Source of the DNA: Cyclobacteriaceae bacterium
GTDB lineage: Bacteria; Bacteroidota; Bacteroidia; Cytophagales; Cyclobacteriaceae
Reading direction: 5' to 3'
Length of the DNA: 64,000 bases
Assembly (NCBI GenBank): GCA_016787755.1
Contig: JAEUUA010000013.1
Location: forward strand, 186,001-250,000
The notes beneath the pieces were generated by a model. The model worked only from the letters and a program-made list of their open reading frames with translations, was not told where the DNA came from and did not search any database. Every line of letters begins with the position of its first letter. The first letter of the stretch is position 1. Shown one piece after another: positions 1 to 64,000 of the stretch. The translations under genes were made by a program, and so were the position numbers.

Positions 1-1059
1 GGCCATTACATTGGAAGGAGTTTCCATGGTTCCAGCCAATTCTTTATTCCAACGAGGTCCTTTATTGGAGTTATTCGCAGCTGAATTAAGAGGTAGTGCC
101 ATGTCTCCTGCAGGAAGACCGTTTCGAAGACCATCGTAGCTACCGGTTCCGGCAGCTGGAGAGAAATATTCAGCCATGCGCGGGTCATTATATCCCTTTA
201 AGACAGACTCCATGGTTGAAGACATGCGGAACTCGTTCCAGTCCATGACGGTTAGTCCATTAAAGTCATCTCCTTTTAGCGTTCTAAAAATCAACGCATC
301 ATCACCAGGGCTATCGGCTAACACACCGCCATTTGCTCCCGCAACTGCTGCTTCGCCTTCTGTTTTAGCCCTAGTTGCATCTGCTTTGGAAATGCGAATC
401 GCCAATCGAAGTCTCAAGGTGTTGGCGAATCTGATCCACTTGTTTACATCTCCACCATAGATAAGATCGAACGTACCATATGGTTGTTCAGTTTTCTTAC
501 CATTCAACACGGTGATGGCGGCTGCCAAACGTTTGAACATATCATCATAGATTACATCCTGTGCATCATAAGGTACGCTTTCGCCAGAAACACCTGCGTT
601 GAAATAAGGAACAGGTCCCCATGTATCCGTTAGACGGTGGAAGGTGTACACCCACCAAACCTGCGCAATCGCATACTCGGCAGAAGCTGGATCATATTCT
701 TGAAGAAGCGTCTGTAACTGTGGTACTACTTCACTGTAGATTGGGTTCCAGGCAGCACGAATCCAATCCATACGGATTACCAGACGATCCGATGGGAAGT
801 ACGTGGTTGTATTCGCAAAATACTGGCAATACTGATCGTGAAATAAGTTCTGCGCAATCTGATAATTCCAGCCATTATTGGTAGCGGTTGATTGAGCCTT
901 GGAGAACAAGAAGGGAAGTTGAGACACTTCCAGCTTTGACAGTGCATTCTTATTGGTATTGATGTCGTCAAATTCAGAAGTACACGACACAACCAGTACG
1001 ATGCTGGACAGAAGCAGATAGCCTCCATACATTCTTAACAGGTTCGTTATTTTTTTCAT
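1..1059 (-). CDS. SusD/RagB-like nutrient-binding outer-membrane lipoprotein, partial
   Basis: The reading frame is open to the left edge, so 353 codons are visible and the C-terminus is missing. The product begins with a charged n-region, a hydrophobic stretch and the lipobox LVVSC, with Cys26 as the likely lipidated residue, so it should be anchored to the outer membrane. The mature N-terminus and the segment WIRAAWNPIYSEVVPQLQ look like the SusD-like_2 subfamily (SusD/RagB nutrient-binding lipoproteins). SusD proteins cap the SusC channel and hand over oligosaccharide or peptide ligands. The gene lies about 30 bp downstream of susC on the same strand, so the two are almost surely co-transcribed. 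A second in-frame ATG at 1071 would add four residues (MKIN); the 1059 start gives the more usual MKK beginning. The ligand cannot be read from the sequence. Confidence 0.9.
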   Translation of the reverse strand, partial: MKKITNLLRMYGGYLLLSSIVLVVSCTSEFDDINTNKNALSKLEVSQLPFLFSKAQSTATNNGWNYQIAQNLFHDQYCQYFANTTTYFPSDRLVIRMDWIRAAWNPIYSEVVPQLQTLLQEYDPASAEYAIAQVWWVYTFHRLTDTWGPVPYFNAGVSGESVPYDAQDVIYDDMFKRLAAAITVLNGKKTEQPYGTFDLIYGGDVNKWIRFANTLRLRLAIRISKADATRAKTEGEAAVAGANGGVLADSPGDDALIFRTLKGDDFNGLTVMDWNEFRMSSTMESVLKGYNDPRMAEYFSPAAGTGSYDGLRNGLPAGDMALPLNSAANNSNKGPRWNKELAGTMETPSNVMA

Positions 1060-1091
1060 ATTAATTTTCATTCTATTTAAATTTTAGCAGG

Positions 1092-4000
1092 CTAGAAAGT
1101 TAACTGAAGGTTGAATCCTAAACTACGTGTTGACGGAAGTGTTCCGTAAGAAACACCTTGCCAGTTTCCATTACCAAGGGACATATCCGGATCGAAGTTC
1201 ATTTTACGCTTTTCTAATCCAGGAATTTCCAATTTTGAATATCCTCTGTATAAGAAGAACAGGTTACGAGCTACCGCTGAAATCTTAACTGATTTGAACA
1301 CTGAATTTTCAGGAACAGGAATAGTATATCCAAATGAAAGTTCGCGTACTCTGAAACTCGTTGCATCATACGTAAAGAATTCTGCAGAACCATAGCGACC
1401 ACCAGAAGCAGTTGTCCAGAAATCCTGAGCATTGATCGCTGTTGATATTGAAGAACCATCTGTTCCTTTTCCACCCAGTACCCAACCACCTTCACGGTGA
1501 TTTGAGGTTACTTCAGGAGCACCATTGAATGCAAGAAACATCTCAGTTCCATCTACCACCGTTCCGCCAACACGTCCATCAATTAAGATACGCAGCGAGA
1601 AATTGTTGTAGTTGAAGGTATTTGTTAAACCCACCGTTGCTTTGGGGTTAAAATTGCCAAGATACCCATATTCACCTGTTGTAAGGGAAGACAATGGCTT
1701 TCCATCCGGAGTAACTAGGAAGTTTCCGTTCGCATCTTTCTTCCAGTAAAATCCTTCCATATCTCCATAACTGCCGCCCTCTTTTATGAGGGGTGTGGCC
1801 GAGCGGCCAAAACCTCCGGCTAGTGTAAATTGCTTGGTAGTCTCAGTAAGTTCAACAATCTTGTTGCGGTTCATACCCATGTTAAAATCAATATCCCATC
1901 TAAGGGGACCATCTCTGAGCGGAGTTCCTGTAACCACAACTTCAACACCCTGGTTCTGGATATTACCAGCATTGATATACTTATTAGAGAAACCTGTAGC
2001 AACGGGTACGCTAACTTGTAGCAGCTGGTTGAACGAATTGCTCTTGTAGTACGTAAACTGCACTCCTAATCTGTTTTCGATGAACTTCATTTCAAGCCCC
2101 AATTCTATGTTCTTTACGATTTCTGGCTTTAAATTAGGTATCGCCTCTGTAGCATTTCTGAAAATGAAACCGTTAGTTCCGCCCGGTGAATAGTTATACG
2201 TATTAAAGCGTAACTGGGCTCGACCACCGTTTCCAACCTCTGCATAGCTGGCATTCAATTTTAAGAATGAAATTGCATCCGGAATGGTAAATAAATCAGA
2301 AAGAATGGCCGATACACCAACCGAAGGATAACTGAATGAGTAAGGATCAGGCAGCGTAGAACTCCAATCATTTCTTAAACTTGCATCCAAAAAGATAGCT
2401 TCTTTATACGCTAAGTTTATTTGTCCAAATACAGATTGCGTTTGCACTTGAGATGATCCCTCATTATATACGGGGTTGGTAGCGAAATTCAATCCAAACT
2501 TGTTAGTTACGTTTAAGCCGTTGGCCGTGTTATTCAATTGATAAAATTTATTATCCTGAATAATGGCACCCACACGATAATCAATCTTAAGATCATCAGT
2601 CAAGGTGTTTTTACCTTCCAGCATCGTATCAAACCAATACTGCTGCACATTGATTTCAGTTCTTGCATATGATCCACCAGCACCTGAAACACCAACTGTT
2701 CCTGCGTAGAATTGTCTTTCAATAACATCCGTATATTTATCCATATTACCTCGTCCGCTCAATTTCAACCAATCGGTAATTGCGTATTCGGCAGATAAAA
2801 AGCCCATGATCCTGTTTCTCACTTCATCCGTTTCTGTATTGTTCACAATCCAATATGGGTTTTGATACAAGGCAGGGTTAATTACTGGATAAGGCGCCCG
2901 CACAGGAACACCCACATTGTTAATATCCTGGTAATCCTTTGCATCAGAAAGACTAACGTTGCGTGGAATCTGATAGACGGTGAGTGTTGGGCTAAGGGCA
3001 GATTCACCCGTTTCATACTTGTTTTCCGTATTCTGCAAGATGTAGTTTATTTTGGCGTCTGTTTTTAATTTCTTACCAATCTGGTTTGAAACTCGAAGGT
3101 TGACGGCATGACGGGACAAATCGTTTCTTGGTAGAATACCTTGAATGCTATTATTAGTGTATGACAAATAAGTTTGCATTTTTTCAGAACCTCCCGAAAT
3201 ACCAATTGAATTATTCAGGGATACACCGGTTCTAAAGAAATCTTTCACATTATCTTCTTGTGCTGAGTAAGGGCGAGTCTGGCCCATATATGCATCTTTA
3301 GATGAACCATCGAGTTTAGCACCCCAACTTTCGCCAGAATTTTTATTGTATATGCCTGAATTTCCCTGACCATATTCATTTTGGAATTTTGGTAGGACGA
3401 AAGGTCTTTCAGTAGTTACTCCCGAGTTGATGGTAACCGATACTCTGTCTTTTCCCCCTTTTTTGGTAGTGATTACAATTACACCATTACCCGCTGCACT
3501 GCCATAAAGTGCGGCTGCGGATGCCCCCCGCAGAATAGTCATAGATTCAATATCGTCCGGGTTAATATTCGAAGCACCATCCGATCCTTGCAAACCACCA
3601 AAGTCACTTGTGATGGTTCCATTAGTGCCGTTTGTGATAGGCACACCGTCAACCACAATCAAAGCATTATTGCTTCCTTGAATGGAGCGGTTACCACGGA
3701 GCACAATACGGGCACCCGATCCAGGTCCTCCAGAACCTTGGGTAATCACCGCGTTCGCAATTTTTCCCTGCAAGGAGTTTAGCACGTTGTTAGCATCTTT
3801 AACCTCAATTAATTGTGAGGGCTTAACCTGCTGAGTTGCATAAACTAGCGTTTTAGTTTGCCGGGAGATTCCCAAAGCAGTAACAACCACTTCGCTAAGC
3901 TGAGTGGCATCTTCCGCTAATGCCACATCAACAGCAGACCTCCCCTGGAGAGGAACTTCCTTGGTCACATATCCAATAAAGGAAAATACCAAAGTGCTAT

Positions 4001-4202
4001 TCGATGCATCGGAAACATTTAAAGTGTAGACCCCTTCCGAATCAGTGGCCGTACCGGTAGTTGTTCCTTTTAGCAATACAGAAACTCCCGGCATAGGAGC
4101 TCCATCGGTTGCAGCAGTAACTTTACCAGTCACTCTCTGAGCGTACACTGAAACGCTGAGAAGCATTAGCAGGCACGTGAGTTTAAGTAATCGTTTTTTC
4201 AT
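1092..4202 (-). CDS. SusC/RagA family TonB-linked outer-membrane transporter
   Basis: This 1036-residue protein has the full SusC architecture. A signal peptide ends at VYAQ (residues 1-22). A carboxypeptidase-regulatory-like domain follows at about 23-105 (RVTGKVTAATDGAPMPGVSV and a TDSEG turn). The TonB-dependent plug runs from about 110 to 250 and includes the family signature GNGVIVITTKKGG. A long beta-barrel ends in the aromatic C-terminal strand LGFNLQLTF. It imports a large nutrient across the outer membrane, powered by TonB-ExbBD, with the SusD lipoprotein encoded next to it. A promoter and two operator-like repeats lie between it and the divergent LacI-family gene, so control by that regulator is likely. 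The neighbouring enzyme genes suggest an amino-sugar or sugar-acid derivative as cargo, but that is inference from context only. Confidence 0.97.
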   Translation of the reverse strand: MKKRLLKLTCLLMLLSVSVYAQRVTGKVTAATDGAPMPGVSVLLKGTTTGTATDSEGVYTLNVSDASNSTLVFSFIGYVTKEVPLQGRSAVDVALAEDATQLSEVVVTALGISRQTKTLVYATQQVKPSQLIEVKDANNVLNSLQGKIANAVITQGSGGPGSGARIVLRGNRSIQGSNNALIVVDGVPITNGTNGTITSDFGGLQGSDGASNINPDDIESMTILRGASAAALYGSAAGNGVIVITTKKGGKDRVSVTINSGVTTERPFVLPKFQNEYGQGNSGIYNKNSGESWGAKLDGSSKDAYMGQTRPYSAQEDNVKDFFRTGVSLNNSIGISGGSEKMQTYLSYTNNSIQGILPRNDLSRHAVNLRVSNQIGKKLKTDAKINYILQNTENKYETGESALSPTLTVYQIPRNVSLSDAKDYQDINNVGVPVRAPYPVINPALYQNPYWIVNNTETDEVRNRIMGFLSAEYAITDWLKLSGRGNMDKYTDVIERQFYAGTVGVSGAGGSYARTEINVQQYWFDTMLEGKNTLTDDLKIDYRVGAIIQDNKFYQLNNTANGLNVTNKFGLNFATNPVYNEGSSQVQTQSVFGQINLAYKEAIFLDASLRNDWSSTLPDPYSFSYPSVGVSAILSDLFTIPDAISFLKLNASYAEVGNGGRAQLRFNTYNYSPGGTNGFIFRNATEAIPNLKPEIVKNIELGLEMKFIENRLGVQFTYYKSNSFNQLLQVSVPVATGFSNKYINAGNIQNQGVEVVVTGTPLRDGPLRWDIDFNMGMNRNKIVELTETTKQFTLAGGFGRSATPLIKEGGSYGDMEGFYWKKDANGNFLVTPDGKPLSSLTTGEYGYLGNFNPKATVGLTNTFNYNNFSLRILIDGRVGGTVVDGTEMFLAFNGAPEVTSNHREGGWVLGGKGTDGSSISTAINAQDFWTTASGGRYGSAEFFTYDATSFRVRELSFGYTIPVPENSVFKSVKISAVARNLFFLYRGYSKLEIPGLEKRKMNFDPDMSLGNGNWQGVSYGTLPSTRSLGFNLQLTF

Positions 4203-4221
4203 AATTGCTTATTATTTTGAT

Positions 4222-4253
4222 TGAAGATAAAGGTGATTTAAATAATAACCAAA
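4222..4253 (-). promoter_or_regulatory. Predicted susC promoter, Bacteroidota type
   Basis: On the minus strand TTTG (4253-4250) and TATCTTCA (4229-4222) are separated by 20 bp. They resemble the Bacteroidota primary sigma consensus, TTTG at -33 and TAnnTTTG at -7, with the last bases of the -7 box imperfect. The spacing to the susC ATG is about 20 nt. This is a pattern match only. Confidence 0.4.
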
Positions 4254-4266
4254 CAATTTTTGGGAT

Positions 4267-4303
4267 TTGTGTCCGCACACAGTTAAATTGTGTACGGAAA
4301 CAG
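4267..4303. promoter_or_regulatory. Tandem operator-like repeats in the susC/lacI-type intergenic region
   Basis: TTGTGTCCGCACACAG (4267-4282) and TTGTGTACGGAAACAG (4288-4303) agree at 13 of 16 positions. Their starts are 21 bp apart, two helical turns. Each is a near-palindrome of the form TGTGTnCGnAnACA with a central CG, as in LacI-family operators. They lie just upstream of the predicted susC -33 box and about 20 bp before the regulator's own ATG. They could therefore serve both genes: autorepression on one side and activation or repression of susC on the other. Confidence 0.55.
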
Positions 4304-4321
4304 GGAAATCCCTAATTTTTT

Positions 4322-5389
4322 ATGTCCAATTCAATAAAAAACATTCGAATCAAGGATATTGCGCAGATGGCCGGGGTGTCGGAAGGGACTGTTGACCGTG
4401 TTTTGCACAACCGAGGAAATGTTTCGTTGGTCGCACAGGCCAAAGTCAACAGCGTATTAACAAAAATCCATTATAAGCCTAATGTGTTGGCTCGCTCGCT
4501 CGGCAAAGTCAGGAATCTTAAAATATCCGTGATCATTCCTGAATATAGATTTGATCCATACTGGGGTGAGGTGAAATTTGGTATAGCTCAGGCTCAGGAT
4601 GAATGGAATCAATATGGAGTAACCATCGAACCCTTTTATTACCTCCACGATGGAAATTTGTCTCTTGAACAGGTTGCGAAAGAAGCGCTAAAGGCAAGAC
4701 CAAACGGAATGGTGTTGGCTCCTATTTTTTATCCTCAGGCAATGACTGTAATTGCATCTCTTCATGAGATGAAGATACCCTATGTCTTATTTAACACCAA
4801 CATCCCAGAATCCAAACCATTAAGTTTTATTGGTCAAGATTTGCGCAAAAGTGGGCGATTGGCAGGTCAATTAATGGGATTGGACCATAAAGAAAATGAC
4901 GAACTGGTTGTTATGCACATTGGAGAAAGTGTAAAAGATTCAATATACCTAATGGAGAAGGAAAATGGATTCAAAGAATTTTATAATAAAGAGAGGCATC
5001 CGTTTAAGATTACAAGTCTCAACATTGATGCCTCTGAAAAGTCCCTTTCTGAGGCCATCGTACGATTAGTCAAGAATAAAAACATTAAAGGACTTTTTGT
5101 TACCACATCAAAATCAGTAGCAACTGTCGCGTCTATCTTATTGAAAAATTCCAGAACAGACATTCGGCTAATCGGATATGACATGCTCAAGGAAAATCTG
5201 AAATACCTTAAAAAGGGCGTGATTAGTTTTTTAATAAATCAAAATCCTAAACGACAGGCGTTTGTAGGGATCAGTCATATGGCTAACCACTTGCTTTTCA
5301 AGAAGAACGTTCCCCATACTGATCTTTTTCCACTGGAAGTTATTATGCAAGAAAATATTGACTCCTATGTATCCTCTGGAATTCATTGA
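4322..5389 (+). CDS. LacI/GalR family transcriptional regulator
   Basis: The 355-residue product starts with a LacI-type helix-turn-helix at about residues 9-32 (IRIKDIAQMAGVSEGTVDRV), then the hinge-helix region (YKPNVLARSLG). A periplasmic-binding-protein-like sensor domain fills residues 60-350. The VDRVLHNRGNVS variant is common among Bacteroidota LacI proteins that control polysaccharide-type loci. It is divergent from susC/susD and directly upstream of the five genes that follow on the same strand. Its ligand is probably a sugar or sugar acid handled by this locus. Two near-palindromic repeats directly upstream (4267-4303) are its best candidate operators. The start is the first ATG in the frame; a small palindrome AGGGAAATCCCT (4302-4313) overlaps the expected ribosome-binding region. 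The family is clear, the ligand unknown. Confidence 0.95.
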   Translation: MSNSIKNIRIKDIAQMAGVSEGTVDRVLHNRGNVSLVAQAKVNSVLTKIHYKPNVLARSLGKVRNLKISVIIPEYRFDPYWGEVKFGIAQAQDEWNQYGVTIEPFYYLHDGNLSLEQVAKEALKARPNGMVLAPIFYPQAMTVIASLHEMKIPYVLFNTNIPESKPLSFIGQDLRKSGRLAGQLMGLDHKENDELVVMHIGESVKDSIYLMEKENGFKEFYNKERHPFKITSLNIDASEKSLSEAIVRLVKNKNIKGLFVTTSKSVATVASILLKNSRTDIRLIGYDMLKENLKYLKKGVISFLINQNPKRQAFVGISHMANHLLFKKNVPHTDLFPLEVIMQENIDSYVSSGIH

Positions 5390-5433
5390 ATTAAAGAATA
5401 CATTCAATAATATAACTCGGATAATTATTTAAG

Positions 5434-6681
5434 ATGTTAAAACTGTTAACTATGAAACTATTTGTAATACTTATGTTTAGCATTGGTCTTAGTATCAATG
5501 CCTCTTCGCAAACCATAGACATTCTCATAAAGAATGGGCATATTATTGACCCGAAAAATAATATTGATGGAGTCAGGGATTTAGCCATTACAAATGGAAA
5601 GATTGTTGAAGTAAATCTGAAAATTTCAAGACCTGCAAAAAAAACGATTGACGCTACGGGTCTATACATAACCCCTGGCCTTATTGATATGCATGGTCAT
5701 CACTTCTTTGGCACCCAGGAAGACGCGTATCTTAGCAATAGTTACGCAGCCTTACCTCCTGATGGTTTTACTTTTCGGTCTGGCGTAACCACCGTGGTGG
5801 ATGCTGGGGGTGCGGGATGGAGAAATTTTTTAGATTTCAAAAACCAAGCCTTTACTAATTCTAAAACAAGAATGTTTGCATTCCTGAATATTGTTGGATC
5901 CGGTATGCGGGGTGGCGCATTCGAACAAAACCTGACCGACATGGATCCGAAACTTACTGCGATGGTAGCAAGACAATATTCCAACCAAATTGTTGGAATA
6001 AAACTGGCGCACTACATGAGTTCTGAATGGGAACCAACTGATCGGGCAATTAAAGCGGGAGAATTAGCCGGCATTCCGGTTATGATAGATTTCGGAGCAG
6101 CTGACCCCATCCTTTCATGGGATACATTGCTCTTAAAAAAATTAAGACCTGGTGATATTTTAACCCATTGCTTTGGCCAGACAAGCGGAAGAATGCATGT
6201 AGTAGAAAATAATAAATTACAACCTTACGCGATTGCCGCCCAAAAAAGAGGCATTATTTTCGATGTTGGTCATGGAGGCGGGAGCTTTATGTTTGAACAG
6301 GCCGTGCCTGCTATAAAACAAGGCCTTAAACCTAATTCCATTAGTACCGACCTGCATACTGGAAGCATGAATGCCGGAATGAAAGACATGACCAACGTGA
6401 TGTCTAAATTGTTGAACATTGGAATGACCTTAAATGAGGTAGTCCTTTGCTCTACATGGAATCCTGCCCAGTTTATTAATAGAAAAGAATTAGGTCATTT
6501 ATCCGTTGGAGCAGTTGCCGATATAACACTTCTTAGCCTCGAGAAGGGCACCTTTGGATTTGTTGATGTGGGAGGAAATAAAATAGTCGGTGATAAAAAA
6601 CTTGTGTGTCAGATGACATTTTTGAATGGCGAAGTTGTGTGGGATCTTAATGGCCTATCGGCAATACCCTTTAAATACTAG
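5434..6681 (+). CDS. Exported amidohydrolase/deacetylase family metallohydrolase (EF_0837-like)
   Basis: This 415-residue enzyme starts with a Sec signal peptide (hydrophobic core to about residue 26, ending NASSQ), so it should act in the periplasm or beyond. The amidohydrolase-superfamily metal site is complete: His87 and His89 in DMHGHH, Lys190 in GIKLAHY as the likely carboxylated lysine, His245 in LTHCFG, His280 in FDVGHGGGSF and Asp306 in STDLHTG. The VGHGGGSF and STDLHTG blocks are typical of the EF_0837/AHA_3915 subgroup, which is usually paired with a SelA-like PLP enzyme, as here (8934-10142). Family members are thought to deacylate N-acylated amino acids or amino-sugar acids; the substrate here is unproven. 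An alternative start is the ATG at 5452. The gene ends 13 bp before the dehydrogenase gene. Confidence 0.88.
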   Translation: MLKLLTMKLFVILMFSIGLSINASSQTIDILIKNGHIIDPKNNIDGVRDLAITNGKIVEVNLKISRPAKKTIDATGLYITPGLIDMHGHHFFGTQEDAYLSNSYAALPPDGFTFRSGVTTVVDAGGAGWRNFLDFKNQAFTNSKTRMFAFLNIVGSGMRGGAFEQNLTDMDPKLTAMVARQYSNQIVGIKLAHYMSSEWEPTDRAIKAGELAGIPVMIDFGAADPILSWDTLLLKKLRPGDILTHCFGQTSGRMHVVENNKLQPYAIAAQKRGIIFDVGHGGGSFMFEQAVPAIKQGLKPNSISTDLHTGSMNAGMKDMTNVMSKLLNIGMTLNEVVLCSTWNPAQFINRKELGHLSVGAVADITLLSLEKGTFGFVDVGGNKIVGDKKLVCQMTFLNGEVVWDLNGLSAIPFKY

Positions 6682-6694
6682 CAAGGAACCTAAC

Positions 6695-8440
6695 ATGAGA
6701 AATTCCCTCGCGAAATTTATAGTACTAATAGGTGCGACAATCACGCTCAGCCGGTGTGAAAATAAAATTCAACTGCCCAGAGGTGATTCCGATAATGGTG
6801 GATTAGTAACCCCTGTTGGATTTGAGGTTCTTGTGGTTGCCGATAGTGTAGGTAGTGCGCGACATATGGCTGTAAATGAAAATGGAGATATCTATGTAAA
6901 GTTACGTGGTGCTAAACCAGGCGGCATTGTGGCACTGCGAGATCTTAACCAGGATGGCAAAGCAGATAGTATTGTTTATTTGAGTCACTATGATGATCAG
7001 GGAAATTACGGAACCGCAATGCGCATTCATCAAGGATACCTGTATTTCAGTACGGCCGGAGAAGTCTATAGAAGTAAACTAATCCCCGGCCAATTAGTCC
7101 CCGATGGAAAAGTAGAAATGATTGTTAGGGATGATTACAAAAATGATAAACATGGATACGAGCATATAGCAAAACCAATAGCGCTAGATGAATCCGGTGG
7201 ACTCTATGTGCCTTTTGGATCCCCAGGAGATGTTTGTCAGGAATTAAACCGTGTACCGGGCTACCCAGGCGAAGATCCATGTTCCCAACTCGAAGAGCAT
7301 GGTGGAATTTGGAAATTCGATGCAAACAAAATTGGACAGACCCAAAAAGACGGTCAGCGGTATGCCACCGGCATAAGGAGTCTGGTGGCCATGGATTGGA
7401 ATAAATCAGATAACGCCTTATATGTCGCTGTTCATGGTAGGGATAATTTACATGCGACCTGGCCCGATAAATTCACGCATTGGCAAAGTGCCGTTTTCCC
7501 TTCTGAAGAATTTCTACGCGTTGAAGAAGGAACCAATGGAGGATGGCCCTACTATTATTATGATCAGGTTAAAGGCAAACGGGTCTTAAATCCTGAGTAT
7601 GGTGGTGATGGACTAAAGGAAGGGAAAGGAACAGAATTTGTAACTCCACTGATTGGATTTCCCGCCCACTGGGCACCTAACGATTTACACTTTTATACGG
7701 GTAATCAATTCCCAGATCGATATAAAAATGGAGCCTTCATTGCATTTCACGGATCGACCAACCGGGCGCCCTATCCTCAAGCTGGATACTTTGTCGCATT
7801 TATTCCCTTCGAAAACGGAAAGCCAACTGGCACCTGGGAAGTATTTGCGGATGGATTTGTGGGGGAGAATCCAATCAAAGATGTGAGTGATGCCCCTTAT
7901 CGTCCAATGGCTATTGCCAGTGGCCCGGATGGTTCACTCTATTTATCTGAAACAGTTAAAGGAAAAATTTGGCGGGTCATTTTTACCGGGAATAAAAAGA
8001 ATTTTGGTGATTCAAACCTAAGCGCCATGGAAAAGCGTAAAGAGCTTCCTCACATCAGAACCCCCGATGAAGTAAGTGACAACCTGGATAAAGGGAAAGT
8101 AGCCGGAGGTGGAAAAATATATGAAGCTTACTGCGCGCCATGCCATCAGTTCAACGGAAAGGGTGATGGAGTAAGGTTTCCCCCACTCGCTGGAGCCAAT
8201 TGGGTAACCGGAGATAAAACTAAACTAATTAACATTTTATTAAATGGATATGAAGGCAGTATGGATGTGAATGGAATCACGTATGTTGGTACAATGCCCA
8301 AACATGATTTCTTGACAAACTCTGAAATAGCAGAGGTACTCACGTACATAAGAAATAATTTTGGCAACAAGGCCGATTCGGTGATGGAGAGTGAGGTAAA
8401 TAAATTGAGAGAAAGAATGGAACAAGCTATAATAAACTAA
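6695..8440 (+). CDS. Lipoprotein sorbosone/glucose dehydrogenase-like propeller fused to cytochrome c
   Basis: I chose the ATG at 6695, preceded by AAGGAA, over longer starts inside the upstream gene; this gives 581 residues. The N-terminus has a lipoprotein signal (lipobox TLSRC, Cys at about 22). Residues 40-450 form a GSDH/sorbosone-dehydrogenase-type beta-propeller, with NGGWPYYYYD and NPEYGGDG as family marks. The C-terminus is a class I cytochrome c: CAPCH at about 480-484 and an axial Met in GTMPKHD near 534. PQQ is the expected cofactor, and the fused haem would pass electrons to the respiratory chain. In this context it probably oxidises an aldose or aldehyde group to an acid. The substrate, PQQ use and direction of flow are inferred. 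No PQQ biosynthesis genes are in the window. Confidence 0.9.
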   Translation: MRNSLAKFIVLIGATITLSRCENKIQLPRGDSDNGGLVTPVGFEVLVVADSVGSARHMAVNENGDIYVKLRGAKPGGIVALRDLNQDGKADSIVYLSHYDDQGNYGTAMRIHQGYLYFSTAGEVYRSKLIPGQLVPDGKVEMIVRDDYKNDKHGYEHIAKPIALDESGGLYVPFGSPGDVCQELNRVPGYPGEDPCSQLEEHGGIWKFDANKIGQTQKDGQRYATGIRSLVAMDWNKSDNALYVAVHGRDNLHATWPDKFTHWQSAVFPSEEFLRVEEGTNGGWPYYYYDQVKGKRVLNPEYGGDGLKEGKGTEFVTPLIGFPAHWAPNDLHFYTGNQFPDRYKNGAFIAFHGSTNRAPYPQAGYFVAFIPFENGKPTGTWEVFADGFVGENPIKDVSDAPYRPMAIASGPDGSLYLSETVKGKIWRVIFTGNKKNFGDSNLSAMEKRKELPHIRTPDEVSDNLDKGKVAGGGKIYEAYCAPCHQFNGKGDGVRFPPLAGANWVTGDKTKLINILLNGYEGSMDVNGITYVGTMPKHDFLTNSEIAEVLTYIRNNFGNKADSVMESEVNKLRERMEQAIIN

Positions 8441-8458
8441 TAAATAAATTTCAGCAAC

Positions 8459-8932
8459 ATGAAAACAAACCGCAGATCAATTTTCAAAAAACTTTTATTG
8501 GGTACTACTGCCCTGTTTGGAATATCAGTGGCACAGGCTGGTTCTTCACAGGAAGCTGAACATGGGGACATTATACCGGGAGATGTAGTATTAGATCAAG
8601 ATATTCCGCTTTTCTCAGGATCACAAACGTATGGAGGCCTGGTTTACATAGCAGGAAAAGGAGCTCATTTTGAAGGTGATATTAAATCCCACACCAAACA
8701 TGTATTAGACGAGCTACAAAAAGAATTAGAAAAAAGTGGTTCAGCTATGGATCGTGTATTAAAAGTAAATGTGTACCTCAATGATTTGAAAGATTATGCA
8801 GGGATGAATGAAGTTTTCAGGGGTCGTTTTGGGAAGAATCCACCCGTGCGAACTACCATTGCCGCTGCGGGTGGAATACCCGGGGATTCGTTGGTAGAGA
8901 TTGATTGTATTGCCGCATTAAAAAAGAAATAA
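8459..8932 (+). CDS. Exported RidA/YjgF family protein with Tat-like signal
   Basis: The 157-residue protein is a RidA domain (about residues 40-155) behind an N-terminal extension. The extension has adjacent arginines (NRRSIFKKLL), a hydrophobic core and an AQAGS-type cleavage region, as in a Tat signal. RidA proteins hydrolyse reactive enamine/imine intermediates made by PLP enzymes. The key arginine is kept (Arg131 in PVRTT) and so is the acidic residue in LVEID (Glu147). It sits 1 bp before the PLP enzyme gene, which fits a partner role: clearing the imine released by the lyase. A periplasmic RidA is unusual, since the well-studied members are cytosolic or organellar. Family assignment is firm; export is a prediction. 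Confidence 0.9.
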   Translation: MKTNRRSIFKKLLLGTTALFGISVAQAGSSQEAEHGDIIPGDVVLDQDIPLFSGSQTYGGLVYIAGKGAHFEGDIKSHTKHVLDELQKELEKSGSAMDRVLKVNVYLNDLKDYAGMNEVFRGRFGKNPPVRTTIAAAGGIPGDSLVEIDCIAALKKK

Positions 8933-8933
8933 T

Positions 8934-10142
8934 ATGAATACACGCAGAGATATTCTGAAGGGGCTTGTCACCTTGCCCTTATTGGGTTTGACAACTGGAG
9001 ATGTGCTCGCAGAATCAAGCCCGGAACAAGATTTTGACCGTGATTTTTTCAAAGAACTCGGTGTTCGATCCTTTATTAATGCAGCCGGAACCTACACCGC
9101 GTTAACCGCTTCGCTCCCCCATCCAGAGGTAATTAAAGCAATTAACTATGCAGCCCTTCAGTATGTAAAATTAGAAGACTTGCAGGATAAGGTGGGTGAA
9201 CGCATTGCCGAGTTACTTAAATGTGAAGGAGCTATGGTAACTGCAGGCGCTGCCTCAGCTATTACACTAGGTACCGCTGCAGTTGTTACCGGAGGAGATT
9301 CATCAAAAGCGGAAAGAATTCCGACCGATATGACTGGTATGAAGACAGAGGTCATCTTGCAAAAAAATCATCGCGTGGGGTATGACCATGCAATTAGAAA
9401 TTGTGGAGTAAAAATTATTGAAGTCGAAACACGGAAAGAGTTGGAGGCAGCTATTAATGAAAAGACCGCCATGATGTGGTTTTTAAATGCCAATAATTTC
9501 ACCGGCCAGATTAAGGATACTGAATTTGTAGAAATCGCCCGGAAGCATAAAATCCTGACGATGAACGATTGCGCTGCAGATGTGCCACCCGTTGAAAATT
9601 TATGGAAGTACACCCAAATGGGATTTGATTTAGTCTGTTTTTCGGGAGGTAAAGGATTAAGGGGGCCACAAAGCGCGGGGTTGTTATTAGGAAAAAAAGA
9701 TTTAATAGTGGCTGCCCGTAAAAATGCCCCTCCAAATGGAAATACAGTGGGCAGGGGAATGAAAGTAAATAAAGAGGAGATCCTGGGAATGTTGATCGCT
9801 CTTGAGGTATACTTAAAACGCGATCATAAAGCAGATTGGATCTTATGGGAAAATCAAATTAAACACATTAACGATGTAGTGAAGTCGGTTTCTGAAGTAA
9901 CTCCTGAAATTCATGTGCCCGAAGTTGCCAATCATGTTCCTTCCATTCGGTTTAGATGGGATGCAAAAAAAATAAAAATCACACCCGATGAAGCTCGTGA
10001 GGCGCTGCGCAATGGACATCCTTCTATTGAAACTGTAGGGGGAAGTGAATCGCTGGACATTACTACCTGGATGATGATCCCCGGTGAAGAACGAATAGTT
10101 GCAAAAAGAATTAAGGAAATCTTGCAACTTGCAAGTCGTTAA
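8934..10142 (+). CDS. SelA/DgaE-like PLP-dependent enzyme with Tat-like signal
   Basis: This 402-residue fold-type I PLP enzyme resembles the SelA-like group that includes D-glucosaminate-6-phosphate ammonia-lyase (DgaE) and EF_0838. The Schiff-base lysine is probably Lys240 in CFSGGKGLRGPQ, and Asp212 in MNDCAADVPP fits the cofactor-contacting aspartate. The first 26 residues (TRRDILKGLVTLPLLGLT, ending VLA) look like a Tat signal, which would export the enzyme folded with its cofactor. The family normally performs beta-elimination of ammonia from 2-amino sugar acids, or related chemistry. The RidA-like protein just upstream and the amidohydrolase in the same operon support that role. No KDPG-type aldolase is present here, so later steps must lie elsewhere. 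Activity and location remain inferred. Confidence 0.88.
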   Translation: MNTRRDILKGLVTLPLLGLTTGDVLAESSPEQDFDRDFFKELGVRSFINAAGTYTALTASLPHPEVIKAINYAALQYVKLEDLQDKVGERIAELLKCEGAMVTAGAASAITLGTAAVVTGGDSSKAERIPTDMTGMKTEVILQKNHRVGYDHAIRNCGVKIIEVETRKELEAAINEKTAMMWFLNANNFTGQIKDTEFVEIARKHKILTMNDCAADVPPVENLWKYTQMGFDLVCFSGGKGLRGPQSAGLLLGKKDLIVAARKNAPPNGNTVGRGMKVNKEEILGMLIALEVYLKRDHKADWILWENQIKHINDVVKSVSEVTPEIHVPEVANHVPSIRFRWDAKKIKITPDEAREALRNGHPSIETVGGSESLDITTWMMIPGEERIVAKRIKEILQLASR

Positions 10143-10202
10143 ACTAATACAATCTATCCGCGCTATCGTAGTATTAACTTACCAAAACATTAATTAAGCT
10201 CG

Positions 10203-10904
10203 ATGATTTTTCCTTTGTATCTTCTCGCGATAATGAGTACTGAAATTTCAAGTGAAAAAATGGCTGTGAAATCCTATTTAGTAAATAATATAAAAGAGGA
10301 ACTAGGTATAACCGGAAAGGGAGACAGTCCCTTGTGGGAGAATGCCGTTGAGCTATCCGAGTTTATTTATCCTTGGGAAAATGAAACTCCACCCCTTACC
10401 TCTTTCAAATCTTTGCATAACAAAAATTGGATTTACTTTTTATATACAGTTGAAGATAAAAACATACTGGTCTACGTAAAGACAAATCACAAATCTGAAG
10501 TTGTTAAATCTGATCGCGTGGAAATTTTTTTTAGAAGTGATGATAAACTGTTGCCTTACTACGGATTGGAATTGGATCCTCATGCCAGAGTATATGATTA
10601 CAAGGCAGAATATAAACGGAAATTTGATGATCAATGGTCATGGCCAAAAAACCAATTGATTGTCAAGACAAGCCAGACAACAAATGGATACATTGTTGAA
10701 ATAGCAATAAGCAAACAGTCGTTGAAAGATCTTGGTCTCCTAAAAAACAATACCATAGAAGCGGGCCTTTTCAGAGGGGAATGCATTGAGTTAATAGACG
10801 GAGCGGAATCGAAAATAAAATGGATAAGTTGGGTAAGACCTAATTCAGATACGCCTGACTTTCATATCCCTTCAGCCTTTGGAGTGCTTTCCTTAAAAAA
10901 ATAA
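10203..10904 (+). CDS. CBM9/DOMON-like putative carbohydrate-binding protein
   Basis: The 233-residue product resembles family 9 carbohydrate-binding modules. It has SPLWENAVELSEFIYPWE early, a beta-sandwich core with SDRVEIFFRSDD (around 100-115), LELDPHARVYDYKAE (around 120-135), VEIAISKQSLKDLGL (around 165-180) and the closing DFHIPSAFGVLSL. It is a stand-alone module with no catalytic domain. The N-terminus MIFPLYLLAIMS is short and weakly hydrophobic, so there is no convincing signal peptide from this ATG. It follows the PLP enzyme by 60 bp on the same strand and is probably the last gene of the operon. A ligand-binding role in the same sugar pathway is likely; location and ligand are unknown. 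Confidence 0.75.
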   Translation: MIFPLYLLAIMSTEISSEKMAVKSYLVNNIKEELGITGKGDSPLWENAVELSEFIYPWENETPPLTSFKSLHNKNWIYFLYTVEDKNILVYVKTNHKSEVVKSDRVEIFFRSDDKLLPYYGLELDPHARVYDYKAEYKRKFDDQWSWPKNQLIVKTSQTTNGYIVEIAISKQSLKDLGLLKNNTIEAGLFRGECIELIDGAESKIKWISWVRPNSDTPDFHIPSAFGVLSLKK

Positions 10905-10941
10905 ATCGTATCAAAAATTATTAACGGAGTTGAACCTAAAC

Positions 10942-12177
10942 CTACTCAAATCTTAATGACTCGATAGGATCCAGTTTTGAAGCTTTGTGAGCAGGATAAT
11001 ACCCTGATATTAATCCCACAGCGATGCAGATCAGCATCCCCATCATCATCCATAGCCAGGGCACCACAAATGTATCAATCCCAATTGCTTTTGAAATTAA
11101 ATTGCCAATTACAATACCTAAAATCACACCCCCAATACCGCCCAGTAAACAAACAACAATCGCTTCAATAACAAATTGTTGACGAATTCTTAAAGGGGTT
11201 GCCCCGAGTGCTTTTCGAACGCCCACTTCACGCGTGCGCTCAGTAACAGAAACCAACATGATATTCATCAACGCGATAGAAGCTCCAAGCAATGTAATGA
11301 ACCCAACCCCAAAGCCACCCCACCGCAATCCGCTTGTTATACTTTCCAACTCTTGAGCTAATGATTCACTTTTCTCAATCTCAAAAGAATTTCCTTCCTC
11401 CACCCGATCTTGTCTGATTTTACGCATCAAACCAGTGGCTTCTCCCATTGCATAATCCACCTGGTCCATATCAGAAATTCCTATGGTAAGTCTATAATTT
11501 AGAGGCTGGCCTTCTGCCATTTGATTAGCTACCAGAATAGGAAGGATCACCATGTTATCAAAATTATTTTCGGATAGATCTCCCTTTTCCTTTAATAACC
11601 CGATCACTTTAAACTGAGTACCTTTAAAAGATATTTCTGTACCAACAGGTAAAGGATTTTGACCATATAATGAAACCGCTAACTTATACCCAATAATGGC
11701 CACTTTACTGCCATATTGAATTTCAAAGCGCGAAAAGTTTCTTCCTTCCTGAATATTCAATCCTTTGATGGGTAGGTACTCTTCATTTGCACCACGCACA
11801 TCCACGTTAGGGCTCGTTTTTTGGGATTCATGTTTTACTTCAGCAAGATTGGTGAGGCGCGCGGAAAGACTAACACTTGCAGGCACTTCATATTGATCAA
11901 TAAATTTCTGCATTTCTGATAGTGTAAGTCGCGCGCGCACTTTCTCTTTCACCCCATCCTGGTTAGTACCCCGATTCGATTTTGAGTAAACATCAAACGT
12001 ATTAACTCCTAGGGAGGAAAGACTTTCTGAAACCGAGTATTCAATACCATCTATAGCAGTAAGAATACCCACCAGGGAAGTAATACCAATAGCGACAATG
12101 AGAGCAGTAAGCACGGAGCGTAATAAGTTCGCCTTTACTGACCGAAGCCCCTCCCTGATATTTTCCATTAAATTCAT
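10942..12177 (-). CDS. MacB/FtsX-type ABC transporter permease
   Basis: The 411-residue protein has the MacB layout: a first membrane helix at about residues 20-42, a large periplasmic MacB_PCD domain (about 45-270), then three C-terminal helices of the FtsX domain. The motif SVTERTREVGVRKALGAT follows the second helix, and the chain ends YYPAHKASKLDPIESLRFE, both characteristic. Such permeases work with a cytoplasmic ATPase and often a periplasmic adaptor to move lipoproteins, peptides or drugs, or to transmit force. No ATPase or adaptor gene is adjacent, so its partners are encoded elsewhere. It is convergent with the CBM9-like gene and divergent from 12318. Confidence 0.93.
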   Translation of the reverse strand: MNLMENIREGLRSVKANLLRSVLTALIVAIGITSLVGILTAIDGIEYSVSESLSSLGVNTFDVYSKSNRGTNQDGVKEKVRARLTLSEMQKFIDQYEVPASVSLSARLTNLAEVKHESQKTSPNVDVRGANEEYLPIKGLNIQEGRNFSRFEIQYGSKVAIIGYKLAVSLYGQNPLPVGTEISFKGTQFKVIGLLKEKGDLSENNFDNMVILPILVANQMAEGQPLNYRLTIGISDMDQVDYAMGEATGLMRKIRQDRVEEGNSFEIEKSESLAQELESITSGLRWGGFGVGFITLLGASIALMNIMLVSVTERTREVGVRKALGATPLRIRQQFVIEAIVVCLLGGIGGVILGIVIGNLISKAIGIDTFVVPWLWMMMGMLICIAVGLISGYYPAHKASKLDPIESLRFE

Positions 12178-12317
12178 GTCGCTGAGTTATTTTATATTTA
12201 CCAATTGAAAGTGATCGTTATATAGTATGGTTCAAAATTATACCTTTAATCGTTCTATCTAGGAGACTTTTTAATGATTCTTTTGTTACACAAACAAGCT
12301 AAATGAGAGGTTTAACG

Positions 12318-13574
12318 ATGCGATTCCGGATTTTGTTTTTGTTTCTCACCCTTTCTGGGGTGGTTTCTGCCAATTCTATTTTTATTCCTATGGATGAAAA
12401 GCAGACCAATCATTTGAAAGCGTATGGAATCGCCTATTGGATTCTTAAAAATAATATCGAGGTAGATTGGCTGTTGAACTATCGGGGGGGAAGTTTCATG
12501 TGTACCTATACCCCTAAAATTCAAAACGAATTGGTGGTGCGCGGAGTTAGCTACGAAATTATTTCATCGGCTAAAGTCAATGCGATTGTAACAGAAATTG
12601 CCAGCCCGGCTTTGAATTTTGACATCATGAAACTGGAGAAGTATCCACGCATTGCGGTATATTCTCCCAAATCGAAATTGCCATGGGATGATGCGGTAAC
12701 ACTTGTACTCACCTATGCCGAAATTCCATATGACGTTATTTACGATGATGAAGTTTTGAATGATTTGTTACCCAAATACGATTGGCTTCATTTGCATCAT
12801 GAAGATTTTACGGGTCAATACGGAAAATTCTATAGCAACTATGCTAACTATCCATGGTACATTGAACAACAAAAGGAAGCAGAAGAAACTGCCCGCAGGT
12901 TTGGAATTCACAAAGTATCACAAGCAAAATTGGCGGTGGCAAAACGAATTAAAGAATTTGTTGCGGGTGGTGGATTTATGTTTGCGATGTGCTCAGCAAC
13001 CGATACCTATGACATTGCCTTAGCTGCTGAAGGAGTTGATATTTGTGAACGTATGTACGATGGCGATGCAGCCGATCCGCTAGCACAAGAGAAACTAAAT
13101 TTCGACAACACATTTGCGTTTACTGATTTTCGCTTGTCGCGCGATCCGTATCAGTACGAATTTTCTGACATCGATAATAACTTTCCTGATCGGGGTTTGC
13201 GCCAGGATAATGATTACTTCAACATCTTTCAGTTCTCAGCTAAGTGGGATCCGATCCCAACCATGCTAACGCAAAATCACGTGCGCGTGATTAAAGGATT
13301 TTATGGCCAAACAACTGGCTTTAAGAAGAAGCTAATCAAATCGGATGTTACTATTATGGGAGAAAATGCTGATATTAAAGAAGCTAAATATTTGCATGGA
13401 GTATATGGTAAAGGCTTTTGGACCTTTTACGGAGGTCACGATCCTGAGGACTATCAACACACGGTAGGGGAAGAACCAACCGATCTGACGTTACACCCTA
13501 ATTCTCCAGGCTTTCGTCTGATTTTGAACAACATTCTCTTTCCTGCAGCTAAAAAGAAAAAACAAAAGACCTAA
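12318..13574 (+). CDS. Exported conserved Bacteroidota protein (usually labelled asparagine synthetase B)
   Basis: The ATG at 12318 is preferred over 12303 because AGAGG lies 8 nt upstream and the product then begins with a clean signal peptide (MRFRILFLFL to VSANS), giving 418 residues. I recall close relatives in Cytophagales being labelled asparagine synthetase B, but I see no Ntn-hydrolase N-terminal Cys and no PPi-loop SGGxDS motif. Residues 108-235 instead look like a class I glutamine-amidotransferase or ThuA-type Rossmann domain with a nucleophile-elbow-like turn at Cys225 (FAMCSATDT). The C-terminal part contains YLHGVYGKGFWTFYGGHDPE. The stop overlaps the next ATG (TAATG), so the three genes 12318-17926 look translationally coupled. 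Function unknown. Confidence 0.8.
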   Translation: MRFRILFLFLTLSGVVSANSIFIPMDEKQTNHLKAYGIAYWILKNNIEVDWLLNYRGGSFMCTYTPKIQNELVVRGVSYEIISSAKVNAIVTEIASPALNFDIMKLEKYPRIAVYSPKSKLPWDDAVTLVLTYAEIPYDVIYDDEVLNDLLPKYDWLHLHHEDFTGQYGKFYSNYANYPWYIEQQKEAEETARRFGIHKVSQAKLAVAKRIKEFVAGGGFMFAMCSATDTYDIALAAEGVDICERMYDGDAADPLAQEKLNFDNTFAFTDFRLSRDPYQYEFSDIDNNFPDRGLRQDNDYFNIFQFSAKWDPIPTMLTQNHVRVIKGFYGQTTGFKKKLIKSDVTIMGENADIKEAKYLHGVYGKGFWTFYGGHDPEDYQHTVGEEPTDLTLHPNSPGFRLILNNILFPAAKKKKQKT

Positions 13575-13975
13575 TGCAAGTCTGCCTAAAGCCGGGATTA
13601 CTCGCCTTCCTTGTTGGTATTATTCTTTGGATGGGCTGTAAGCCTACACAGAATAATAATTCGCCTGAAGATTTAATAAATCAAATTGCCCTTGAAAAAT
13701 TGGGGGCTGAGTTTGATGCATACCCAAGTCCAGATAAATCTTTTGTACTCTTTACCAAAAAACTGAGTCCCTCCGCAGCCAATACATTCACAAAATTTAT
13801 CGTGATTGAAACAACTAGCCACAAAGTCGTAATTGAGAAAAGTTACAAGCCTGGATATGTGAAATGGATTAATGATTCGATTTTAGAGCTTCTGGATGCT
13901 CCAGGAATAGTGAAACATAACGAAGACCTATCTCCTTATGTAAGGAGAATCGACATCGCGTCATCTAATAATTAA
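13574..13975 (+). CDS. Small putative lipoprotein
   Basis: The 133-residue product has a lipoprotein signal with lipobox LWMGC (Cys at about residue 22), followed by an asparagine-rich linker and a mixed alpha/beta body of about 100 residues. I do not recognise the family. It starts inside the stop of the gene before it and ends 3 bp before the sortilin-like gene, so it belongs to that operon. It may be an envelope accessory of the secreted protein; this is only a guess from position. Confidence 0.75.
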   Translation: MQVCLKPGLLAFLVGIILWMGCKPTQNNNSPEDLINQIALEKLGAEFDAYPSPDKSFVLFTKKLSPSAANTFTKFIVIETTSHKVVIEKSYKPGYVKWINDSILELLDAPGIVKHNEDLSPYVRRIDIASSNN

Positions 13976-13978
13976 CTT

Positions 13979-16900
13979 ATGCAATTTCGGTATTTGCTTA
14001 TAATCGTCAGCACCTTTTGCCTCACACTATTATGGGTCGTTTGGGAAGAGGTGCCCAATAAACAAGTTGGTGGGTATACTCGTGAAGTTGGAGATGAGTT
14101 AGAAGGCCCTGGCCAGTTCAGAGACTTTCATCAATCCATCCGTACACCTGAAGATTTAAGTGGTCCACAGTACAAACTAGGATTTAGAATGCGTGAACTG
14201 GAACAAGCTCGCTCGTATGCGCATCGACAACGATCTTCCTCCCGCACCCAATCCAATGGGGTACTGGAATGGGTTGAACGGGGTCCTGCTAATGTACCCG
14301 GTCGCACGCGGGCAATAGTTGTAGATCCTGATGATGCTACAAAAAAAACCTGGTATGCTGGTTCAGCTGGAGGGGGTGTTTGGAAAACAATAACCGGTGG
14401 CAACAATTGGACCTTACTTACTCCCGATCTCACAAATCTTGCTACTACCGTGCTGGCCATGGCACAATCGAATCATAACATTTTGTACTTAGGAACCGGA
14501 GAAAGTTTTGGCGGACTGCCCGGCATTGCTGGAAATGGAATGTTTAAATCAACAGATCGTGGGGAGAGTTGGAGTTATCTGGTAACCACAAATACTTTTT
14601 CGGATATTAACCGAATAGTCATTGATCCGGACAATGAAAATATTGTAGTAGCTGCCACATCCAATGGCATTTTTAGGACGGTAACCGGAGGGACGACCTG
14701 GAGTCAAGTGTCTGGAAGAACATTTATTGAGGACTTACGCGCTACTCCAAACGATTTTAATATTCAATATGCGACCCAAAATGGAGTAGGCGTTATTAAA
14801 TCTACCAATGCCGGAGCCACCTGGACACTTTCAAATGAAGGGATGAATCCTTCCGGAAGAATTGAAATTGCAATCTCACCGGTCAATACAAATCGCATCT
14901 TCGCATCAGCGCAGGGATCATTATCCGGGTCACAATCGGATCTTTATGTTTCCGATGATGCCGGAGCCACATGGTCTGTTGTGAATGTTGCTATTAATAA
15001 TACAACGGTTGACTTTTTAGGTGGTCAAGGTTGGTATGATAACACCATCATGTGTGATCCATTTAATGCTGATTTGGTCTATTATGGAGGTGTGGGAATA
15101 TTTAGATCGCAACTTGAATCTGGCTCAACTGCTGTAAACAGTTATACACTAGTCGAGCAAAATACCACCTTCCTGTCATTGGTAAACTTTAATGCTTCGT
15201 TTGCTGGGGGTCGTTTGGAAGTAGGAACAGCCAATGCAAATGTTGAGGTCAGATTTGGTGCCGGTAAAAATCAAAAAGCACATCGTTTTCTTGTACCCGT
15301 AGGCGCCACTTCCGGTGTGCCCGATGTTAGTTACAACTATGCCGATTATGTAGAGGTCCCTTTCGAAGTGTGGGACGTAACAAACAACAAACAACTCATG
15401 GTTTCATTTCGTGATCAAGACCGGAACGGGCAATTTAATTTGCTGCTTCAAAATACTACGGGGGAGGCTACCACCCATAGTCGTGAATATATTTATATAA
15501 GCAATGTAGAATATAATGCATCCAACCCAGCTGCCGGGATAGCAACAAACGGAGGGCACATTTTTCAGCAGATGTACTTCTTTTGGCCCGTGCTTGCCGC
15601 AGGAAAAACCTGGCCCGATGACATAATCAGTTCAAACCTTAAAATAAATTTTACTTCCGTACCCAAGCGAAATGCAACCACCATTACGGTAGCAGATCCT
15701 TACAATGCATTCGATGGTAAAAATAAGTTTATCACGTTTGGGGTTGATGTGCATCCCGATCAGCATAATCTTTTAGCGGTCCCGATGTCTGCAACTACTT
15801 ACAAAATCATCAATGCGAGTGATGGTGGTATCGTTGTATCCAATATATCATCAACACCAGGAATTAACTCGGGAGACTGGACCGTGGTGGGAAGGACTTA
15901 CAACACAGGCCAATTCTATGGCGTTGACAAGCGGCCTGGCTTTAATGAGTATTTTGGAGGTCTGCAGGACAATGGTACCTGGAAGACCCCGGCTGGAACC
16001 CAATCATCCAACGCCACTAATTTTCAATTTAGTTTTGGAGGCGATGGCTTTGAAGTGGTGTGGCATAAATTAGACGACAAAAAATTAATTGGTGGCTCTC
16101 AAAATAATAACTTCCGCAAGTCAAGTGATGGTGGCATAACCTGGAGTGTTGCAACGAGTGGGCTTACAGGAACTCATCCCTTTGTTTCCAAATTAGCTAA
16201 CAGCCAGGACAATCCGGAGGTACTTTTCACACTATCCTCAGCGGGTGTTTTTCGATCCACAGATTTTGGCTCAAATTGGATACTTACACCTATTACTGAA
16301 AAGTGGGGCACATCTTCTTTAATGGACATTGAAGTATCTCGTGCAAACGCAAACATTGTTTGGGCAGGCAGCGGTATGGCAAACTCAGGCACATTAAGAA
16401 ATTTGCACGTCTCTACAAATGGTGGAATAACCTTTATCCCCACAAACAATTATACGGATCGTGTACTGGGTGGCATTACTAAACTTGCCTCACACCCTAC
16501 TGAACCAAACACAGCCTTCTCACTTTTTTCCTTTGCAGGAAGACCTAAAATTTTAAGAACGAGAAATCTGGGAAACACATGGGAAGATATTTCAGGATTT
16601 GGAATGAACTCATCGAGCGCCACAGGATTTCCGGATGTGGCCGTTTATTGTTTGTTTGTTCGCCCCGATAATCCTGATATTATTTGGGTGGGTACAGAAA
16701 TAGGAATCGTTGAATCCCTTGATAATGGAATGACATGGGCATTGCTTGATGACTTTCCCAATGTTTCTGTTTGGGATATGAAAGGTCAGGATGATCAGGT
16801 TGTAATTGCCACACACGGACGTGGGATTTGGAGTGCAACGATTGACGCAGAATTATCAACATTAAAAAATCCAATAATTACGGGTATTGGTACTTCTCCA

Positions 16901-17926
16901 CAATCAGCGCTCGCTCTCGGCATAACGCTTGAAAATTTTGATTCAACTCTGGTATTTATATCGGGCGTTAAAATTGGAAAAATTGGTTCCACCTCAGCAG
17001 GCAATTACGTCATTAAAATTACCGGTGTCTCCAAGGGTACCGTGCAGGCAAAGCTTATTAGTTACAAATCATCAGCACCCTTTCATTCAGAAACTGTTTC
17101 TGGCCAACATCTGCAACTCAATACGTACCAGAATCAATACTTTAACTATTTTAAGCCTACTGCTGTTGCTGATTTTTTCCTTGACTCATTTACCATTCAG
17201 GATTTCGGAAGTGCTAACACCAGTTTACAAACTTTTCATAATTATCCTTTGAATAGCAATCTGATTGCCTTTTTAAAGCAGCCTATTATTGTTACCGAAG
17301 AACATCCCTTTTTCTTCTATCGCGATGTTGCAATCGTGGAGCCCGGAAACGCTGGATCATTATTCGGTCAATCACAGTTTAAAGATTATGTGGTGGTAGA
17401 GGGAACAAAAGACGGTGTTACCTGGATTCCCCTTGCTGATGGCTATGACGCATCCTTAAACCCGAGTTGGTTAAATACCTATAATTCAATGCAAGCAGGT
17501 CTGTCTAACCAATTTGTTGATCATGATATCAATCTCAAAAGTAAATTTGCCGTAGGCGACACTCTCCTGTTCAGGTTCAGATTATTTTCCGATAACACGG
17601 TTGCTTCCTGGGGCTGGACAGTTGATGATTTATATATTCAACAAGTTCCTACCGGTGTAGAATCTTCAAAAAATATAAGTGCTTGGAGCATGTATCCTAA
17701 CCCAACGCGAGGAACCGTGACACTCACTTACACCCTTACTCAAAAAACGGCTGTTGAGATTTTAATTCTAGATCCTACCGGAAAAATGGTAGATCAAAAA
17801 TCATTTGGAGTAAGAGAAATTGGGGTGCATGAAGAAAATTTAACAATGCCCTCGCAAGCCGGAACCTATTTGATTCAGTTGCAAACACAATCCGGCAGAA
17901 AAGTATTAAAGATTATAAAGAATTAG
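13979..17926 (+). CDS. Secreted sortilin/BNR-repeat beta-propeller protein with T9SS tail
   Basis: The 1315-residue protein starts with a hydrophobic signal or anchor (residues 5-22). It has many BNR/Asp-box units of the VPS10/sortilin type, for example STDRGESW, VSDDAGATW, KSSDGGITW and STDFGSNW, in two blocks at about 90-370 and 610-930. Between the blocks is a beta-rich insertion. After the propellers come beta-sandwich regions and, from about residue 1240, a T9SS type A sorting domain (MYPNPTRGTVTL, then AGTYLIQLQTQSGRKVLKII). It should be secreted by the type IX system and attached to the cell surface or released. Asp-box propellers occur in glycosidases and in protein-binding scaffolds; no catalytic residues could be assigned. 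Its 3' end overlaps the convergent miaE-like gene by 4 bp. Confidence 0.93.
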   Translation: MQFRYLLIIVSTFCLTLLWVVWEEVPNKQVGGYTREVGDELEGPGQFRDFHQSIRTPEDLSGPQYKLGFRMRELEQARSYAHRQRSSSRTQSNGVLEWVERGPANVPGRTRAIVVDPDDATKKTWYAGSAGGGVWKTITGGNNWTLLTPDLTNLATTVLAMAQSNHNILYLGTGESFGGLPGIAGNGMFKSTDRGESWSYLVTTNTFSDINRIVIDPDNENIVVAATSNGIFRTVTGGTTWSQVSGRTFIEDLRATPNDFNIQYATQNGVGVIKSTNAGATWTLSNEGMNPSGRIEIAISPVNTNRIFASAQGSLSGSQSDLYVSDDAGATWSVVNVAINNTTVDFLGGQGWYDNTIMCDPFNADLVYYGGVGIFRSQLESGSTAVNSYTLVEQNTTFLSLVNFNASFAGGRLEVGTANANVEVRFGAGKNQKAHRFLVPVGATSGVPDVSYNYADYVEVPFEVWDVTNNKQLMVSFRDQDRNGQFNLLLQNTTGEATTHSREYIYISNVEYNASNPAAGIATNGGHIFQQMYFFWPVLAAGKTWPDDIISSNLKINFTSVPKRNATTITVADPYNAFDGKNKFITFGVDVHPDQHNLLAVPMSATTYKIINASDGGIVVSNISSTPGINSGDWTVVGRTYNTGQFYGVDKRPGFNEYFGGLQDNGTWKTPAGTQSSNATNFQFSFGGDGFEVVWHKLDDKKLIGGSQNNNFRKSSDGGITWSVATSGLTGTHPFVSKLANSQDNPEVLFTLSSAGVFRSTDFGSNWILTPITEKWGTSSLMDIEVSRANANIVWAGSGMANSGTLRNLHVSTNGGITFIPTNNYTDRVLGGITKLASHPTEPNTAFSLFSFAGRPKILRTRNLGNTWEDISGFGMNSSSATGFPDVAVYCLFVRPDNPDIIWVGTEIGIVESLDNGMTWALLDDFPNVSVWDMKGQDDQVVIATHGRGIWSATIDAELSTLKNPIITGIGTSPQSALALGITLENFDSTLVFISGVKIGKIGSTSAGNYVIKITGVSKGTVQAKLISYKSSAPFHSETVSGQHLQLNTYQNQYFNYFKPTAVADFFLDSFTIQDFGSANTSLQTFHNYPLNSNLIAFLKQPIIVTEEHPFFFYRDVAIVEPGNAGSLFGQSQFKDYVVVEGTKDGVTWIPLADGYDASLNPSWLNTYNSMQAGLSNQFVDHDINLKSKFAVGDTLLFRFRLFSDNTVASWGWTVDDLYIQQVPTGVESSKNISAWSMYPNPTRGTVTLTYTLTQKTAVEILILDPTGKMVDQKSFGVREIGVHEENLTMPSQAGTYLIQLQTQSGRKVLKIIKN

Positions 17927-18516
17927 TGAATCCTATCCGACCTCACTTCCAAACTCTTGATAATAATAGATTCCTCCAAAAGGATTTCTCGCCACCGTTT
18001 CTCAACAAGGTTCGCATCCATATATATTTTGGCCAATGAAAGAAAATTTTTGTAGTGACCTGCCTCAGCTACCATAAGCTCGTAATAAAACTTACTTAGT
18101 TCTTCATCGGGGATTCCTTTCCACAACAACCTGAATCGCTCACAACTTCTGGCTTCAATCAATGCATTGAGCAAAAGTTTCTCAATCAATTGCTGATCAC
18201 GGCTTCCACCTTTTCTAATTATTTTTTGTAATTGATCAACATATTCATCCTTTCGTGGAAAACCTAAATGATACCCGCGCTTAATTAATTGTTCAAGTAC
18301 TCGTTCGAAGTGGCTCCACTCTTCAGCTACAACAAGCGTAAGTTCCTCCACCAATTGTTTCTTTTCCGGATAGGTAACGATTAGCGAAATGCAAGAGGAT
18401 GCGGCCTTCTGTTCACAATAGGCATGATCGATCAATATCTCTTCGATATTCTTAGAGGCTATGTTCACCCACCGGGGGTCGGTGGGTAGTTCAAGGCCCA
18501 ACACATGCTTTTCCAT
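17923..18516 (-). CDS. miaE: tRNA-(ms2io6A)-hydroxylase MiaE-like
   Basis: The 197-residue protein matches MiaE, a ferritin-like di-iron monooxygenase that hydroxylates the isopentenyl group of ms2i6A37 in tRNA. Di-iron ligand positions are visible in the four-helix bundle: DHAYCEQKAA, VAEEWSHFERV, EARSCERF and VAEAGHYKNF. The start ATG overlaps the TGA of the porin gene (TGATG), so translation is probably coupled, and the gene is the last of the lpxK-porin-miaE run. Many Bacteroidota carry such homologues; oxygen dependence would fit an aerobe. Confidence 0.88.
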   Translation of the reverse strand: MEKHVLGLELPTDPRWVNIASKNIEEILIDHAYCEQKAASSCISLIVTYPEKKQLVEELTLVVAEEWSHFERVLEQLIKRGYHLGFPRKDEYVDQLQKIIRKGGSRDQQLIEKLLLNALIEARSCERFRLLWKGIPDEELSKFYYELMVAEAGHYKNFLSLAKIYMDANLVEKRWREILLEESIIIKSLEVRSDRIH

Positions 18517-20534
18517 CAGTCAAAGAGTATAAGTTCGAAGCCAAAGTCTAAAATATTCCCAACGCCTCGATAGGTAGGGCTTGGCAAATAGCCTGCTTTT
18601 GTAATAAGTTGATTTAGGTTGTGGTATTTGACAAAAAATTTACCTCCCTTAAACTTGCCATTAAAGAATACATCGATCAACGGATAGGCTGGCGTTGCTG
18701 TTTGATTCTGAATATAAAATTGTTGAATAGTTGGATCATACGATGGGGCTGTATAGGCTGAGCGCCAATGAGCATCCACTCCGATTTGAACTTGTATAGC
18801 ATTTTTGAACAAGGTATTTTCAAAAGATAACTGAGTATTAATAAACCATTCGGGTATCCTAACGGCCGCATCATCATTGGTAAGAAGTTTGGTGTATAAA
18901 ACCTGAGGCCTTAGGTAGAGGTGCCGAAAAAACCGAAGTGACATTCGAAGTTCGGGTGTAAACACTTGTTGATTGCCTGATGACTGAGCAGGAATAACCG
19001 CTTGTTCTCCTGCTACGCTATTACTGCGGTAGTAAATATAATTTGTAAGATTTGTGTAGGTGGCACCTGGTGAAACAAAGAAACTTCCAAAGTCACCTTT
19101 TAAAAAGGCTGACAATTGATTATAAAATGGATCCGAAAAATTGTTGTTCCAACTATGGTGACTGCCCCGATATGCTAAGGGTAAGAAGGAGGGTTTCGCC
19201 AACGAGCTAATACCCGTAGCATCAAGCCAGGGGGTCTTCAAATTTGCTTGAAGCAGGTAATTGCCATCCAGTAAATATTCTGCCCTACCGGATAGTTCAC
19301 TTAACGAATCAAACCTAAATGCAATCTGGCCACCTACATAATTTTCAATGCCATCATTTTTAAATGATAAAGTTTTTTCATCCACATAACGGGTGTAGGT
19401 ACTGTACATGCGCATCTTATAAAAAAAACTGTAAAACAAAAAGGCCGCATTTCCCTTTATCCCAATTTCATTGACCGTGGTTTTAAATTCAATTCCGTCC
19501 TTCACATGCAGAGTATCGATGTCTGCATCCGTATTGGTGTATGAAAAGTACTTATCATAATGAATCTCCTTTTCCTTTGTATCTATAAAAAAATTATGCT
19601 GACGGGCAATATCTAATTTATGATATACTTGAAACGGGGAAGCCAATTGATACTGTTGGAAAACATGAAGCGAATTTCTTAACTCTTCCGATTGAGCGGC
19701 CACCAAATAGGGTTGGGCATTTTGATCAAAATATGCCTTAAACGTAGTGTCTTGGGTTAATAGAATTCCCCCATTTTCAAATACCCGATGCCGAATGCGT
19801 CTATAATTTGATAGCAAGATATATCGGCTATCAGTTGATTTATACGAGGTGTGAAAATCGTAATAGTGACTGACCGTTTGCCTCACTCCTTTTGTCCGCT
19901 GCAATTGCTTATCCGCAAGAATGGGACGATAATTAAAACCAAAATTCCAGCGTGGATTTATATTTCTACTGAACTCAATGTGAGTCATGGCTCGGCCATC
20001 TCCACCCCACACTAGACGTATTTTTGTAAACGGTGATTTTGTATCAAAATATATTGGTTCCTGTGTATCGAAATAGAGCGAGAATGTTTGGTAGCCCGGA
20101 TTTGCACCGATTGTATTTGAGAGAGTTGGAAAAATCGGATTGAGGGCCGTACCCACGTTGCCAAGATCCTGATATCGGTTATTAAATCGTTGAACATACG
20201 TCCAGCGGTGGTAGTTGGTAAGCGTTGTGTCTAACGGCCTATAGTTGCTTCTATTTACAAACACATCATGCTCAGTAGACCATAATGTAGTTTTAGGACC
20301 ATAAATATTTTTGGTGGAGTCATCAACAATTTGAGAACCCCTACCCGAACGTGTTGGGGCACCTGTGGCACGTCTTGATGTATCGTTGGCCATAGGCTTG
20401 AGTTCCTTAACAGGCCTGTCTTGCGCGTATGCAGATAAACCAGCAACCAGAAGAAGCACTATAAAGAAACAATTTTTGGAAATCACATTCAAAAATAGAT
20501 CAGAATTAGGAAAGAGTCTCAGTATTTTCAACAT
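18516..20534 (-). CDS. Putative outer-membrane porin (PF14121-type)
   Basis: The 672-residue protein has a signal peptide (hydrophobic core about residues 23-38, ending LSAYAQ), a low-complexity spacer rich in Ser/Arg/Asp, and then a long series of amphipathic beta-strands ending in an aromatic strand (ILDFGFELILFD). It resembles the Bacteroidota putative porin family (PF14121), for example in YQTFSLYFDTQEPIYFDTKS and WNFGFNYRPI. It should form a beta-barrel in the outer membrane; the substrate is unknown. The ATG at 20534 makes a 29-nt overlap with lpxK and gives a long n-region, so a later non-ATG start is possible, but no better ATG lies before the hydrophobic core. Confidence 0.85.
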   Translation of the reverse strand: MLKILRLFPNSDLFLNVISKNCFFIVLLLVAGLSAYAQDRPVKELKPMANDTSRRATGAPTRSGRGSQIVDDSTKNIYGPKTTLWSTEHDVFVNRSNYRPLDTTLTNYHRWTYVQRFNNRYQDLGNVGTALNPIFPTLSNTIGANPGYQTFSLYFDTQEPIYFDTKSPFTKIRLVWGGDGRAMTHIEFSRNINPRWNFGFNYRPILADKQLQRTKGVRQTVSHYYDFHTSYKSTDSRYILLSNYRRIRHRVFENGGILLTQDTTFKAYFDQNAQPYLVAAQSEELRNSLHVFQQYQLASPFQVYHKLDIARQHNFFIDTKEKEIHYDKYFSYTNTDADIDTLHVKDGIEFKTTVNEIGIKGNAAFLFYSFFYKMRMYSTYTRYVDEKTLSFKNDGIENYVGGQIAFRFDSLSELSGRAEYLLDGNYLLQANLKTPWLDATGISSLAKPSFLPLAYRGSHHSWNNNFSDPFYNQLSAFLKGDFGSFFVSPGATYTNLTNYIYYRSNSVAGEQAVIPAQSSGNQQVFTPELRMSLRFFRHLYLRPQVLYTKLLTNDDAAVRIPEWFINTQLSFENTLFKNAIQVQIGVDAHWRSAYTAPSYDPTIQQFYIQNQTATPAYPLIDVFFNGKFKGGKFFVKYHNLNQLITKAGYLPSPTYRGVGNILDFGFELILFD

Positions 20535-21579
20535 CAGGTGCCTCTTTCAATTTATCAAGTACCACGTGAGATACCAGTGCATCAAAATCTGAACCGTTTT
20601 TAATGAATGCAGCGTGAATGGGAAGATAAAACCAGTTTTTCTTTTGTATCGAATCAAAAACCGGTTGCGCGATCAACTTAACCATATCTTTTTCGGTTGT
20701 TAAAATTGAATTAATCCCATTCGCATCTGCCGCTTCGTGAATGCCTTCAATATTTTCCTTCGTGTAAACATGGTGATCAGGAAACGTAAAATGCTTAAGC
20801 ACCTTAAAATATTTTGAAACTTCTATTTCAAGGGGTTCATTTTTGGCAATTCCCGAAACTAAAACTACCTCATCGGTTATCTTATTCGAATGACCAATAG
20901 GAACGGGTGCTTTATATCTAGTTTCAGAAAAGAAAACCGGCATTGTGCCCACTATTTTTTTAAGAGATGCTCTGACTTGTTCTTCCTTGTCAACGGTTAG
21001 CCCAGTACATTTAGTTACTACGATCGTATGCGCCCGGCGAGCTCCAATCCGAGCTTCCCTCAGCCGTCCGAAAGGAAGAAGAAAATCTTTGTAAAATGGT
21101 TTTTGATAATCAGTAAGTAGGATTGAAAACTGGGGAATCACGGCTCGGTGTTGAAAAGCATCATCCATTATTATCACCTGCACCTCGGGACGTTCATGCA
21201 AGATGGTTGGAATGGCAAGAGCGCGTTCTTCACCTACAGCAACTGTAATTTTACTACCAAACTTTCTAAAAAGCTGGTAAGGTTCATCGCCAATTGTACG
21301 AGCGTTATCCTGTTCATTAGCGATTCGAAATCCTTTGGTGTTGCGTCCATAGCCGCGACTTAACGTAGCCACCTTAAACTGCGGGCTTAATAGGTTTACC
21401 AGATATTCAACCATTGGGGTTTTACCAGAACCCCCTACGTTTAGATTTCCAACACAAATTACCACTGAATCAAATTGAAAAGATTTTTTGTGACCGATGT
21501 CGTAAACATAATTTCTAAGTCGGGTTGCCAAATTAAAAAGCCAGGCAAATGGCAATAAAAAATACTTGAAAAAGGTCAT
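20506..21579 (-). CDS. lpxK: Tetraacyldisaccharide 4'-kinase LpxK
   Basis: The 357-residue product is LpxK, the inner-membrane-associated kinase that phosphorylates the 4' position of the lipid A disaccharide precursor. An N-terminal hydrophobic helix (MTFFKYFLLPFAWLFNLA) anchors it. The Walker A motif is clear (CVGNLNVGGSGKTPMVEYL, about residues 40-60), as are the LSRGYGR block and IIMDDAFQHR. It heads a leftward operon with the porin and miaE genes. It is divergent from the NIF3-like gene, with about 50 bp between them. Confidence 0.97.
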   Translation of the reverse strand: MTFFKYFLLPFAWLFNLATRLRNYVYDIGHKKSFQFDSVVICVGNLNVGGSGKTPMVEYLVNLLSPQFKVATLSRGYGRNTKGFRIANEQDNARTIGDEPYQLFRKFGSKITVAVGEERALAIPTILHERPEVQVIIMDDAFQHRAVIPQFSILLTDYQKPFYKDFLLPFGRLREARIGARRAHTIVVTKCTGLTVDKEEQVRASLKKIVGTMPVFFSETRYKAPVPIGHSNKITDEVVLVSGIAKNEPLEIEVSKYFKVLKHFTFPDHHVYTKENIEGIHEAADANGINSILTTEKDMVKLIAQPVFDSIQKKNWFYLPIHAAFIKNGSDFDALVSHVVLDKLKEAPDVENTETLS

Positions 21580-21604
21580 AAAAGTGAGTACCGCAATCTT
21601 TCGC

Positions 21605-21612
21605 TATTTTTG
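21605..21612 (+). promoter_or_regulatory. Predicted -7 element for the NIF3-like gene
   Basis: TATTTTTG matches the Bacteroidota TAnnTTTG -7 consensus exactly and lies 18 bp before the ATG at 21631, giving a short leader. I do not see a clear TTTG -33 box at the expected distance. Confidence 0.4.
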
Positions 21613-21630
21613 AACAAAAGTACATAATCA

Positions 21631-22731
21631 ATGGCAACTGAGACCATAAAAGATATTGCTGATTATCTCGAAAGCCTGGCTCCTCTTGCCTATCAGGAAG
21701 ATTATGATAACTGTGGCTTGATCATCGGAAACCAACGAGATCATGTTACCGGAATTCTGATTGCGTTAGATTGCACAGAAGCGGTTGTTGATGAGGCCAT
21801 AGCCACTTCTTGCAATCTGATTGTTGCTCATCATCCCATCCTTTTTAAAGGGATAAAAAAACTAACGGGTGGTACATACGTGGAGTCCGTTATTATAAAA
21901 GCAATCCAACATAGAATAGGCATCTATGCCATCCATACTAATTTGGATAATGTTCTAAATGGTGTTAATAAGAAAATCGCAAGTCGCATTGGATTAGCAA
22001 ATCTGCAAATTCTTCAACCGAAGAGGGATTTGATGAAACTTGTTACGTTCATTCCGAAAGATCAAGAAGTAGTTGTCACCGCTAACCTGCACAAGGCCGG
22101 AGCAGGACAAATTGGCAACTATAAAAACTGTAGCTTTTCTGTTTCGGGAAAAGGACGATTCACACCTGGCGAAGGTGCCAGTCCAGTGAAGGGTGCCCTC
22201 AATCAACCTGAAACAGTTGAAGAGGTGCGTGTAGAAGTTATTTTTTCAGCACACCTTCAACGTAGTATTCTTAACGCCTTGCGCGAAAGTCATCCTTATG
22301 AAGAAGTAGCATATTACCTAAGTGAACTTCAAAATGAAAATCTGGAAGTAGGTGCTGGACTCGTTGGGGAGTTAGAAGTACCAGAAGACACCCATTCATT
22401 TTTACATCGACTCAAATCAACAATGAATACAGGCTGTATTAGGCATACCAAAGTTACAACCCAAAAAGTGCAGAAGATCGCTATATGCGGGGGCTCAGGC
22501 AGTTTCCTCTTACAGAAAGCAATAGCGCACAGAGCCGATGTTTTTATTTCATCTGACTTTAAATACCATGAGTTTTTTGATGCCAATGGCAAAATTATCA
22601 TAGCCGACATTGGGCATTATGAGAGCGAACAATTTACTAAAGAACTTATAGGTGAGTTTTTGAGAGAAAAATTCCCTACTTTTGCAATCGCTTTTTCAAA
22701 AGTTGTCACAAATCCAATTAGCTACTTGTAA
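21631..22731 (+). CDS. NIF3-like dinuclear metal centre protein (YbgI/DUF34 family)
   Basis: The 366-residue protein belongs to the NIF3/DUF34 family, toroidal hexamers with a two-metal site. N-terminal metal ligands are in LIVAHHPILFKG (about residues 65-77) and the AIHTNLDNVLNGVN stretch. C-terminal ligands are in DIGHYESEQ (about 330). The central extra domain (about 125-235), with HPYEEVAYYL, is the PII-like insertion found in the longer form of this family, and the length fits that form. The biochemical role is unsettled; GTP cyclohydrolase I-like or metal-handling roles have been proposed. It is followed after 3 bp by the coiled-coil gene, a pairing seen in many bacteria. Confidence 0.95.
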   Translation: MATETIKDIADYLESLAPLAYQEDYDNCGLIIGNQRDHVTGILIALDCTEAVVDEAIATSCNLIVAHHPILFKGIKKLTGGTYVESVIIKAIQHRIGIYAIHTNLDNVLNGVNKKIASRIGLANLQILQPKRDLMKLVTFIPKDQEVVVTANLHKAGAGQIGNYKNCSFSVSGKGRFTPGEGASPVKGALNQPETVEEVRVEVIFSAHLQRSILNALRESHPYEEVAYYLSELQNENLEVGAGLVGELEVPEDTHSFLHRLKSTMNTGCIRHTKVTTQKVQKIAICGGSGSFLLQKAIAHRADVFISSDFKYHEFFDANGKIIIADIGHYESEQFTKELIGEFLREKFPTFAIAFSKVVTNPISYL

Positions 22732-22734
22732 GTA

Positions 22735-23526
22735 ATGGAAAATCAAACAGTTGCACAGAAACTCGAAGCCCTAGTAAAATTACAATCCATAGATTCAAAA
22801 CTGGACGAACTCAAGAAACTGAGGGGCGATCTACCCGATGAAGTACAAGATTTAGAAGATGAAATGGAGGGTTATAGAACCCGATTAGGCCGTTTTGAGG
22901 GTGAATTAAAGGAATTAGAGGAATCCATTAAGAAGAATAAGGAGGGGATTAAGGAGTCGGAAAAACTTGTAAAGAAATATAATGAGCAACAAAAGAACGT
23001 TAAGAATAACCGTGAATTTGATGCTATAACAAAAGAAATTGAGCTCCAGGAACTTGAAGTTCAAATTTGCGAAAAGCGAATCAAAGAAGCAAAGGATAAA
23101 ATAGAAGCCAAAAAAACTGAAATTGGTTCTATCGAGGCGCTTATTAACGGAAGAAATGAAGATCTTCAAAGTAAAAAAGACGAACTGGAAAGCATCTTGA
23201 ACGAAAGTCAGGAAGAAGAAAAAAAATTATTGGTTGAACGGGAGAAAGCGACTAAAAAAATTGAAGACAAACTTCTAAAGCATTATACCCGTTTAAGAAC
23301 TAACCTTTCAAACGGATTAGCGGTAGTTCGAGTGGTGCGTGGAGCAGCTGAAGGTTGCAATATCATTATACCTCCGCAAAAGATTGCTGAAATTCGTGAG
23401 AAGAAAAAAATTGTTATCGATGAACATTCGGGAAGGATATTGGCAGATGTAGACTTAGGTCCTGTTGACGAAGAAGTCAAACCTAAGAAAGCAGCTCCGG
23501 CAAAAAGAGCTAAAAAAGTTGGTTAA
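22735..23526 (+). CDS. Coiled-coil protein of the C4 zinc-ribbon (zf-RING_7) family with degenerate zinc site
   Basis: The 263-residue protein has a long antiparallel coiled coil (about residues 10-190, very rich in Glu and Lys). A C-terminal ribbon follows and then a Lys/Ala-rich tail (PKKAAPAKRAKK). The family usually keeps four cysteines, in CxxC before PPQ and CxxCGR after it. Here the first pair reads AAEGC and the second DEHSGR, so only one of the four remains (in GAAEGCNIIIPPQK), and zinc binding is unlikely. The fold pattern around PPQKIAEIREKKKI is otherwise intact. Function is unknown; links to nucleic-acid or ribosome-associated work have been suggested for the family. It is co-transcribed with the NIF3-like gene. 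Confidence 0.9.
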   Translation: MENQTVAQKLEALVKLQSIDSKLDELKKLRGDLPDEVQDLEDEMEGYRTRLGRFEGELKELEESIKKNKEGIKESEKLVKKYNEQQKNVKNNREFDAITKEIELQELEVQICEKRIKEAKDKIEAKKTEIGSIEALINGRNEDLQSKKDELESILNESQEEEKKLLVEREKATKKIEDKLLKHYTRLRTNLSNGLAVVRVVRGAAEGCNIIIPPQKIAEIREKKKIVIDEHSGRILADVDLGPVDEEVKPKKAAPAKRAKKVG

Positions 23527-25018
23527 TAGAAGAACTATACAATCTATAAAAAAGGCAGGCATAACTACTTGCCTTTTTTTATTATCGTTCGGTTCTTTTT
23601 CGTCAGATCTTATTTGGCAATTTGACCCTGAGTTGCAAAAAGCTTATTATCTGGTCACGAATCTTCAGTCTGAAAGAGCTACTGAAGCGCTGAAAAAAAT
23701 TAACACAAATGAGTTACATAAACTCTACGTTCAAACGCTGAACGAAACAATTACGATACTGATCACCGAGGACCACAAAGGATTTCTAGAAATTGATGAA
23801 CGATTTAAAACTCGAATCAAATACCTGGAAGGGTTGCCAGTAAGTGGCGAAATCTTGTTTCTATTAGCCGAACTTAACTTGCAACGTGGATTTTGCTACT
23901 TAAACCTGGGGCAGGAATTAAACGCTGTAATGTCTATTCGGAAGGCCTATCAACTTACTGCCGATTGCCTAAAAAAGTATCCTGAGTTTGTACCCATAAA
24001 AAAAACAAATGGGGTGCTCCAGGTTATGGTTGGTTCGGTACCTGATAAGTATAAATGGTTTATCAGTCTTTTGGGAATGAAAGGATCTGTGTCCGTAGGG
24101 CAAAAACAACTAACTGAACTCCGAAACTCTAAATCATCGTTAAGTCAGGAAGCCACCATCTTATATTTTACCATAAAAGGATTTATTAATCAGGAATTTG
24201 AAACAGCAGCAGTAGGGATAAATACCTGCTTATTAGAACAACCCGACAACAGGCTATTATTATTTATTGGAGTCAATATGCTCATAAAAGACGCTCGAAG
24301 CGAAGAAGCACTTGCCCTGATCCACCGCATTGACATTCAAAATCAGGGTTTGCCAATGCATTATATTGATTACCTGCGGGGCGAGGTTCTGCTACAACGA
24401 GGGGATTATGCTAAATCCATTGAAGCCTTTCAACGATTTATCAAGAATTACCCGAGTGTAAGTTTTAAGAAAGACTCCTATTTTAAAATAGGCCTTGGCT
24501 ATTGGTTGCTCAACGATTCCAAACAGGCTAAAAGTAATTTCGATAAAGCTAAAATAACAGGTTCTGACAAAGCGGAGCCAGACAAATATGCCGCGAAGCA
24601 GTTAGAGGAAAGTACTTATCCCAACAAGAAATTACTAAAAGCTCGATTTAGCACAGACGGTGGATACTATAAAGAGGCTGCCTCAATTCTACATACTATT
24701 ACTCCTCATGATCTTACTAATGCAAAGGATCAAACAGAATATTATTATAGAAAAGCACGTTTGGCACATCGTACGGGTGAAATTTCTGCTGCGAAAATTT
24801 TTTACCAACAAAGTATTGATATGACAAAAAATAATCCATGGTACTTTGGAGCCAATTCAGCCTTACAACTGGGCTATATAGCTAAAGATCAAAAAGACTA
24901 TACAAAAGCAAAAAAATATTTCGAACTAGCCCTTAGTTTTCCAAAACATGAATACAAAAATAGCATTGACACTAAAGCGCGCACTGAACTTGAATGGTTA
25001 ACTAAGATTAAGGCATAA
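23519..25018 (+). CDS. Exported tetratricopeptide-repeat protein with non-ATG start
   Basis: The frame has no ATG before the mature part, so the start must be a rare codon. TTG at 23519 is chosen because it gives a compact signal peptide: NRRTIQSIKK, a hydrophobic core TTCLFLLSFG, then FSS. The start overlaps the stop of the preceding gene. The mature protein, about 480 residues, is helical repeats. TPR-like units are clear at about 280-360 (YLRGEVLLQRGDYAKSIEAF, SYFKIGLGYWLLNDSKQAKS) and 420-495 (YYYRKARLAHRTGEISAAKI, LGYIAKDQKDYTKAKKYFEL). It is probably a periplasmic scaffold. The segment VPDKYKWFISLLGMKGSVSV recalls IML2/DUF3808-like proteins. A terminator-like hairpin lies inside the signal-peptide codons. 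Confidence 0.8.
   Translation: MVNRRTIQSIKKAGITTCLFLLSFGSFSSDLIWQFDPELQKAYYLVTNLQSERATEALKKINTNELHKLYVQTLNETITILITEDHKGFLEIDERFKTRIKYLEGLPVSGEILFLLAELNLQRGFCYLNLGQELNAVMSIRKAYQLTADCLKKYPEFVPIKKTNGVLQVMVGSVPDKYKWFISLLGMKGSVSVGQKQLTELRNSKSSLSQEATILYFTIKGFINQEFETAAVGINTCLLEQPDNRLLLFIGVNMLIKDARSEEALALIHRIDIQNQGLPMHYIDYLRGEVLLQRGDYAKSIEAFQRFIKNYPSVSFKKDSYFKIGLGYWLLNDSKQAKSNFDKAKITGSDKAEPDKYAAKQLEESTYPNKKLLKARFSTDGGYYKEAASILHTITPHDLTNAKDQTEYYYRKARLAHRTGEISAAKIFYQQSIDMTKNNPWYFGANSALQLGYIAKDQKDYTKAKKYFELALSFPKHEYKNSIDTKARTELEWLTKIKA
23548..23579 (+). terminator. Terminator-like hairpin inside the start of the TPR gene
   Basis: AAAAAAGGCA (23548-23557) can pair with TGCCTTTTTT (23570-23579) around a 12-nt loop, and a run of T closes the right arm. 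The shape is that of an intrinsic terminator for the NIF3-coiled-coil operon. It overlaps the codons for the TPR protein's signal peptide. Confidence 0.6.
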
Positions 25019-25667
25019 TAATAGAATCCAGTACTTCAGCAGATACCTTCAGGCCTTTTAAGTGAGTTGTGTCATTATGTTTTTTTACAACGAACATGGA
25101 GCCAGTGTGTTCAAGTAAGTAAAGACAAAGGTTTTCATGCTCAAACATATCCATACTTCGAAGTGGATAGTTTAATAGCCGGCACAGTAAAATCCTCATG
25201 GCCCTTCCATGCATACAAATCAAAATGGTATTTTCATGAGTCTGACTCATGATATGCTTTAATTCAATTTCTTGTCTTTGGGCAACATCATTTGGACTTT
25301 CTCCACCTTCAATTCGTTCGCACGTATTGCCCAATTGCCATTGGTTCAACATCCAATGATAATACGAATCTTCTTCAGGGGTAATTTTCTTACCCTCCTT
25401 ATTACCCCAGCTAATTTCGTTCAGACCGCTCAAACTTTCGCAGGGGATACCCGCTCTCAGAAAAAGGTCTACTGATTCGTGGGTTCGCTTTAAAGCTGAA
25501 GTATAAATTTTATCAAAGACTACATGTTTATAAGATTGAAAGAAAGCCTCGGCCTGCGCCATTCCTTTTTCATTCAGAGAAGAATCCACACCACTGCCCT
25601 GAACAATGCCTTTCAGATTAAAATCCGTTTGACCGTGCCTGATGATATATATTTTTTTGCTCATCAA
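25008..25667 (-). CDS. Histidine phosphatase (phosphoglycerate-mutase-like) family protein
   Basis: The 219-residue protein has the histidine-phosphatase motif IIRHGQTDFN (catalytic His at about residue 11), the LNEKGMAQAEA block, TSALKRTHES with its phosphate-binding Arg, an acid/base Glu in the NEISWG region, and the second histidine in ICMHGRAMRIL. These enzymes remove phosphate from small metabolites or proteins; cobalamin-pathway CobC and broad-range phosphatases share this shape. The exact substrate is not apparent. It overlaps the convergent TPR gene by 11 bp and is divergent from the menaquinone cluster. Confidence 0.92.
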   Translation of the reverse strand: MMSKKIYIIRHGQTDFNLKGIVQGSGVDSSLNEKGMAQAEAFFQSYKHVVFDKIYTSALKRTHESVDLFLRAGIPCESLSGLNEISWGNKEGKKITPEEDSYYHWMLNQWQLGNTCERIEGGESPNDVAQRQEIELKHIMSQTHENTILICMHGRAMRILLCRLLNYPLRSMDMFEHENLCLYLLEHTGSMFVVKKHNDTTHLKGLKVSAEVLDSIIMP

Positions 25668-25735
25668 TTCTGCCTAATTTCAGGCCGCTAAGAATATGCG
25701 CGCAAAAATAAGGAAATAGTTTAAACTCCCCTTTC

Positions 25736-26167
25736 ATGTCCCACTTCCGTCCAGGAATAACCATCGAAATCCTCAACAAATTTTCAGCCAATACATTAGC
25801 GAGTCACCTGGGTATTGAGGTGATAGGAATTGGAGCAGATTCAGATTCCATCACTGCAAAAATGCCGGTGGATCACAGAACCCATCAGCCCCTTGGGTTG
25901 TTACATGGGGGCGCTTCGGTTGCATTGGCCGAAACGTTGGGAAGCATTGGAGCTATGTGTTGCCTTGATTTTGATAAACAATATTGTGTTGGTCTAGAAA
26001 TTAATGCAAACCATATAAAAAGTGCGAGGAGTGGATTTGTGCACGGTACCGCCAAACCCATTCACATTGGCAAAAGAACACAGGTCTGGGAAATAAAAAT
26101 TGTGAATGAAAGCCAGGAATTAGTTTGCATCAGCAGAATTACCTTGGCGATAATCGATAAGAGGTAA
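25736..26167 (+). CDS. menI: Hotdog-fold thioesterase, probable DHNA-CoA hydrolase MenI
   Basis: The 143-residue protein is a PaaI-type hotdog thioesterase. The segment HQPLGLLHGGASVALAETLG has the HGG turn and the glutamate used as nucleophile or base in 4HBT enzymes of the DHNA-CoA hydrolase type. It is the first gene of the menaquinone cluster, 9 bp upstream of menF. It therefore probably cleaves 1,4-dihydroxy-2-naphthoyl-CoA, the step after MenB. Specificity is inferred from position; hotdog paralogues with other acyl-CoA substrates look alike. Confidence 0.82.
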   Translation: MSHFRPGITIEILNKFSANTLASHLGIEVIGIGADSDSITAKMPVDHRTHQPLGLLHGGASVALAETLGSIGAMCCLDFDKQYCVGLEINANHIKSARSGFVHGTAKPIHIGKRTQVWEIKIVNESQELVCISRITLAIIDKR

Positions 26168-26176
26168 GTATTAAAA

Positions 26177-27343
26177 ATGGTTTCATCAACAAATCAAATC
26201 AAGGAAAAACAAGAAAAGTCATTCCTGTATCAGGCCATACAAGAGGCGTTAAATCAGGGGTTTCCTTTTTCACTTTGGAAAACTCCCGATCAACATGAAA
26301 AGCATCTCATTATCTGTCAACGAGGATTAACGTATGTGGACGAAGTTACCCTGGAAGAATCAACTTCCGGTTTTGTCTTTGCTCCTTTTCTTCCCGAACA
26401 AAAAAAAATAATTTTCCCGGCAGATGTATTGTATCGTTTTGAAAATGGCGTTCTTAAGGAGGCAACAAACCACGATGATTCTAATTTCAATCAATCTCAA
26501 TTTCAAAATCTTCTTCCATTTAATATTCGGGAATCAGAAAATATAAATACGGTTGATTTTAAAGATTTGGTAGCGCTAAGTGTAAAACAAATTGAAGCAG
26601 ATGAATTCGAGAAAATCGTTCCTTCGCGAGTAAAAGACATCTCCATTGATAATAAATTTGATTTATTGAATGCCTTCGAACTGCTATGTGAAAAACATCC
26701 AAACGCATTAGTATCACTCGTGTCATCCTTGGAGACCGGAACCTGGATGGGAGCAACACCCGAGTTGTTGGTTAGTGTTACCGGAAACAAATTCAAAACT
26801 GTCGCTCTGGCAGGTACATTACCGTACTCGCCCGACTTAAATTTAAAATCAGTAGCCTGGACACAAAAGGAAATTGAAGAGCAAGCGCTAGTTTGCCGAT
26901 ACATTATCAACTGCTTTAAAAAAATACGCTTGCGGGAATATGAGGAACATGGCCCAAAAACTATTGTTGCAGGAAATGTAATGCACTTGAAAACTGATTA
27001 TGAGGTTGATATGCAGGCAACAAATTTTCCGCAACTTGGGTCGGTTATGCTAAAGCTCCTTCATCCTACCTCCGCTGTGTGCGGAATGCCGTTAGAAAGC
27101 ACACTTTCATTTTTGAAAAAGAACGAAGGCTACGACCGTCAGTTTTACAGCGGATATCTGGGACCCGTTAACATTAAAAAAGAAAGTCATGTGTTCGTCA
27201 ATCTTCGGTGCATGCAACTTTTTTCTGAAAAAATTAGATTGTATGCAGGTGCAGGTATAACAGCCGATTCCGTGGCAGAGATGGAGTGGCGTGAAACTGA
27301 AATGAAGATGTCCAATCTTCAAAAAATAATTAACCAATATTAA
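26177..27343 (+). CDS. menF: Isochorismate synthase MenF
   Basis: The 388-residue protein is a chorismate-utilising enzyme. The C-terminal domain shows TGTWMGATPELLVSV, KTVALAGTLPY, LHPTSAVCGMP, EGYDRQFYSGYLGPV and YAGAGITADSVAEMEWRETE. These contain the Mg-binding glutamates and the GAGI loop typical of isochorismate and anthranilate synthases. Its position between menI and menD identifies the isochorismate form, which commits chorismate to menaquinone. The N-terminal 130 residues are divergent, as is common in this group. It ends 4 bp before the menD start. Confidence 0.95.
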   Translation: MVSSTNQIKEKQEKSFLYQAIQEALNQGFPFSLWKTPDQHEKHLIICQRGLTYVDEVTLEESTSGFVFAPFLPEQKKIIFPADVLYRFENGVLKEATNHDDSNFNQSQFQNLLPFNIRESENINTVDFKDLVALSVKQIEADEFEKIVPSRVKDISIDNKFDLLNAFELLCEKHPNALVSLVSSLETGTWMGATPELLVSVTGNKFKTVALAGTLPYSPDLNLKSVAWTQKEIEEQALVCRYIINCFKKIRLREYEEHGPKTIVAGNVMHLKTDYEVDMQATNFPQLGSVMLKLLHPTSAVCGMPLESTLSFLKKNEGYDRQFYSGYLGPVNIKKESHVFVNLRCMQLFSEKIRLYAGAGITADSVAEMEWRETEMKMSNLQKIINQY

Positions 27344-27347
27344 GCCC

Positions 27348-29075
27348 TTGCGCCTTCAGCCCATTTATGATATTGCCGAATTATGCGCACGTCATGGCAT
27401 ACGTGAAGCGATTCTTTGCCCGGGATCTCGCTGCGCTCCGCTTACCCTGGCATTTTCAAGACACCAAGAAATTAGGTGCAGAACCATTAGTGATGAACGA
27501 AGTGCAGCTTTCATTGCATTGGGCATCGCACAGCAAACCAACATGCCGGTTGCATTGATTTGTACCTCGGGCTCAGCTGCTTACAATTTTGCACCCGCCA
27601 TCGCGGAAGCTTCTTTACAAGAAATTTCGTTACTCATCCTTACAGCTGATCGACCCAGAGAATGGATTGACCAATGGGATGGACAAACGATTCGGCAAAA
27701 CAATATCTATGGAAATCATGTAAAAAAATCGTTCGATCTACCCGAAGATTGTTCGCATCCAGATTCAGTGTGGTACATTAACCGGGTAACAAATGAAGCA
27801 CTTATCCTGACTCAGGAATTTCCCAAAGGCCCAGTTCATATTAACATTCCGCTTCGAGAGCCGCTTTATCCATCGGCAAACGAAAAAATAATCTTCACTA
27901 AAAATATTAGGAGCATTGGGGTTAATCAGCCTAAACTGGTCTTATCCGAATCTGATAAGAATTCATTAATCAAAATCTTATCACGTTCGACCAACGTACT
28001 GCTTATTGCCGGACAACAGGATTTTGATCAAGAACTTGCCAAAGCAGTTAATGAATTTTGTAAAGTAAATCAGGCTGTTCTTGTTGGTGATGTAATTTCA
28101 AACTATCATGCACTTCCTGATACTATTCGGTATGCAGATGTCTTTCTGTCAGCGTGCAGCGAAGCTATAAAGAAGGCGCTGAAACCAGATTTGGTAATCA
28201 CGTTTGGTAAATCCGTGATTTCTAAAAATCTAAAACAATTTTTGCGCTCATTTTCACCCGCTCAACATTGGCATATTCAACCCACTGGAATTTCGGCTGA
28301 TACCTTTCAATCACTCACTCAAATTATTCATTGCGATCCACTATCTGTGTTTAAAAGTTTGAGCGATTCGATTACGATTGATAAATCCCAACTGATAAAA
28401 AAGGAAAAATACACCCAGCGCTGGAAGAAAGAGGAACAACGTACTCAACTTTCTAGTTCAAGATATTTTTCTGAGTCTTCATTCAATGAACTTTCGATTC
28501 TCAAAGAAATCATTTCCTCTCTACCCAAGAGATGCAATTTACACGTTGCCAACAGCATGTCGGTTCGATATGCTAACCTGATTGGGTTAACCGAAAAAAA
28601 TAAGGGAGTGCAGGTGTATTCGAATCGTGGCGCAAGCGGGATCGATGGCTGCACAAGTACTGCGGTGGGTCATGCACTGAGTAGCGATGTGCCTAATATT
28701 TTAATTACAGGAGATCTTGCCTTCTTTTATGATCGCAATGCATTCTGGCATAACTATTCAATCCCCAACCTTAATATAGTAGTGGTTAATAATGGTGGTG
28801 GAATTATTTTTAATTTGATTGATGGCCCGGATCAACTGGAAGAAAAAGATCAATACTTTATTACCGAACAAAAACTTTCAGCGGTTCATCTCGCCAACGA
28901 GTTTGGATTTCACTACCAAAGAATAGAAACACCTAAAAAGTTAAAACCATCACTTAAAGATTTTTTTGGCGTAGGCCAGAAAACTAACATCGTAGAAATT
29001 ATTAGTGATCAGGAATCCGGAAAAAAAGCGTTTAATAAATTCAAAGAGCAAATAAAAAAAGGTTATGAATCTTAA
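27348..29075 (+). CDS. menD: 2-succinyl-5-enolpyruvyl-6-hydroxy-3-cyclohexene-1-carboxylate synthase MenD
   Basis: The 575-residue thiamine-diphosphate enzyme joins isochorismate and 2-oxoglutarate. The N-terminal pyrimidine-binding domain starts [24 protein letters not shown] and carries the catalytic-type glutamate region ([12 protein letters not shown]). The C-terminal PP domain has [19 protein letters not shown] and [17 protein letters not shown]. The start appears to be TTG at 27348: it places the N-terminus exactly where the family begins, and upstream in the same frame a stop is reached at 27303 with no ATG between. The 3' end overlaps menB by 11 nt, so translation is probably coupled. 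Confidence 0.96.
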
Positions 29076-29889
29076 CTACAATTGGAAACCCGTAAAAGAG
29101 TATAAAGAAATTCTGTTTCATAAGTATGAAGGAATTGCGCGCATTAGCATCAACCGTCCACACGTTCATAATGCCTTTACACCACTCACCATTCAGGAAA
29201 TTCTTGACGCGATGAATATGTGTCGAGAGGATAGCGAGGTTGGTGTGATTGTACTAACCGGTGAAGGGGGTAAGGCATTTTGCAGTGGGGGTGATCAAAG
29301 TGTACGCGGCCATGGTGGTTATGTGGGAACAGACACCGTGCCCAGGTTAAATGTACTTGACCTACAAAAATTAATTCGGTCAATTTCTAAACCTGTAATT
29401 GCCGCAGTAGCTGGCTGGGCCATTGGGGGCGGGCATGTATTACATGTGGTGTGTGATTTAACCATTGCTGCCGAGAATGCCCGTTTCGGGCAAACCGGTC
29501 CTATTGTTGGAAGTTTTGATGGTGGATTTGGCGCTTCCTACCTGGCTCGAATTGTAGGACAGAAAAAGGCACGCGAAATTTGGTTTCTTTGCGATCAATA
29601 TGATGCCAACGAAGCATTGGATATGGGCTTGGTAAATAAAGTTGTTCCGATTGAAAAATTGGAAGAAACCTATGTTGAATGGGCAAAGAAGATTTTGAAG
29701 AAGAGTCCGCTTGCTATACGCATGCTGAAATGTTCATTCAATGCGGAGTTAGATGGCCAGGCCGGAATTCAGGAATTGGCTGGCAATGCAACTTTGTTGT
29801 ATTACTTGAGTGACGAAGCGAAAGAAGGCAAGAACGCATTTTTAGAAAAACGCGAACCCGATTTTTCTAAGTTCCCAAAGTTCCCTTGA
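29065..29889 (+). CDS. menB: 1,4-dihydroxy-2-naphthoyl-CoA synthase MenB
   Basis: The 274-residue crotonase-fold enzyme cyclises o-succinylbenzoyl-CoA. Diagnostic features are [19 protein letters not shown] (the MenB-specific GDQ and flexible loop), the oxyanion-hole segment [42 protein letters not shown], and the [19 protein letters not shown] block. The length is normal for MenB. Its ATG lies 11 nt inside the end of menD, and menE follows after 4 bp. Confidence 0.97.
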
Positions 29890-29893
29890 TTTC

Positions 29894-30976
29894 ATGGAAG
29901 CCTTGATTAGTCTTAACGGAAAGCAATATTCCTTATCGGATATAAAGTCAGGGTTGGCAAAAGACAGTACTTCATCACAGGAAAATTCAGTTTTCCAATT
30001 CTGCCATACTTGGTTGAATGGGAAAAATAGTTATGTCCTTCAAACTTCAGGTACAACTGGAGCGCCTAAAAAAATCTCTGTAACAAGAGATCAGCTGTGT
30101 GCAAGCGCAAAACTTACAGCCGATTATCTCGGGTTAAAAAAAGGACTTAACGCGCTACTGTGTTTAGACATAAATTACATTGCGGGCGTAATGATGTTGG
30201 TTCGTTCACTGGAATCAGGAATGAACATGTATGTAACCGATCCTGCTGCCAATCCATTTGATAAAATTTCTTCGACCACTCAGATTGACTTCACTGCACT
30301 TGTCCCCTATCAGGTTCAAGCTATTCTAAAATCTAAAAGCAAACACCGATTGCATGAGGGTATTTTTTTAATTGGTGGCGCACCTGTACCAAAAAAAACA
30401 TTCGAAGAACTTCAATCCTACTCGGGAAAATTCTATGCGACCTATGGCATGACGGAAACGCTTTCGCACATTGCCTTGCAACGATTAAATGGAGAAAATC
30501 CAGCAAACTTTTTTCAAGTACTTTCAGGCATTTCTGTACACGTAGATGAAAGAGGATGTTTGATTATCAATGCTCCACATATAAATCCAAACCTCATTGT
30601 CACCAATGATTTGGTGGAACTGATCGGCTACGATAAATTTATCTGGTTGGGTCGTGCTGATACCATAATCAATAGTGGTGGAATAAAGATCATTCCTGAA
30701 AAAATGGAAGCTGTTATAGAATTAATTTTTAATGAGTTGACATTGGAGAATCGCTTCTTCATTGCCGGCTTTTCCAATGCGGAATTAGGTCAGGCTGTTA
30801 CTTTAGTCATTGAAGGGAAATTATCAATAACTCAGGAACAACGATTAGCTGAACGGTTAAAGCAAAAACTGAATCGATATGAGGTGCCAAAGTCTATTCG
30901 GTACACTCCTGCATTTGTAGAAACCGATACCAAGAAGATAAATAAAACAAAGACGTTAGAAACCATTCAAAATTAA
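29894..30976 (+). CDS. menE: o-Succinylbenzoate-CoA ligase MenE (short form)
   Basis: The 360-residue adenylate-forming enzyme has the P-loop-like motif LQTSGTTGAPKKISV (about residues 50-64), the ATYGMTETLSHIAL block, a hinge region near WLGRADTIINSGGIKI and the C-terminal catalytic lysine in TKKINKTKTLE. It activates o-succinylbenzoate with CoA before MenB. At 360 residues it is clearly shorter than the roughly 480-residue enzymes of Bacillus and E. coli; the N-terminal subdomain is trimmed, a form I associate with Bacteroidota. It is the last rightward men gene here. Confidence 0.93.
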   Translation: MEALISLNGKQYSLSDIKSGLAKDSTSSQENSVFQFCHTWLNGKNSYVLQTSGTTGAPKKISVTRDQLCASAKLTADYLGLKKGLNALLCLDINYIAGVMMLVRSLESGMNMYVTDPAANPFDKISSTTQIDFTALVPYQVQAILKSKSKHRLHEGIFLIGGAPVPKKTFEELQSYSGKFYATYGMTETLSHIALQRLNGENPANFFQVLSGISVHVDERGCLIINAPHINPNLIVTNDLVELIGYDKFIWLGRADTIINSGGIKIIPEKMEAVIELIFNELTLENRFFIAGFSNAELGQAVTLVIEGKLSITQEQRLAERLKQKLNRYEVPKSIRYTPAFVETDTKKINKTKTLETIQN

Positions 30977-30989
30977 ACACCCCGCCCGC

Positions 30990-31010
30990 CTCTTCCAGTT
31001 GCAGGAAGAG
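30990..31010. terminator. Hairpin between convergent menE and XRE-S24 genes
   Basis: CTCTTCC (30990-30996) and GGAAGAG (31004-31010) form a perfect 7-bp stem around a 7-nt loop in the 60-bp gap between convergent genes. There is no strong T-run on either side, so its role as a terminator is uncertain. Confidence 0.35.
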
Positions 31011-31036
31011 ATCGGGTAAAGGCCAAACCGCTAAGT

Positions 31037-31816
31037 TTATTTCTTTGATTTCAATTGCAAGATCTCTTTTTGAAGATCAAGCACAACGCCAGCTAATTGC
31101 TCAACAGATACATCTGATTTTTCATCCACATCAGGAAACTGAACACTGATGTAAGCTTTGGCCGACCACACCTCCAACACATCAGAGCCACTTAGTTGAA
31201 AAGGTGCATAATGACGATTGTCAGATACCAGGAAAAGATTTCCATTTTCTTCGAGGTAGTTAAATACCCGTTTGTACACCACGCCCTCGCGCTCCGTTAC
31301 CAACACATACGTCTTTCCACTTTTAATATTTTTTAGGTCATCGACATACTCGCCAACAATAATACTTCCCGGCATCAATGGAAGCATTGAATCACCGCTG
31401 ATCTCAAAAGCACGATAGGTACCTTGCTTCAGGTTGGGTAAATTAAAATGAGGCAACTCTTTAACATATTCTGCATCAGCAAATCCATTGAGATAACCGG
31501 CTGCGGCCTTTTGTGGAACAAATTCAATATTTTGTTTATCGTTTGAATCCACGGTTACCACAACTACTTCTTTGCCCCGCGTATAATGGAGTGTAGAACC
31601 CGGTGTCTCGCTGGAAAAGTCAACACCTATCAATTGATCCACAGAAATAGAAAATACTTCGGCCATCTTTTGAAGCAACTCCAAACGTGGCTCGGCTCTT
31701 CCCTCTTCATAAGCTCCAACCAATGACCGCTTAATGCCAAGTTGTTGGGCAAATTGGTCTTGCGTAAATGACAATCGCTTACGCAGAATTCGGATGTTTT
31801 CGTTTAGTTTAACCAT
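31037..31816 (-). CDS. XRE-family regulator with S24 (LexA-like) peptidase domain
   Basis: The 259-residue protein joins an XRE helix-turn-helix (about residues 7-62: LSFTQDQFAQQLGIKRSLVGAYEEGR) to a C-terminal S24 domain (about 100-225). The serine-lysine dyad is visible as Ser143 in ISGDSMLPLMPG and Lys182 in VVYKRVF. An Ala-Gly pair (Ala106-Gly107 in QKAAAGYL) sits where LexA/CI-type proteins self-cleave. It may therefore be a damage- or stress-inactivated repressor, although many Bacteroidota carry chromosomal copies of unknown target. It lies 2 bp after the 86-residue gene and between the two arms of the menaquinone cluster. Repeated TTAGCTAA palindromes upstream of the small gene are candidate operators. 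Confidence 0.92.
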   Translation of the reverse strand: MVKLNENIRILRKRLSFTQDQFAQQLGIKRSLVGAYEEGRAEPRLELLQKMAEVFSISVDQLIGVDFSSETPGSTLHYTRGKEVVVVTVDSNDKQNIEFVPQKAAAGYLNGFADAEYVKELPHFNLPNLKQGTYRAFEISGDSMLPLMPGSIIVGEYVDDLKNIKSGKTYVLVTEREGVVYKRVFNYLEENGNLFLVSDNRHYAPFQLSGSDVLEVWSAKAYISVQFPDVDEKSDVSVEQLAGVVLDLQKEILQLKSKK

Positions 31817-31818
31817 TG

Positions 31819-32079
31819 CTATTTTTTAAATATTAAGATCTTACCAGAATTGATGGTTCGGTTTCCTAATGAAAAAAGATTGCGCTGAAAATAGCGCTCT
31901 GAATTACTCATGGCCTCCAGGTGGCGGTTGATTTTATTCAAAATTTCTGAAACGGAAGTTCTGGGTTCAGCCAGCAAATAGCCATAATACCCTGCAGTGG
32001 TGTCACCCGTACTAAAATCTATTTGAAACCGGCCTGAATCGAGCTTTTTACTCTTAATCCTTAGTTTAGAACTTTCCAT
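31819..32079 (-). CDS. Small conserved-looking protein upstream of XRE-S24 regulator
   Basis: The 86-residue basic protein has no signal peptide or membrane segment. Visible features are a beta-rich N-terminal half (KLRIKSKKLDSGRFQIDFS, TTAGYYGYLLAEPRTSV), a central amphipathic helix (SEILNKINRHLEAMSN) and a short basic end. I do not recognise the family. It ends 2 bp before the regulator gene and shares its upstream region, so the two probably form one unit, with the small protein as a possible co-regulator. The start overlaps a TTAGCTAA palindrome, which would allow direct repression. Confidence 0.65.
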   Translation of the reverse strand: MESSKLRIKSKKLDSGRFQIDFSTGDTTAGYYGYLLAEPRTSVSEILNKINRHLEAMSNSERYFQRNLFSLGNRTINSGKILIFKK

Positions 32080-32099
32080 TAGCTAATAATTTTAGCTAA
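32079..32099. promoter_or_regulatory. Repeated TTAGCTAA palindromes at the small-gene/XRE start
   Basis: The 8-bp palindrome TTAGCTAA occurs at 32079-32086 and 32092-32099, 13 bp apart. A variant, TTAGTTAA, is at 32144-32151 at the end of menC. The first copy touches the start codon of the 86-residue gene. Two TTGACATT words also occur on the minus strand further upstream. This looks like an autoregulatory operator for the XRE-S24 protein. Confidence 0.45.
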
Positions 32100-32147
32100 A
32101 TAAGAAATAATCATCCAGAATGTCAAAAAATAAACTAAAATACTTAG

Positions 32148-33245
32148 TTAAATGTCAATTGTACCCCATTCAAGGCCTTTTTTAGATTGAAGCATGCCTT
32201 TCCTTACAGCAAGCGGGGAGTACACGTTATCAATATAGATCATTCCCGTTCCCAACCCTTGCGGGGTCTTAACCTGATATTGAGCTACAAATTGGGCAAT
32301 TGCGTTAAGCCCAATGTTACTTTCGAGTGCCGATGTAATCCACCAACCAATTCCCAGGCTTTCACTGATGCGAATCCATTCGGCACAGGATTGAAGACCG
32401 CCATGCAAGGTGGGTTTCAAAATTATATGCTGTGGTTTAATAGACTCAAGCAATTGCTGCTTTGCAGATTGGGTGCTAACTCCAATCAACTCTTCATCCA
32501 ACGCAATGGGTATGGGCGATTGTTGGCATAATTCAATTAACTCTTCTTGTCCGGGTTTAATAGGTTGCTCAATAGAATGAATGTTAAAGCGAGCCAATTC
32601 TTTTAATTTATATAAAGCCTCGTCTGCTTTAAATGCGCCATTGGCATCAAGCCGTATGATTATCTTATCCCGAAAGTATTTTCTGCGAATGTATTGAAGT
32701 ACATCGCACTCCTTTTCAAAATCATGACTTCCCACTTTTAATTTTAGGCACGTAAAGCCATCGCGGATTTTAATTTCAATTTGCTGAAGCATGAAATCGA
32801 GGCCACCCATCCAGATCAACCCATTAATTGGAATCGGTTCGCCTTCAAGAAATTGATTCTTAAAAATGATCTTTTCCCCGCCTTGTGCCCAATCGAGTAA
32901 GGCCGTCTCCAATGCAAACAAGAACGATGGATACTGTACTATTTTTTCGGAGCCATATAGTTGGTTAATAAAATCACCTACTGAATTCAATTCCGCTTGA
33001 GGTTCTGTAATTGAAGTACTATTAAAATGTACAATTAACTCTTCAAGGTTTGTTTCTAGTTCCATATTATGCTCTGGGTTCAATCCCGGCAATGGACCAC
33101 ATTCACCAATACCAACCACCTCAGGCTTATTATCGTCCCATATTTTTACAAACCAGGAGGTCTTATCTTTCATGGTTCCGCGTGAGGTACGGGCATTGAA
33201 TGAAAATTGAAAAATCCGTTTATGTATACTTGCTTTAAGAGACAT
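32148..33245 (-). CDS. menC: o-Succinylbenzoate synthase MenC
   Basis: The 365-residue enolase-superfamily enzyme dehydrates SHCHC to o-succinylbenzoate, the step between MenD/MenH and MenE. Key blocks are GIGECGPLPGLN near the N-terminus, TCLKLKVG with the KxK catalytic lysine (about 160), metal ligands in IIRLDANGAF, SIEQPIKPG and IALDEELIG, and the second lysine in HIILKPTLHGG (about 265). It is transcribed opposite to menF-menE, after the intervening regulator pair. The first ATG gives a normal family length. Confidence 0.94.
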   Translation of the reverse strand: MSLKASIHKRIFQFSFNARTSRGTMKDKTSWFVKIWDDNKPEVVGIGECGPLPGLNPEHNMELETNLEELIVHFNSTSITEPQAELNSVGDFINQLYGSEKIVQYPSFLFALETALLDWAQGGEKIIFKNQFLEGEPIPINGLIWMGGLDFMLQQIEIKIRDGFTCLKLKVGSHDFEKECDVLQYIRRKYFRDKIIIRLDANGAFKADEALYKLKELARFNIHSIEQPIKPGQEELIELCQQSPIPIALDEELIGVSTQSAKQQLLESIKPQHIILKPTLHGGLQSCAEWIRISESLGIGWWITSALESNIGLNAIAQFVAQYQVKTPQGLGTGMIYIDNVYSPLAVRKGMLQSKKGLEWGTIDI

Positions 33246-33255
33246 GATTTAAAAT

Positions 33256-33373
33256 TGCCACGAATGCACGAATATAAATTAATGATCGCGAGTAACACAG
33301 GTTTTTGTTCTTTTACAACAGATACGCGATTAAGTTAAATTAACCGCAAAGTTCGCGAAGGTGCGCAAAGAAG
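33256..33373. repeat. Intergenic repeat fragments between menC and queA
   Basis: The 226-bp gap between divergent menC and queA carries GCCACGAATGCACGAAT from about 33256, and ACCGCAAAGTTCGCGAAGG then TGCGCAAAGAAG at 33343-33373. The second block shares its CCGCAAAG and GCGCAAAG words with the elements near 53059-53110 and 55369-55466. These are internally periodic non-coding words of a dispersed repeat class. The rest of the gap is A/T rich with only the queA -7 element recognised. Confidence 0.5.
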
Positions 33374-33459
33374 TCATGCATAAAATTGGATCAACCAAAT
33401 CATCTCAGCGAAACTCTCCGACCTCTGCAGTTTAAAAGCCAACTGATTACTGCATTTCG

Positions 33460-33467
33460 TATTTTCG
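33460..33467 (+). promoter_or_regulatory. Predicted -7 element just before queA
   Basis: TATTTTCG resembles the TAnnTTTG box, with C for the last T. It ends 4 bp before the GTG used as the queA start. If used, transcription would begin at or within a few bases of the start codon, giving a leaderless or nearly leaderless message. Confidence 0.35.
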
Positions 33468-33471
33468 CGAT

Positions 33472-34668
33472 GTGATTGAAAAAATTCTAATTAAAGATTT
33501 TACGTATGAGTTGCCTGCCGAGCGCATAGCCCTGCATGCACTTGCCAACCGTGATCAATCCCGCTTATTGGTTTATAGAAACGGAAACATTGAGCATGAT
33601 CGCTTTACGAATCTTACAAACTTCCTGCCCTCCAACAGCACACTATTCTTTAACGACACCAAAGTAATTCCTGCCCGGCTTATCTTTCAAAAAGAAACGG
33701 GTGCCCGCATTGAGCTCTTTCTGCTAAATCCTGTAGCACCAACCACCCTGGTTCAATTAGCTATGGAAACTAAAGGCATGGTTCAATGGCAATGCGCCAT
33801 TGGTAATTTAAAACGCTGGCCGGATTGGTTAATTCTAACGATGAACTTGGCTGGTGTAACATTAAATGCAATTTTAATTGATCGCGAGCAGCGCATCGTT
33901 GAATTTTCCTGGCACCCTGAATCTAAAACCTTTGCCGAGGTCATCACGCGTGTTGGTTCAATCCCATTGCCACCTTATCTGAACAGAAAGGTGGAACCAT
34001 CCGATAGTAATTCATATCAAACTGTATACTCAACCCATGAAGGGGCGGTAGCTGCACCCACTGCCGGACTTCATTTTACCAAAACAATTTTAGAGCAACT
34101 TAAAACCAACGGACACGCCACTCAGTTTCTCACCCTCCACGTAAGTGCAGGCACGTTTCAACCTGTAAAAGTTGAAAATGCAACCGACCACATCATGCAT
34201 CGTGAGCAAGTGGTGATCACCAAAGAAAATCTGGAATCGATGCTTTCGGCTAAGACCGTGGTGGCAGTGGGTACTACCTCATTGCGCACGCTTGAAAGTT
34301 TGTATTGGTATGGGGTCAAATTAATGGAGCATCCAAATTCGGAATTCAGCATCACACAACACGATGCCTACACGTTGCCAGCGCACCATACAAAAGAAGA
34401 AGCGCTTACCCAGGTTTTAAAAAAACTAAAAAAGGATTCTATGAATCACCTAATGGGAGAAACTGCTATTTACATCATGCCTGGCTATGCCTTCCGAATG
34501 ACTGATGTGCTGATAACAAACTTTCACCAGCCCGCTTCAACCTTACTATTGCTGATCGCTGCTTTTGTTGGCCCCGACTGGAAAATGATTTATCAACAAG
34601 CTCTTGAACATGGGTATCGGTTCTTAAGCTATGGTGATAGCTCCCTTCTTTTTGGTAAAAAAGAGTAG
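33472..34668 (+). CDS. queA: tRNA preQ1(34) S-adenosylmethionine ribosyltransferase-isomerase QueA
   Basis: The 398-residue enzyme makes epoxyqueuosine in tRNA by transferring ribose from SAM to preQ1. Family blocks are TLFFNDTKVIPARLIFQKETGARIE near the N-terminus, YQTVYSTHEGAVAAPTAGLHFT in the centre, HVSAGTFQPVKVE, and the end ITNFHQPASTLLLLIAAFVG. The start is taken as GTG at 33472, since an ATG at 33470 is out of frame and the next in-frame Met lies far inside the conserved domain; only 12 residues precede the LPAERIA block, as expected. It is divergent from menC and probably monocistronic. Confidence 0.94.
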   Translation: MIEKILIKDFTYELPAERIALHALANRDQSRLLVYRNGNIEHDRFTNLTNFLPSNSTLFFNDTKVIPARLIFQKETGARIELFLLNPVAPTTLVQLAMETKGMVQWQCAIGNLKRWPDWLILTMNLAGVTLNAILIDREQRIVEFSWHPESKTFAEVITRVGSIPLPPYLNRKVEPSDSNSYQTVYSTHEGAVAAPTAGLHFTKTILEQLKTNGHATQFLTLHVSAGTFQPVKVENATDHIMHREQVVITKENLESMLSAKTVVAVGTTSLRTLESLYWYGVKLMEHPNSEFSITQHDAYTLPAHHTKEEALTQVLKKLKKDSMNHLMGETAIYIMPGYAFRMTDVLITNFHQPASTLLLLIAAFVGPDWKMIYQQALEHGYRFLSYGDSSLLFGKKE

Positions 34669-34767
34669 GCCTCCTTGCTTACCAAAACGCCAACCAAATA
34701 ATTAACAATGTTGATTTTATCGTTGGGATGATAATGAAATCAGGGGAGCATAATCACAACTCGCACA

Positions 34768-34791
34768 TTATCAGTTGATAACTATTGATAA
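34768..34791. promoter_or_regulatory. TTATCA/TGATAA palindrome upstream of the TIR-STAND operon
   Basis: TTATCAGTTGATAA (34768-34781) is a perfect 14-bp inverted repeat. A third half-site, TTGATAA, follows at 34785-34791. They lie about 70-90 bp before the first ATG of the six-gene run, in a 188-bp gap with no other clear signal. A short palindrome, AGGTTAAAACCT (34841-34852), covers the expected ribosome-binding site of 34857. A dimeric regulator could bind the first; none is identified. Confidence 0.4.
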
Positions 34792-34856
34792 AATGAACTC
34801 TTAATTGAATAGGAATTTTCGATGAAATGTTTAAAATTTAAGGTTAAAACCTAACT

Positions 34857-37800
34857 ATGTTGTCAAGGCTTTGGAAAATGTTGGATGTTGAGCCTGAAGA
34901 AACCGGGCCGGTATCACTTTTATTGATCCTCAGTTTTTTGATGGGACTGTTCTTAGCTACTGTTGCGGTTGCTTCCCAAACCCTTTTCCTTACCACGTTT
35001 GATGAAAAATTTGACCTTCCAAAGGCGATTGCCATCTCCGGAGTAATGGGAATGGCTGTAACTATGCTTTATAATTTCCTTCAAGGCCGCATTCCTTTTA
35101 CCGCCCTTGCCATTCTTTGTTTGTTGCTTATCACTTCACTCACTGCCTTTTTGGAATTTGGCGACAGCTTTATCGAAGATACCGATAATTTGTACCGATT
35201 TGGGTTTATGCTCATCCTGCCCTTTACCTTTTTGATCCAATTAGTGTTTTGGGGATCCTTCAACAGGATGTTTAACGTTCGGGAAGCTAAACGGCTGGTG
35301 GGCAGCGTAGATGTGGGAACCGATTTTGCAGCCATCCTTTCATTTTTCACGATTCCAATTTTACTGGGGTTAGGAGTTGACCTGATCTCTCTATACACCA
35401 TTGGGCTTGTCAGTATTACTGGGTTTGTGATTTTATTCAGCATCATGGCAAGCCGCTACTTGATCAAAGGAAATGCGGTCGTTAAATCTGAATCGGACCT
35501 TAAAAAACTCTCAATCGGCCAATTCATTGGCAATAAGTACATTATGTTGCTCTCCTTGTTCGTAGTTGTTTCTATAGTCTCGCAGCAGTTTGTGGATTAC
35601 TCTTTTTATAATGCGGCCACTATTCAATTCAATAACGTTCAACTTCCTGTCTTCTTGAGTTACTTTGAAATGACGGTGGTGATCTTTGGATTTTTGTTTA
35701 CCACGTTTGCCACGGATAGAATCAATCAGGACTATGGACTTCGGGTTTCACTCCTGATTAATCCATTGTTGCTTATCCTTTTCACCATCTCAGCTTTTGC
35801 GTTAGGATCCTACTTTGGATACGATCTTACTACTGGCGAAAGCAGTACCATTATTTTCTTTTTTATCGCTATCGCGATGAGTAAACTATTTATCAATTCA
35901 CTTCGCGATGCGTTGGATAATCCTACGTTCAAGTTTTATTATGTGCCTATCGATAAGGAGATCAACATTGATGCACAAACTAAAATTGAAGGATTTGTAA
36001 CGGCATTCGCCAGTGCGGTGGCCGGGGGATTGATTGTATTAATTAACCAGTTTAAGGGCTTTACCGTGTTATCTATTACACTTTTTGCACTCCCGGTGTT
36101 GGTAATCTGGTATTGGGTAACCAACCGCATGTATCATGGCTATCGCGAAACACTGCAAGATTCCTTGGTCAAAAATAAGTCGGCTGTCAAGAAAAATCTG
36201 GTAAAAGAGTACACCATGGATAGTGTACTCGAAAAAGAAGTCAACAGCACGATAGAAGAAAAAATAATCTACGGCCTCAAGTTGATGGAGAAATTAGAGC
36301 CTGCCCTCTTCGAAACTTCCCTGCTTCAACTGGTTGATAACAAGTCGAAAAAAATTGCCGGATTTGCTCAATCCAAAATTCAGGAACTTGGAATCCAGCA
36401 TACAGATTCTGAAATAAAAGGACTTGCTGCACAAGCTGCCGGCATGGCTGAAGACAGCGACCTGCTCTCCATACCGGTTGAAAAATTGATGAAGTTGAGT
36501 AAGTCGGTAAAGCAACCCGATCGGTTGCTGGCTGCTAAGCTTATGCGCAAGCTCACCAATCAAAAAACGATTTTCATTTTGCTGGAACTCATGCGCGATG
36601 CGGATCCGAAAGTGAGAACAGAAGCGTTGCTGACAGCCCGAAAAGTAAAGCGACCAGAAACCTGGAACGTACTTATTGAGTTACTCTCATCGCCACGGTA
36701 TGCTCATCAGGCTGCAGCCGCGCTAAAGGAAGCCGGGGCACCTGTACTCCCCATCTTAGAAGCAGCCTTTCACAAGTCCGGTCAGAATGATTTAATCATG
36801 CTTAAGCTCATTCAGATTATGGGCCATATCCCCGGTTCGGAAAGTTTGCAGATGCTCTGGAAAAAAATTGATTACCCGGATAAACGCGTGGTCAGCCAGA
36901 TTTTGTATAGCCTACGCTACATTAACTATAGGGCACAAGGCCGCGAAGCATTAGCTGTAAAAGACTTGCTTGATACGGAGATGAGTAAAACGCTCTGGAA
37001 TTTAGCTGCGCTCCATGAACTTACAGGCGAAGATCAATACACCTACTTAAAAGAAGCACTCCGCGAAGAAATTCGGGATAACTACGATCAAATTACTTTA
37101 CTTCTTTCTTTGTTATACGATCCTGAATCGGTTCAATTAGTAAGAGAAAACGTGGAATTAGGCACTCCCGACAGTGTGCAGTATGCCTTAGAACTCCTGG
37201 ATTTGTTTGTAGATCAGGATCTAAAACCAAAGTTGATTCCGTTGCTTGATGACACCTCCACGTCTAAAAAACTTGAAAACCTCCAAACATTTTTCCCTCG
37301 CGAAAGCTATAATCCCATTCAGGTAATCAATTACATCCTCAATCGGGATTTTAATTATAACAACCGCTGGACAAAGGTATGTGCCGTATATGCTACGGCA
37401 TTCATTCCATCTTTCCGGGTAAGCCGGGGATTAATCAGTCAGATGTTTAACAACGACAAACTGCTTCAGGAAACGACTGCCTGGGTTATTTATAATAAGA
37501 GTAAGTCAGATTATCAAAAAGTTTCTGATCGCCTTCCCTATAAGGACAAGCGCTTCCTTGATTCTTCCATCGAAAACAATCAATTGTTGGATGGGCTCGA
37601 TGATGGTTTCTTTCTGTTCATAGAAATGGTGATGTTGATAAAAAAGATCCCTGTCTTTAACCACATTCAAGGGAAAGTACTGAGTGATTTGGCGGATAAA
37701 ATTATGCCCATCACACTGAAAGCAAATGAGAAAATGAACCTGACGGATGCGCAGGACATGCCGATCCTTATTATGGCGCATGGCAAAGTGGTGTTGAAAA

Positions 37801-38024
37801 ACGATACCCTGGATGTCATGCACATGCAACCCGGAAGCGTGTATGGTGATTTATTTCAGGAAGGTCCAACGCCAATAATTACTGAAGTGCTGGCTACTGA
37901 GCGCTCCGTAATTTTTAAAATTAATTTAATCGATTTCTATTTTGTGCTGGCCAATCATCATGAACTGGCACAAGGATTAATTCACAATATCACCGAAACA
38001 CAAAACAAACAACTCGCACCTTAA
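34857..38024 (+). CDS. MFS/nucleotide-transporter-like protein with HEAT repeats and cNMP-binding domain
   Basis: The 1055-residue protein has three parts. Residues 1-430 hold about 12 membrane segments (for example LLLILSFLMGLFLATVAVAS and TALAILCLLLITSLTAFLEF), resembling ATP/ADP-translocase-like or MFS carriers. Residues about 440-830 are HEAT-like helical repeats (LMRDADPKVRTEALLTARKV, VWNVLIELLSS-type units). Residues about 930-1055 form a cyclic-nucleotide-binding fold with DVMHMQPGSVYGDLFQEG in place of the usual phosphate-binding cassette. It could act as a membrane sensor or gated transporter. It is the first of a six-gene run with gaps of 3-21 bp or overlaps, followed after 10 bp by the TIR-like gene. 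Substrate and ligand are unknown. Confidence 0.88.
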   Translation: MLSRLWKMLDVEPEETGPVSLLLILSFLMGLFLATVAVASQTLFLTTFDEKFDLPKAIAISGVMGMAVTMLYNFLQGRIPFTALAILCLLLITSLTAFLEFGDSFIEDTDNLYRFGFMLILPFTFLIQLVFWGSFNRMFNVREAKRLVGSVDVGTDFAAILSFFTIPILLGLGVDLISLYTIGLVSITGFVILFSIMASRYLIKGNAVVKSESDLKKLSIGQFIGNKYIMLLSLFVVVSIVSQQFVDYSFYNAATIQFNNVQLPVFLSYFEMTVVIFGFLFTTFATDRINQDYGLRVSLLINPLLLILFTISAFALGSYFGYDLTTGESSTIIFFFIAIAMSKLFINSLRDALDNPTFKFYYVPIDKEINIDAQTKIEGFVTAFASAVAGGLIVLINQFKGFTVLSITLFALPVLVIWYWVTNRMYHGYRETLQDSLVKNKSAVKKNLVKEYTMDSVLEKEVNSTIEEKIIYGLKLMEKLEPALFETSLLQLVDNKSKKIAGFAQSKIQELGIQHTDSEIKGLAAQAAGMAEDSDLLSIPVEKLMKLSKSVKQPDRLLAAKLMRKLTNQKTIFILLELMRDADPKVRTEALLTARKVKRPETWNVLIELLSSPRYAHQAAAALKEAGAPVLPILEAAFHKSGQNDLIMLKLIQIMGHIPGSESLQMLWKKIDYPDKRVVSQILYSLRYINYRAQGREALAVKDLLDTEMSKTLWNLAALHELTGEDQYTYLKEALREEIRDNYDQITLLLSLLYDPESVQLVRENVELGTPDSVQYALELLDLFVDQDLKPKLIPLLDDTSTSKKLENLQTFFPRESYNPIQVINYILNRDFNYNNRWTKVCAVYATAFIPSFRVSRGLISQMFNNDKLLQETTAWVIYNKSKSDYQKVSDRLPYKDKRFLDSSIENNQLLDGLDDGFFLFIEMVMLIKKIPVFNHIQGKVLSDLADKIMPITLKANEKMNLTDAQDMPILIMAHGKVVLKNDTLDVMHMQPGSVYGDLFQEGPTPIITEVLATERSVIFKINLIDFYFVLANHHELAQGLIHNITETQNKQLAP

Positions 38025-38034
38025 TTTTTTAAAC

Positions 38035-39471
38035 ATGGCCTTTGACATTGACGTACTGATAACCTTTGCTGAGAAAGACAATGAAGCAGCTCAAAAGAGT
38101 GAACAAGGATGGGTATCCCAATTCAAAAAATTTCTTGAGTTGATGTTGTTACAGGTGTTGGGTACCAAACCCAACATTGTACTTAAATCGGAATTTGATA
38201 CCGCCACTGCCCCTGCTTTAAATAATGCTGCCATTCTGGTTTCTGTGCTTACCTCTGAGTTCGTGCAATCAGGCAGGTGTCTCGATAATGTAGAAGCATT
38301 TTATAAAGCCACTGCAACCTCAAAAATCAATCGCGTGTTTAAAGTGCTTAAAGCACCCTTAACCCTGCAAGAACAGCCTCCCCGCTTACGCGATTTGATT
38401 GGCTACGACATGTATCAACTCGATACCGAAACCGGAATGCAGAAAGAATATTCAGACTTCTTTAGCCAGGAAGCGGAAAAACAATATTGGATGAAATTGG
38501 TGGACTTAGCCTACGATATTCATGATGCCCTCATGATTTTGAAAGAAGGAGATCTTAAATCAGAGGTAAAAAACATCTACAAACGCAAATCCATATACCT
38601 CGCAGAGACCGGCCACGATATTTCCGTTCAACGGAACATTATTAAGCGTGAACTGCAACGCCATGGGTACATTGTATTACCTAAAAGCACATTACCCACT
38701 CAAGCTGCGGAATTAGAACGCGAGGTTAAAAAAGATTTAGCGGAATGCTCACTCTCCATTCACCTGATAGGAAGTGCTTATGGCGAAATTCCGGGAGGAA
38801 CTGATCGGTCTGTGGTTGATATTCAAAACCAGCTAGCGGCAGAAATGGCGTTAGAAAAGAAACAAACCAAACAAGAGTTCTCCCGACTCATCTGGATTTC
38901 GCAAAACCTAAAGAATGCCAGTGATAAACAAAAAGCATTTATTGATACCCTCAAACGCGACACCGAAGCACAAGAAGGGGCCGAGATACTCCAAAACCCG
39001 TTGGAAGATTTTAAGAATATCATGCGGGAAGAACTTTTAGAAGCACAGGAACGAACTAAGGTGGATGAAACGGGGGGCAAGTCAATTTATTTAGTGCACG
39101 ATAAAATTGACGACCACGAGGTGAAACCATTTCGCGAGGTGATTGAAAAGTCAGGATTTAAAATCTTGTTACCCGCATTTGAAGGTGAACTGCTTGAGGT
39201 ACGCAAACAACACATCGATAACCTCAGGAATTTTGATGGGGCCATTATCTTCAAAGGCAAAGTAAACGACCAATGGGTGCGTATGAAAGTACTTGACTTA
39301 TTGAAAGCCCCCGGCTTTGGACGAAAAAAACCCATTCAGGGAAAAGCATTGGTATCTACCGAAAACGCCAACGTAGATCAATATAAAAATCAGAACCTGA
39401 CGCTAATCTCCGGTGATAAAAACCGGTCGTTGGAGACGCTGAAAAACTTTTTACTAGAACTAAACTCATAA
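38035..39471 (+). CDS. Protein with three TIR-like domains
   Basis: The 478-residue soluble protein reads as three TIR-fold units. The first (about residues 4-165) starts DVLITFAEKDN and has NNAAILVSVLTSEFVQSGRCLD, close to the TIR pattern of a hydrophobic strand, S, then a Cys/Glu-rich helix. The second (about 183-330) starts KSIYLAETGHDISVQ and has CSLSIHLIGSAYGEIPGG. The third (about 347-478) starts KSIYLVHDKIDDHEV and has LRNFDGAIIFKGKVNDQW. Many bacterial TIR domains cleave NAD+ or act as signalling adaptors. A catalytic glutamate is possible in domain 1 (CLDNVEAF) but not certain. It lies 4 bp before the STAND NTPase gene, so the products probably act together. Confidence 0.78.
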   Translation: MAFDIDVLITFAEKDNEAAQKSEQGWVSQFKKFLELMLLQVLGTKPNIVLKSEFDTATAPALNNAAILVSVLTSEFVQSGRCLDNVEAFYKATATSKINRVFKVLKAPLTLQEQPPRLRDLIGYDMYQLDTETGMQKEYSDFFSQEAEKQYWMKLVDLAYDIHDALMILKEGDLKSEVKNIYKRKSIYLAETGHDISVQRNIIKRELQRHGYIVLPKSTLPTQAAELEREVKKDLAECSLSIHLIGSAYGEIPGGTDRSVVDIQNQLAAEMALEKKQTKQEFSRLIWISQNLKNASDKQKAFIDTLKRDTEAQEGAEILQNPLEDFKNIMREELLEAQERTKVDETGGKSIYLVHDKIDDHEVKPFREVIEKSGFKILLPAFEGELLEVRKQHIDNLRNFDGAIIFKGKVNDQWVRMKVLDLLKAPGFGRKKPIQGKALVSTENANVDQYKNQNLTLISGDKNRSLETLKNFLLELNS

Positions 39472-39475
39472 ACCT

Positions 39476-42400
39476 ATGAGCCAGATAGACGAAAATCAAA
39501 CAGGCACCCTTGTCGGGACAAGCAATCCTTTTCCCGGATTAAGGCCTTTCAAGATTGAAGAGAGTCACTTATTCTTTGGCCGCGAAGGCCAGAGTGATGA
39601 AGTACTGCTCAAACTTTCAAAGAGTCGCTTTGTGGGGGTTATTGGTCCATCAGGAAGTGGTAAGTCTTCGTTTATTTATTGTGGAGTGCTTCCCATTCTG
39701 TACGGAGGATTCTTAACAGATGCAAGTCCAAACTGGGAAGTGATTGTTACCCGCCCCGGAGCAGGACCCATCGATAACCTTGCCGAATCTTTGTTAAAGG
39801 CGGTTAAAGATTACAGCACTGCCGATAGCGAGGATAAAAAAATCAAGCGCACAATTGTCTCCACATTGTTGCGTAGCAGTTCCCTGGGCCTTGTGGAGGC
39901 CATTCAGCAATCGCGCAAGAAAGAAGACATCAATTATCTGATACTGGTTGACCAGTTTGAAGAATTATTTAGATTTAAAGACAGCACCGACCCCAACTCG
40001 GTAAACGAATCCTTAGCCTTCATCAACTTACTGATGGAAGCGGTGAACTACGAGGACACTCCTATTTATGTAGCGATTACCATGCGGTCGGATTTTATCG
40101 GGGATTGCGCACAGTTTCCTGAATTAACGCGCAAGATCAATGACAGTCACTACCTGATTCCACAAATGACGCGCGATCAAAAGCGCAGAGCCGTGGAAGG
40201 TCCGGTGGCCGTGGGCGATGCAAACATTACTCCGCGTCTCGTGCAGCAATTGCTCAATGACTTAGGGGATAATCCGGATCAACTTCCGATTCTTCAACAT
40301 GCGTTAATGCGCACCTGGAGTTATTGGTCGCGCTTTAAAGATTATGATGGCGAGCCGGTTGACTTAAAACATTATGAGGCCATTGGTACCATGTCTGAAG
40401 CCTTATCGCAGCATGCGAACGAAGCCTATGACGAATTGGATGAAGATCAAAAACGAATTTGTGAAATCCTGTTTAAAGCCATCACTGAAAAACGTGGCGA
40501 GAACTTTGGGATTCGCAGACCTACCCGCTTAAATGAAATTGCTTCCATTGCCGATGTCTCAGAAGCCGATGTCATAGATGTCATTGAAAAATTCAGAGAG
40601 CCCGGCCGTTCTTTATTAACACCCGCGCATGGTATTGATCTCGACTCCAAGTCAATGATTGATATTTCGCACGAAAGTTTGATGCGGATTTGGGTGCGGT
40701 TGAAGAACTGGGTGGACGATGAAAGTGAAGCCGTGCAAATGTATTTACGCCTGGCCGAAGCGGCAGGACAGTATCAAGTAGGCAAAGCCGGCTTATGGCG
40801 GCCACCTGATTTACAGTTGGCGCTCAACTGGCAGGCGAAACACAAACCTACGTTGGTGTGGGGTCAGCGGTATCATCCCGCCTTTGAGCGAACACTTATC
40901 TTTTTAGAATATTCTAAAAAAGAATTTGATACCGAGCAACGGATAAAAGAACTCGAACAAAAACGCAAACTTCAACGTGCCCGGGTAACGGCCATTGTAT
41001 TTGGTACCCTTGCCGGTATTGCGTTGATCGCATTTGTGTATGCATTTGTACAACAGGCCGAAGCAAAAAAACAGGAACTGCTTGCAAAAGAACTGGCAGT
41101 CCAAGCTCAAAAAAATGCTGATGAAGCTATTCAGGAACGGAAGAAGGCCGAAACCGCCAGAGATATTGCCAAGGCCGCAGAAGCAAGGGCACTTGCAGCA
41201 AAGGAGGCTGAAGCTGAGCAACGTGCACAAGCCGAATTAAGAAGGCAACAAGCCGAAGCTGCGGAGGCAGAAGCAAAACTGCAGCGAGCTCAAGCTGAAA
41301 GGAATGCAATCGCTGCCCGCAAAGCAGAAGGCGAGGCCAAAGCGAATGAAAAACTGGCCAATGAAAATGCCGATAAAGCAAGGCGTGAAAAGTATTTATC
41401 GCTCGCCAAAGCGATGGCCATTAAATCGAAAGAGCTAAGCAACAGCCTTTCCCTGGAAGCTTTGGTAGCGCAACAGGCATACCTCTTCAATAAAGAGTTC
41501 AAAGGGTATGAATATAACAGTGATGTATATGGGGGATTATACACCGCACTAAAAAATTATGATCATCCGCTAACCAAAAGTTTGGAAGGTCATATCCGTG
41601 GAGGCGCCCGAGCGCTGGAAACGCATGGAACAGGAAATCACATTTACTCGGGGGGTAGCGATGGCCTGATCATTAAATGGAATTACCTGAACAACAAATG
41701 GAATGCAGAATATTTAGTGGATTCAGCCAGGCGTGCAAAAGATCCGTATCTGGTGTATACCATTGACACAAGTCCTGACGGGAACTGGTTGGTAGCGGGT
41801 GGCTTATACCCTGTTAACCGGGATGCCAACTATGTCGAACTATATGATCTGAAAAACCCAAAAGCCCCGGTAAAAAAAATCTATGGGTTTAAGTCGGACA
41901 TTGCAAACATTCATTTTACACCGGATGGAAAAGGTTTTTATGCGCGCGATAACTCGGGGCGCAGCATTAAATATTCTGATCTCAACACCTCAAAAGAGGT
42001 GATCTCCACGCAGGAGAAAATTGTTTCGCTCGATATCAATGAAGCCGGCACTCAAATGGCCGGAGCCGGAGCCGATGGAAATCTTTATCTCTGGGAGATT
42101 GGCCGAAACTTTGCGGTCACTAAAATTAATATCTCCAAAGGGTTGTCAGCCGTTTGCTTTGCACCGGATGGGCGACAGATTGTGACAGGCGATCGCGATG
42201 GAATCCTTCGAATTGTAAGCAATAATATAGTCATTAGGGAGTTGCCTGGTCACTCCGGGCAAATTGAAGCCATTAAGTTCAACCACGCTGGCACATTTAT
42301 GGCCTCGGCAAGTAAAGATTATTCGGTAAGGCTTTGGAATTTCAGAAAGCTGAACGAACAACCTATTACCCTGAGTGACCATGATTGGGTGTGGGATGTA

Positions 42401-42673
42401 ACCTTTACCCCTGACGACTCTCAGTTGATGGCCGGAATACAAAGTGTTCGGGAGACTGTAAAAGGCGTAGACCAAACGATTCACGCCTACCCCACCAACT
42501 TTGAGGTAATGGCCAACATTTTATGCGAAAAGGCGCAGCGAAATATGGATAAAAATGAATGGGAGATTTTTGTGCTGCCGATAGATGAAGATTCTCCCTA
42601 TCAAAAAACCTGCGAAAACTATCCAGGCATTCAGTCAAGCATTAGTGTACCATCTAAAAAAGCGGGGAAATAG
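39476..42673 (+). CDS. Membrane-anchored STAND NTPase with WD40 repeats
   Basis: The 1065-residue protein begins with an nSTAND1-type NTPase (FPGLRPFKIEESHLFFGRE). The Walker A is GPSGSGKSS (about residues 56-64) and the Walker B LILVDQFEELF (about 156-166), followed by a helical/winged region to about 480. One membrane segment follows at about 506-528 (VTAIVFGTLAGIALIAFVYA). Then comes an Ala/Glu/Lys/Gln-rich coiled coil (about 530-640), and WD40-like repeats from about 690 to 1000 (YSGGSDGLIIKW, MAGAGADGNLYLWEI, MASASKDYSVRLWNF). With one helix, the NTPase and propeller should lie on opposite sides of the inner membrane. STAND proteins are signal-triggered oligomerising switches; the TIR-like gene 4 bp upstream is the likely partner. 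Confidence 0.92.
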   Translation: MSQIDENQTGTLVGTSNPFPGLRPFKIEESHLFFGREGQSDEVLLKLSKSRFVGVIGPSGSGKSSFIYCGVLPILYGGFLTDASPNWEVIVTRPGAGPIDNLAESLLKAVKDYSTADSEDKKIKRTIVSTLLRSSSLGLVEAIQQSRKKEDINYLILVDQFEELFRFKDSTDPNSVNESLAFINLLMEAVNYEDTPIYVAITMRSDFIGDCAQFPELTRKINDSHYLIPQMTRDQKRRAVEGPVAVGDANITPRLVQQLLNDLGDNPDQLPILQHALMRTWSYWSRFKDYDGEPVDLKHYEAIGTMSEALSQHANEAYDELDEDQKRICEILFKAITEKRGENFGIRRPTRLNEIASIADVSEADVIDVIEKFREPGRSLLTPAHGIDLDSKSMIDISHESLMRIWVRLKNWVDDESEAVQMYLRLAEAAGQYQVGKAGLWRPPDLQLALNWQAKHKPTLVWGQRYHPAFERTLIFLEYSKKEFDTEQRIKELEQKRKLQRARVTAIVFGTLAGIALIAFVYAFVQQAEAKKQELLAKELAVQAQKNADEAIQERKKAETARDIAKAAEARALAAKEAEAEQRAQAELRRQQAEAAEAEAKLQRAQAERNAIAARKAEGEAKANEKLANENADKARREKYLSLAKAMAIKSKELSNSLSLEALVAQQAYLFNKEFKGYEYNSDVYGGLYTALKNYDHPLTKSLEGHIRGGARALETHGTGNHIYSGGSDGLIIKWNYLNNKWNAEYLVDSARRAKDPYLVYTIDTSPDGNWLVAGGLYPVNRDANYVELYDLKNPKAPVKKIYGFKSDIANIHFTPDGKGFYARDNSGRSIKYSDLNTSKEVISTQEKIVSLDINEAGTQMAGAGADGNLYLWEIGRNFAVTKINISKGLSAVCFAPDGRQIVTGDRDGILRIVSNNIVIRELPGHSGQIEAIKFNHAGTFMASASKDYSVRLWNFRKLNEQPITLSDHDWVWDVTFTPDDSQLMAGIQSVRETVKGVDQTIHAYPTNFEVMANILCEKAQRNMDKNEWEIFVLPIDEDSPYQKTCENYPGIQSSISVPSKKAGK

Positions 42674-42676
42674 ATT

Positions 42677-43744
42677 ATGAAGAAACTCTACCTACTGCTC
42701 CTTATTTTTTTTATAGCGGCTACAAGTATTGCGCAAACCTCCTCGTGCGCACAAACCATCCGGCTGGCACAATCTATTTATGATCAGGGTCGATTGCATG
42801 AATTAGAAAATCTCATCACAAAACAGATTGACAAAGGAGATTGCTCAACGGCTGAAAAAGTAAGCCTCTATAAATTGCTCACCCTTGCCTACATCTATTT
42901 GGAAGAACCTGTGAAAGCCGATGATTCCATGCTTAAGTTAATTCAAACCGATCATTATTTTGAAATTAATCCGGCCGTAGATCCCGCGGAGTTTGTTGCT
43001 TTGTATAACACCTTCCGCACAAAACCCATATACCGCATTGGTGCTAAGTTAGGGGTTAATGCAAGCAGGCCTAATGTTGCCAATTCAGTAACTAGTGTGG
43101 AACTTGCTGCAGACAGTGAGTACAAATTTGCCTTCGCTATTTTATTTGGAGGCGCGATCGATGTTCCGATTCATTTTAGAAATAAAAATGACGATCGCTT
43201 TACGCTACATGGCGAGCTACTGTATTGGCAGAAAAAATTCGAGATTGACCAAAAGGTAGACCGAGGAACAGACTCCGAAGGAAAAATGTTGACGAATTCC
43301 TTGATAGGGTTTGAAACACAAACCTGGTTATCCCTTCCGTTAAGTTTTGAGTACAAATTTTTAGACAAGAAATACAACCCCTACGCGGCCGGTGGCGTGG
43401 CTATTGATTATCTGTTAGCCGGCAAAGTTCAAACACAAAGACTACGCGATAATGTTATTTCTGTTCAGGAAGCTACATACAATATTAAGCAGCAGCGTAA
43501 TCCAATCAATGTAAGCGCTTTGTTGGCTGCCGGGGTAAAGCTAAAAATGGGCGGTGGTTTTTTTGTTGCCGAGATCAGATATGTCCATGGCTTAACCAAC
43601 GTCAATTCTTCAGAAACGGTTTACGACAATCAATTTGAAGTTTGGAATCAGGGATATCCGGATTCTATTTTTAAAGTTTCATCATTGGCCATTTCGGGCT
43701 CGTACGTAATCAATGTGTTTAATCCTAAGAAAAAGAAGCTGTGA
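42677..43744 (+). CDS. Outer-membrane beta-barrel protein with helical N-terminal segment
   Basis: The 355-residue protein has a signal peptide (MKKLYLLLLIFFIAATSIAQ). An alpha-helical, TPR-like segment (about residues 25-110) includes SIYDQGRLHELENLI and VSLYKLLTLAYIYLEEP. A C-terminal beta-barrel (about 115-350) resembles PorT-type outer-membrane proteins: YRIGAKLGVNAS, FTLHGELLYWQKKF, YNPYAAGGVAIDYLLA, FFVAEIRYVHGLTN. It follows the STAND gene by 3 bp and overlaps the following lipoprotein frame, so it is part of the same run. It would supply the outer-membrane element of an envelope-spanning assembly (inference). Confidence 0.8.
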   Translation: MKKLYLLLLIFFIAATSIAQTSSCAQTIRLAQSIYDQGRLHELENLITKQIDKGDCSTAEKVSLYKLLTLAYIYLEEPVKADDSMLKLIQTDHYFEINPAVDPAEFVALYNTFRTKPIYRIGAKLGVNASRPNVANSVTSVELAADSEYKFAFAILFGGAIDVPIHFRNKNDDRFTLHGELLYWQKKFEIDQKVDRGTDSEGKMLTNSLIGFETQTWLSLPLSFEYKFLDKKYNPYAAGGVAIDYLLAGKVQTQRLRDNVISVQEATYNIKQQRNPINVSALLAAGVKLKMGGGFFVAEIRYVHGLTNVNSSETVYDNQFEVWNQGYPDSIFKVSSLAISGSYVINVFNPKKKKL

Positions 43745-43749
43745 GACAA

Positions 43750-45075
43750 ATGAGAAAATATTTTCTAATTTTTATTTCTTGTATTGTACTCTCCTGCCAA
43801 AACATGGAGAATGCAGACCCTGCACCGCGCACTACCTTTATAAAATTTTATGAAGGTACCTATGGCATTACCGCGTCAAGCTTTGAGATTTTACCTAAAG
43901 AAGGATTCGTTATCGTGGGTACTATGGTATCTGATTCTACCTATACAATAATAATTACAACAGACAAAAGCGGAAACAGAACTAAAGATTTTGCAAAATT
44001 TTCTGGCGGAACTGGCAAGGCGATTAAGCCTATTATGAACGGTGACTCAATCGTTACACATTATATAGTTGTTGGCGACAGTATTAAAATAAACCCATTT
44101 GCCGATCAGGTAGCGAATGTAACGATATCCTCCTTGCGGGGACTTATTCTTTCAAGTGATCTAACATTAGTGCGCAAGTTTGCGGTCGCTGATCTTGATC
44201 CGGATACAACCCGGGTGAAAGAAGATTTTACCGGTGAGGCTCTTAAAGTAACTGATGACGGGCGGTTATTCATTTTGGGAACCGCAAAAAAAGGTGTACC
44301 CAATCAGGTTACAGCTCCAGCTGAACCTTTTATAAAAGCATTTAAAAGTGATTTTACAAAAGATTGGCAAAAACGCTATGAATTAAACGGCAGAACTTCT
44401 CAAAATTCAAGATCCATTCAATATAGCAATGGCAAAATAATCTGGGCTTCCGCCATTGCAGATGAAACAGGGGGTTTTACCAATTCTTGGATTGGTATCC
44501 CTATTATTGACGAAAACTCAGTCTATCCAAACTATAGTGTGTTGGGTCAAAACACGGCCCAGAAATTTGTACCCAAAGATATTCAACCTGCCAGTGAACC
44601 CAGTTTTGGATATGGAGTGGTAGGTACGTACAGTGAAGATACTGATGGAAGCAAAGGCAATATCTTTTTTTTAAGAGTGTACGCCAATGGTACTATTGTT
44701 CCTGACAGCGATCGTTATTTTGATGGAGGTGAATTACTAAATACAGGAAATAAGCTAGATGATAGAAAAACCTCGGTGACCATTGATGAAGGTGAGGCAT
44801 TAACAGCTACGAAAGATGGTGGATTTGTGCTGGCAGGTACATTTAAATCCACGTCAAGTATTGGCAATGGTGGCTTAGATCTTTTTCTGATTAAAGTAAA
44901 TGCACTTGGAGACCTGGTCTGGTTCAAAACATTCGGTGGCGCAGGAGATGAAACCCCTGTTGCCATCCACGAAGACGCAAGTGGCAACCTGATTGTGGGT
45001 GGCACAAACAAATTAGGTGACTACGCAACTGTCTTTCTGATGAAGACCGATAAAAATGGCGAACTAAAGAAGTAA
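43750..45075 (+). CDS. Beta-propeller-like lipoprotein
   Basis: The ATG at 43750 gives a proper lipoprotein signal (MRKYFLIFISCIVLSCQN, lipobox VLSC); a GTG nine bases upstream overlaps the stop of the preceding gene and is less likely. The mature part, about 425 residues, has repeated Gly-rich strands of the type DGGFVLAGTFKS, GGLDLFLIKVNALGDLVWFKTFGG and GNLIVGGTNKLGDYATVFLMKTD. These repeats are typical of a beta-propeller found in Bacteroidota surface proteins. It is likely exposed on the cell surface or periplasmic face. It precedes the giant T9SS gene by 21 bp. No enzymatic motif was seen. Confidence 0.8.
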   Translation: MRKYFLIFISCIVLSCQNMENADPAPRTTFIKFYEGTYGITASSFEILPKEGFVIVGTMVSDSTYTIIITTDKSGNRTKDFAKFSGGTGKAIKPIMNGDSIVTHYIVVGDSIKINPFADQVANVTISSLRGLILSSDLTLVRKFAVADLDPDTTRVKEDFTGEALKVTDDGRLFILGTAKKGVPNQVTAPAEPFIKAFKSDFTKDWQKRYELNGRTSQNSRSIQYSNGKIIWASAIADETGGFTNSWIGIPIIDENSVYPNYSVLGQNTAQKFVPKDIQPASEPSFGYGVVGTYSEDTDGSKGNIFFLRVYANGTIVPDSDRYFDGGELLNTGNKLDDRKTSVTIDEGEALTATKDGGFVLAGTFKSTSSIGNGGLDLFLIKVNALGDLVWFKTFGGAGDETPVAIHEDASGNLIVGGTNKLGDYATVFLMKTDKNGELKK

Positions 45076-45096
45076 GATATTTAAAGAAATAAGGTT

Positions 45097-48000
45097 ATGA
45101 GGCACTTGTTGGTTAGAAACATTTCAAACCTGCTGAAGGTTAAGTTTTGGTGGCTTACCTTTTCGCTATTACTGATTGGCACATTGGGCTTAAGCCAGGC
45201 CCCCACGGTGGACACCCCAACCGTTACCGCGGTGGGTACAACCACCGCCACTTTGGGTGGAAACATTACCGGTACCCTCACACATCGGGGAACTCGTTGG
45301 CATACCGCTTCCCCCGTTGGAACCAATAATCAACTCGAAGAGGCTTCCACTACAGCCGGAGCATTTACCCAACCGCGTACGGGATTACCGGCCGCTACTA
45401 AAATATTTTTTGTAGCCTATGGGCGCAATGCGGCACCGGAGGCAACGACACCTGAAACAACATTTTTTACAGAACCTATTCAACTGGCAGGTGGCCAATT
45501 TACCGCAAGCGCCACATCAGCAACAGTCATCACATTAACATTTCCTTCCGCTGATTCCTGGAAAGGAACTGGCGCCACAGCAGGCTACGTAATCTTTAGA
45601 AAATCAGGAAGTGCTCCTTCACTTGGAGCATTAGCCGATGGCGCAGCCCCAATGGCCGATGGGGTTGGTGATAAGATTACCACCATTACAGGTGGCGCAC
45701 TTACTACCTTCAATGACAACACCGGCCTGAGTGCGGCCACGGATTACTATTATACAATTATTCCTTTTGTTTGGGATGGTGCTGCTGCAGCTACTTATAA
45801 TTACAATACCACCACTCCACAAACAGCTAACGACTTTACTTTTGCAGCAAAACCAGGAAGCCATGCCACCGGATCACTGACCGCTACAGCCGTAAGTTCT
45901 TCTCAAATTAACCTTGCGTTTAATAGTGTTACTACCAGTGCCATTGCGAATGCTACCGGGTATATTGTTCTGATTAAAAGTTCTGCTATTGTAGTGGGCG
46001 ACCTGGCCACATTAGCAGATGGAGCAGCACCCAATTCGTTTGGCCTGTTTGAGGCAATCATTAATTCTACTGCAACAAATAGTTATAATGATATAACCGG
46101 GTTGAGCGCTAATACCACGTACCATTATGCAATCATTCCATACAATAGAGGAAGCAGCGATGAAACGTATAATTATCTAAAAACAGCTGGCTTCCCAACT
46201 GGAAGCGCAACTACATTAGCGACCGCAACTTTTACGCCTATTAATGGCGGAACCGCACCTGTGATTGCTGGCACAATACTTTCTGCCGGTACTAATCTAC
46301 AAGTACTTACAGGATTTTCAGTAGTTTCAAATGGTACTCAAATTATAGACGATATTGGGTTCAATTACTCCGGCCTTTCAGGACAATTCACAAATGAATA
46401 TTTGTATCGCTCAACTACGGCAGGCACAATCGGAACTCAATTGCTCAGTGATAATACACCCGATGGAAATTTTAACATGGCTTCCGTCTTGGCTGCCAAT
46501 AAAACGATTAATTCAACGCCTGTTTACTATTATCTCGTAGTGGATGTTGCTAATTCTGTTACCTCAAGTACGGCATCAGTAACGACCAACCCCACGCAAG
46601 CCAATATCAATATGGCTTCAGGAACGGTGGATGCGTTTTCAATTAACCGAAGTTTTACCTTCAGCACATCCCAACTCTCGGATATTATCTTAACAGGCGG
46701 CACAACAGTTTCTATAAATTATAGATCTTTTGTTAGCAACTCAATTAATGATGATCAGTCAAATAGCGTTTCGCTTGCCGATTATAAAATTCGGGATGGA
46801 GGTGCTGCCAATGATCCGGATAATAAAGGAATGAGTGTAACCTCAATCGAAATCCAGATCACCAATTCTGACAACCTGAGAAGAGTGGCTTTGTTTGATG
46901 ATGTAGCAAACACGGAAATACCGGGCACCGAGCAAGGGCTTGTTGGCACAGGAACCGTGAACATCATTTTTACACCCACCACCCCTATTAGTATTGTTGA
47001 CAATGGCTCATTCGATATAAACGTTCGAGCTACCTTCAAGGGGTTAGTTACAGACAAACAGGCCATTCGAATCTCCATCGTATCAGCCACAGCCAATAAC
47101 ACAACCCTGTCGGGTTTTTCATCAGTCGGTTCATGGGCAAGCACCCAAACTGCCAGCAATACTAACGTAGTTGCTGTTACTGCGACAAAACTTATTTTTG
47201 TTACTAATCCACCTGCAACACCAATAAACACTAATTTCAGTTTAACAGTAAATGCAGTGGACTCTAATCCATATAATAATATAGACCTGGATTATACCGG
47301 GCAAATTGGGCTAACCAAGTCACCAGCCTCAGGCACATTGAGTGTTGGCGGTGCAGAAAGCTTAACCCCTTCGTTAGTTTCCGGACAGTACGCATGGACT
47401 CAATTAAAAATAAGTGCTGCAGGTACTTATACACTTGACGCTTCCGATGATTTATATGCTGATGCTATTGGAGATGCCTCAGGAAGCGTAACCATTTCAA
47501 GTTCCGCCTCCACCGTTACTCAACCAGCCGCGCTGAACTTATGTTTTGGTGGTCTCTCTCAAACGCTGGGCAATATTGTAATTACTGAAACAGACCCTTC
47601 TGGTTTTTCTTCCGGTGGATCTTTCGCGTTGACCTTACCTTCTGGATTTATTTTTGATCAAAGTGTAACGACAGCTCCTACGGTAGGTGGGGGTTCCGAT
47701 ATCTCCGCGCCCACAGTGCTAAGTTATCCTTCAGCTAATACCGTGCAATTCAGTTATACAATCAGTGGATCCTCTAATACCAACTCAATTACCATTACAG
47801 GGTTAAAAATTACACACCCACACCCTGGTGGAGATGCCCCCGGAACTAACAGTGGGTCAATAACACGATCAGGCGGTACAGCTTCAGTGGCCGGAGTTGT
47901 ACCGGGTACAGCACTAGCATCTGTGAACGCAACTCTGGGAAGCCCTGCTCCAATAGGGTTTGGTTTTTCCGTCCAGAAATTAAACTCCGGTGATGTTGAT

Positions 48001-51000
48001 GTTAATCCAAATGAAACTCGCTTTAGTCAGAATTCAAATGCGGTTCGGTTGGTAGGCGCCCCCGCTGCTGTAGGGGGTGTTACGCATGAATTCATTGGCG
48101 CTGGGGTAACCTTTATTTCTGGTGAGTACCGCTTCAATCCTCAATCCTTATCTCCAGGCACCTACCCAATTGTTTTCAAATATCGGGACGGTGTTGGGCA
48201 AAAATGTGAGTTTCAAGCTAGTAAAACTTTTGAAATTTATACTACTAATATCACGAATCTAAATGCGCAATACTGTAATAACGATCCACAAACAAGTCCA
48301 ATGAATGTTAATTCCTATATAGCTACCTTTTACTCGGGTGGAGGTTATAGTAATTGGACTTTGCAAAAGTTTATCTATTGGGATACTCCAAACTCAGTTC
48401 AAAAAGATATTCTAAGTCCGGCAAATAATATTTTTGATCCTAAGCTTTCAACTTACCAATCAATATACTCTTCAACGGGAACTACATACGGTGTAATTGG
48501 TATCTGGATTGGATTTATAATCTCTGGTGATTACGATGCTCCACCCACAACAGTTTGCAATACGATTTGTATTCCATTTGGTGGCTGTTTCCCAGTTTGT
48601 GTAGTTGACGATCCTCCGCCCACAACTCAGACACGAACCATCTGGCAATTGATACCCGTACGACCGGGTCCATCAGTCTCTTTCTCAATTCCTAAAACCA
48701 CGTTTTGTTCTGACGAAGCCTCTGTCACCCTGACGGGGACTCCTGCTAATTCGAATACAACATCAGAGGACTTTTTTTCAATCTCGAGTGATAATGGGTC
48801 AATTAGCAGTTCGTCTGCTCCTGTAGTATGGTCGTTTACCCCCGGAAATGTTAGCGGACTTCCCAAAACGTTGGACATTACCTATACCTATCGAGACCCT
48901 TCAACGGGTTGCTCAGGAACCAGCGCTGCCAAAACAATAACTGTTAATACAAGACCAACAACAGTTCCTGCTGGCTCAATTTCTAAAGTACCAGCAGCAT
49001 CTCCTCCTTCTACAACGATAGAACTTTGTCAAGGTGCGCAGGTTGGTTCATTTAATGGAGCTACAGTTGCGGGGACTACATATACATGGTATGCCGATCC
49101 TGCTCTTACCATCGTAAAAGGGACTTTGAATTCCTTTTCGCCCCCCATTGATAACACAATTGCTTCAACAACTAATTTTTATGTAACCCGAACCATTGCG
49201 GGTTGCGAAAGTGACAAATCACCAACGGTACCTACCCCTGCGCGTGAGTTAACTGTTATTGTGCACCCGACTCCAGGCAAACCCGTTCCCGATTTTAATA
49301 TCGAGTACTGCGTGAATGAAACTATTGTTGCGAACGATTTTAAAATTTTAAGCGGTTCAAATATTAAGTGGTACCAATCGGGAATTCAACTGCTCGATAA
49401 TGTAAGTTCACCCACTTTAACCCAAATTACATCCACCCCTGCAGGGCCAGGTAAATTAGGGGTGGTCAATAGCGCATCCAATGTTTATGATTTTCAAGTA
49501 ACACAAACAGCTAATAATTGCGAGGGCACTCTCTTTCCAACCAACATTACTGTCAAAATCAAGCCACTTCCTAAATTGGATATCAATTTGAAAGGGGGTT
49601 TTGATCCTTCAAAAATTTGCACTACAGGAGGAAACATAACTTTTATAGGAACGGATCAGGGCAATACTACACAAAATGGCATCTGGTCAACCGTTGGAAA
49701 TTCATTTACTGCTGGTGCTTTGTCACCCAACTCAACCGCAGGTACAGTTGATCTTACCCCGGTGAATGAGAATCCAGATAATTACACCTTGAAATATGAA
49801 TACACGAATCCTGATGGATGCACGAATAATACAACACTTCCGCTAAGCATTTTACCAAAAATTAATACCTCTATAGTTCCGCTGGATTCCTGTGCAGGCC
49901 TCTTTGTTAGGTTAAATAATCAATCCACCTTAGTAAAGGGTGGGCTTAGCACATCAACCACCACAATCGCTCAAACTTCGTGGAACTTTAGTGATGGATC
50001 GGGGCTGGCCTTTGGGTCTGGTGCTGTTCCATTTCCAACCGCTAATGATGGCCGAACAAAGGGTACTTACTTTAGTCCAGAACATAAGTTTAAAATAACA
50101 GGCTCGGTAAATCTCCAATACACTATGCGCACGAGTGATGGCTGTAGCTACCTTGGCTCGAAACAACTAACTATTGCCCCCAAGCCAGAAATGGATTTCA
50201 GTTGGCGCAATGTGTGCAGGGATGGAACTTCAACAACTCAATTTCTTGCTACAGAAGCCAATTCGCTTGCTATTAGCAATTATTCCTGGTCTTTCGCTGA
50301 TAATAATACGCTTAGCATTGCTGCTGCTCAAAATAATAAAGTCAACCCTATCGTGAACTACAGTTCTGATGGAACTGATTTTGCAACCCTAATAGCAACT
50401 ACAACCTCTCAGTGCAAAGACACAGTAAGCAAACCCATTTATATTGTTCCAAAGTTTACCCCGATCACAAATAATAATTCATACACGCAAGACTTCAATA
50501 GCAGTAAAGATAGTTGGCTAGTGGGCGGAACAAATCCATCCTGGGAATGGGGCACCTTTGAAAAAAAGGGAACTGAGAACACACCTACTCATTCCAAAGG
50601 CTGGGAAACAAATCTTAATAGCACCATAAACAAAGGATATAACAATGCCAATGAACAATCATGGGTATTGAGTAGATGCTTCAACTTTACATCGGCATTA
50701 AAACCGGTAATAGGGCTGGATATTTTCTCTGATACACCTTTTGGAGTAAATGGTGCAGCCATTCAATATAATTACAATGGCAATATTGAAGATGATGCAA
50801 GTTGGGTAACATTAGGAGAGGTAAACAAAGGAATCAAGTGGTATGATATTACAGGTATCTCAAATAGCCCAGGAAATCAACCTCCTGGAAATCCGGCTGG
50901 AAATGATTTAGGATGGACGGGTAATCAAGCATCACCTACCGATGGAAAATACAAAGAATGGCAAAGAGCCTATTATCGCTTAGACGAATTGCTTCAACTC

Positions 51001-52050
51001 ACTCCCGCTCAAAAATCTAATGTGGTTTTTCGAATTGCATTTGCTGCTGGAAATTCGCGAAGCGATGGTTTTGCCTTTGATGATTTCTTTATCGGTGAGC
51101 GGAGTCGTATTGTTCTCCTTGAAAATTTCACTAATTCATCTTCAAACGTTTCTGCAAATAATACTGCATATAGCGCGCTAGGAAATTCAGCAGAGATTGT
51201 GAAAGTTCAATACCATACCCCTTTTCCAGGTGATGATGCCATCAACAAACTCAACGCACCCATGCATAATGCGCGAACGGCATTTTATGGAATTACAAAA
51301 TCGCCAATTATGCGCCTTGATGGCATTGAAGGTAATCTTAATACCATTGGAAAAATTTATGATGATCGGGTGCTAACACCCTCGTCCTTGGAAATAACGG
51401 TAACTCCAACAAAAGTGGGGGGTGTTGTTGAGATTGTGACTGCTATTAAAAACAAATCAAGTCAACCGGTTGCTTTGGCAGGGGCACACATTTTTACAAC
51501 GATTGTTGAAAAGAGTATTACAACCCCTCCTCTACTATTAGGAAACAGTGGAAGTACAGAATTTAAATTTGTCGCTAAGCAAATGTTGCCAACCCCAACA
51601 GGCCTGGCCATCCCTGCTAATCTTGCTGTTGGGGACACTTATACTGCACCCAAAGTAATTTGGCAAATTAATAATGGTGATGCCATTGTTGTTGCAGTGC
51701 AATCTATTGAAGGTGACAAAAAGGGAGTATACCAGGCAAGTGTTTTCCTTAACCCGCCTCAACCCGATCTTGTCACCGGCATCGAACAGATTGCAGAGTT
51801 CATTCAACTCTACCCCAACCCTGCCCATGATAGTTTTGTAATTGAACTGCCTACTAAAACGGATAACCCATTATCGGTACATATGATTGATCAGGTGGGT
51901 CGGGTTGTACATGAAACAAGTATGGAGGTAGGCGAACAAACCAAAACCATTAACACACAAGACCTGGCCGGAGGAATTTACATTGTGCAGATTGGGGCCG
52001 GCAACTCGGGGGTGGTGCGGAAGAAAATGATGATTGTGCATAAAAATTAA
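45097..52050 (+). CDS. Giant T9SS-secreted surface protein
   Basis: The 2317-residue protein has a signal segment (LTFSLLLIGTLGLSQA) and two tandem fibronectin-III-like domains at about residues 130-375 that share ADGAAP, NDNTGLSA/NDITGLSA and YYTIIPF/YHYAIIPY. A long series of Ig-like and PKD-like beta-sandwich domains follows, with paired cysteines around 1050-1180. A concanavalin/MAM-like module lies near 1800-2000 (SWVLSRCFNFTSA, GFAFDDFFIGE). Then comes an Omp28-like segment (IVLLENFTNSSSNVS) lacking the usual redox cysteines, and a T9SS type A sorting domain (LYPNPAHDSFVIEL to GVVRKKMMIVHKN). It is probably an adhesin or matrix protein. It is the last gene before the terminator at 52072 and may be the exported output of the upstream signalling genes. 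Confidence 0.92.
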   Translation: MRHLLVRNISNLLKVKFWWLTFSLLLIGTLGLSQAPTVDTPTVTAVGTTTATLGGNITGTLTHRGTRWHTASPVGTNNQLEEASTTAGAFTQPRTGLPAATKIFFVAYGRNAAPEATTPETTFFTEPIQLAGGQFTASATSATVITLTFPSADSWKGTGATAGYVIFRKSGSAPSLGALADGAAPMADGVGDKITTITGGALTTFNDNTGLSAATDYYYTIIPFVWDGAAAATYNYNTTTPQTANDFTFAAKPGSHATGSLTATAVSSSQINLAFNSVTTSAIANATGYIVLIKSSAIVVGDLATLADGAAPNSFGLFEAIINSTATNSYNDITGLSANTTYHYAIIPYNRGSSDETYNYLKTAGFPTGSATTLATATFTPINGGTAPVIAGTILSAGTNLQVLTGFSVVSNGTQIIDDIGFNYSGLSGQFTNEYLYRSTTAGTIGTQLLSDNTPDGNFNMASVLAANKTINSTPVYYYLVVDVANSVTSSTASVTTNPTQANINMASGTVDAFSINRSFTFSTSQLSDIILTGGTTVSINYRSFVSNSINDDQSNSVSLADYKIRDGGAANDPDNKGMSVTSIEIQITNSDNLRRVALFDDVANTEIPGTEQGLVGTGTVNIIFTPTTPISIVDNGSFDINVRATFKGLVTDKQAIRISIVSATANNTTLSGFSSVGSWASTQTASNTNVVAVTATKLIFVTNPPATPINTNFSLTVNAVDSNPYNNIDLDYTGQIGLTKSPASGTLSVGGAESLTPSLVSGQYAWTQLKISAAGTYTLDASDDLYADAIGDASGSVTISSSASTVTQPAALNLCFGGLSQTLGNIVITETDPSGFSSGGSFALTLPSGFIFDQSVTTAPTVGGGSDISAPTVLSYPSANTVQFSYTISGSSNTNSITITGLKITHPHPGGDAPGTNSGSITRSGGTASVAGVVPGTALASVNATLGSPAPIGFGFSVQKLNSGDVDVNPNETRFSQNSNAVRLVGAPAAVGGVTHEFIGAGVTFISGEYRFNPQSLSPGTYPIVFKYRDGVGQKCEFQASKTFEIYTTNITNLNAQYCNNDPQTSPMNVNSYIATFYSGGGYSNWTLQKFIYWDTPNSVQKDILSPANNIFDPKLSTYQSIYSSTGTTYGVIGIWIGFIISGDYDAPPTTVCNTICIPFGGCFPVCVVDDPPPTTQTRTIWQLIPVRPGPSVSFSIPKTTFCSDEASVTLTGTPANSNTTSEDFFSISSDNGSISSSSAPVVWSFTPGNVSGLPKTLDITYTYRDPSTGCSGTSAAKTITVNTRPTTVPAGSISKVPAASPPSTTIELCQGAQVGSFNGATVAGTTYTWYADPALTIVKGTLNSFSPPIDNTIASTTNFYVTRTIAGCESDKSPTVPTPARELTVIVHPTPGKPVPDFNIEYCVNETIVANDFKILSGSNIKWYQSGIQLLDNVSSPTLTQITSTPAGPGKLGVVNSASNVYDFQVTQTANNCEGTLFPTNITVKIKPLPKLDINLKGGFDPSKICTTGGNITFIGTDQGNTTQNGIWSTVGNSFTAGALSPNSTAGTVDLTPVNENPDNYTLKYEYTNPDGCTNNTTLPLSILPKINTSIVPLDSCAGLFVRLNNQSTLVKGGLSTSTTTIAQTSWNFSDGSGLAFGSGAVPFPTANDGRTKGTYFSPEHKFKITGSVNLQYTMRTSDGCSYLGSKQLTIAPKPEMDFSWRNVCRDGTSTTQFLATEANSLAISNYSWSFADNNTLSIAAAQNNKVNPIVNYSSDGTDFATLIATTTSQCKDTVSKPIYIVPKFTPITNNNSYTQDFNSSKDSWLVGGTNPSWEWGTFEKKGTENTPTHSKGWETNLNSTINKGYNNANEQSWVLSRCFNFTSALKPVIGLDIFSDTPFGVNGAAIQYNYNGNIEDDASWVTLGEVNKGIKWYDITGISNSPGNQPPGNPAGNDLGWTGNQASPTDGKYKEWQRAYYRLDELLQLTPAQKSNVVFRIAFAAGNSRSDGFAFDDFFIGERSRIVLLENFTNSSSNVSANNTAYSALGNSAEIVKVQYHTPFPGDDAINKLNAPMHNARTAFYGITKSPIMRLDGIEGNLNTIGKIYDDRVLTPSSLEITVTPTKVGGVVEIVTAIKNKSSQPVALAGAHIFTTIVEKSITTPPLLLGNSGSTEFKFVAKQMLPTPTGLAIPANLAVGDTYTAPKVIWQINNGDAIVVAVQSIEGDKKGVYQASVFLNPPQPDLVTGIEQIAEFIQLYPNPAHDSFVIELPTKTDNPLSVHMIDQVGRVVHETSMEVGEQTKTINTQDLAGGIYIVQIGAGNSGVVRKKMMIVHKN

Positions 52051-52071
52051 TGCAAGTAAGGTTTCCTCAAT

Positions 52072-52105
52072 AAAAAGCCCTTTTTACTACTAAAAAGGGC
52101 TTTTT
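52072..52105 (+). terminator. Strong intrinsic terminator after the giant T9SS gene
   Basis: AAAAAGCCCTTTTTA (52072-52086) pairs perfectly with TAAAAAGGGCTTTTT (52091-52105) around the loop CTAC. The T-run continues beyond the stem. The symmetric A/T arms could work in both directions, but the next gene is also rightward. It closes the run that begins at 34857. Confidence 0.85.
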
Positions 52106-52187
52106 TCTTTTGATCTTATACAGTTTCAAATGTAAGTTCCTTTGCCTAATTTGAGCGTTTAAAGTTTATAAATTTAGTCTAGTTGGT

Positions 52188-53003
52188 ATGGAGATGTTTC
52201 TTAAAGCCGATACCTGGCTCGCCTTGCTCACGCTCTGCTTTTTGGAAATCGTGCTGGGGATCGACAATATTATTTTCATTTCTATTGTCTCGAATAAATT
52301 GCCGGAAGAAACACGGCCCAAAGCACGTAACGTAGGATTGGCGTTGGCCATGTTTGTTCGCATTGCATTGCTGTTGGGTATTACGTGGATCATCGGTTTC
52401 GTTGAACCTTTGTTTACCGTTCCGGCCAATTTTTTAATCAAGCATGACATGGCTTTTAGCGGCAAGGATTTAATTCTTGGCTTCGGTGGTTTATTCCTCA
52501 TTGCCAAAAGTACACTCGAAATAAATCATGAAATGGAGGGTGATGAAGATGAGGAAGGAGGCGTGACGAAAGCAGCTGTGGTTACGTTTGCCGGCACCAT
52601 CGTACAAATTATTCTACTGGACATCATATTTTCTTTTGATTCGATCTTAACGGCTGTAGGCATTGTGCCGCCTGAGCAAGTACTTATTATGATCATCGCG
52701 GTGATTGTTTCCATTATTGTGATGATGTTTTTTTCCGGAGCCATCTCCAACTTCATAAAAGACCACCCCTCCATGGAAGTGCTGGCTCTCGGATTCTTAA
52801 TCTTAATTGGATTCACCTTATTACTGGAAGGGTTACATCAGGAAATCCCGAAAGGGTATATTTATTTTGCCGTTGCCTTCTCCTTACTCATTGAGTTTAC
52901 GAACATCCGCGTGAAAAAGAAGCGCAAGAAGAAACCCGTAAAGCTGAACAAAGGCTACGATGATGAAGAGTTGAAGAGTGCCGTTGAGGGATTGGAGAAA
53001 TAA
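52188..53003 (+). CDS. TerC family integral membrane protein
   Basis: The 271-residue protein has seven or more membrane helices and the TerC signatures: LEIVLGIDNIIFISI near the N-terminus and LLDIIFSFDSILTAVG in the centre, each with conserved Asp residues in the membrane. TerC proteins are linked to tellurite resistance and, in several bacteria, to manganese export that feeds secreted metalloenzymes. An acidic cytoplasmic loop (MEGDEDEEGG) and a Lys-rich tail are present. It stands alone between the strong terminator at 52072-52105 and the YfiT-like gene. Confidence 0.94.
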   Translation: MEMFLKADTWLALLTLCFLEIVLGIDNIIFISIVSNKLPEETRPKARNVGLALAMFVRIALLLGITWIIGFVEPLFTVPANFLIKHDMAFSGKDLILGFGGLFLIAKSTLEINHEMEGDEDEEGGVTKAAVVTFAGTIVQIILLDIIFSFDSILTAVGIVPPEQVLIMIIAVIVSIIVMMFFSGAISNFIKDHPSMEVLALGFLILIGFTLLLEGLHQEIPKGYIYFAVAFSLLIEFTNIRVKKKRKKKPVKLNKGYDDEELKSAVEGLEK

Positions 53004-53058
53004 CTTACTCATCTACGTAGTCTCTTAAATCTATTCTTAAGCTAATCAACACCACCAA

Positions 53059-53110
53059 GCCTTCTATTTCTTTGTGAACCTTTGTGACTTTGCGCCTTCG
53101 TGGTTCAAAG
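53059..53110. repeat. Dispersed intergenic repeat fragment
   Basis: Read on the minus strand, this stretch holds GAACCACGAAGGCGCAAAG, then TCACAAAGG and TTCACAAAG. The units of about ten bases are related to the blocks at 33343-33373 and 55369-55466. It fills much of the 186-bp gap between the TerC gene and the next gene. A 61-codon minus-strand frame over it is not considered a gene. Confidence 0.5.
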
Positions 53111-53173
53111 ATTTCCCTGACTTTTATCCTCCAAGCCTCAAACATTCCGGTAGGCAGAGACTCCAGGAAATCG

Positions 53174-53181
53174 TAATTTCG
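53174..53181 (+). promoter_or_regulatory. Predicted -7 element for the YfiT-like gene
   Basis: TAATTTCG resembles the TAnnTTTG box and is followed by CG as at queA (33460-33467). It ends 8 bp before the ATG at 53190 and 20 bp before the ATG at 53202, so the message would have a very short leader. Confidence 0.35.
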
Positions 53182-53201
53182 CGTCATCAATGAATCATCG
53201 T

Positions 53202-53726
53202 ATGGAAGATTTGCGATACCCTATTGGAAAATATACTCCTCAGGAGAGTCATACCCCCGAAGAATTAAAAACATTCATTCAACGCATAGAGACATTGCCT
53301 TCAAAACTTGCAGCGGCTGTTGAAGGATTGCCTAATCACCAATTGGATACACCCTACCGCGAAGGAGGTTGGACAGTGCGGCAAGTAGTACATCATGTAG
53401 CCGATAGTCACATGAATGCATTCATCCGCGTGAAGTGGATGCTGACGGAAGAAACTCCGGTCATCAAAGCCTACAATGAAAAACGATGGGCTGAAACTGC
53501 AGAAACAAAGTCGGAACCTGCACTTTCACTTTTGTTCATAAAAGCACTACACGCAAAATGGGTTGTGCTGCTAAAAAGTCTTTCCCCCGATCAAATGCAA
53601 AAACAATTCATTCATCCGGATACCCAAAAACAGGTAGCATTGCATAACCTGATGGGTATGTATGCCTGGCATGGGGATCACCATCTGGCACACATTACAA
53701 CATTAAAGAAACGACAAGGCTGGTGA
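53202..53726 (+). CDS. YfiT/DinB-like putative metal-dependent hydrolase or bacillithiol S-transferase
   Basis: The DinB-fold protein, 174 residues from this ATG, matches the YfiT group: MEDLRYPIGKYTPQ at the start and the metal-binding histidines in VRQVVHHVADSHMNAF (about residue 62) and YAWHGDHHLAHI (about residue 160). The relative in Bacillus (BstA/YfiT) binds nickel or zinc and can act as a bacillithiol S-transferase. Whether this organism makes bacillithiol is not shown here. An in-frame ATG at 53190 would add MNHR; I prefer 53202 because the family begins only a few residues before YPIG. Its stop overlaps the next ATG (TGATG). Confidence 0.9.
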   Translation: MEDLRYPIGKYTPQESHTPEELKTFIQRIETLPSKLAAAVEGLPNHQLDTPYREGGWTVRQVVHHVADSHMNAFIRVKWMLTEETPVIKAYNEKRWAETAETKSEPALSLLFIKALHAKWVVLLKSLSPDQMQKQFIHPDTQKQVALHNLMGMYAWHGDHHLAHITTLKKRQGW

Positions 53727-54667
53727 TGGCACCTTATCACCCACCCGCCCTCCTCTTCACCAAACACCTCGAAACGATTTATCCGGCTCTTCTTCGAAAC
53801 GTAAAAGACGTTGAGTACGAGCGTGAACGAATCACCACCCCCGATCATGATTTTTTAGATTTGGATTGGGTAAAGCAAGACTCAAAAAAGTTAGTTATTA
53901 TTTCACATGGCCTGGAAGGAAGTTCCGATCGAGCGTACATAAAGGGGATGGCAAAAATATTTTATGCTAATGGATTTGATGCGCTTGCGTGGAATTATCG
54001 GGGCTGCAGTGGGGAGATGAATAAAAAACTTCGCTTTTATCACAGTGGTGCTACGGACGATCTTGGCTATGTAATTCAACATGCGGAATCGTTAGGATAC
54101 TCAGAAATTAATTTAATTGGATTTAGCCTGGGTGGAAACCTGACCTTAAAGTATGCCGGTGAGCAAGGGAATGCCATTAGTCTAAAAATAAAGAAGATAG
54201 TTACCTTCTCAGTACCTCTTAATCTAAGAAGCAGTTGCGAAAAAATCTCTGTTCCTTCCAATTGGATGTACTCACAACGGTTTTTAAAAAGTCTTAAAAA
54301 GAAAGTAGCCGATAAATCGAATGTGCTGCCGGAACTTAATGTAAGCAGGCTACCTGAAATCAAAACCTTGTTAGAGTTTGATAACACCTACACCGCACCG
54401 TTACATGGCTTCCGCGATGCATTTGATTATTACCATCAATGTAGCGCGATTCGTTTTGTTTCGTCTATTCAGCGACCTACCCTTATTGTTAATGCATTGA
54501 ATGATCCTTTTCTGAGTGCGGATTGCTACCCCACAGAAATTATCAATCCCAATCTAACGTTTGAATACCCACAACGCGGGGGCCATGTTGGGTTCGCATT
54601 ATTCCATAAAAATGGGTTATATTGGTCAGAACTCAGAGCCTTGGATTTTATTCAATCAACCTTATGA
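53726..54667 (+). CDS. YheT-like alpha/beta hydrolase
   Basis: The 313-residue protein belongs to the YheT/ABHD-type hydrolases (COG0429-like). After PPALLFTKHLETIYPALLR comes VIISHGLEGSSDRAYIKGMAKIF, then WNYRGCSGEMN. The nucleophile elbow is LIGFSLGGNLTLKY (Ser at about residue 130), and the acid and histidine are in NALNDPFLS and QRGGHVGFAL. The triad is therefore complete. Substrate unknown; esterase activity is typical of the family. The ATG at 53726 shares a base with the previous stop; a GTG one codon earlier is possible. The stop overlaps the SRAP start (ATGA), so the three genes form a coupled operon. Confidence 0.92.
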   Translation: MAPYHPPALLFTKHLETIYPALLRNVKDVEYERERITTPDHDFLDLDWVKQDSKKLVIISHGLEGSSDRAYIKGMAKIFYANGFDALAWNYRGCSGEMNKKLRFYHSGATDDLGYVIQHAESLGYSEINLIGFSLGGNLTLKYAGEQGNAISLKIKKIVTFSVPLNLRSSCEKISVPSNWMYSQRFLKSLKKKVADKSNVLPELNVSRLPEIKTLLEFDNTYTAPLHGFRDAFDYYHQCSAIRFVSSIQRPTLIVNALNDPFLSADCYPTEIINPNLTFEYPQRGGHVGFALFHKNGLYWSELRALDFIQSTL

Positions 54668-55362
54668 TCGAACGCTATTCGATCCCCGCACCGATAACCG
54701 AACTGATGGCGCGTTTTCAACTTGAAGACTCAGCGCCTTATAAACCTAAATATAATGCAGCCCCCTCGCATCTTCTCCCGGTGATCACCCACGAAAGTCC
54801 GCAAGGGCTCTCCTATTTCTATTGGGGTGTTTCTCCACAATGGGGTAAAAACAAAACGGTAGCCGAACGACTCATCAATACCCGGGTTGAACACATTGAA
54901 GAGAAACCCATGTTGAGAAAAAATCTAAAGCGATACCGCTGTTTGATTCCAGCCGATGGGTTCTTTGCGTGGAAGAAAGTGGGGAAAAAAACTTCGATCC
55001 CCTGGCGCTTCATTCCCAAACAAAAAAATATTATTTCCTTCCCGGGCTTGTGGGAAGAGTATGAGGACTCGGAGGGGAATGCGTTTCACACATTTTCCAT
55101 CATTACCACAGCCGCCAACAAAGATGTTGTTGAGGTAACAGAACGAATGCCCATAATTTTTACCCGAACCGAAGAGTTGATTTGGTTGAATAAGGAATCG
55201 ACTGAAGAAATTCTAGTGACACTTCTCAAAAAAAATACGTACGTTGATCTGGATGGATTTACCGTATCGCCCGGAATTAAATCCCCCGATGCGGAAAGTG
55301 CGTTGTTGATCAGACCCACTCCGGCTTCCGATCAATTTGGAAATCTTACGTTGTTCGATTAA
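54664..55362 (+). CDS. SRAP (YedK/HMCES) family protein lacking catalytic residues
   Basis: The 232-residue product clearly has the SRAP fold: KYNAAPSHLLPVI, YWGVSPQWGK, RLINTRVEHIEEKPMLR, RCLIPADGFFAWKK, FPGLWEEY, FSIITTAAN and ERMPIIF. Active family members start MCGR and use Cys2 to trap abasic sites in DNA as a thiazolidine, helped by a Glu in the GFYEW motif and a His in the HxRMP motif. Here the start is MIER (Ile2), the GFYEW equivalent is GFFAW (Ala102) and the HxRMP equivalent is TERMP (Thr159). The Asn in NTRVE is kept. The ATG at 54664 overlaps the previous stop and no MCGR start exists upstream. It may be a non-crosslinking DNA binder or a pseudoenzyme. Confidence 0.9.
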   Translation: MIERYSIPAPITELMARFQLEDSAPYKPKYNAAPSHLLPVITHESPQGLSYFYWGVSPQWGKNKTVAERLINTRVEHIEEKPMLRKNLKRYRCLIPADGFFAWKKVGKKTSIPWRFIPKQKNIISFPGLWEEYEDSEGNAFHTFSIITTAANKDVVEVTERMPIIFTRTEELIWLNKESTEEILVTLLKKNTYVDLDGFTVSPGIKSPDAESALLIRPTPASDQFGNLTLFD

Positions 55363-55368
55363 TTATTT

Positions 55369-55466
55369 ACCGCAAAGTCGCAGCAGGCGCAAAGGAAAAT
55401 TTTAAAACTATTTTTAGTAATCCGAATATTAAAGCCCTTGCACCTTAGTGCCTTTGCGGTTAATTG
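55369..55466. repeat. Palindromic intergenic element between convergent genes
   Basis: ACCGCAAAGTCGCAGCAGG then CGCAAAGG (55369-55395) recurs inverted at about 55434-55465, where the minus strand reads AACCGCAAAGGCACTAAGG then TGCAAGGG. The arms can fold into an imperfect hairpin around a 35-40 bp A/T-rich centre. It fills the 106-bp gap between the SRAP gene and the convergent lipoprotein gene. It shares words with 33343-33373 and 53059-53110. Confidence 0.6.
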
Positions 55467-55468
55467 AA

Positions 55469-56320
55469 TTAGAATCCATCATCCTCTTCCTTCTTGGCAG
55501 GGTCGGTTTTCTTTTGAGGGTCAGTTGAAGAGACTTTGCTTTTCTTTTTAAACAAGTTTCCAAATAGTTTCTTCTTCGGTTTTGCAGCTGTTGAATCAGA
55601 TGGTAAAGGTTCATTATCTAGACTGACTGCCGTGGAATCATTTTTATTTTTATTTTTCTTTCTAAAGAGATTCTTGAAGAAACCGCGCTTTGCTTTTTTA
55701 TCCGTTTTCTTCTTAGCCGCTCTCACTTCACCCTCTTCCTGCATAGCTACCCTCACGTCCGGCAACACCAGGATATCTCGGAAGTACCACATATAGTTAT
55801 CCTGATCTACGTTGTATTTCTCCTTAGTTTTCGTAATGGCATAGGCACTGTCTTCGGCAGCTGCGGGCTTAGCAGATCCGGAAACAGTAAGGGTATCGGT
55901 AATGCTTCTGGCAGCGCTATCTAATGCAGCCGCGATATCCAATGAGTCTGTCTCCTTGTTAGGATAGACAGGCTTCATCTGCACGGTACGCAACGACTTC
56001 AATGCTTTTTTATATGTTTTTTCCGGTAACAATAAATACCGATCCTTTTTCACTCGCCTCACGTGAGGCAAGGAAGGACCCGGCATCACTACGCTGTTGG
56101 TCCACGTAGAATCGCGGGGCGGCAGGGTAATGGCTTTGCTATCGGCAGAGGCCAGTACTTCGCGAGGTTGCGTGGTACTTTCGTTGTAATAGACAAATTT
56201 TTCCTTTTGAGTAGGTTTATCGTATATAAAGGCACTTTGGTAGGCAGGGCAAATAAGGCGCTGAGTACACGAGCTCAGTACAAGGATTAATACTACGCCT
56301 AAGAATAAAGCCCTGGTCAT
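55469..56320 (-). CDS. Lipoprotein with lysine-rich C-terminus
   Basis: The 283-residue protein has a lipoprotein signal (ALFLGVVLILVLSSC, Cys at about 18) followed by TQRLICPAYQSAFIYDK, a start I associate with uncharacterised Cytophagales lipoproteins. The middle is Ser/Thr/Ala rich and probably flexible. It contains YNVDQDNYMWYFRDILVLPDVR at about 168-190. The C-terminal third holds two related basic blocks, RGFFKNLFRKKNKNKND and KKLFGNLFKKKSKVSS, separated by a DST-rich linker, suggesting an internal duplication that could bind membrane or nucleic acid. No enzyme motif seen. It is convergent with the SRAP gene across a palindromic repeat. Confidence 0.8.
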   Translation of the reverse strand: MTRALFLGVVLILVLSSCTQRLICPAYQSAFIYDKPTQKEKFVYYNESTTQPREVLASADSKAITLPPRDSTWTNSVVMPGPSLPHVRRVKKDRYLLLPEKTYKKALKSLRTVQMKPVYPNKETDSLDIAAALDSAARSITDTLTVSGSAKPAAAEDSAYAITKTKEKYNVDQDNYMWYFRDILVLPDVRVAMQEEGEVRAAKKKTDKKAKRGFFKNLFRKKNKNKNDSTAVSLDNEPLPSDSTAAKPKKKLFGNLFKKKSKVSSTDPQKKTDPAKKEEDDGF

Positions 56321-56419
56321 TCCTTATGGATGATCACAATCAACAAAACTAATTAATTAACCCAAGTAATCCGAAGAATATAAGAAATCTAACGCTAATG
56401 CAGTGTACTGAAAATCAGG

Positions 56420-56773
56420 CTATAAGCCCTCTAATTCTTGTCGGATGGCCTTGTTTAAACTCAACACAACCAGATTGTATGAATCGTCAATCCAGGCTTT
56501 CAGAAGCTTATCTCCAATAGTACCATCCATCAGCACGGTATTCCAATGCTTTTTATTCATATGATACCCGGGAAGTACGGCCGGAAATTCCTCCCTTAAC
56601 TGGGCCGCTCGTTCAGGATCGCACTTAAGGTTTACGCTTTCAAACTGCTCAACATCAGTTAGGGCAAACATTTTTCCCATCACTTTAAAAACAAGTGTCT
56701 CCTCCCCAAACGGAAACTCCTCGGTAACCCCTTTCTTTAACAGGCAATAGCTTCTAAAAGACTCGATGTTCAA
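56420..56773 (-). CDS. MmcQ/YjbR family protein
   Basis: The 117-residue protein matches the MmcQ/YjbR family: MNIESFRSYCLLKKGVTEEFPFGEETLVFKVMGKMFAL at the start, NLKCDPERAAQLREEFP in the centre and YHMNKKHWNTVLMDG, then DSYNLVV near the end. Members have a CyaY-like fold and are often called DNA-binding, but the role is not established. Its ATG overlaps the stop of the upstream small membrane protein gene (4 bp), so it is the last gene of the leftward ispG operon. Confidence 0.92.
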   Translation of the reverse strand: MNIESFRSYCLLKKGVTEEFPFGEETLVFKVMGKMFALTDVEQFESVNLKCDPERAAQLREEFPAVLPGYHMNKKHWNTVLMDGTIGDKLLKAWIDDSYNLVVLSLNKAIRQELEGL

Positions 56774-56979
56774 AACAAACGTTTCAAAATCAAATAAAGT
56801 ACGGCCGCCAAAAAAATGGCAATAGAAATCTTATTGACTCCGTGCATCATTTTGATGTTAATGTTAGAAGGTCGGTTTGGGTCCTTCTTGCGGAAAAAAT
56901 ATTCGCCTACTTCCCCCAATGAAAAAAACTCCTTGAAGGATAATTTCTTTTTCTTACCTGTCTCTGTTTGATTTTCCAT
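56770..56979 (-). CDS. Small single-pass membrane protein (DUF6728-like)
   Basis: The 69-residue protein has a basic, soluble N-terminal half (GKKKKLSFKEFFSLGEVGEYFFRKKDPNRP) and one C-terminal membrane helix (ISIAIFLAAVLYLILKRLF). Similar small proteins are common in Bacteroidota (DUF6728, from memory) and have no known function. It lies 4 bp after ispG and overlaps the MmcQ gene, so all three are probably co-translated. Confidence 0.8.
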   Translation of the reverse strand: MENQTETGKKKKLSFKEFFSLGEVGEYFFRKKDPNRPSNINIKMMHGVNKISIAIFLAAVLYLILKRLF

Positions 56980-56983
56980 ATTG

Positions 56984-58945
56984 CTACTGATTTATAGCCA
57001 ACGGCTCAATCCAATTTTTATCTTCCCGTATCAAATCGATCAAGGCATCCACCGCTTGTGGTGTGGGTACATTTCGCTTCACTACTTCTTTACCCCGATA
57101 TAATGTAATCCTACCCGGACCTGAACCTACGTAGCCATAATCTGCATCCGCCATTTCACCGGGGCCATTGACAATGCAACCCATAATGCCAATTTTAATT
57201 CCCTTGAGATGACTGGTGCGCGAGCGAATTTTTGCTGTGGTCTCCTGTAAATCAAAAAGGGTGCGCCCGCAGGAAGGACATGAAATATATTCTGTTTTTG
57301 AAATACGGGTGCGCGTTGCCTGCAAAATTCCAAAGGCAGTTTCATTGATCATTTTATCTGATCCACAATGTTCAGCAGCTATAAAAACTCCATCGCCAAG
57401 TCCATCGATCAGCAAGCCCCCAAGATCAGTGGCTGCATACAATTGTAATTGATCCGGGGTGAGATCGGCATAAGCCCGGCCAATGGCAACCGGAACATGA
57501 CAATTACGATTCAACAATTCTACAAATAACCTGCGTTGCTCGGCAAGTCCATGATCATTGTAGGTATCAATCAAAAGCACTGCCGTTGAATCGGTATTCA
57601 GTTTATTAATGAACTCATCCGAAAGATCTTTTAATTGAGTATAGATAAAATTCAAGTGCGGTGAAGACTCCACGCCTGCTAAGTAATCTTGGGGAACTAT
57701 GAATGGAAATGTGCGTGGCTTATGTTTGTGCGTCAACCAGGTAGCATGATTAAAGATTAACCCCAGCGTGCCTGGAATTTCAAAATCAATTGAGCGATCA
57801 CCCAGAAAAATATAATCGCAGGCCATATCGGTGATGTTCCATTTATCCAACGGAACAGAATATTGATACCCTACAGCAAATAAGGAAGCAGCCGTTATTT
57901 TTTCTTTTGCTGAGAAGTCGGCAATGACACGCGGAACTTGATGACCCCCAAAATTTTGAACTTCATGGGTATGTCTGCGCGTATAGGAAAACGGATCTAT
58001 CGGATAGTTTGTAATCTCAGGAATTGGGTAAGACTCTTTTCTATTTTCATATCGTTTTGCTAATTCCTGTGCCACCGGTACTTCCGCTTCAGGTTCTTCG
58101 GTTAGTGAAACCCGAATCGTATCACCCAATCCATCTTCTAACAACGTTCCAATCCCTACCGATGATTTTATCCGGCCATCTTCGCCATCACCGGCTTCGG
58201 TAACTCCCAAATGCAACGGATAGGGTTTAAAATTTTCTTCATCCAACTTCTGCACCAGCAACCGATAAGCCTGGATCATTACTTGGGGATTGCTCGCCTT
58301 CATGGAGAGCACGATATCATAATAATTCAAATCCTCACAGATGCGTAAAAACTCCAATGCCGATTCAACCATTCCCAAGGGAGTATCACCATAGCGGCTC
58401 ATAATCCGATCTGAGAGTGAACCATGGTTGGTGCCTATGCGCATGGCAGTACCATACTCCTTACAAATCTTCACCAACGGAGTAAATTTCTTTCGGATGC
58501 GATCTAATTCTTCCTGATACGCGTCATCGGTGTAAGCTATTTCTTCAAATCTTTTCTTGTCGGCATAGTTTCCAGGGTTTACACGAACCTTTTCGATTAA
58601 CCGGGCAGCCAACTCCGCAGCATTGGGTGTAAAGTGAATATCCGCGATCAGCGGAACAGAATAGCCTCGCTCGCGCAATCCTTTTTTAATCACTTCCAGA
58701 TTTTGAGCTTCCTTCATACTCGGAGCGGTAATCCGCACATATTCGCACCCAGCCTCCACCATTCTTATCGTTTGCTCTATAGATCCCTGCGTGTCCATCG
58801 TATCAATGGTAGTCATTGACTGCACCCGAATCGGATAATCGCCTCCCATGGGCAGCCCCCCAATGTTTACAACCCGTGTTTTTCTGCGTTTATAGCTCAC
58901 CAGGCTGGTACAATACTGTTTTAACTGAAGAATCTGATTACTCAC
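56984..58945 (-). CDS. ispG: 4-hydroxy-3-methylbut-2-enyl diphosphate synthase IspG (long form)
   Basis: The 653-residue enzyme catalyses the penultimate step of the MEP isoprenoid pathway, supplying among others the menaquinone side chain. The TIM-barrel part starts RVVNIGGLPMGGDYPIRVQSM and includes RITAPSMKEAQNLEVIKKG and VRVNPGNYADKK. The C-terminal iron-sulfur domain carries three cluster cysteines, two in SCPSCGRTLFD and one in GIMGCIVNGPGEMADADYGYVG. The extra 250 or so residues in the middle (about 260-500) are the A* insertion found in plant, chlamydial and Bacteroidota forms, whereas the E. coli enzyme has about 370 residues. It heads an operon with the small membrane protein and MmcQ genes. 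Confidence 0.97.
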   Translation of the reverse strand: MSNQILQLKQYCTSLVSYKRRKTRVVNIGGLPMGGDYPIRVQSMTTIDTMDTQGSIEQTIRMVEAGCEYVRITAPSMKEAQNLEVIKKGLRERGYSVPLIADIHFTPNAAELAARLIEKVRVNPGNYADKKRFEEIAYTDDAYQEELDRIRKKFTPLVKICKEYGTAMRIGTNHGSLSDRIMSRYGDTPLGMVESALEFLRICEDLNYYDIVLSMKASNPQVMIQAYRLLVQKLDEENFKPYPLHLGVTEAGDGEDGRIKSSVGIGTLLEDGLGDTIRVSLTEEPEAEVPVAQELAKRYENRKESYPIPEITNYPIDPFSYTRRHTHEVQNFGGHQVPRVIADFSAKEKITAASLFAVGYQYSVPLDKWNITDMACDYIFLGDRSIDFEIPGTLGLIFNHATWLTHKHKPRTFPFIVPQDYLAGVESSPHLNFIYTQLKDLSDEFINKLNTDSTAVLLIDTYNDHGLAEQRRLFVELLNRNCHVPVAIGRAYADLTPDQLQLYAATDLGGLLIDGLGDGVFIAAEHCGSDKMINETAFGILQATRTRISKTEYISCPSCGRTLFDLQETTAKIRSRTSHLKGIKIGIMGCIVNGPGEMADADYGYVGSGPGRITLYRGKEVVKRNVPTPQAVDALIDLIREDKNWIEPLAINQ

Positions 58946-59033
58946 GTTCCAATTGGATTTATAGACAAAATTAACCCTTTGACAGGGACTTTTGTTCGGA
59001 TAAATGAAAACTTAAGGCCAAGGATTAATAGGG

Positions 59034-59738
59034 CTAAATATCGCCTAACTGGGGTCTGATGAGAATTTCCTCCACAACACTTCTGGGTGACATTGAATGA
59101 GCTGAAAAAACTGCCTCTGCAACGTCCTCAGGTTTCATAAAGCGACTGTCGGGCAAATCACTGGCAGCCCAACTTGCTGTTCGGGTAGCCCCCGGTAATA
59201 TAGCTGTTACCCGAATTCCAAACTCTTTTAGCTCCTCACGCAAGACTTTTGAAAATCCCAGTAGCGCAAACTTTGAAATGGCGTAGGAACCACCATTTGG
59301 ATAGGCCATAAAACTGGCAATAGAACACATATTGAAAATATGGCCTGCCTTGTTCTCTTTCATTTTATGAACAAGCCCTCGGGTTGTATAATAGGCACTA
59401 TACACATTTCCTTCAATCATTCCTTCCAGGGTTCCATCCGGTTCGTCCATTATCTGTCCTGGTATAAAATAGCCTGCGTTGTTCACCAACACATCTATCG
59501 GTCTGTTCAAATTATTTATAGCATCTGTAAATTGTTTTACCTGGGGCTTATCTGACATATCGGCCACATATTGAAATACGTTAATCTTGAATTTTGATTC
59601 AAAATCTTTCTTCAGCTGAATCAGATCGTTCTGATTTCGGGCACACGTGGCAATATCAAAACCGTTTGCAGCAAATTTCTCCAAAATAGCCCGACCAATC
59701 CCTTTTGTCCCTCCTGTAACTACAATCAACTTATGCAT
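59034..59738 (-). CDS. Short-chain dehydrogenase/reductase (SDR)
   Basis: The 234-residue protein is a classical SDR: nucleotide-binding motif VVTGGTKGIGRAI (residues 6-18), VLVNNAGYF, catalytic Ser in CSIASF, the YxxxK pair in YAISKFALLGFSKVL, and the following ILPGATRT. It should oxidise or reduce an alcohol or carbonyl with NAD(P)(H), but the substrate is not indicated; similar proteins are often labelled 3-oxoacyl-ACP reductase-like. It is divergent from the MlaE-like gene and 88 bp downstream of the ispG start, on the same strand. Confidence 0.93.
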   Translation of the reverse strand: MHKLIVVTGGTKGIGRAILEKFAANGFDIATCARNQNDLIQLKKDFESKFKINVFQYVADMSDKPQVKQFTDAINNLNRPIDVLVNNAGYFIPGQIMDEPDGTLEGMIEGNVYSAYYTTRGLVHKMKENKAGHIFNMCSIASFMAYPNGGSYAISKFALLGFSKVLREELKEFGIRVTAILPGATRTASWAASDLPDSRFMKPEDVAEAVFSAHSMSPRSVVEEILIRPQLGDI

Positions 59739-59750
59739 GAGAAATTATTT

Positions 59751-59758
59751 TATCTTTG
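59751..59758 (+). promoter_or_regulatory. Predicted -7 element for the MlaE/MlaF-like operon
   Basis: TATCTTTG is an exact match to TAnnTTTG. It covers a TTG at 59756 that could otherwise be read as a start, and so supports the ATG at 59786 with a leader of about 20 nt. No clear -33 box was found. Confidence 0.5.
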
Positions 59759-59785
59759 AGCAATATAGCATTTGAACTTTATTGC

Positions 59786-60514
59786 ATGAAGGGTTTTGGT
59801 CGGTACATTATTTTTTTAGGCTCGTTATTCGTTAGGCGAGAGACTTTCATGACCTATTACAAGTTAACGATGGAGGAGTGTATAAATATTGGCGTCAAGT
59901 CAATACTGCTGTTTGTTCTTGTTTCCTCTTTTATGGGTGGAGTAACTACGCTCCAAACTGGCGCTAACCTGGTAAGCCCCTTTGTCCCCCGATTTATTAT
60001 TTCAAACGTAGTTCGCGAAATGACAATTTTGGAATTGGCGCCTACCATTATGGCTATTATCTATGCGGGTAAAGTGGGCTCAAGTATGTCGGGTGGGTTA
60101 GGGACCATGCGTATTACAGAACAAATTGATGCACTTGAAGTGATGGGTATCAATGCTGCTTCCTACCTGGTGCTTCCAAAAATAGTTGCGTCTCTGATGA
60201 TGTATCCGCTCTTAGTAATCATTTCAGGCATCTGTGCGTTGCTGGGTGGCTACCTGGTGGGTACGCTAACTGAGATATTAACACCCACGGAATATGTGTA
60301 TGGCATTCGCTATTCATTCAACGAATTTTTTATTTCGTTTGCACTTATCAAGTCGTTCGTGTTTGCCTTCCTCATCGCGTCAATTTCTTCCTTCAAAGGA
60401 TACTTTACCAAAGGAGGTGCATTGGAGGTGGGTATTGCCAGCACACAGGCGGTAACCGCCAGCATTATTGCCATTTTGTTAGCCGATTATTTCCTAGCCT
60501 ATCTTCTACTCTAA
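59786..60514 (+). CDS. MlaE-type ABC transporter permease
   Basis: The 242-residue protein is an MlaE/YrbE permease: GVKSILLFVLVSSFMGGVTTLQ, then ELAPTIMAIIYAGKVGSSMSGGLGTMRITEQIDALEVMGIN, with the conserved EQIDAL coupling segment, and five or six membrane helices. Such permeases move phospholipids or related lipids between the membranes with MlaF-type ATPases and MCE proteins. I start it at ATG 59786 because the upstream TTG lies within the predicted -7 box. The ATPase gene follows after 7 bp. No MCE (MlaD) gene is in view. Confidence 0.95.
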   Translation: MKGFGRYIIFLGSLFVRRETFMTYYKLTMEECINIGVKSILLFVLVSSFMGGVTTLQTGANLVSPFVPRFIISNVVREMTILELAPTIMAIIYAGKVGSSMSGGLGTMRITEQIDALEVMGINAASYLVLPKIVASLMMYPLLVIISGICALLGGYLVGTLTEILTPTEYVYGIRYSFNEFFISFALIKSFVFAFLIASISSFKGYFTKGGALEVGIASTQAVTASIIAILLADYFLAYLLL

Positions 60515-60521
60515 ATACGCT

Positions 60522-61271
60522 ATGATTAAGATCAAAAATATTTCAAAATCATTTGACGATAAGGAAGTGATTAATGGCATTAGTGGTGAATTTGTTAAAG
60601 GGAAAACCAATCTGATCATTGGTGCCAGTGGAACCGGGAAAAGCGTGCTCCTCAAATGTATTGTTGGATTAATTCAGCCTGATACAGGAAATGTATTTTA
60701 TGATCTCCGGAATTTTACGGAAGCCGATAAAGAAATGAAATCCGAAATCCGAAGAGAAATCGGGATGCTCTTTCAAGGGGGAGCTTTATTTGATTCCAAA
60801 AATGTAGAAGAAAATATAATGTTTCCGCTTAACATTCTGACCCGCATGTCAGCCGCGGATAAGATAGAGCGGGTTAATTTTTGTCTACAACGGGTGGGGC
60901 TCGAGGGAGTAAATAAAAAGATGCCTTCTGAAATAAGTGGTGGAATGAAGAAGCGCGTGGGGATTGCCCGGGCCATTGTAAATAATCCCAATTATTTATT
61001 TTGTGACGAACCTAATTCAGGATTAGACCCACAAACATCCATTGTGATTGATGAACTTATTATGGAGATAACGCATGAATTCGATATCACCACCGTAGTA
61101 GTAACTCACGATATGAACTCGGTAATGGGAATTGGTGAACGTGTAATGTTTTTACATAAAGGACATAAACTTTGGGATGGATCGAATAAAGATATTGCTC
61201 ATTCAGGTGTTCAAGAACTTGAGGAATTTGTTTTTACAAACAAAATTATGAAGAACCTGAAAGTAGGTTAG
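60522..61271 (+). CDS. MlaF-type ABC transporter ATPase
   Basis: The 249-residue ATPase shows Walker A GASGTGKSVLLKC (about residues 36-48), a Q-loop at MLFQGGALFDS, the signature EISGGMKKRVGIARA and Walker B YLFCDEPNSGLD, then the H-loop in VVVTHDMNSV. The FQGGALFDS and ISGGMKKRV forms are those of lipid-transport (MlaF-like) ATPases. It pairs with the permease 7 bp upstream to energise lipid movement between the membranes. The gene is convergent with the histidine kinase gene. Confidence 0.96.
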   Translation: MIKIKNISKSFDDKEVINGISGEFVKGKTNLIIGASGTGKSVLLKCIVGLIQPDTGNVFYDLRNFTEADKEMKSEIRREIGMLFQGGALFDSKNVEENIMFPLNILTRMSAADKIERVNFCLQRVGLEGVNKKMPSEISGGMKKRVGIARAIVNNPNYLFCDEPNSGLDPQTSIVIDELIMEITHEFDITTVVVTHDMNSVMGIGERVMFLHKGHKLWDGSNKDIAHSGVQELEEFVFTNKIMKNLKVG

Positions 61272-61282
61272 TCCGTTTATTT

Positions 61283-61494
61283 TTCCCGCAGATTACACTG
61301 AATTTACTTGAGGTCCATCACAAACAAGTGATTACTTACCTCACACTATCTGGTATTAAACTGGGATTACTTGTTAATTTTAATTGTTCGGAAATTGATA
61401 AATCGATCTTTAGGAAAATAAATGGATTATAATAAGTTAAATTTTCTCACTTGCATTGAAACAAATCAGCGAATTCTGCGCTATCTGCAGGAAA
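61283..61494. repeat. Inverted-repeat-bounded intergenic element
   Basis: TTTCCCGCAGATTACACTG (61283-61301, similarity continuing to 61309) recurs in inverted form at 61468-61494, where the minus strand reads TTTCCTGCAGATAGCGCAG; I count 20 matches over 27 positions. About 158 A/T-rich bases lie between them, without a plausible gene. The element fills the 226-bp gap between the convergent ABC and kinase genes. It could be a terminator-associated repeat or a decayed miniature element. Confidence 0.5.
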
Positions 61495-61497
61495 TTT

Positions 61498-64000
61498 TTA
61501 ACCAGTTGCTAATCGAATATAAAAAGTAGTGCCCTCTCCTGTCTTAGTCTCAAACCAAATTTCACCACCACTTTGCTCGATCCCTTGTTTTGCAATGGCT
61601 AACCCCAACCCTGAGCCGGATTTTTTGGTAGAGAAATAAGGCGCGAAAATTTTATCGCTCAATTCTTCATCGATTCCACTTCCGTTATCTTGAAAAGATA
61701 TTAAAACCTGACCTGCTTCAAGCGTAAGGGTAACGATTACAGTAACAGCAACTTCCTTCCTCGACTGAAAAGCATTTAAGATAATGTTAGAGAATACCCG
61801 ATTTAACATTTGCTCATCACCATTTATGTATACAGGCTTTCCTGAATAATCAAACTTTACCTCTCCCCCTTCATAGTCAATATATAGGTCAATACTTTTC
61901 ATTAGTAAAGTCACTAAGTCTATCCGCTGAAGGATGGGTGCGGGCATCCGTGCAAATGCACTAAAAGAGGATGCAATGTCATTCAAAATATCAACTTGCG
62001 TGAGGAGTGTTTTTATAGACTGAGTTACTCTATCGTTTTCTAATTCTCCGCGCAACGCCAACTGATCCAGTTGTTGTAAAGTCAGTTTCATCGGTGTTAA
62101 TGGATTCTTGATTTCATGAGCCACCTGTTTTGCGATTTCGCGCCACGCACTTTCCTTTTGACTGCGCGCCAATTCAATTTTACTTTGATCGAGGTTTTCA
62201 AGCATGCGGTTATATTCTGTCACCATCAACCCAATCTCATCGTTCGATTTCCATTCCAACGGTTTATTCGTTCCCGTTAATGTAGTTCTGCTTAATGTTC
62301 GGGTAATAAACCTGAGTGGGAATGTTAAAGAATCCACAACAAAAAATGAGAGTATAGAGAACAGAATGAAAATCAAGACAAACACCGTTAAAATATTAGA
62401 AAGCACGCTGATCTGTGTATTTTCCAAAGACAAGGCGGATTCAAAAAAGGGAACACTTAGGGCACCAATAAGCACCCCTGATTCAGCAGACTTCAATCCA
62501 AAATACGAGTTGTTAAATCGTAGCTCTCCAATCTGCTCAGTTTCAATAAGGGTATTATCCCCCGCATGAAAAATTCGTTCCCACGCATTACGGCTCATTA
62601 AGGTTGAAGTCAATTGGTTCTCCACAATAACCGGCTGACTTGAAATTATCATCTGCCCGGAAGGGCCATAGATTGACATATCCACATTTGAAAACTTGGC
62701 CATGTTAACTAATTGACTTTCCAGTTCCGTGCGCGAGTTTTCGGGATCATTTACAAACGATGAAAGTACAGGTACTAGATTTTCGCCTAGCAATCGCGAT
62801 TTAGATTGAAAATCAGCAGTCAATTGATTCTCGGCAGACTTACTTACCCGATTAAGGGTTGTAACAGTTACAATCACCAACGGAATAGCAAATGCCAAAT
62901 AGATGTAAAGTTGAATGCGGGCTGCATAATTTATCTGCCTCCCCACCCACCACGCATGAAAACCATAGGCGGCCATACTAAACCCCATGGCAAAAATTCC
63001 TAACACAAAAAAGAATGAAAAGTTGGTGAAGATAAAAAAAACAGGATAGGCCAGCGTGGTAACTACAGCCACACGACCCGACTCATCCTCTGTGCCACAA
63101 TGAATGAATCCATCCTTCCGAATACCGTCTCTATAAAACTCAGGATTATTCAGCAAATTGAAGTCAAAGCCCTTCTCATAATTGAAATTACCAAAACTGC
63201 TAACAATTGATTTATCAGAAATAAATGCAAAACTTTTATCACGATTTTCAAAATACTCATTGAACCGGCTATCCACCAATAACTCAGGATAAACATTTTG
63301 CGGTATGATTCTCTTAAGTGAGATATCGAGCACCACATTTGCTACCACCTGATCAAACCGGGTAATGGGAATAAGTGTGAAATAATGCTTTCCGGTTCTT
63401 ACCCCTGAAGATCGAACAAAATAAACTCCCGGGTACTCTGTTGCGAAGCTCTGTTTTAAAAACTCCGCATCCCCTTCCGCCATGGATTGATCATCGAGTG
63501 GCTCATTCATAGTGTTATATAATAAAATCCGCACATCGTAACGATCAAAATACGAATTAAGAAATACTTGCTTGATCTTTTGTCTAACCGGTGATTTACT
63601 TAATAGGGGGCTTGCCAGCCTGCTTTGAATAAACGCATCTTTTGAAATTCGTTTCGATGTTTCATTCAGCAAATATTCAGCCAGCACATCGCGTCCAATC
63701 AGATAGCTTGAAGCAAACCGAAATTGAGATTCAACCCGTTCCTCTTCCACAAATCGCTTTACACTCAATGCACTCTGAATACCATGGGCACTCACCGCAA
63801 GAAAGAAGTATAAAAAAGTAAGATAAGAAATGCGGATCAGGGAGGAACTCAGCGTAGAGCGATATAGCAATAAAATGTAGGGAATTATAATCATCAACGA
63901 AATCCAATAATCCCGCGATTCGATCAGGAAATAAGTTGTAAATAAAATACAGGCAAGTAATAAAGCTCCAACATAGGACCACGATTTTACAAATAAAGAT
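61498..64000 (-). CDS. NtrY-like sensor histidine kinase, partial
   Basis: The frame stays open to the right edge: about 834 codons are visible, and translation upstream of the candidate starts near 63895 continues smoothly (SWSYVGALLLACILFTTYF, RDYWISL), so the true N-terminus is outside the window. The visible part has several N-terminal membrane segments, a periplasmic region, two further membrane segments flanking a second extracytoplasmic sensor, a HAMP-like linker (LTFPLRFITRTLSR, NDEIGLMVTEYNRML) and a HisKA domain with the phospho-acceptor in QVAHEIKNPLTPMKLTLQQL. The ATPase domain has N- and G-boxes (NIILNAFQSR, GSGLGLAIAKQGIEQSGG). The AWREIAKQVAHEIKNPLTP form is that of NtrY-type kinases. 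The partner regulator is not visible. Confidence 0.93.
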   Translation of the reverse strand, partial: SLFVKSWSYVGALLLACILFTTYFLIESRDYWISLMIIIPYILLLYRSTLSSSLIRISYLTFLYFFLAVSAHGIQSALSVKRFVEEERVESQFRFASSYLIGRDVLAEYLLNETSKRISKDAFIQSRLASPLLSKSPVRQKIKQVFLNSYFDRYDVRILLYNTMNEPLDDQSMAEGDAEFLKQSFATEYPGVYFVRSSGVRTGKHYFTLIPITRFDQVVANVVLDISLKRIIPQNVYPELLVDSRFNEYFENRDKSFAFISDKSIVSSFGNFNYEKGFDFNLLNNPEFYRDGIRKDGFIHCGTEDESGRVAVVTTLAYPVFFIFTNFSFFFVLGIFAMGFSMAAYGFHAWWVGRQINYAARIQLYIYLAFAIPLVIVTVTTLNRVSKSAENQLTADFQSKSRLLGENLVPVLSSFVNDPENSRTELESQLVNMAKFSNVDMSIYGPSGQMIISSQPVIVENQLTSTLMSRNAWERIFHAGDNTLIETEQIGELRFNNSYFGLKSAESGVLIGALSVPFFESALSLENTQISVLSNILTVFVLIFILFSILSFFVVDSLTFPLRFITRTLSRTTLTGTNKPLEWKSNDEIGLMVTEYNRMLENLDQSKIELARSQKESAWREIAKQVAHEIKNPLTPMKLTLQQLDQLALRGELENDRVTQSIKTLLTQVDILNDIASSFSAFARMPAPILQRIDLVTLLMKSIDLYIDYEGGEVKFDYSGKPVYINGDEQMLNRVFSNIILNAFQSRKEVAVTVIVTLTLEAGQVLISFQDNGSGIDEELSDKIFAPYFSTKKSGSGLGLAIAKQGIEQSGGEIWFETKTGEGTTFYIRLATG

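Follow-up and report, generated by a model that had tools for sequence, protein, structure and literature searches.

A conserved gene cluster of Cytophagales encoding a predicted transmembrane STAND NTPase and envelope proteins, a candidate signalling relay

Gene content and conservation of the cluster

The window analysed here, a stretch of 64,000 nucleotides from a Cyclobacteriaceae bacterium, contains a cluster of six genes (g1 to g6) at positions 34857-52050 of the plus strand. It is followed by a terminator-like hairpin with a T tail at 52072..52105 (+; -17.8 kcal/mol, z -3.9), which is the probable end of the operon. An earlier note on this DNA had described a compact operon of five genes; these genes are real, but the cluster is longer and its sixth gene had been overlooked. 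The cluster is conserved in Cytophagales bacteria, and the gene order is almost invariant across 78 related loci, with g1 before g2 in 70 of 72 visible cases, g3 after g2 in 73 of 74, and g4 after g3 in 64 of 66. Locus L083 belongs to Chryseolinea serpens DSM 24574, a relative that is in culture. Of 40 fetched loci, 34 could be assessed for a giant open reading frame behind g5; it is there in 30 of these and lacking in the other four. Together the six genes make up a single conserved, operon-like cluster, and no description of it was found in the open papers searched.

Several loci depart from this arrangement. The g3 gene stands alone or with only g4 at L236-L239, L241 and L242, L240 carries g3-g4-g5 without g1, and L247 carries g1-g4 with no visible g5 or giant gene, while in family f19 the g1 gene is separated from g3 by hundreds of kilobases or sits on a different contig. 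A g1 match was found in 48 of 177 genomes of the order, all 48 of which have g3, and g3 was found in 59 of the 177 overall; these searches score only the few best candidates per genome, and since they overlooked the g1 genes of family f11 despite the adjoining g3, the absences there are to be read as lower bounds.

The same genome carries a second cluster (L202) with the order g1'-g3'-g4'-g5'-giant and no TIR gene, and this paralogous version is also present in G106, G242 and G202 (L226-L228) and in G475 (L248). A more distant version, type C, comprises 10 loci in three families of distant genomes. In all 10 the STAND gene is followed by a g4-like protein of 863-895 amino acids, and in nine an NTT-HEAT gene lies within the cluster. 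The g4-like protein has a TPR-like N-terminus in the four loci checked, and in both loci scanned Pfam assigns it a Plug and a TonB barrel with no other N-terminal domain. Types A and B have a small barrel, a lipoprotein and giant cargo; in type C, neither g5 nor a giant gene was seen. The scanned type C neighbours include RsbW-type HATPase_c_2 proteins (L224, L225 and L230), Reg_prop/Y_Y_Y proteins with a kinase or SpoIIE phosphatase end, and REC-SpoIIE proteins (L221 and L230), and no adjacent RsbW-type gene was seen at L221 and L222.

The earlier note had held that conservation of the genes as core chromosomal neighbours with separate functions would speak against a joint system. Half of this picture is observed, as g2 is mostly genus-wide and the neighbours are housekeeping genes. 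The genes nevertheless keep together, and with the order nearly fixed in the 78 loci and the same core kept in the paralogous and more distant versions, they do not give the impression of neighbours that have nothing to do with each other.

Domain architecture of the predicted inner-membrane and cytoplasmic proteins

According to Pfam, profile matches and hydrophobicity, g1 (34857..38024, +; 1055 amino acids) encodes an NTT-HEAT-cNMP protein. With approximate limits, residues 1-430 form an ATP/ADP-carrier-like membrane domain with 12 hydrophobic segments (12 predicted transmembrane helices), residues 431-910 HEAT repeats and residues 911-1055 a cNMP-type fold. HEAT_2 was matched in 28 of 28 g1 members and cNMP_binding in 21 of 28, the tail of the window protein falling below the Pfam reporting level, and profile positions 121-431 match PDB 9j3n (E 3.1e-16). 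The three parts stand in the same order as in the NTT-HEAT-cNBD fusion proteins, whose function is stated to be unknown (PMC5381601); unlike for g1 here, the available part of that source makes no mention of a tie to STAND or outer-membrane proteins.

The g2 gene (38035..39471, +), an optional member of the cluster, encodes a triple TIR-like protein of 478 amino acids, as indicated by domain scans and fold comparison. Its domains span approximately residues 1-170, 181-338 and 347-478, the middle one scores as DUF4062, and no hydrophobic segment is present. When the g2 profile was compared with solved structures, one chance match only was obtained. Of 35 same-genus genomes, 29 have full-length g2, one further genome (G013) has it in pieces and G021 gives a weak partial match; the other four lack it, and two of them are less than 82% complete. 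Outside the genus its distribution is patchy: among 390 genomes of the order, 60 carry it when partial matches are counted, and many genera of the same family are without it. Orphan g2 genes at L094, L167, L177 and L183, without g1 and g3, indicate that the TIR protein can stand alone, and the TIR-less paralogous cluster in the same genome indicates that it is optional. The g2 list used for co-occurrence kept only genomes on the g3 list, with DUF4062-only and weak matches excluded, and g2-like genes occur in two clusters outside it, in G482 (C104) and in G489.

We examined the catalytic site of the TIR domains, the position of the expected catalytic Glu being taken from the usual TIR motif. 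At this site the residue of domain 1 (position 85) is variable and lies beside the invariant E87, domain 2 has D262 and Q264, and domain 3 has Lys418, invariant in 37 of 37 rows; this reading is one of sequence positions, as the fold comparison yields ranges rather than residue pairs and gives no residue-level superposition. A comparison was also made with stand-alone DUF4062 proteins of relatives, for which no catalytic residue is known. The TIR domains of g2 may lack the usual catalytic Glu, and g2 probably has no NADase activity.

The g3 gene (39476..42673, +) encodes a STAND NTPase of 1065 amino acids, which Pfam, alignment and hydrophobicity predict to lie in the inner membrane. Its nSTAND1 domain (residues 17-500 approximately; 39524..40975, +; PF20703, E 1.7e-96) has the Walker A motif GPSGSGKSS and the motif DQFEELF, both invariant in 26 rows, so that Walker A and B are intact. 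A single transmembrane helix follows (residues 507-525; 40994..41050, +), with five K/R in the 15 residues before it and three in the 15 after, and this charge bias together with the hydrophobicity predicts an N-in orientation. The next region is an alanine-heptad stalk (residues 523-639 approximately; 41042..41392, +), in which Ala occupies 16 positions in at least 90% of the 26 aligned rows with a spacing of 7 (once 14). The stalk is longer by exactly 7 residues in 10 of the 26 rows, and the same heptad stalk is retained in types A, B and C. The C-terminal part is a WD40 propeller (41411..42670, +; E 4.8e-29) with invariant C1017 and C1046, and it provides the superstructure-forming sensor repeats found at the C-terminus of STAND proteins. 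From the uneven charge on the two sides of the helix and from the compartments in which the partners lie, we infer that the NTPase is cytoplasmic and the propeller periplasmic. The NTPase belongs to the same nSTAND1 clade as conflict-system proteins that are discussed, in the parts of the sources available, as immune or death systems (PMC8195603, PMC10907252); g3, in contrast, is associated with envelope proteins, and in type C also with signalling genes.

Predicted outer-membrane and surface proteins

The product of g4 (42677..43744, +; 355 amino acids) is a predicted outer-membrane protein by domain scans and fold comparison, and consists of a hydrophobic segment (residues 1-19), a helical TPR-like domain (about 20-116; 42734..43024, +) and a small barrel (about 117-350). 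The TPR-like domain is the part in common with the large-receptor version of type C and is predicted to contact the g3 propeller. The barrel is OmpA/OmpW-like and fast-changing in sequence, matching OMP_b-brl_2 only at E up to 1. The g5 gene (43741..45075, +) encodes a lipoprotein of 444 amino acids with Cys19 in a lipobox-like context. It is a probable beta-propeller, given a profile match to CylK (E 1.7e-13) and a match to the SBBP model at E 4e-6, which is below the cut-off of that model.

The g6 gene (45097..52050, +) encodes a giant predicted surface protein of 2317 amino acids with Ig/PKD-type domains and, at about 51808-52035 (+), a type IX C-terminal sorting domain (Por_Secre_tail). 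This tail was found in 15 of 15 giants scanned, which are 15 of the 16 complete ones among the fetched loci and the window, the giants of L114 (split open reading frame), L229 and L243 lying outside the scan. SprA is encoded in the genome. SprB and SprF are a type IX cargo with its own outer-membrane partner, and the present cluster likewise joins a giant type IX protein and a barrel gene. It differs in that the tail is of the Por_Secre_tail type and the barrel is of the OMP_b-brl_2 type with a TPR-like domain, and no match to the PorP/SprF family was found in g4.

Correlated rates of change

Rates of change were compared over the window and the 37 of the 78 loci in which queA and g1-g5 are whole. 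The NTPase correlated with g2 and with the HEAT part of g1 (0.83 each), the propeller of g3 with the TPR-like domain of g4 (0.71), and the g4 barrel with g5 (0.85), whereas the halves of the same gene correlated only at 0.52 (NTPase and propeller) and 0.49 (TPR-like domain and barrel). These contrasts persist given queA, with bootstrap intervals above 0. In these rates the NTPase goes with the partners on the cytoplasmic side, and the propeller with the one in the outer membrane. As the gene order is also the inside-to-outside order, linkage was considered as the cause and set aside, because the halves of one gene correlate less than same-side parts of different genes; similar evolutionary rates are a partial confounder and could add to the correlations. 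Mean pairwise identity is 0.865 for the g3 NTPase, 0.591 for the g4 TPR-like domain, 0.549 and 0.512 for the NTT and cNMP parts of g1, and 0.348 for the g3 stalk. The gradient is not strictly inside-out, since the NTT and cNMP parts change faster than the TPR-like domain.

Proposed relay across both membranes

Based on these observations, we suggest that the cluster encodes a trans-envelope signalling relay, which in Cytophagales is tied to a giant surface protein, and we give this reading a probability of roughly 55%. The predicted outer-membrane barrel g4, encoded with the giant protein, would touch the g3 propeller via its TPR-like domain, in what would be a small interface, and the stalk of about 110 residues (about 16 nm if helical) would carry the propeller toward the outer membrane. 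On a signal, g3 would open or oligomerise in the manner of STAND proteins, and its NTPase would relay the signal from the surface to the cytoplasmic partners, the HEAT/cNMP protein g1 and the triple-TIR protein g2, so that the direction would be from outside to inside. In Cytophagales the signal would likely be that the giant protein is present at the cell surface, engaged or under load. No output gene was found within the window cluster.

A similar layout is known from TonB-dependent transducer signalling of the FoxA/FoxR type, in which, as far as the source is available, the outer-membrane barrel carries an additional domain at its N-terminus, and this domain contacts a protein of the inner membrane within the periplasm (PMC11637429). 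Type C resembles it in that its TonB-type barrel also has an added N-terminal domain, but there this domain is TPR-like and the inner-membrane partner is a STAND NTPase with a propeller. The window g4 is a small barrel rather than a TonB-dependent receptor with an N-terminal signalling domain, and neither anti-sigma nor ECF sigma factor genes are found among g1-g6. The cluster is also comparable to a dual-membrane regulator restricted to Bacteroidota, described in the available part of PMC13088901, but it is NTPase-based, comprises several proteins and is without an anti-sigma/sigma pair. A broader proposal, which we put forward tentatively and hold at somewhat less than even odds, is a new class of trans-envelope receptor, in which an NLR-like STAND NTPase acts as a transmembrane receptor with a stalked propeller, exchangeable outer-membrane receptors and exchangeable cytoplasmic outputs. 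The exchangeable receptors would be a small barrel with a giant adhesin or a TonB-type receptor, and the outputs a TIR adaptor or a histidine kinase/SpoIIE/RsbW set.

Alternative explanations

TolA and the type IX motor couple the inner to the outer membrane, and by analogy the NTPase might act in the opposite direction, using stalk and barrel to drive or gate how the giant adhesin is exported, anchored or moved. The long stalk, the very strong conservation of the NTPase and the clustering of the barrel and lipoprotein genes with that of a giant type IX cargo agree with this, and the accessible part of PMC12635249 describes, for this phylum, outer-membrane proteins that are joined by disulfides to an internal track in motion. 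However, type C keeps the STAND protein, the TPR-like domain and NTT-HEAT with no giant cargo seen, and carries two-component and partner-switching proteins instead. Moreover, STAND NTPases are described, in the part of the source available, as signal-triggered assembly switches and not as motors (PMC7159879). We regard such export control as unlikely. Since no giant cargo is seen in type C, a role as a component of the T9SS machine was set aside.

Most of what is known of STAND proteins concerns switches in immunity and cell death, and TIR with STAND is a known immune pairing. An anti-phage or regulated-death system, with the STAND protein as the sensor of phage at the envelope and NAD depletion by the TIR protein, was considered first and is now judged quite improbable on account of PADLOC, the neighbours and the paralogous cluster. 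Besides the pairing itself and the patchy distribution of g2 outside the genus, it is favoured by the DUF4062 score of g2, as the available part of PMC13174449 describes DUF4062 as the TIR-like NADase family of the Swarozyc defence system; the present cluster differs from Swarozyc in its housekeeping neighbours, its three-domain protein, in which no intact catalytic motif was recognised, and its commonness in the genus. PADLOC models of Pycsar TIR effectors also match the cNMP part (residues 939-1042) of the L202 g1' (E 9.4e-6; PDB 8jsk); no Pycsar cyclase was found among g1-g6 or ten neighbouring or window proteins scanned. Other weak PADLOC matches are mad3, mad8 and AbiLi for the g3 proteins of L224 and L230, and HEAT-ARM_XIII for the L202 g3' (E 5.7e-8, propeller region) and the L224 g1. 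In the window, where PADLOC was run on g1-g5, no match was obtained for g1, g2, g4 or g5, and g3 gave just a 24-residue P-loop match. The scanned neighbours in the window are housekeeping genes (queA, terC, bacillithiol transferase and SRAP), so that a location in a defence island is not borne out. Against defence also stand the near genus-wide presence of full-length g2, the residues at positions 85 and 418 of g2, and the fact that the TIR gene, which had been the chief pointer to immunity, is missing from the paralogous cluster.

Uptake of nucleotides or nutrients, a role that the earlier note had allowed and in which the NTT would transport ATP/ADP or another nucleotide, the barrel would import and the rest would regulate, is hardly likely: the NTT match in g1 and the TonB-receptor-like protein of both scanned type C loci suit it, but the window barrel is small, OmpA/OmpW-like and fast-changing, scans of the giant protein and the propeller lipoprotein gave no transport signature, and the available part of PMC5381601 states that NTT-HEAT fusions have no known function.

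As its products likely carry signals inward from the cell surface, the cluster resembles a system for sensing more than one for defence against phage. The earlier note's proposal of envelope sensing or phage-entry surveillance is supported in its first part and finds no support in its second, and the note was right in seeing the unusual feature in the envelope partners and in a STAND protein that crosses the membrane.

Implications

If the proposed relay is true, a periplasm-sensing STAND protein with outer-membrane receptors would extend STAND proteins to ordinary cell-surface signalling, and it would give a context to the widespread, uncharacterised NTT-HEAT-cNMP proteins. The cluster is a warning against labelling every TIR-STAND operon as defence. 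The relay would also provide a handle on how Bacteroidota monitor their giant type IX surface proteins.

Extent and conservation of the cluster

The earlier note had placed a five-gene operon at 34857..45075, and we found all five ORFs there, with spacings of 10, 4 and 3 bp and one 4-bp overlap. They encode an NTT-HEAT-cNMP protein (g1), a triple TIR-like protein (g2), a STAND NTPase with stalk and WD40 propeller (g3), a predicted outer-membrane barrel with an N-terminal TPR-like domain (g4) and a lipoprotein (g5). The end at 45075 did not hold, since a 2317-aa ORF carrying a type IX C-terminal sorting domain (g6) starts 21 bp further on. A terminator-like hairpin lies 3' of g6 at 52072-52105 (15 pairs, -17.8 kcal/mol, z -3.9), with the highest pair count of the terminator-like hairpins scanned. 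The cluster is flanked upstream by queA and downstream by terC, a bacillithiol transferase, a hydrolase and a SRAP gene. A second type IX cargo is found at 13979-17926 (1315 aa, Sortilin/BNR repeats, Por_Secre_tail). No description of the g1-g6 cluster was found in the open-access literature searched; NTT-HEAT-cNBD fusions have been described as being of unknown function (PMC5381601). Our best reading of the cluster is an outside-in relay (probability roughly 0.55), for which we infer the topology, contacts, direction, signal and output.

Scanning genome contigs yielded 78 loci, titled Cyclobacteriaceae, Flammeovirgaceae, Cytophagales, Fulvivirga, Chryseolinea, Pseudochryseolinea or Chryseosolibacter, and some just Bacteroidetes or Bacteroidia. 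Among the visible cases, g1 lies ≤700 bp before g2 in 70/72, g3 follows g2 in 73/74 and g4 follows g3 in 64/66; the exceptions are an orphan g2 (L094, counted twice) and three loci with broken ORFs (L097, L065, L074). Full-length g2 is present in 29 of 35 same-genus genomes, with pieces in G013, a weak partial match in G021 and nothing in four. It occurs in 60/390 genomes of the order, partial matches counted, and in 6/395 genomes sampled phylum-wide, two of them by partial matches alone.

When 40 longer loci were taken (six not assessable), a giant ORF followed g5 in 30/34, the four without it being L172, L174, L180 and L181. These ORFs were at least 1376 aa as found, many extending beyond the stretch and one (L114) being in two parts, and all 15 scanned ended in Por_Secre_tail. 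The cargo at this position ranges from 1530 aa (L127) to >4300 aa (L115, L123), and its similarity to the window's g6 from none found up to 2092 bits (L112, L115, L122, L123, L127). Inside-out control of the giant protein is a possible but rather unlikely reading.

Among 177 genomes of the order, g3 was found in 59 (E up to 1e-130) and g1 in 48 (E up to 1e-70), and all 48 g1 genomes contain g3 (hypergeometric 5e-33, kinship ignored). The g1 absences are lower bounds, since the genome search missed f11 family copies visible at their loci. For 40/59 g1 copies, a co-directional g3 lies no more than 9 kb downstream; the other 19 have it on another contig or hundreds of kb away. By the g2 list used, g2 is present at 31 of these 40 copies, a g2-like gene at two more (G482 C104, G489), and seven are without g2. 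A g3 gene comes within the next 2 kb for 41 of the 44 g2 copies retained.

The TIR gene and a cluster without it

The TIR gene is optional in the cluster. A second cluster in the window's genome (type B; contig C20, L202) has no TIR gene, and 132 bp separate its NTT-HEAT-cNMP (1051 aa) and STAND-WD40 (1068 aa) genes, followed by a barrel (373 aa), a lipoprotein (441 aa) and a giant ORF that the contig end cuts off. Type B is also found in three other genomes (L226-L228), with giants of ~3000 aa leaving the stretch, and in G475 (L248; giant ≥3406 aa). In the C20 counterpart of g1 (L202 9286-12441), the cNMP domain is similar to its equivalent in Pycsar TIR effectors (PADLOC E 9.4e-6), and no cyclase was recognised by eye among the listed ORFs of that locus.

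The triple-TIR protein persists by itself in relatives (L094, L167, L177, L183) as an orphan g2 without g1 and g3-g6, still near queA in the first three and also before terC in L094. Two loci carry an extra gene between g1 and g2, encoding 137 aa in L229 (14440-14853) and 650 aa in L129 (4042-5994). We compared the g2 positions that presumably correspond to the Glu of TIR NADases. The residues there vary in domain 1, next to an invariant E87; in domain 2 they are D262/Q264, and domain 3 carries K418, shared by 37/37 rows. The g2 TIR domains are provisionally taken as adaptors. The earlier note had proposed envelope-sensing or phage-entry surveillance; a defence system seems improbable to us.

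A separate locus in the window's genome (L200; G000:C14:46001-64000, 6838-16581) is another case of TIR-like and nSTAND1 pairing, in which a 531-aa DUF4062/TIR-like protein is followed after 6 bp by two nSTAND1-type proteins (1346 and 1348 aa). Proteins similar to the first of these, 532-535 aa long, are encoded in four other genomes (L134, L136-L138), and PADLOC gave no match for the first two proteins of the L200 locus. The nSTAND1 clade is named in PMC8195603 and employed in PMC10907252, and the word was not found elsewhere in the open-access literature searched; DUF4062 NADases (PMC13174449), STAND switching (PMC7159879) and Dma (PMC13088901) are likewise covered.

Rates of change and the stalk

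Mean pairwise identity, calculated for 37 loci plus the window, was 0.865 for the NTPase, 0.673 for HEAT, 0.665 for g2, 0.591 for the TPR-like domain, 0.549 for NTT, 0.513 for the propeller, 0.512 for cNMP, 0.348 for the stalk, 0.340 for the barrel and 0.312 for g5 (queA, 0.563), so identity drops broadly, not strictly, from inside to outside. Rank correlations across genes were 0.83 for NTPase-g2 and for NTPase-HEAT, 0.71 for propeller-TPR and 0.85 for barrel-g5, and those within one gene were 0.52 for NTPase-propeller and 0.49 for TPR-barrel. Given queA, propeller-TPR exceeded NTPase-TPR by 0.24 (0.03 to 0.48) and TPR-barrel by 0.22 (0.03 to 0.38), and NTPase-HEAT exceeded NTPase-propeller by 0.39 (0.21 to 0.63), all taxon-bootstrap intervals being above zero. 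This pattern fits a chain of HEAT/TIR with NTPase, propeller with TPR, and barrel with lipoprotein; like rates could contribute to the correlations among g1-g5 parts.

At 16 positions of the g3 stalk, each 7 from the next (once 14), ≥90% of the 26 aligned rows have Ala. Ten of the 26 rows are longer by exactly 7, and one (L041, containing undetermined residues) is shorter by 1. The constant register and the indels of whole heptads argue for a real helical rod. In g3 of types B and C (n=15), Ala occupies 10 to 17 of the 18 positions in the best heptad phase.

Type C and its signalling neighbours

We found type C at ten loci, spread over three families (f53, L221; f41, L222 and L224; f11, L225 and L230-L235); here the gene after the STAND gene encodes a protein of 863-895 aa. 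In 4/4 tested, the N-terminal part of this protein matches the TPR-like domain of g4 (E 8e-22 to 3.7e-17), and the remainder is a Plug and TonB-dependent barrel in both scanned (L224, L230). The small protein encoded next is a GNAT in L225 and L230; those of L221 and L224 had no Pfam match. After it, an NTT-HEAT gene belongs to the cluster in 9/10 loci, and the L222 genome has it on a separate contig (L223). An uptake system is a reading to which we give little credence.

The outside-in relay remains our preferred reading. Among the neighbours scanned, an RsbW-type HATPase_c_2 protein adjoins type C in L224, L225 and L230, and none was seen adjoining L221 or L222. Reg_prop/Y_Y_Y neighbours have a histidine-kinase end in L221 and L230 and a SpoIIE end in L224, and the one in L225 is cut short; a second HATPase_c kinase is near the cluster in L230, and a REC-SpoIIE neighbour occurs in L221 and L230. 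Cell-surface signalling is covered in PMC11637429. We have demonstrated the cluster, its architecture, its alternates (types B and C) and the co-occurrence, and the best indication of a signalling role for the core comes from the type C neighbourhood.
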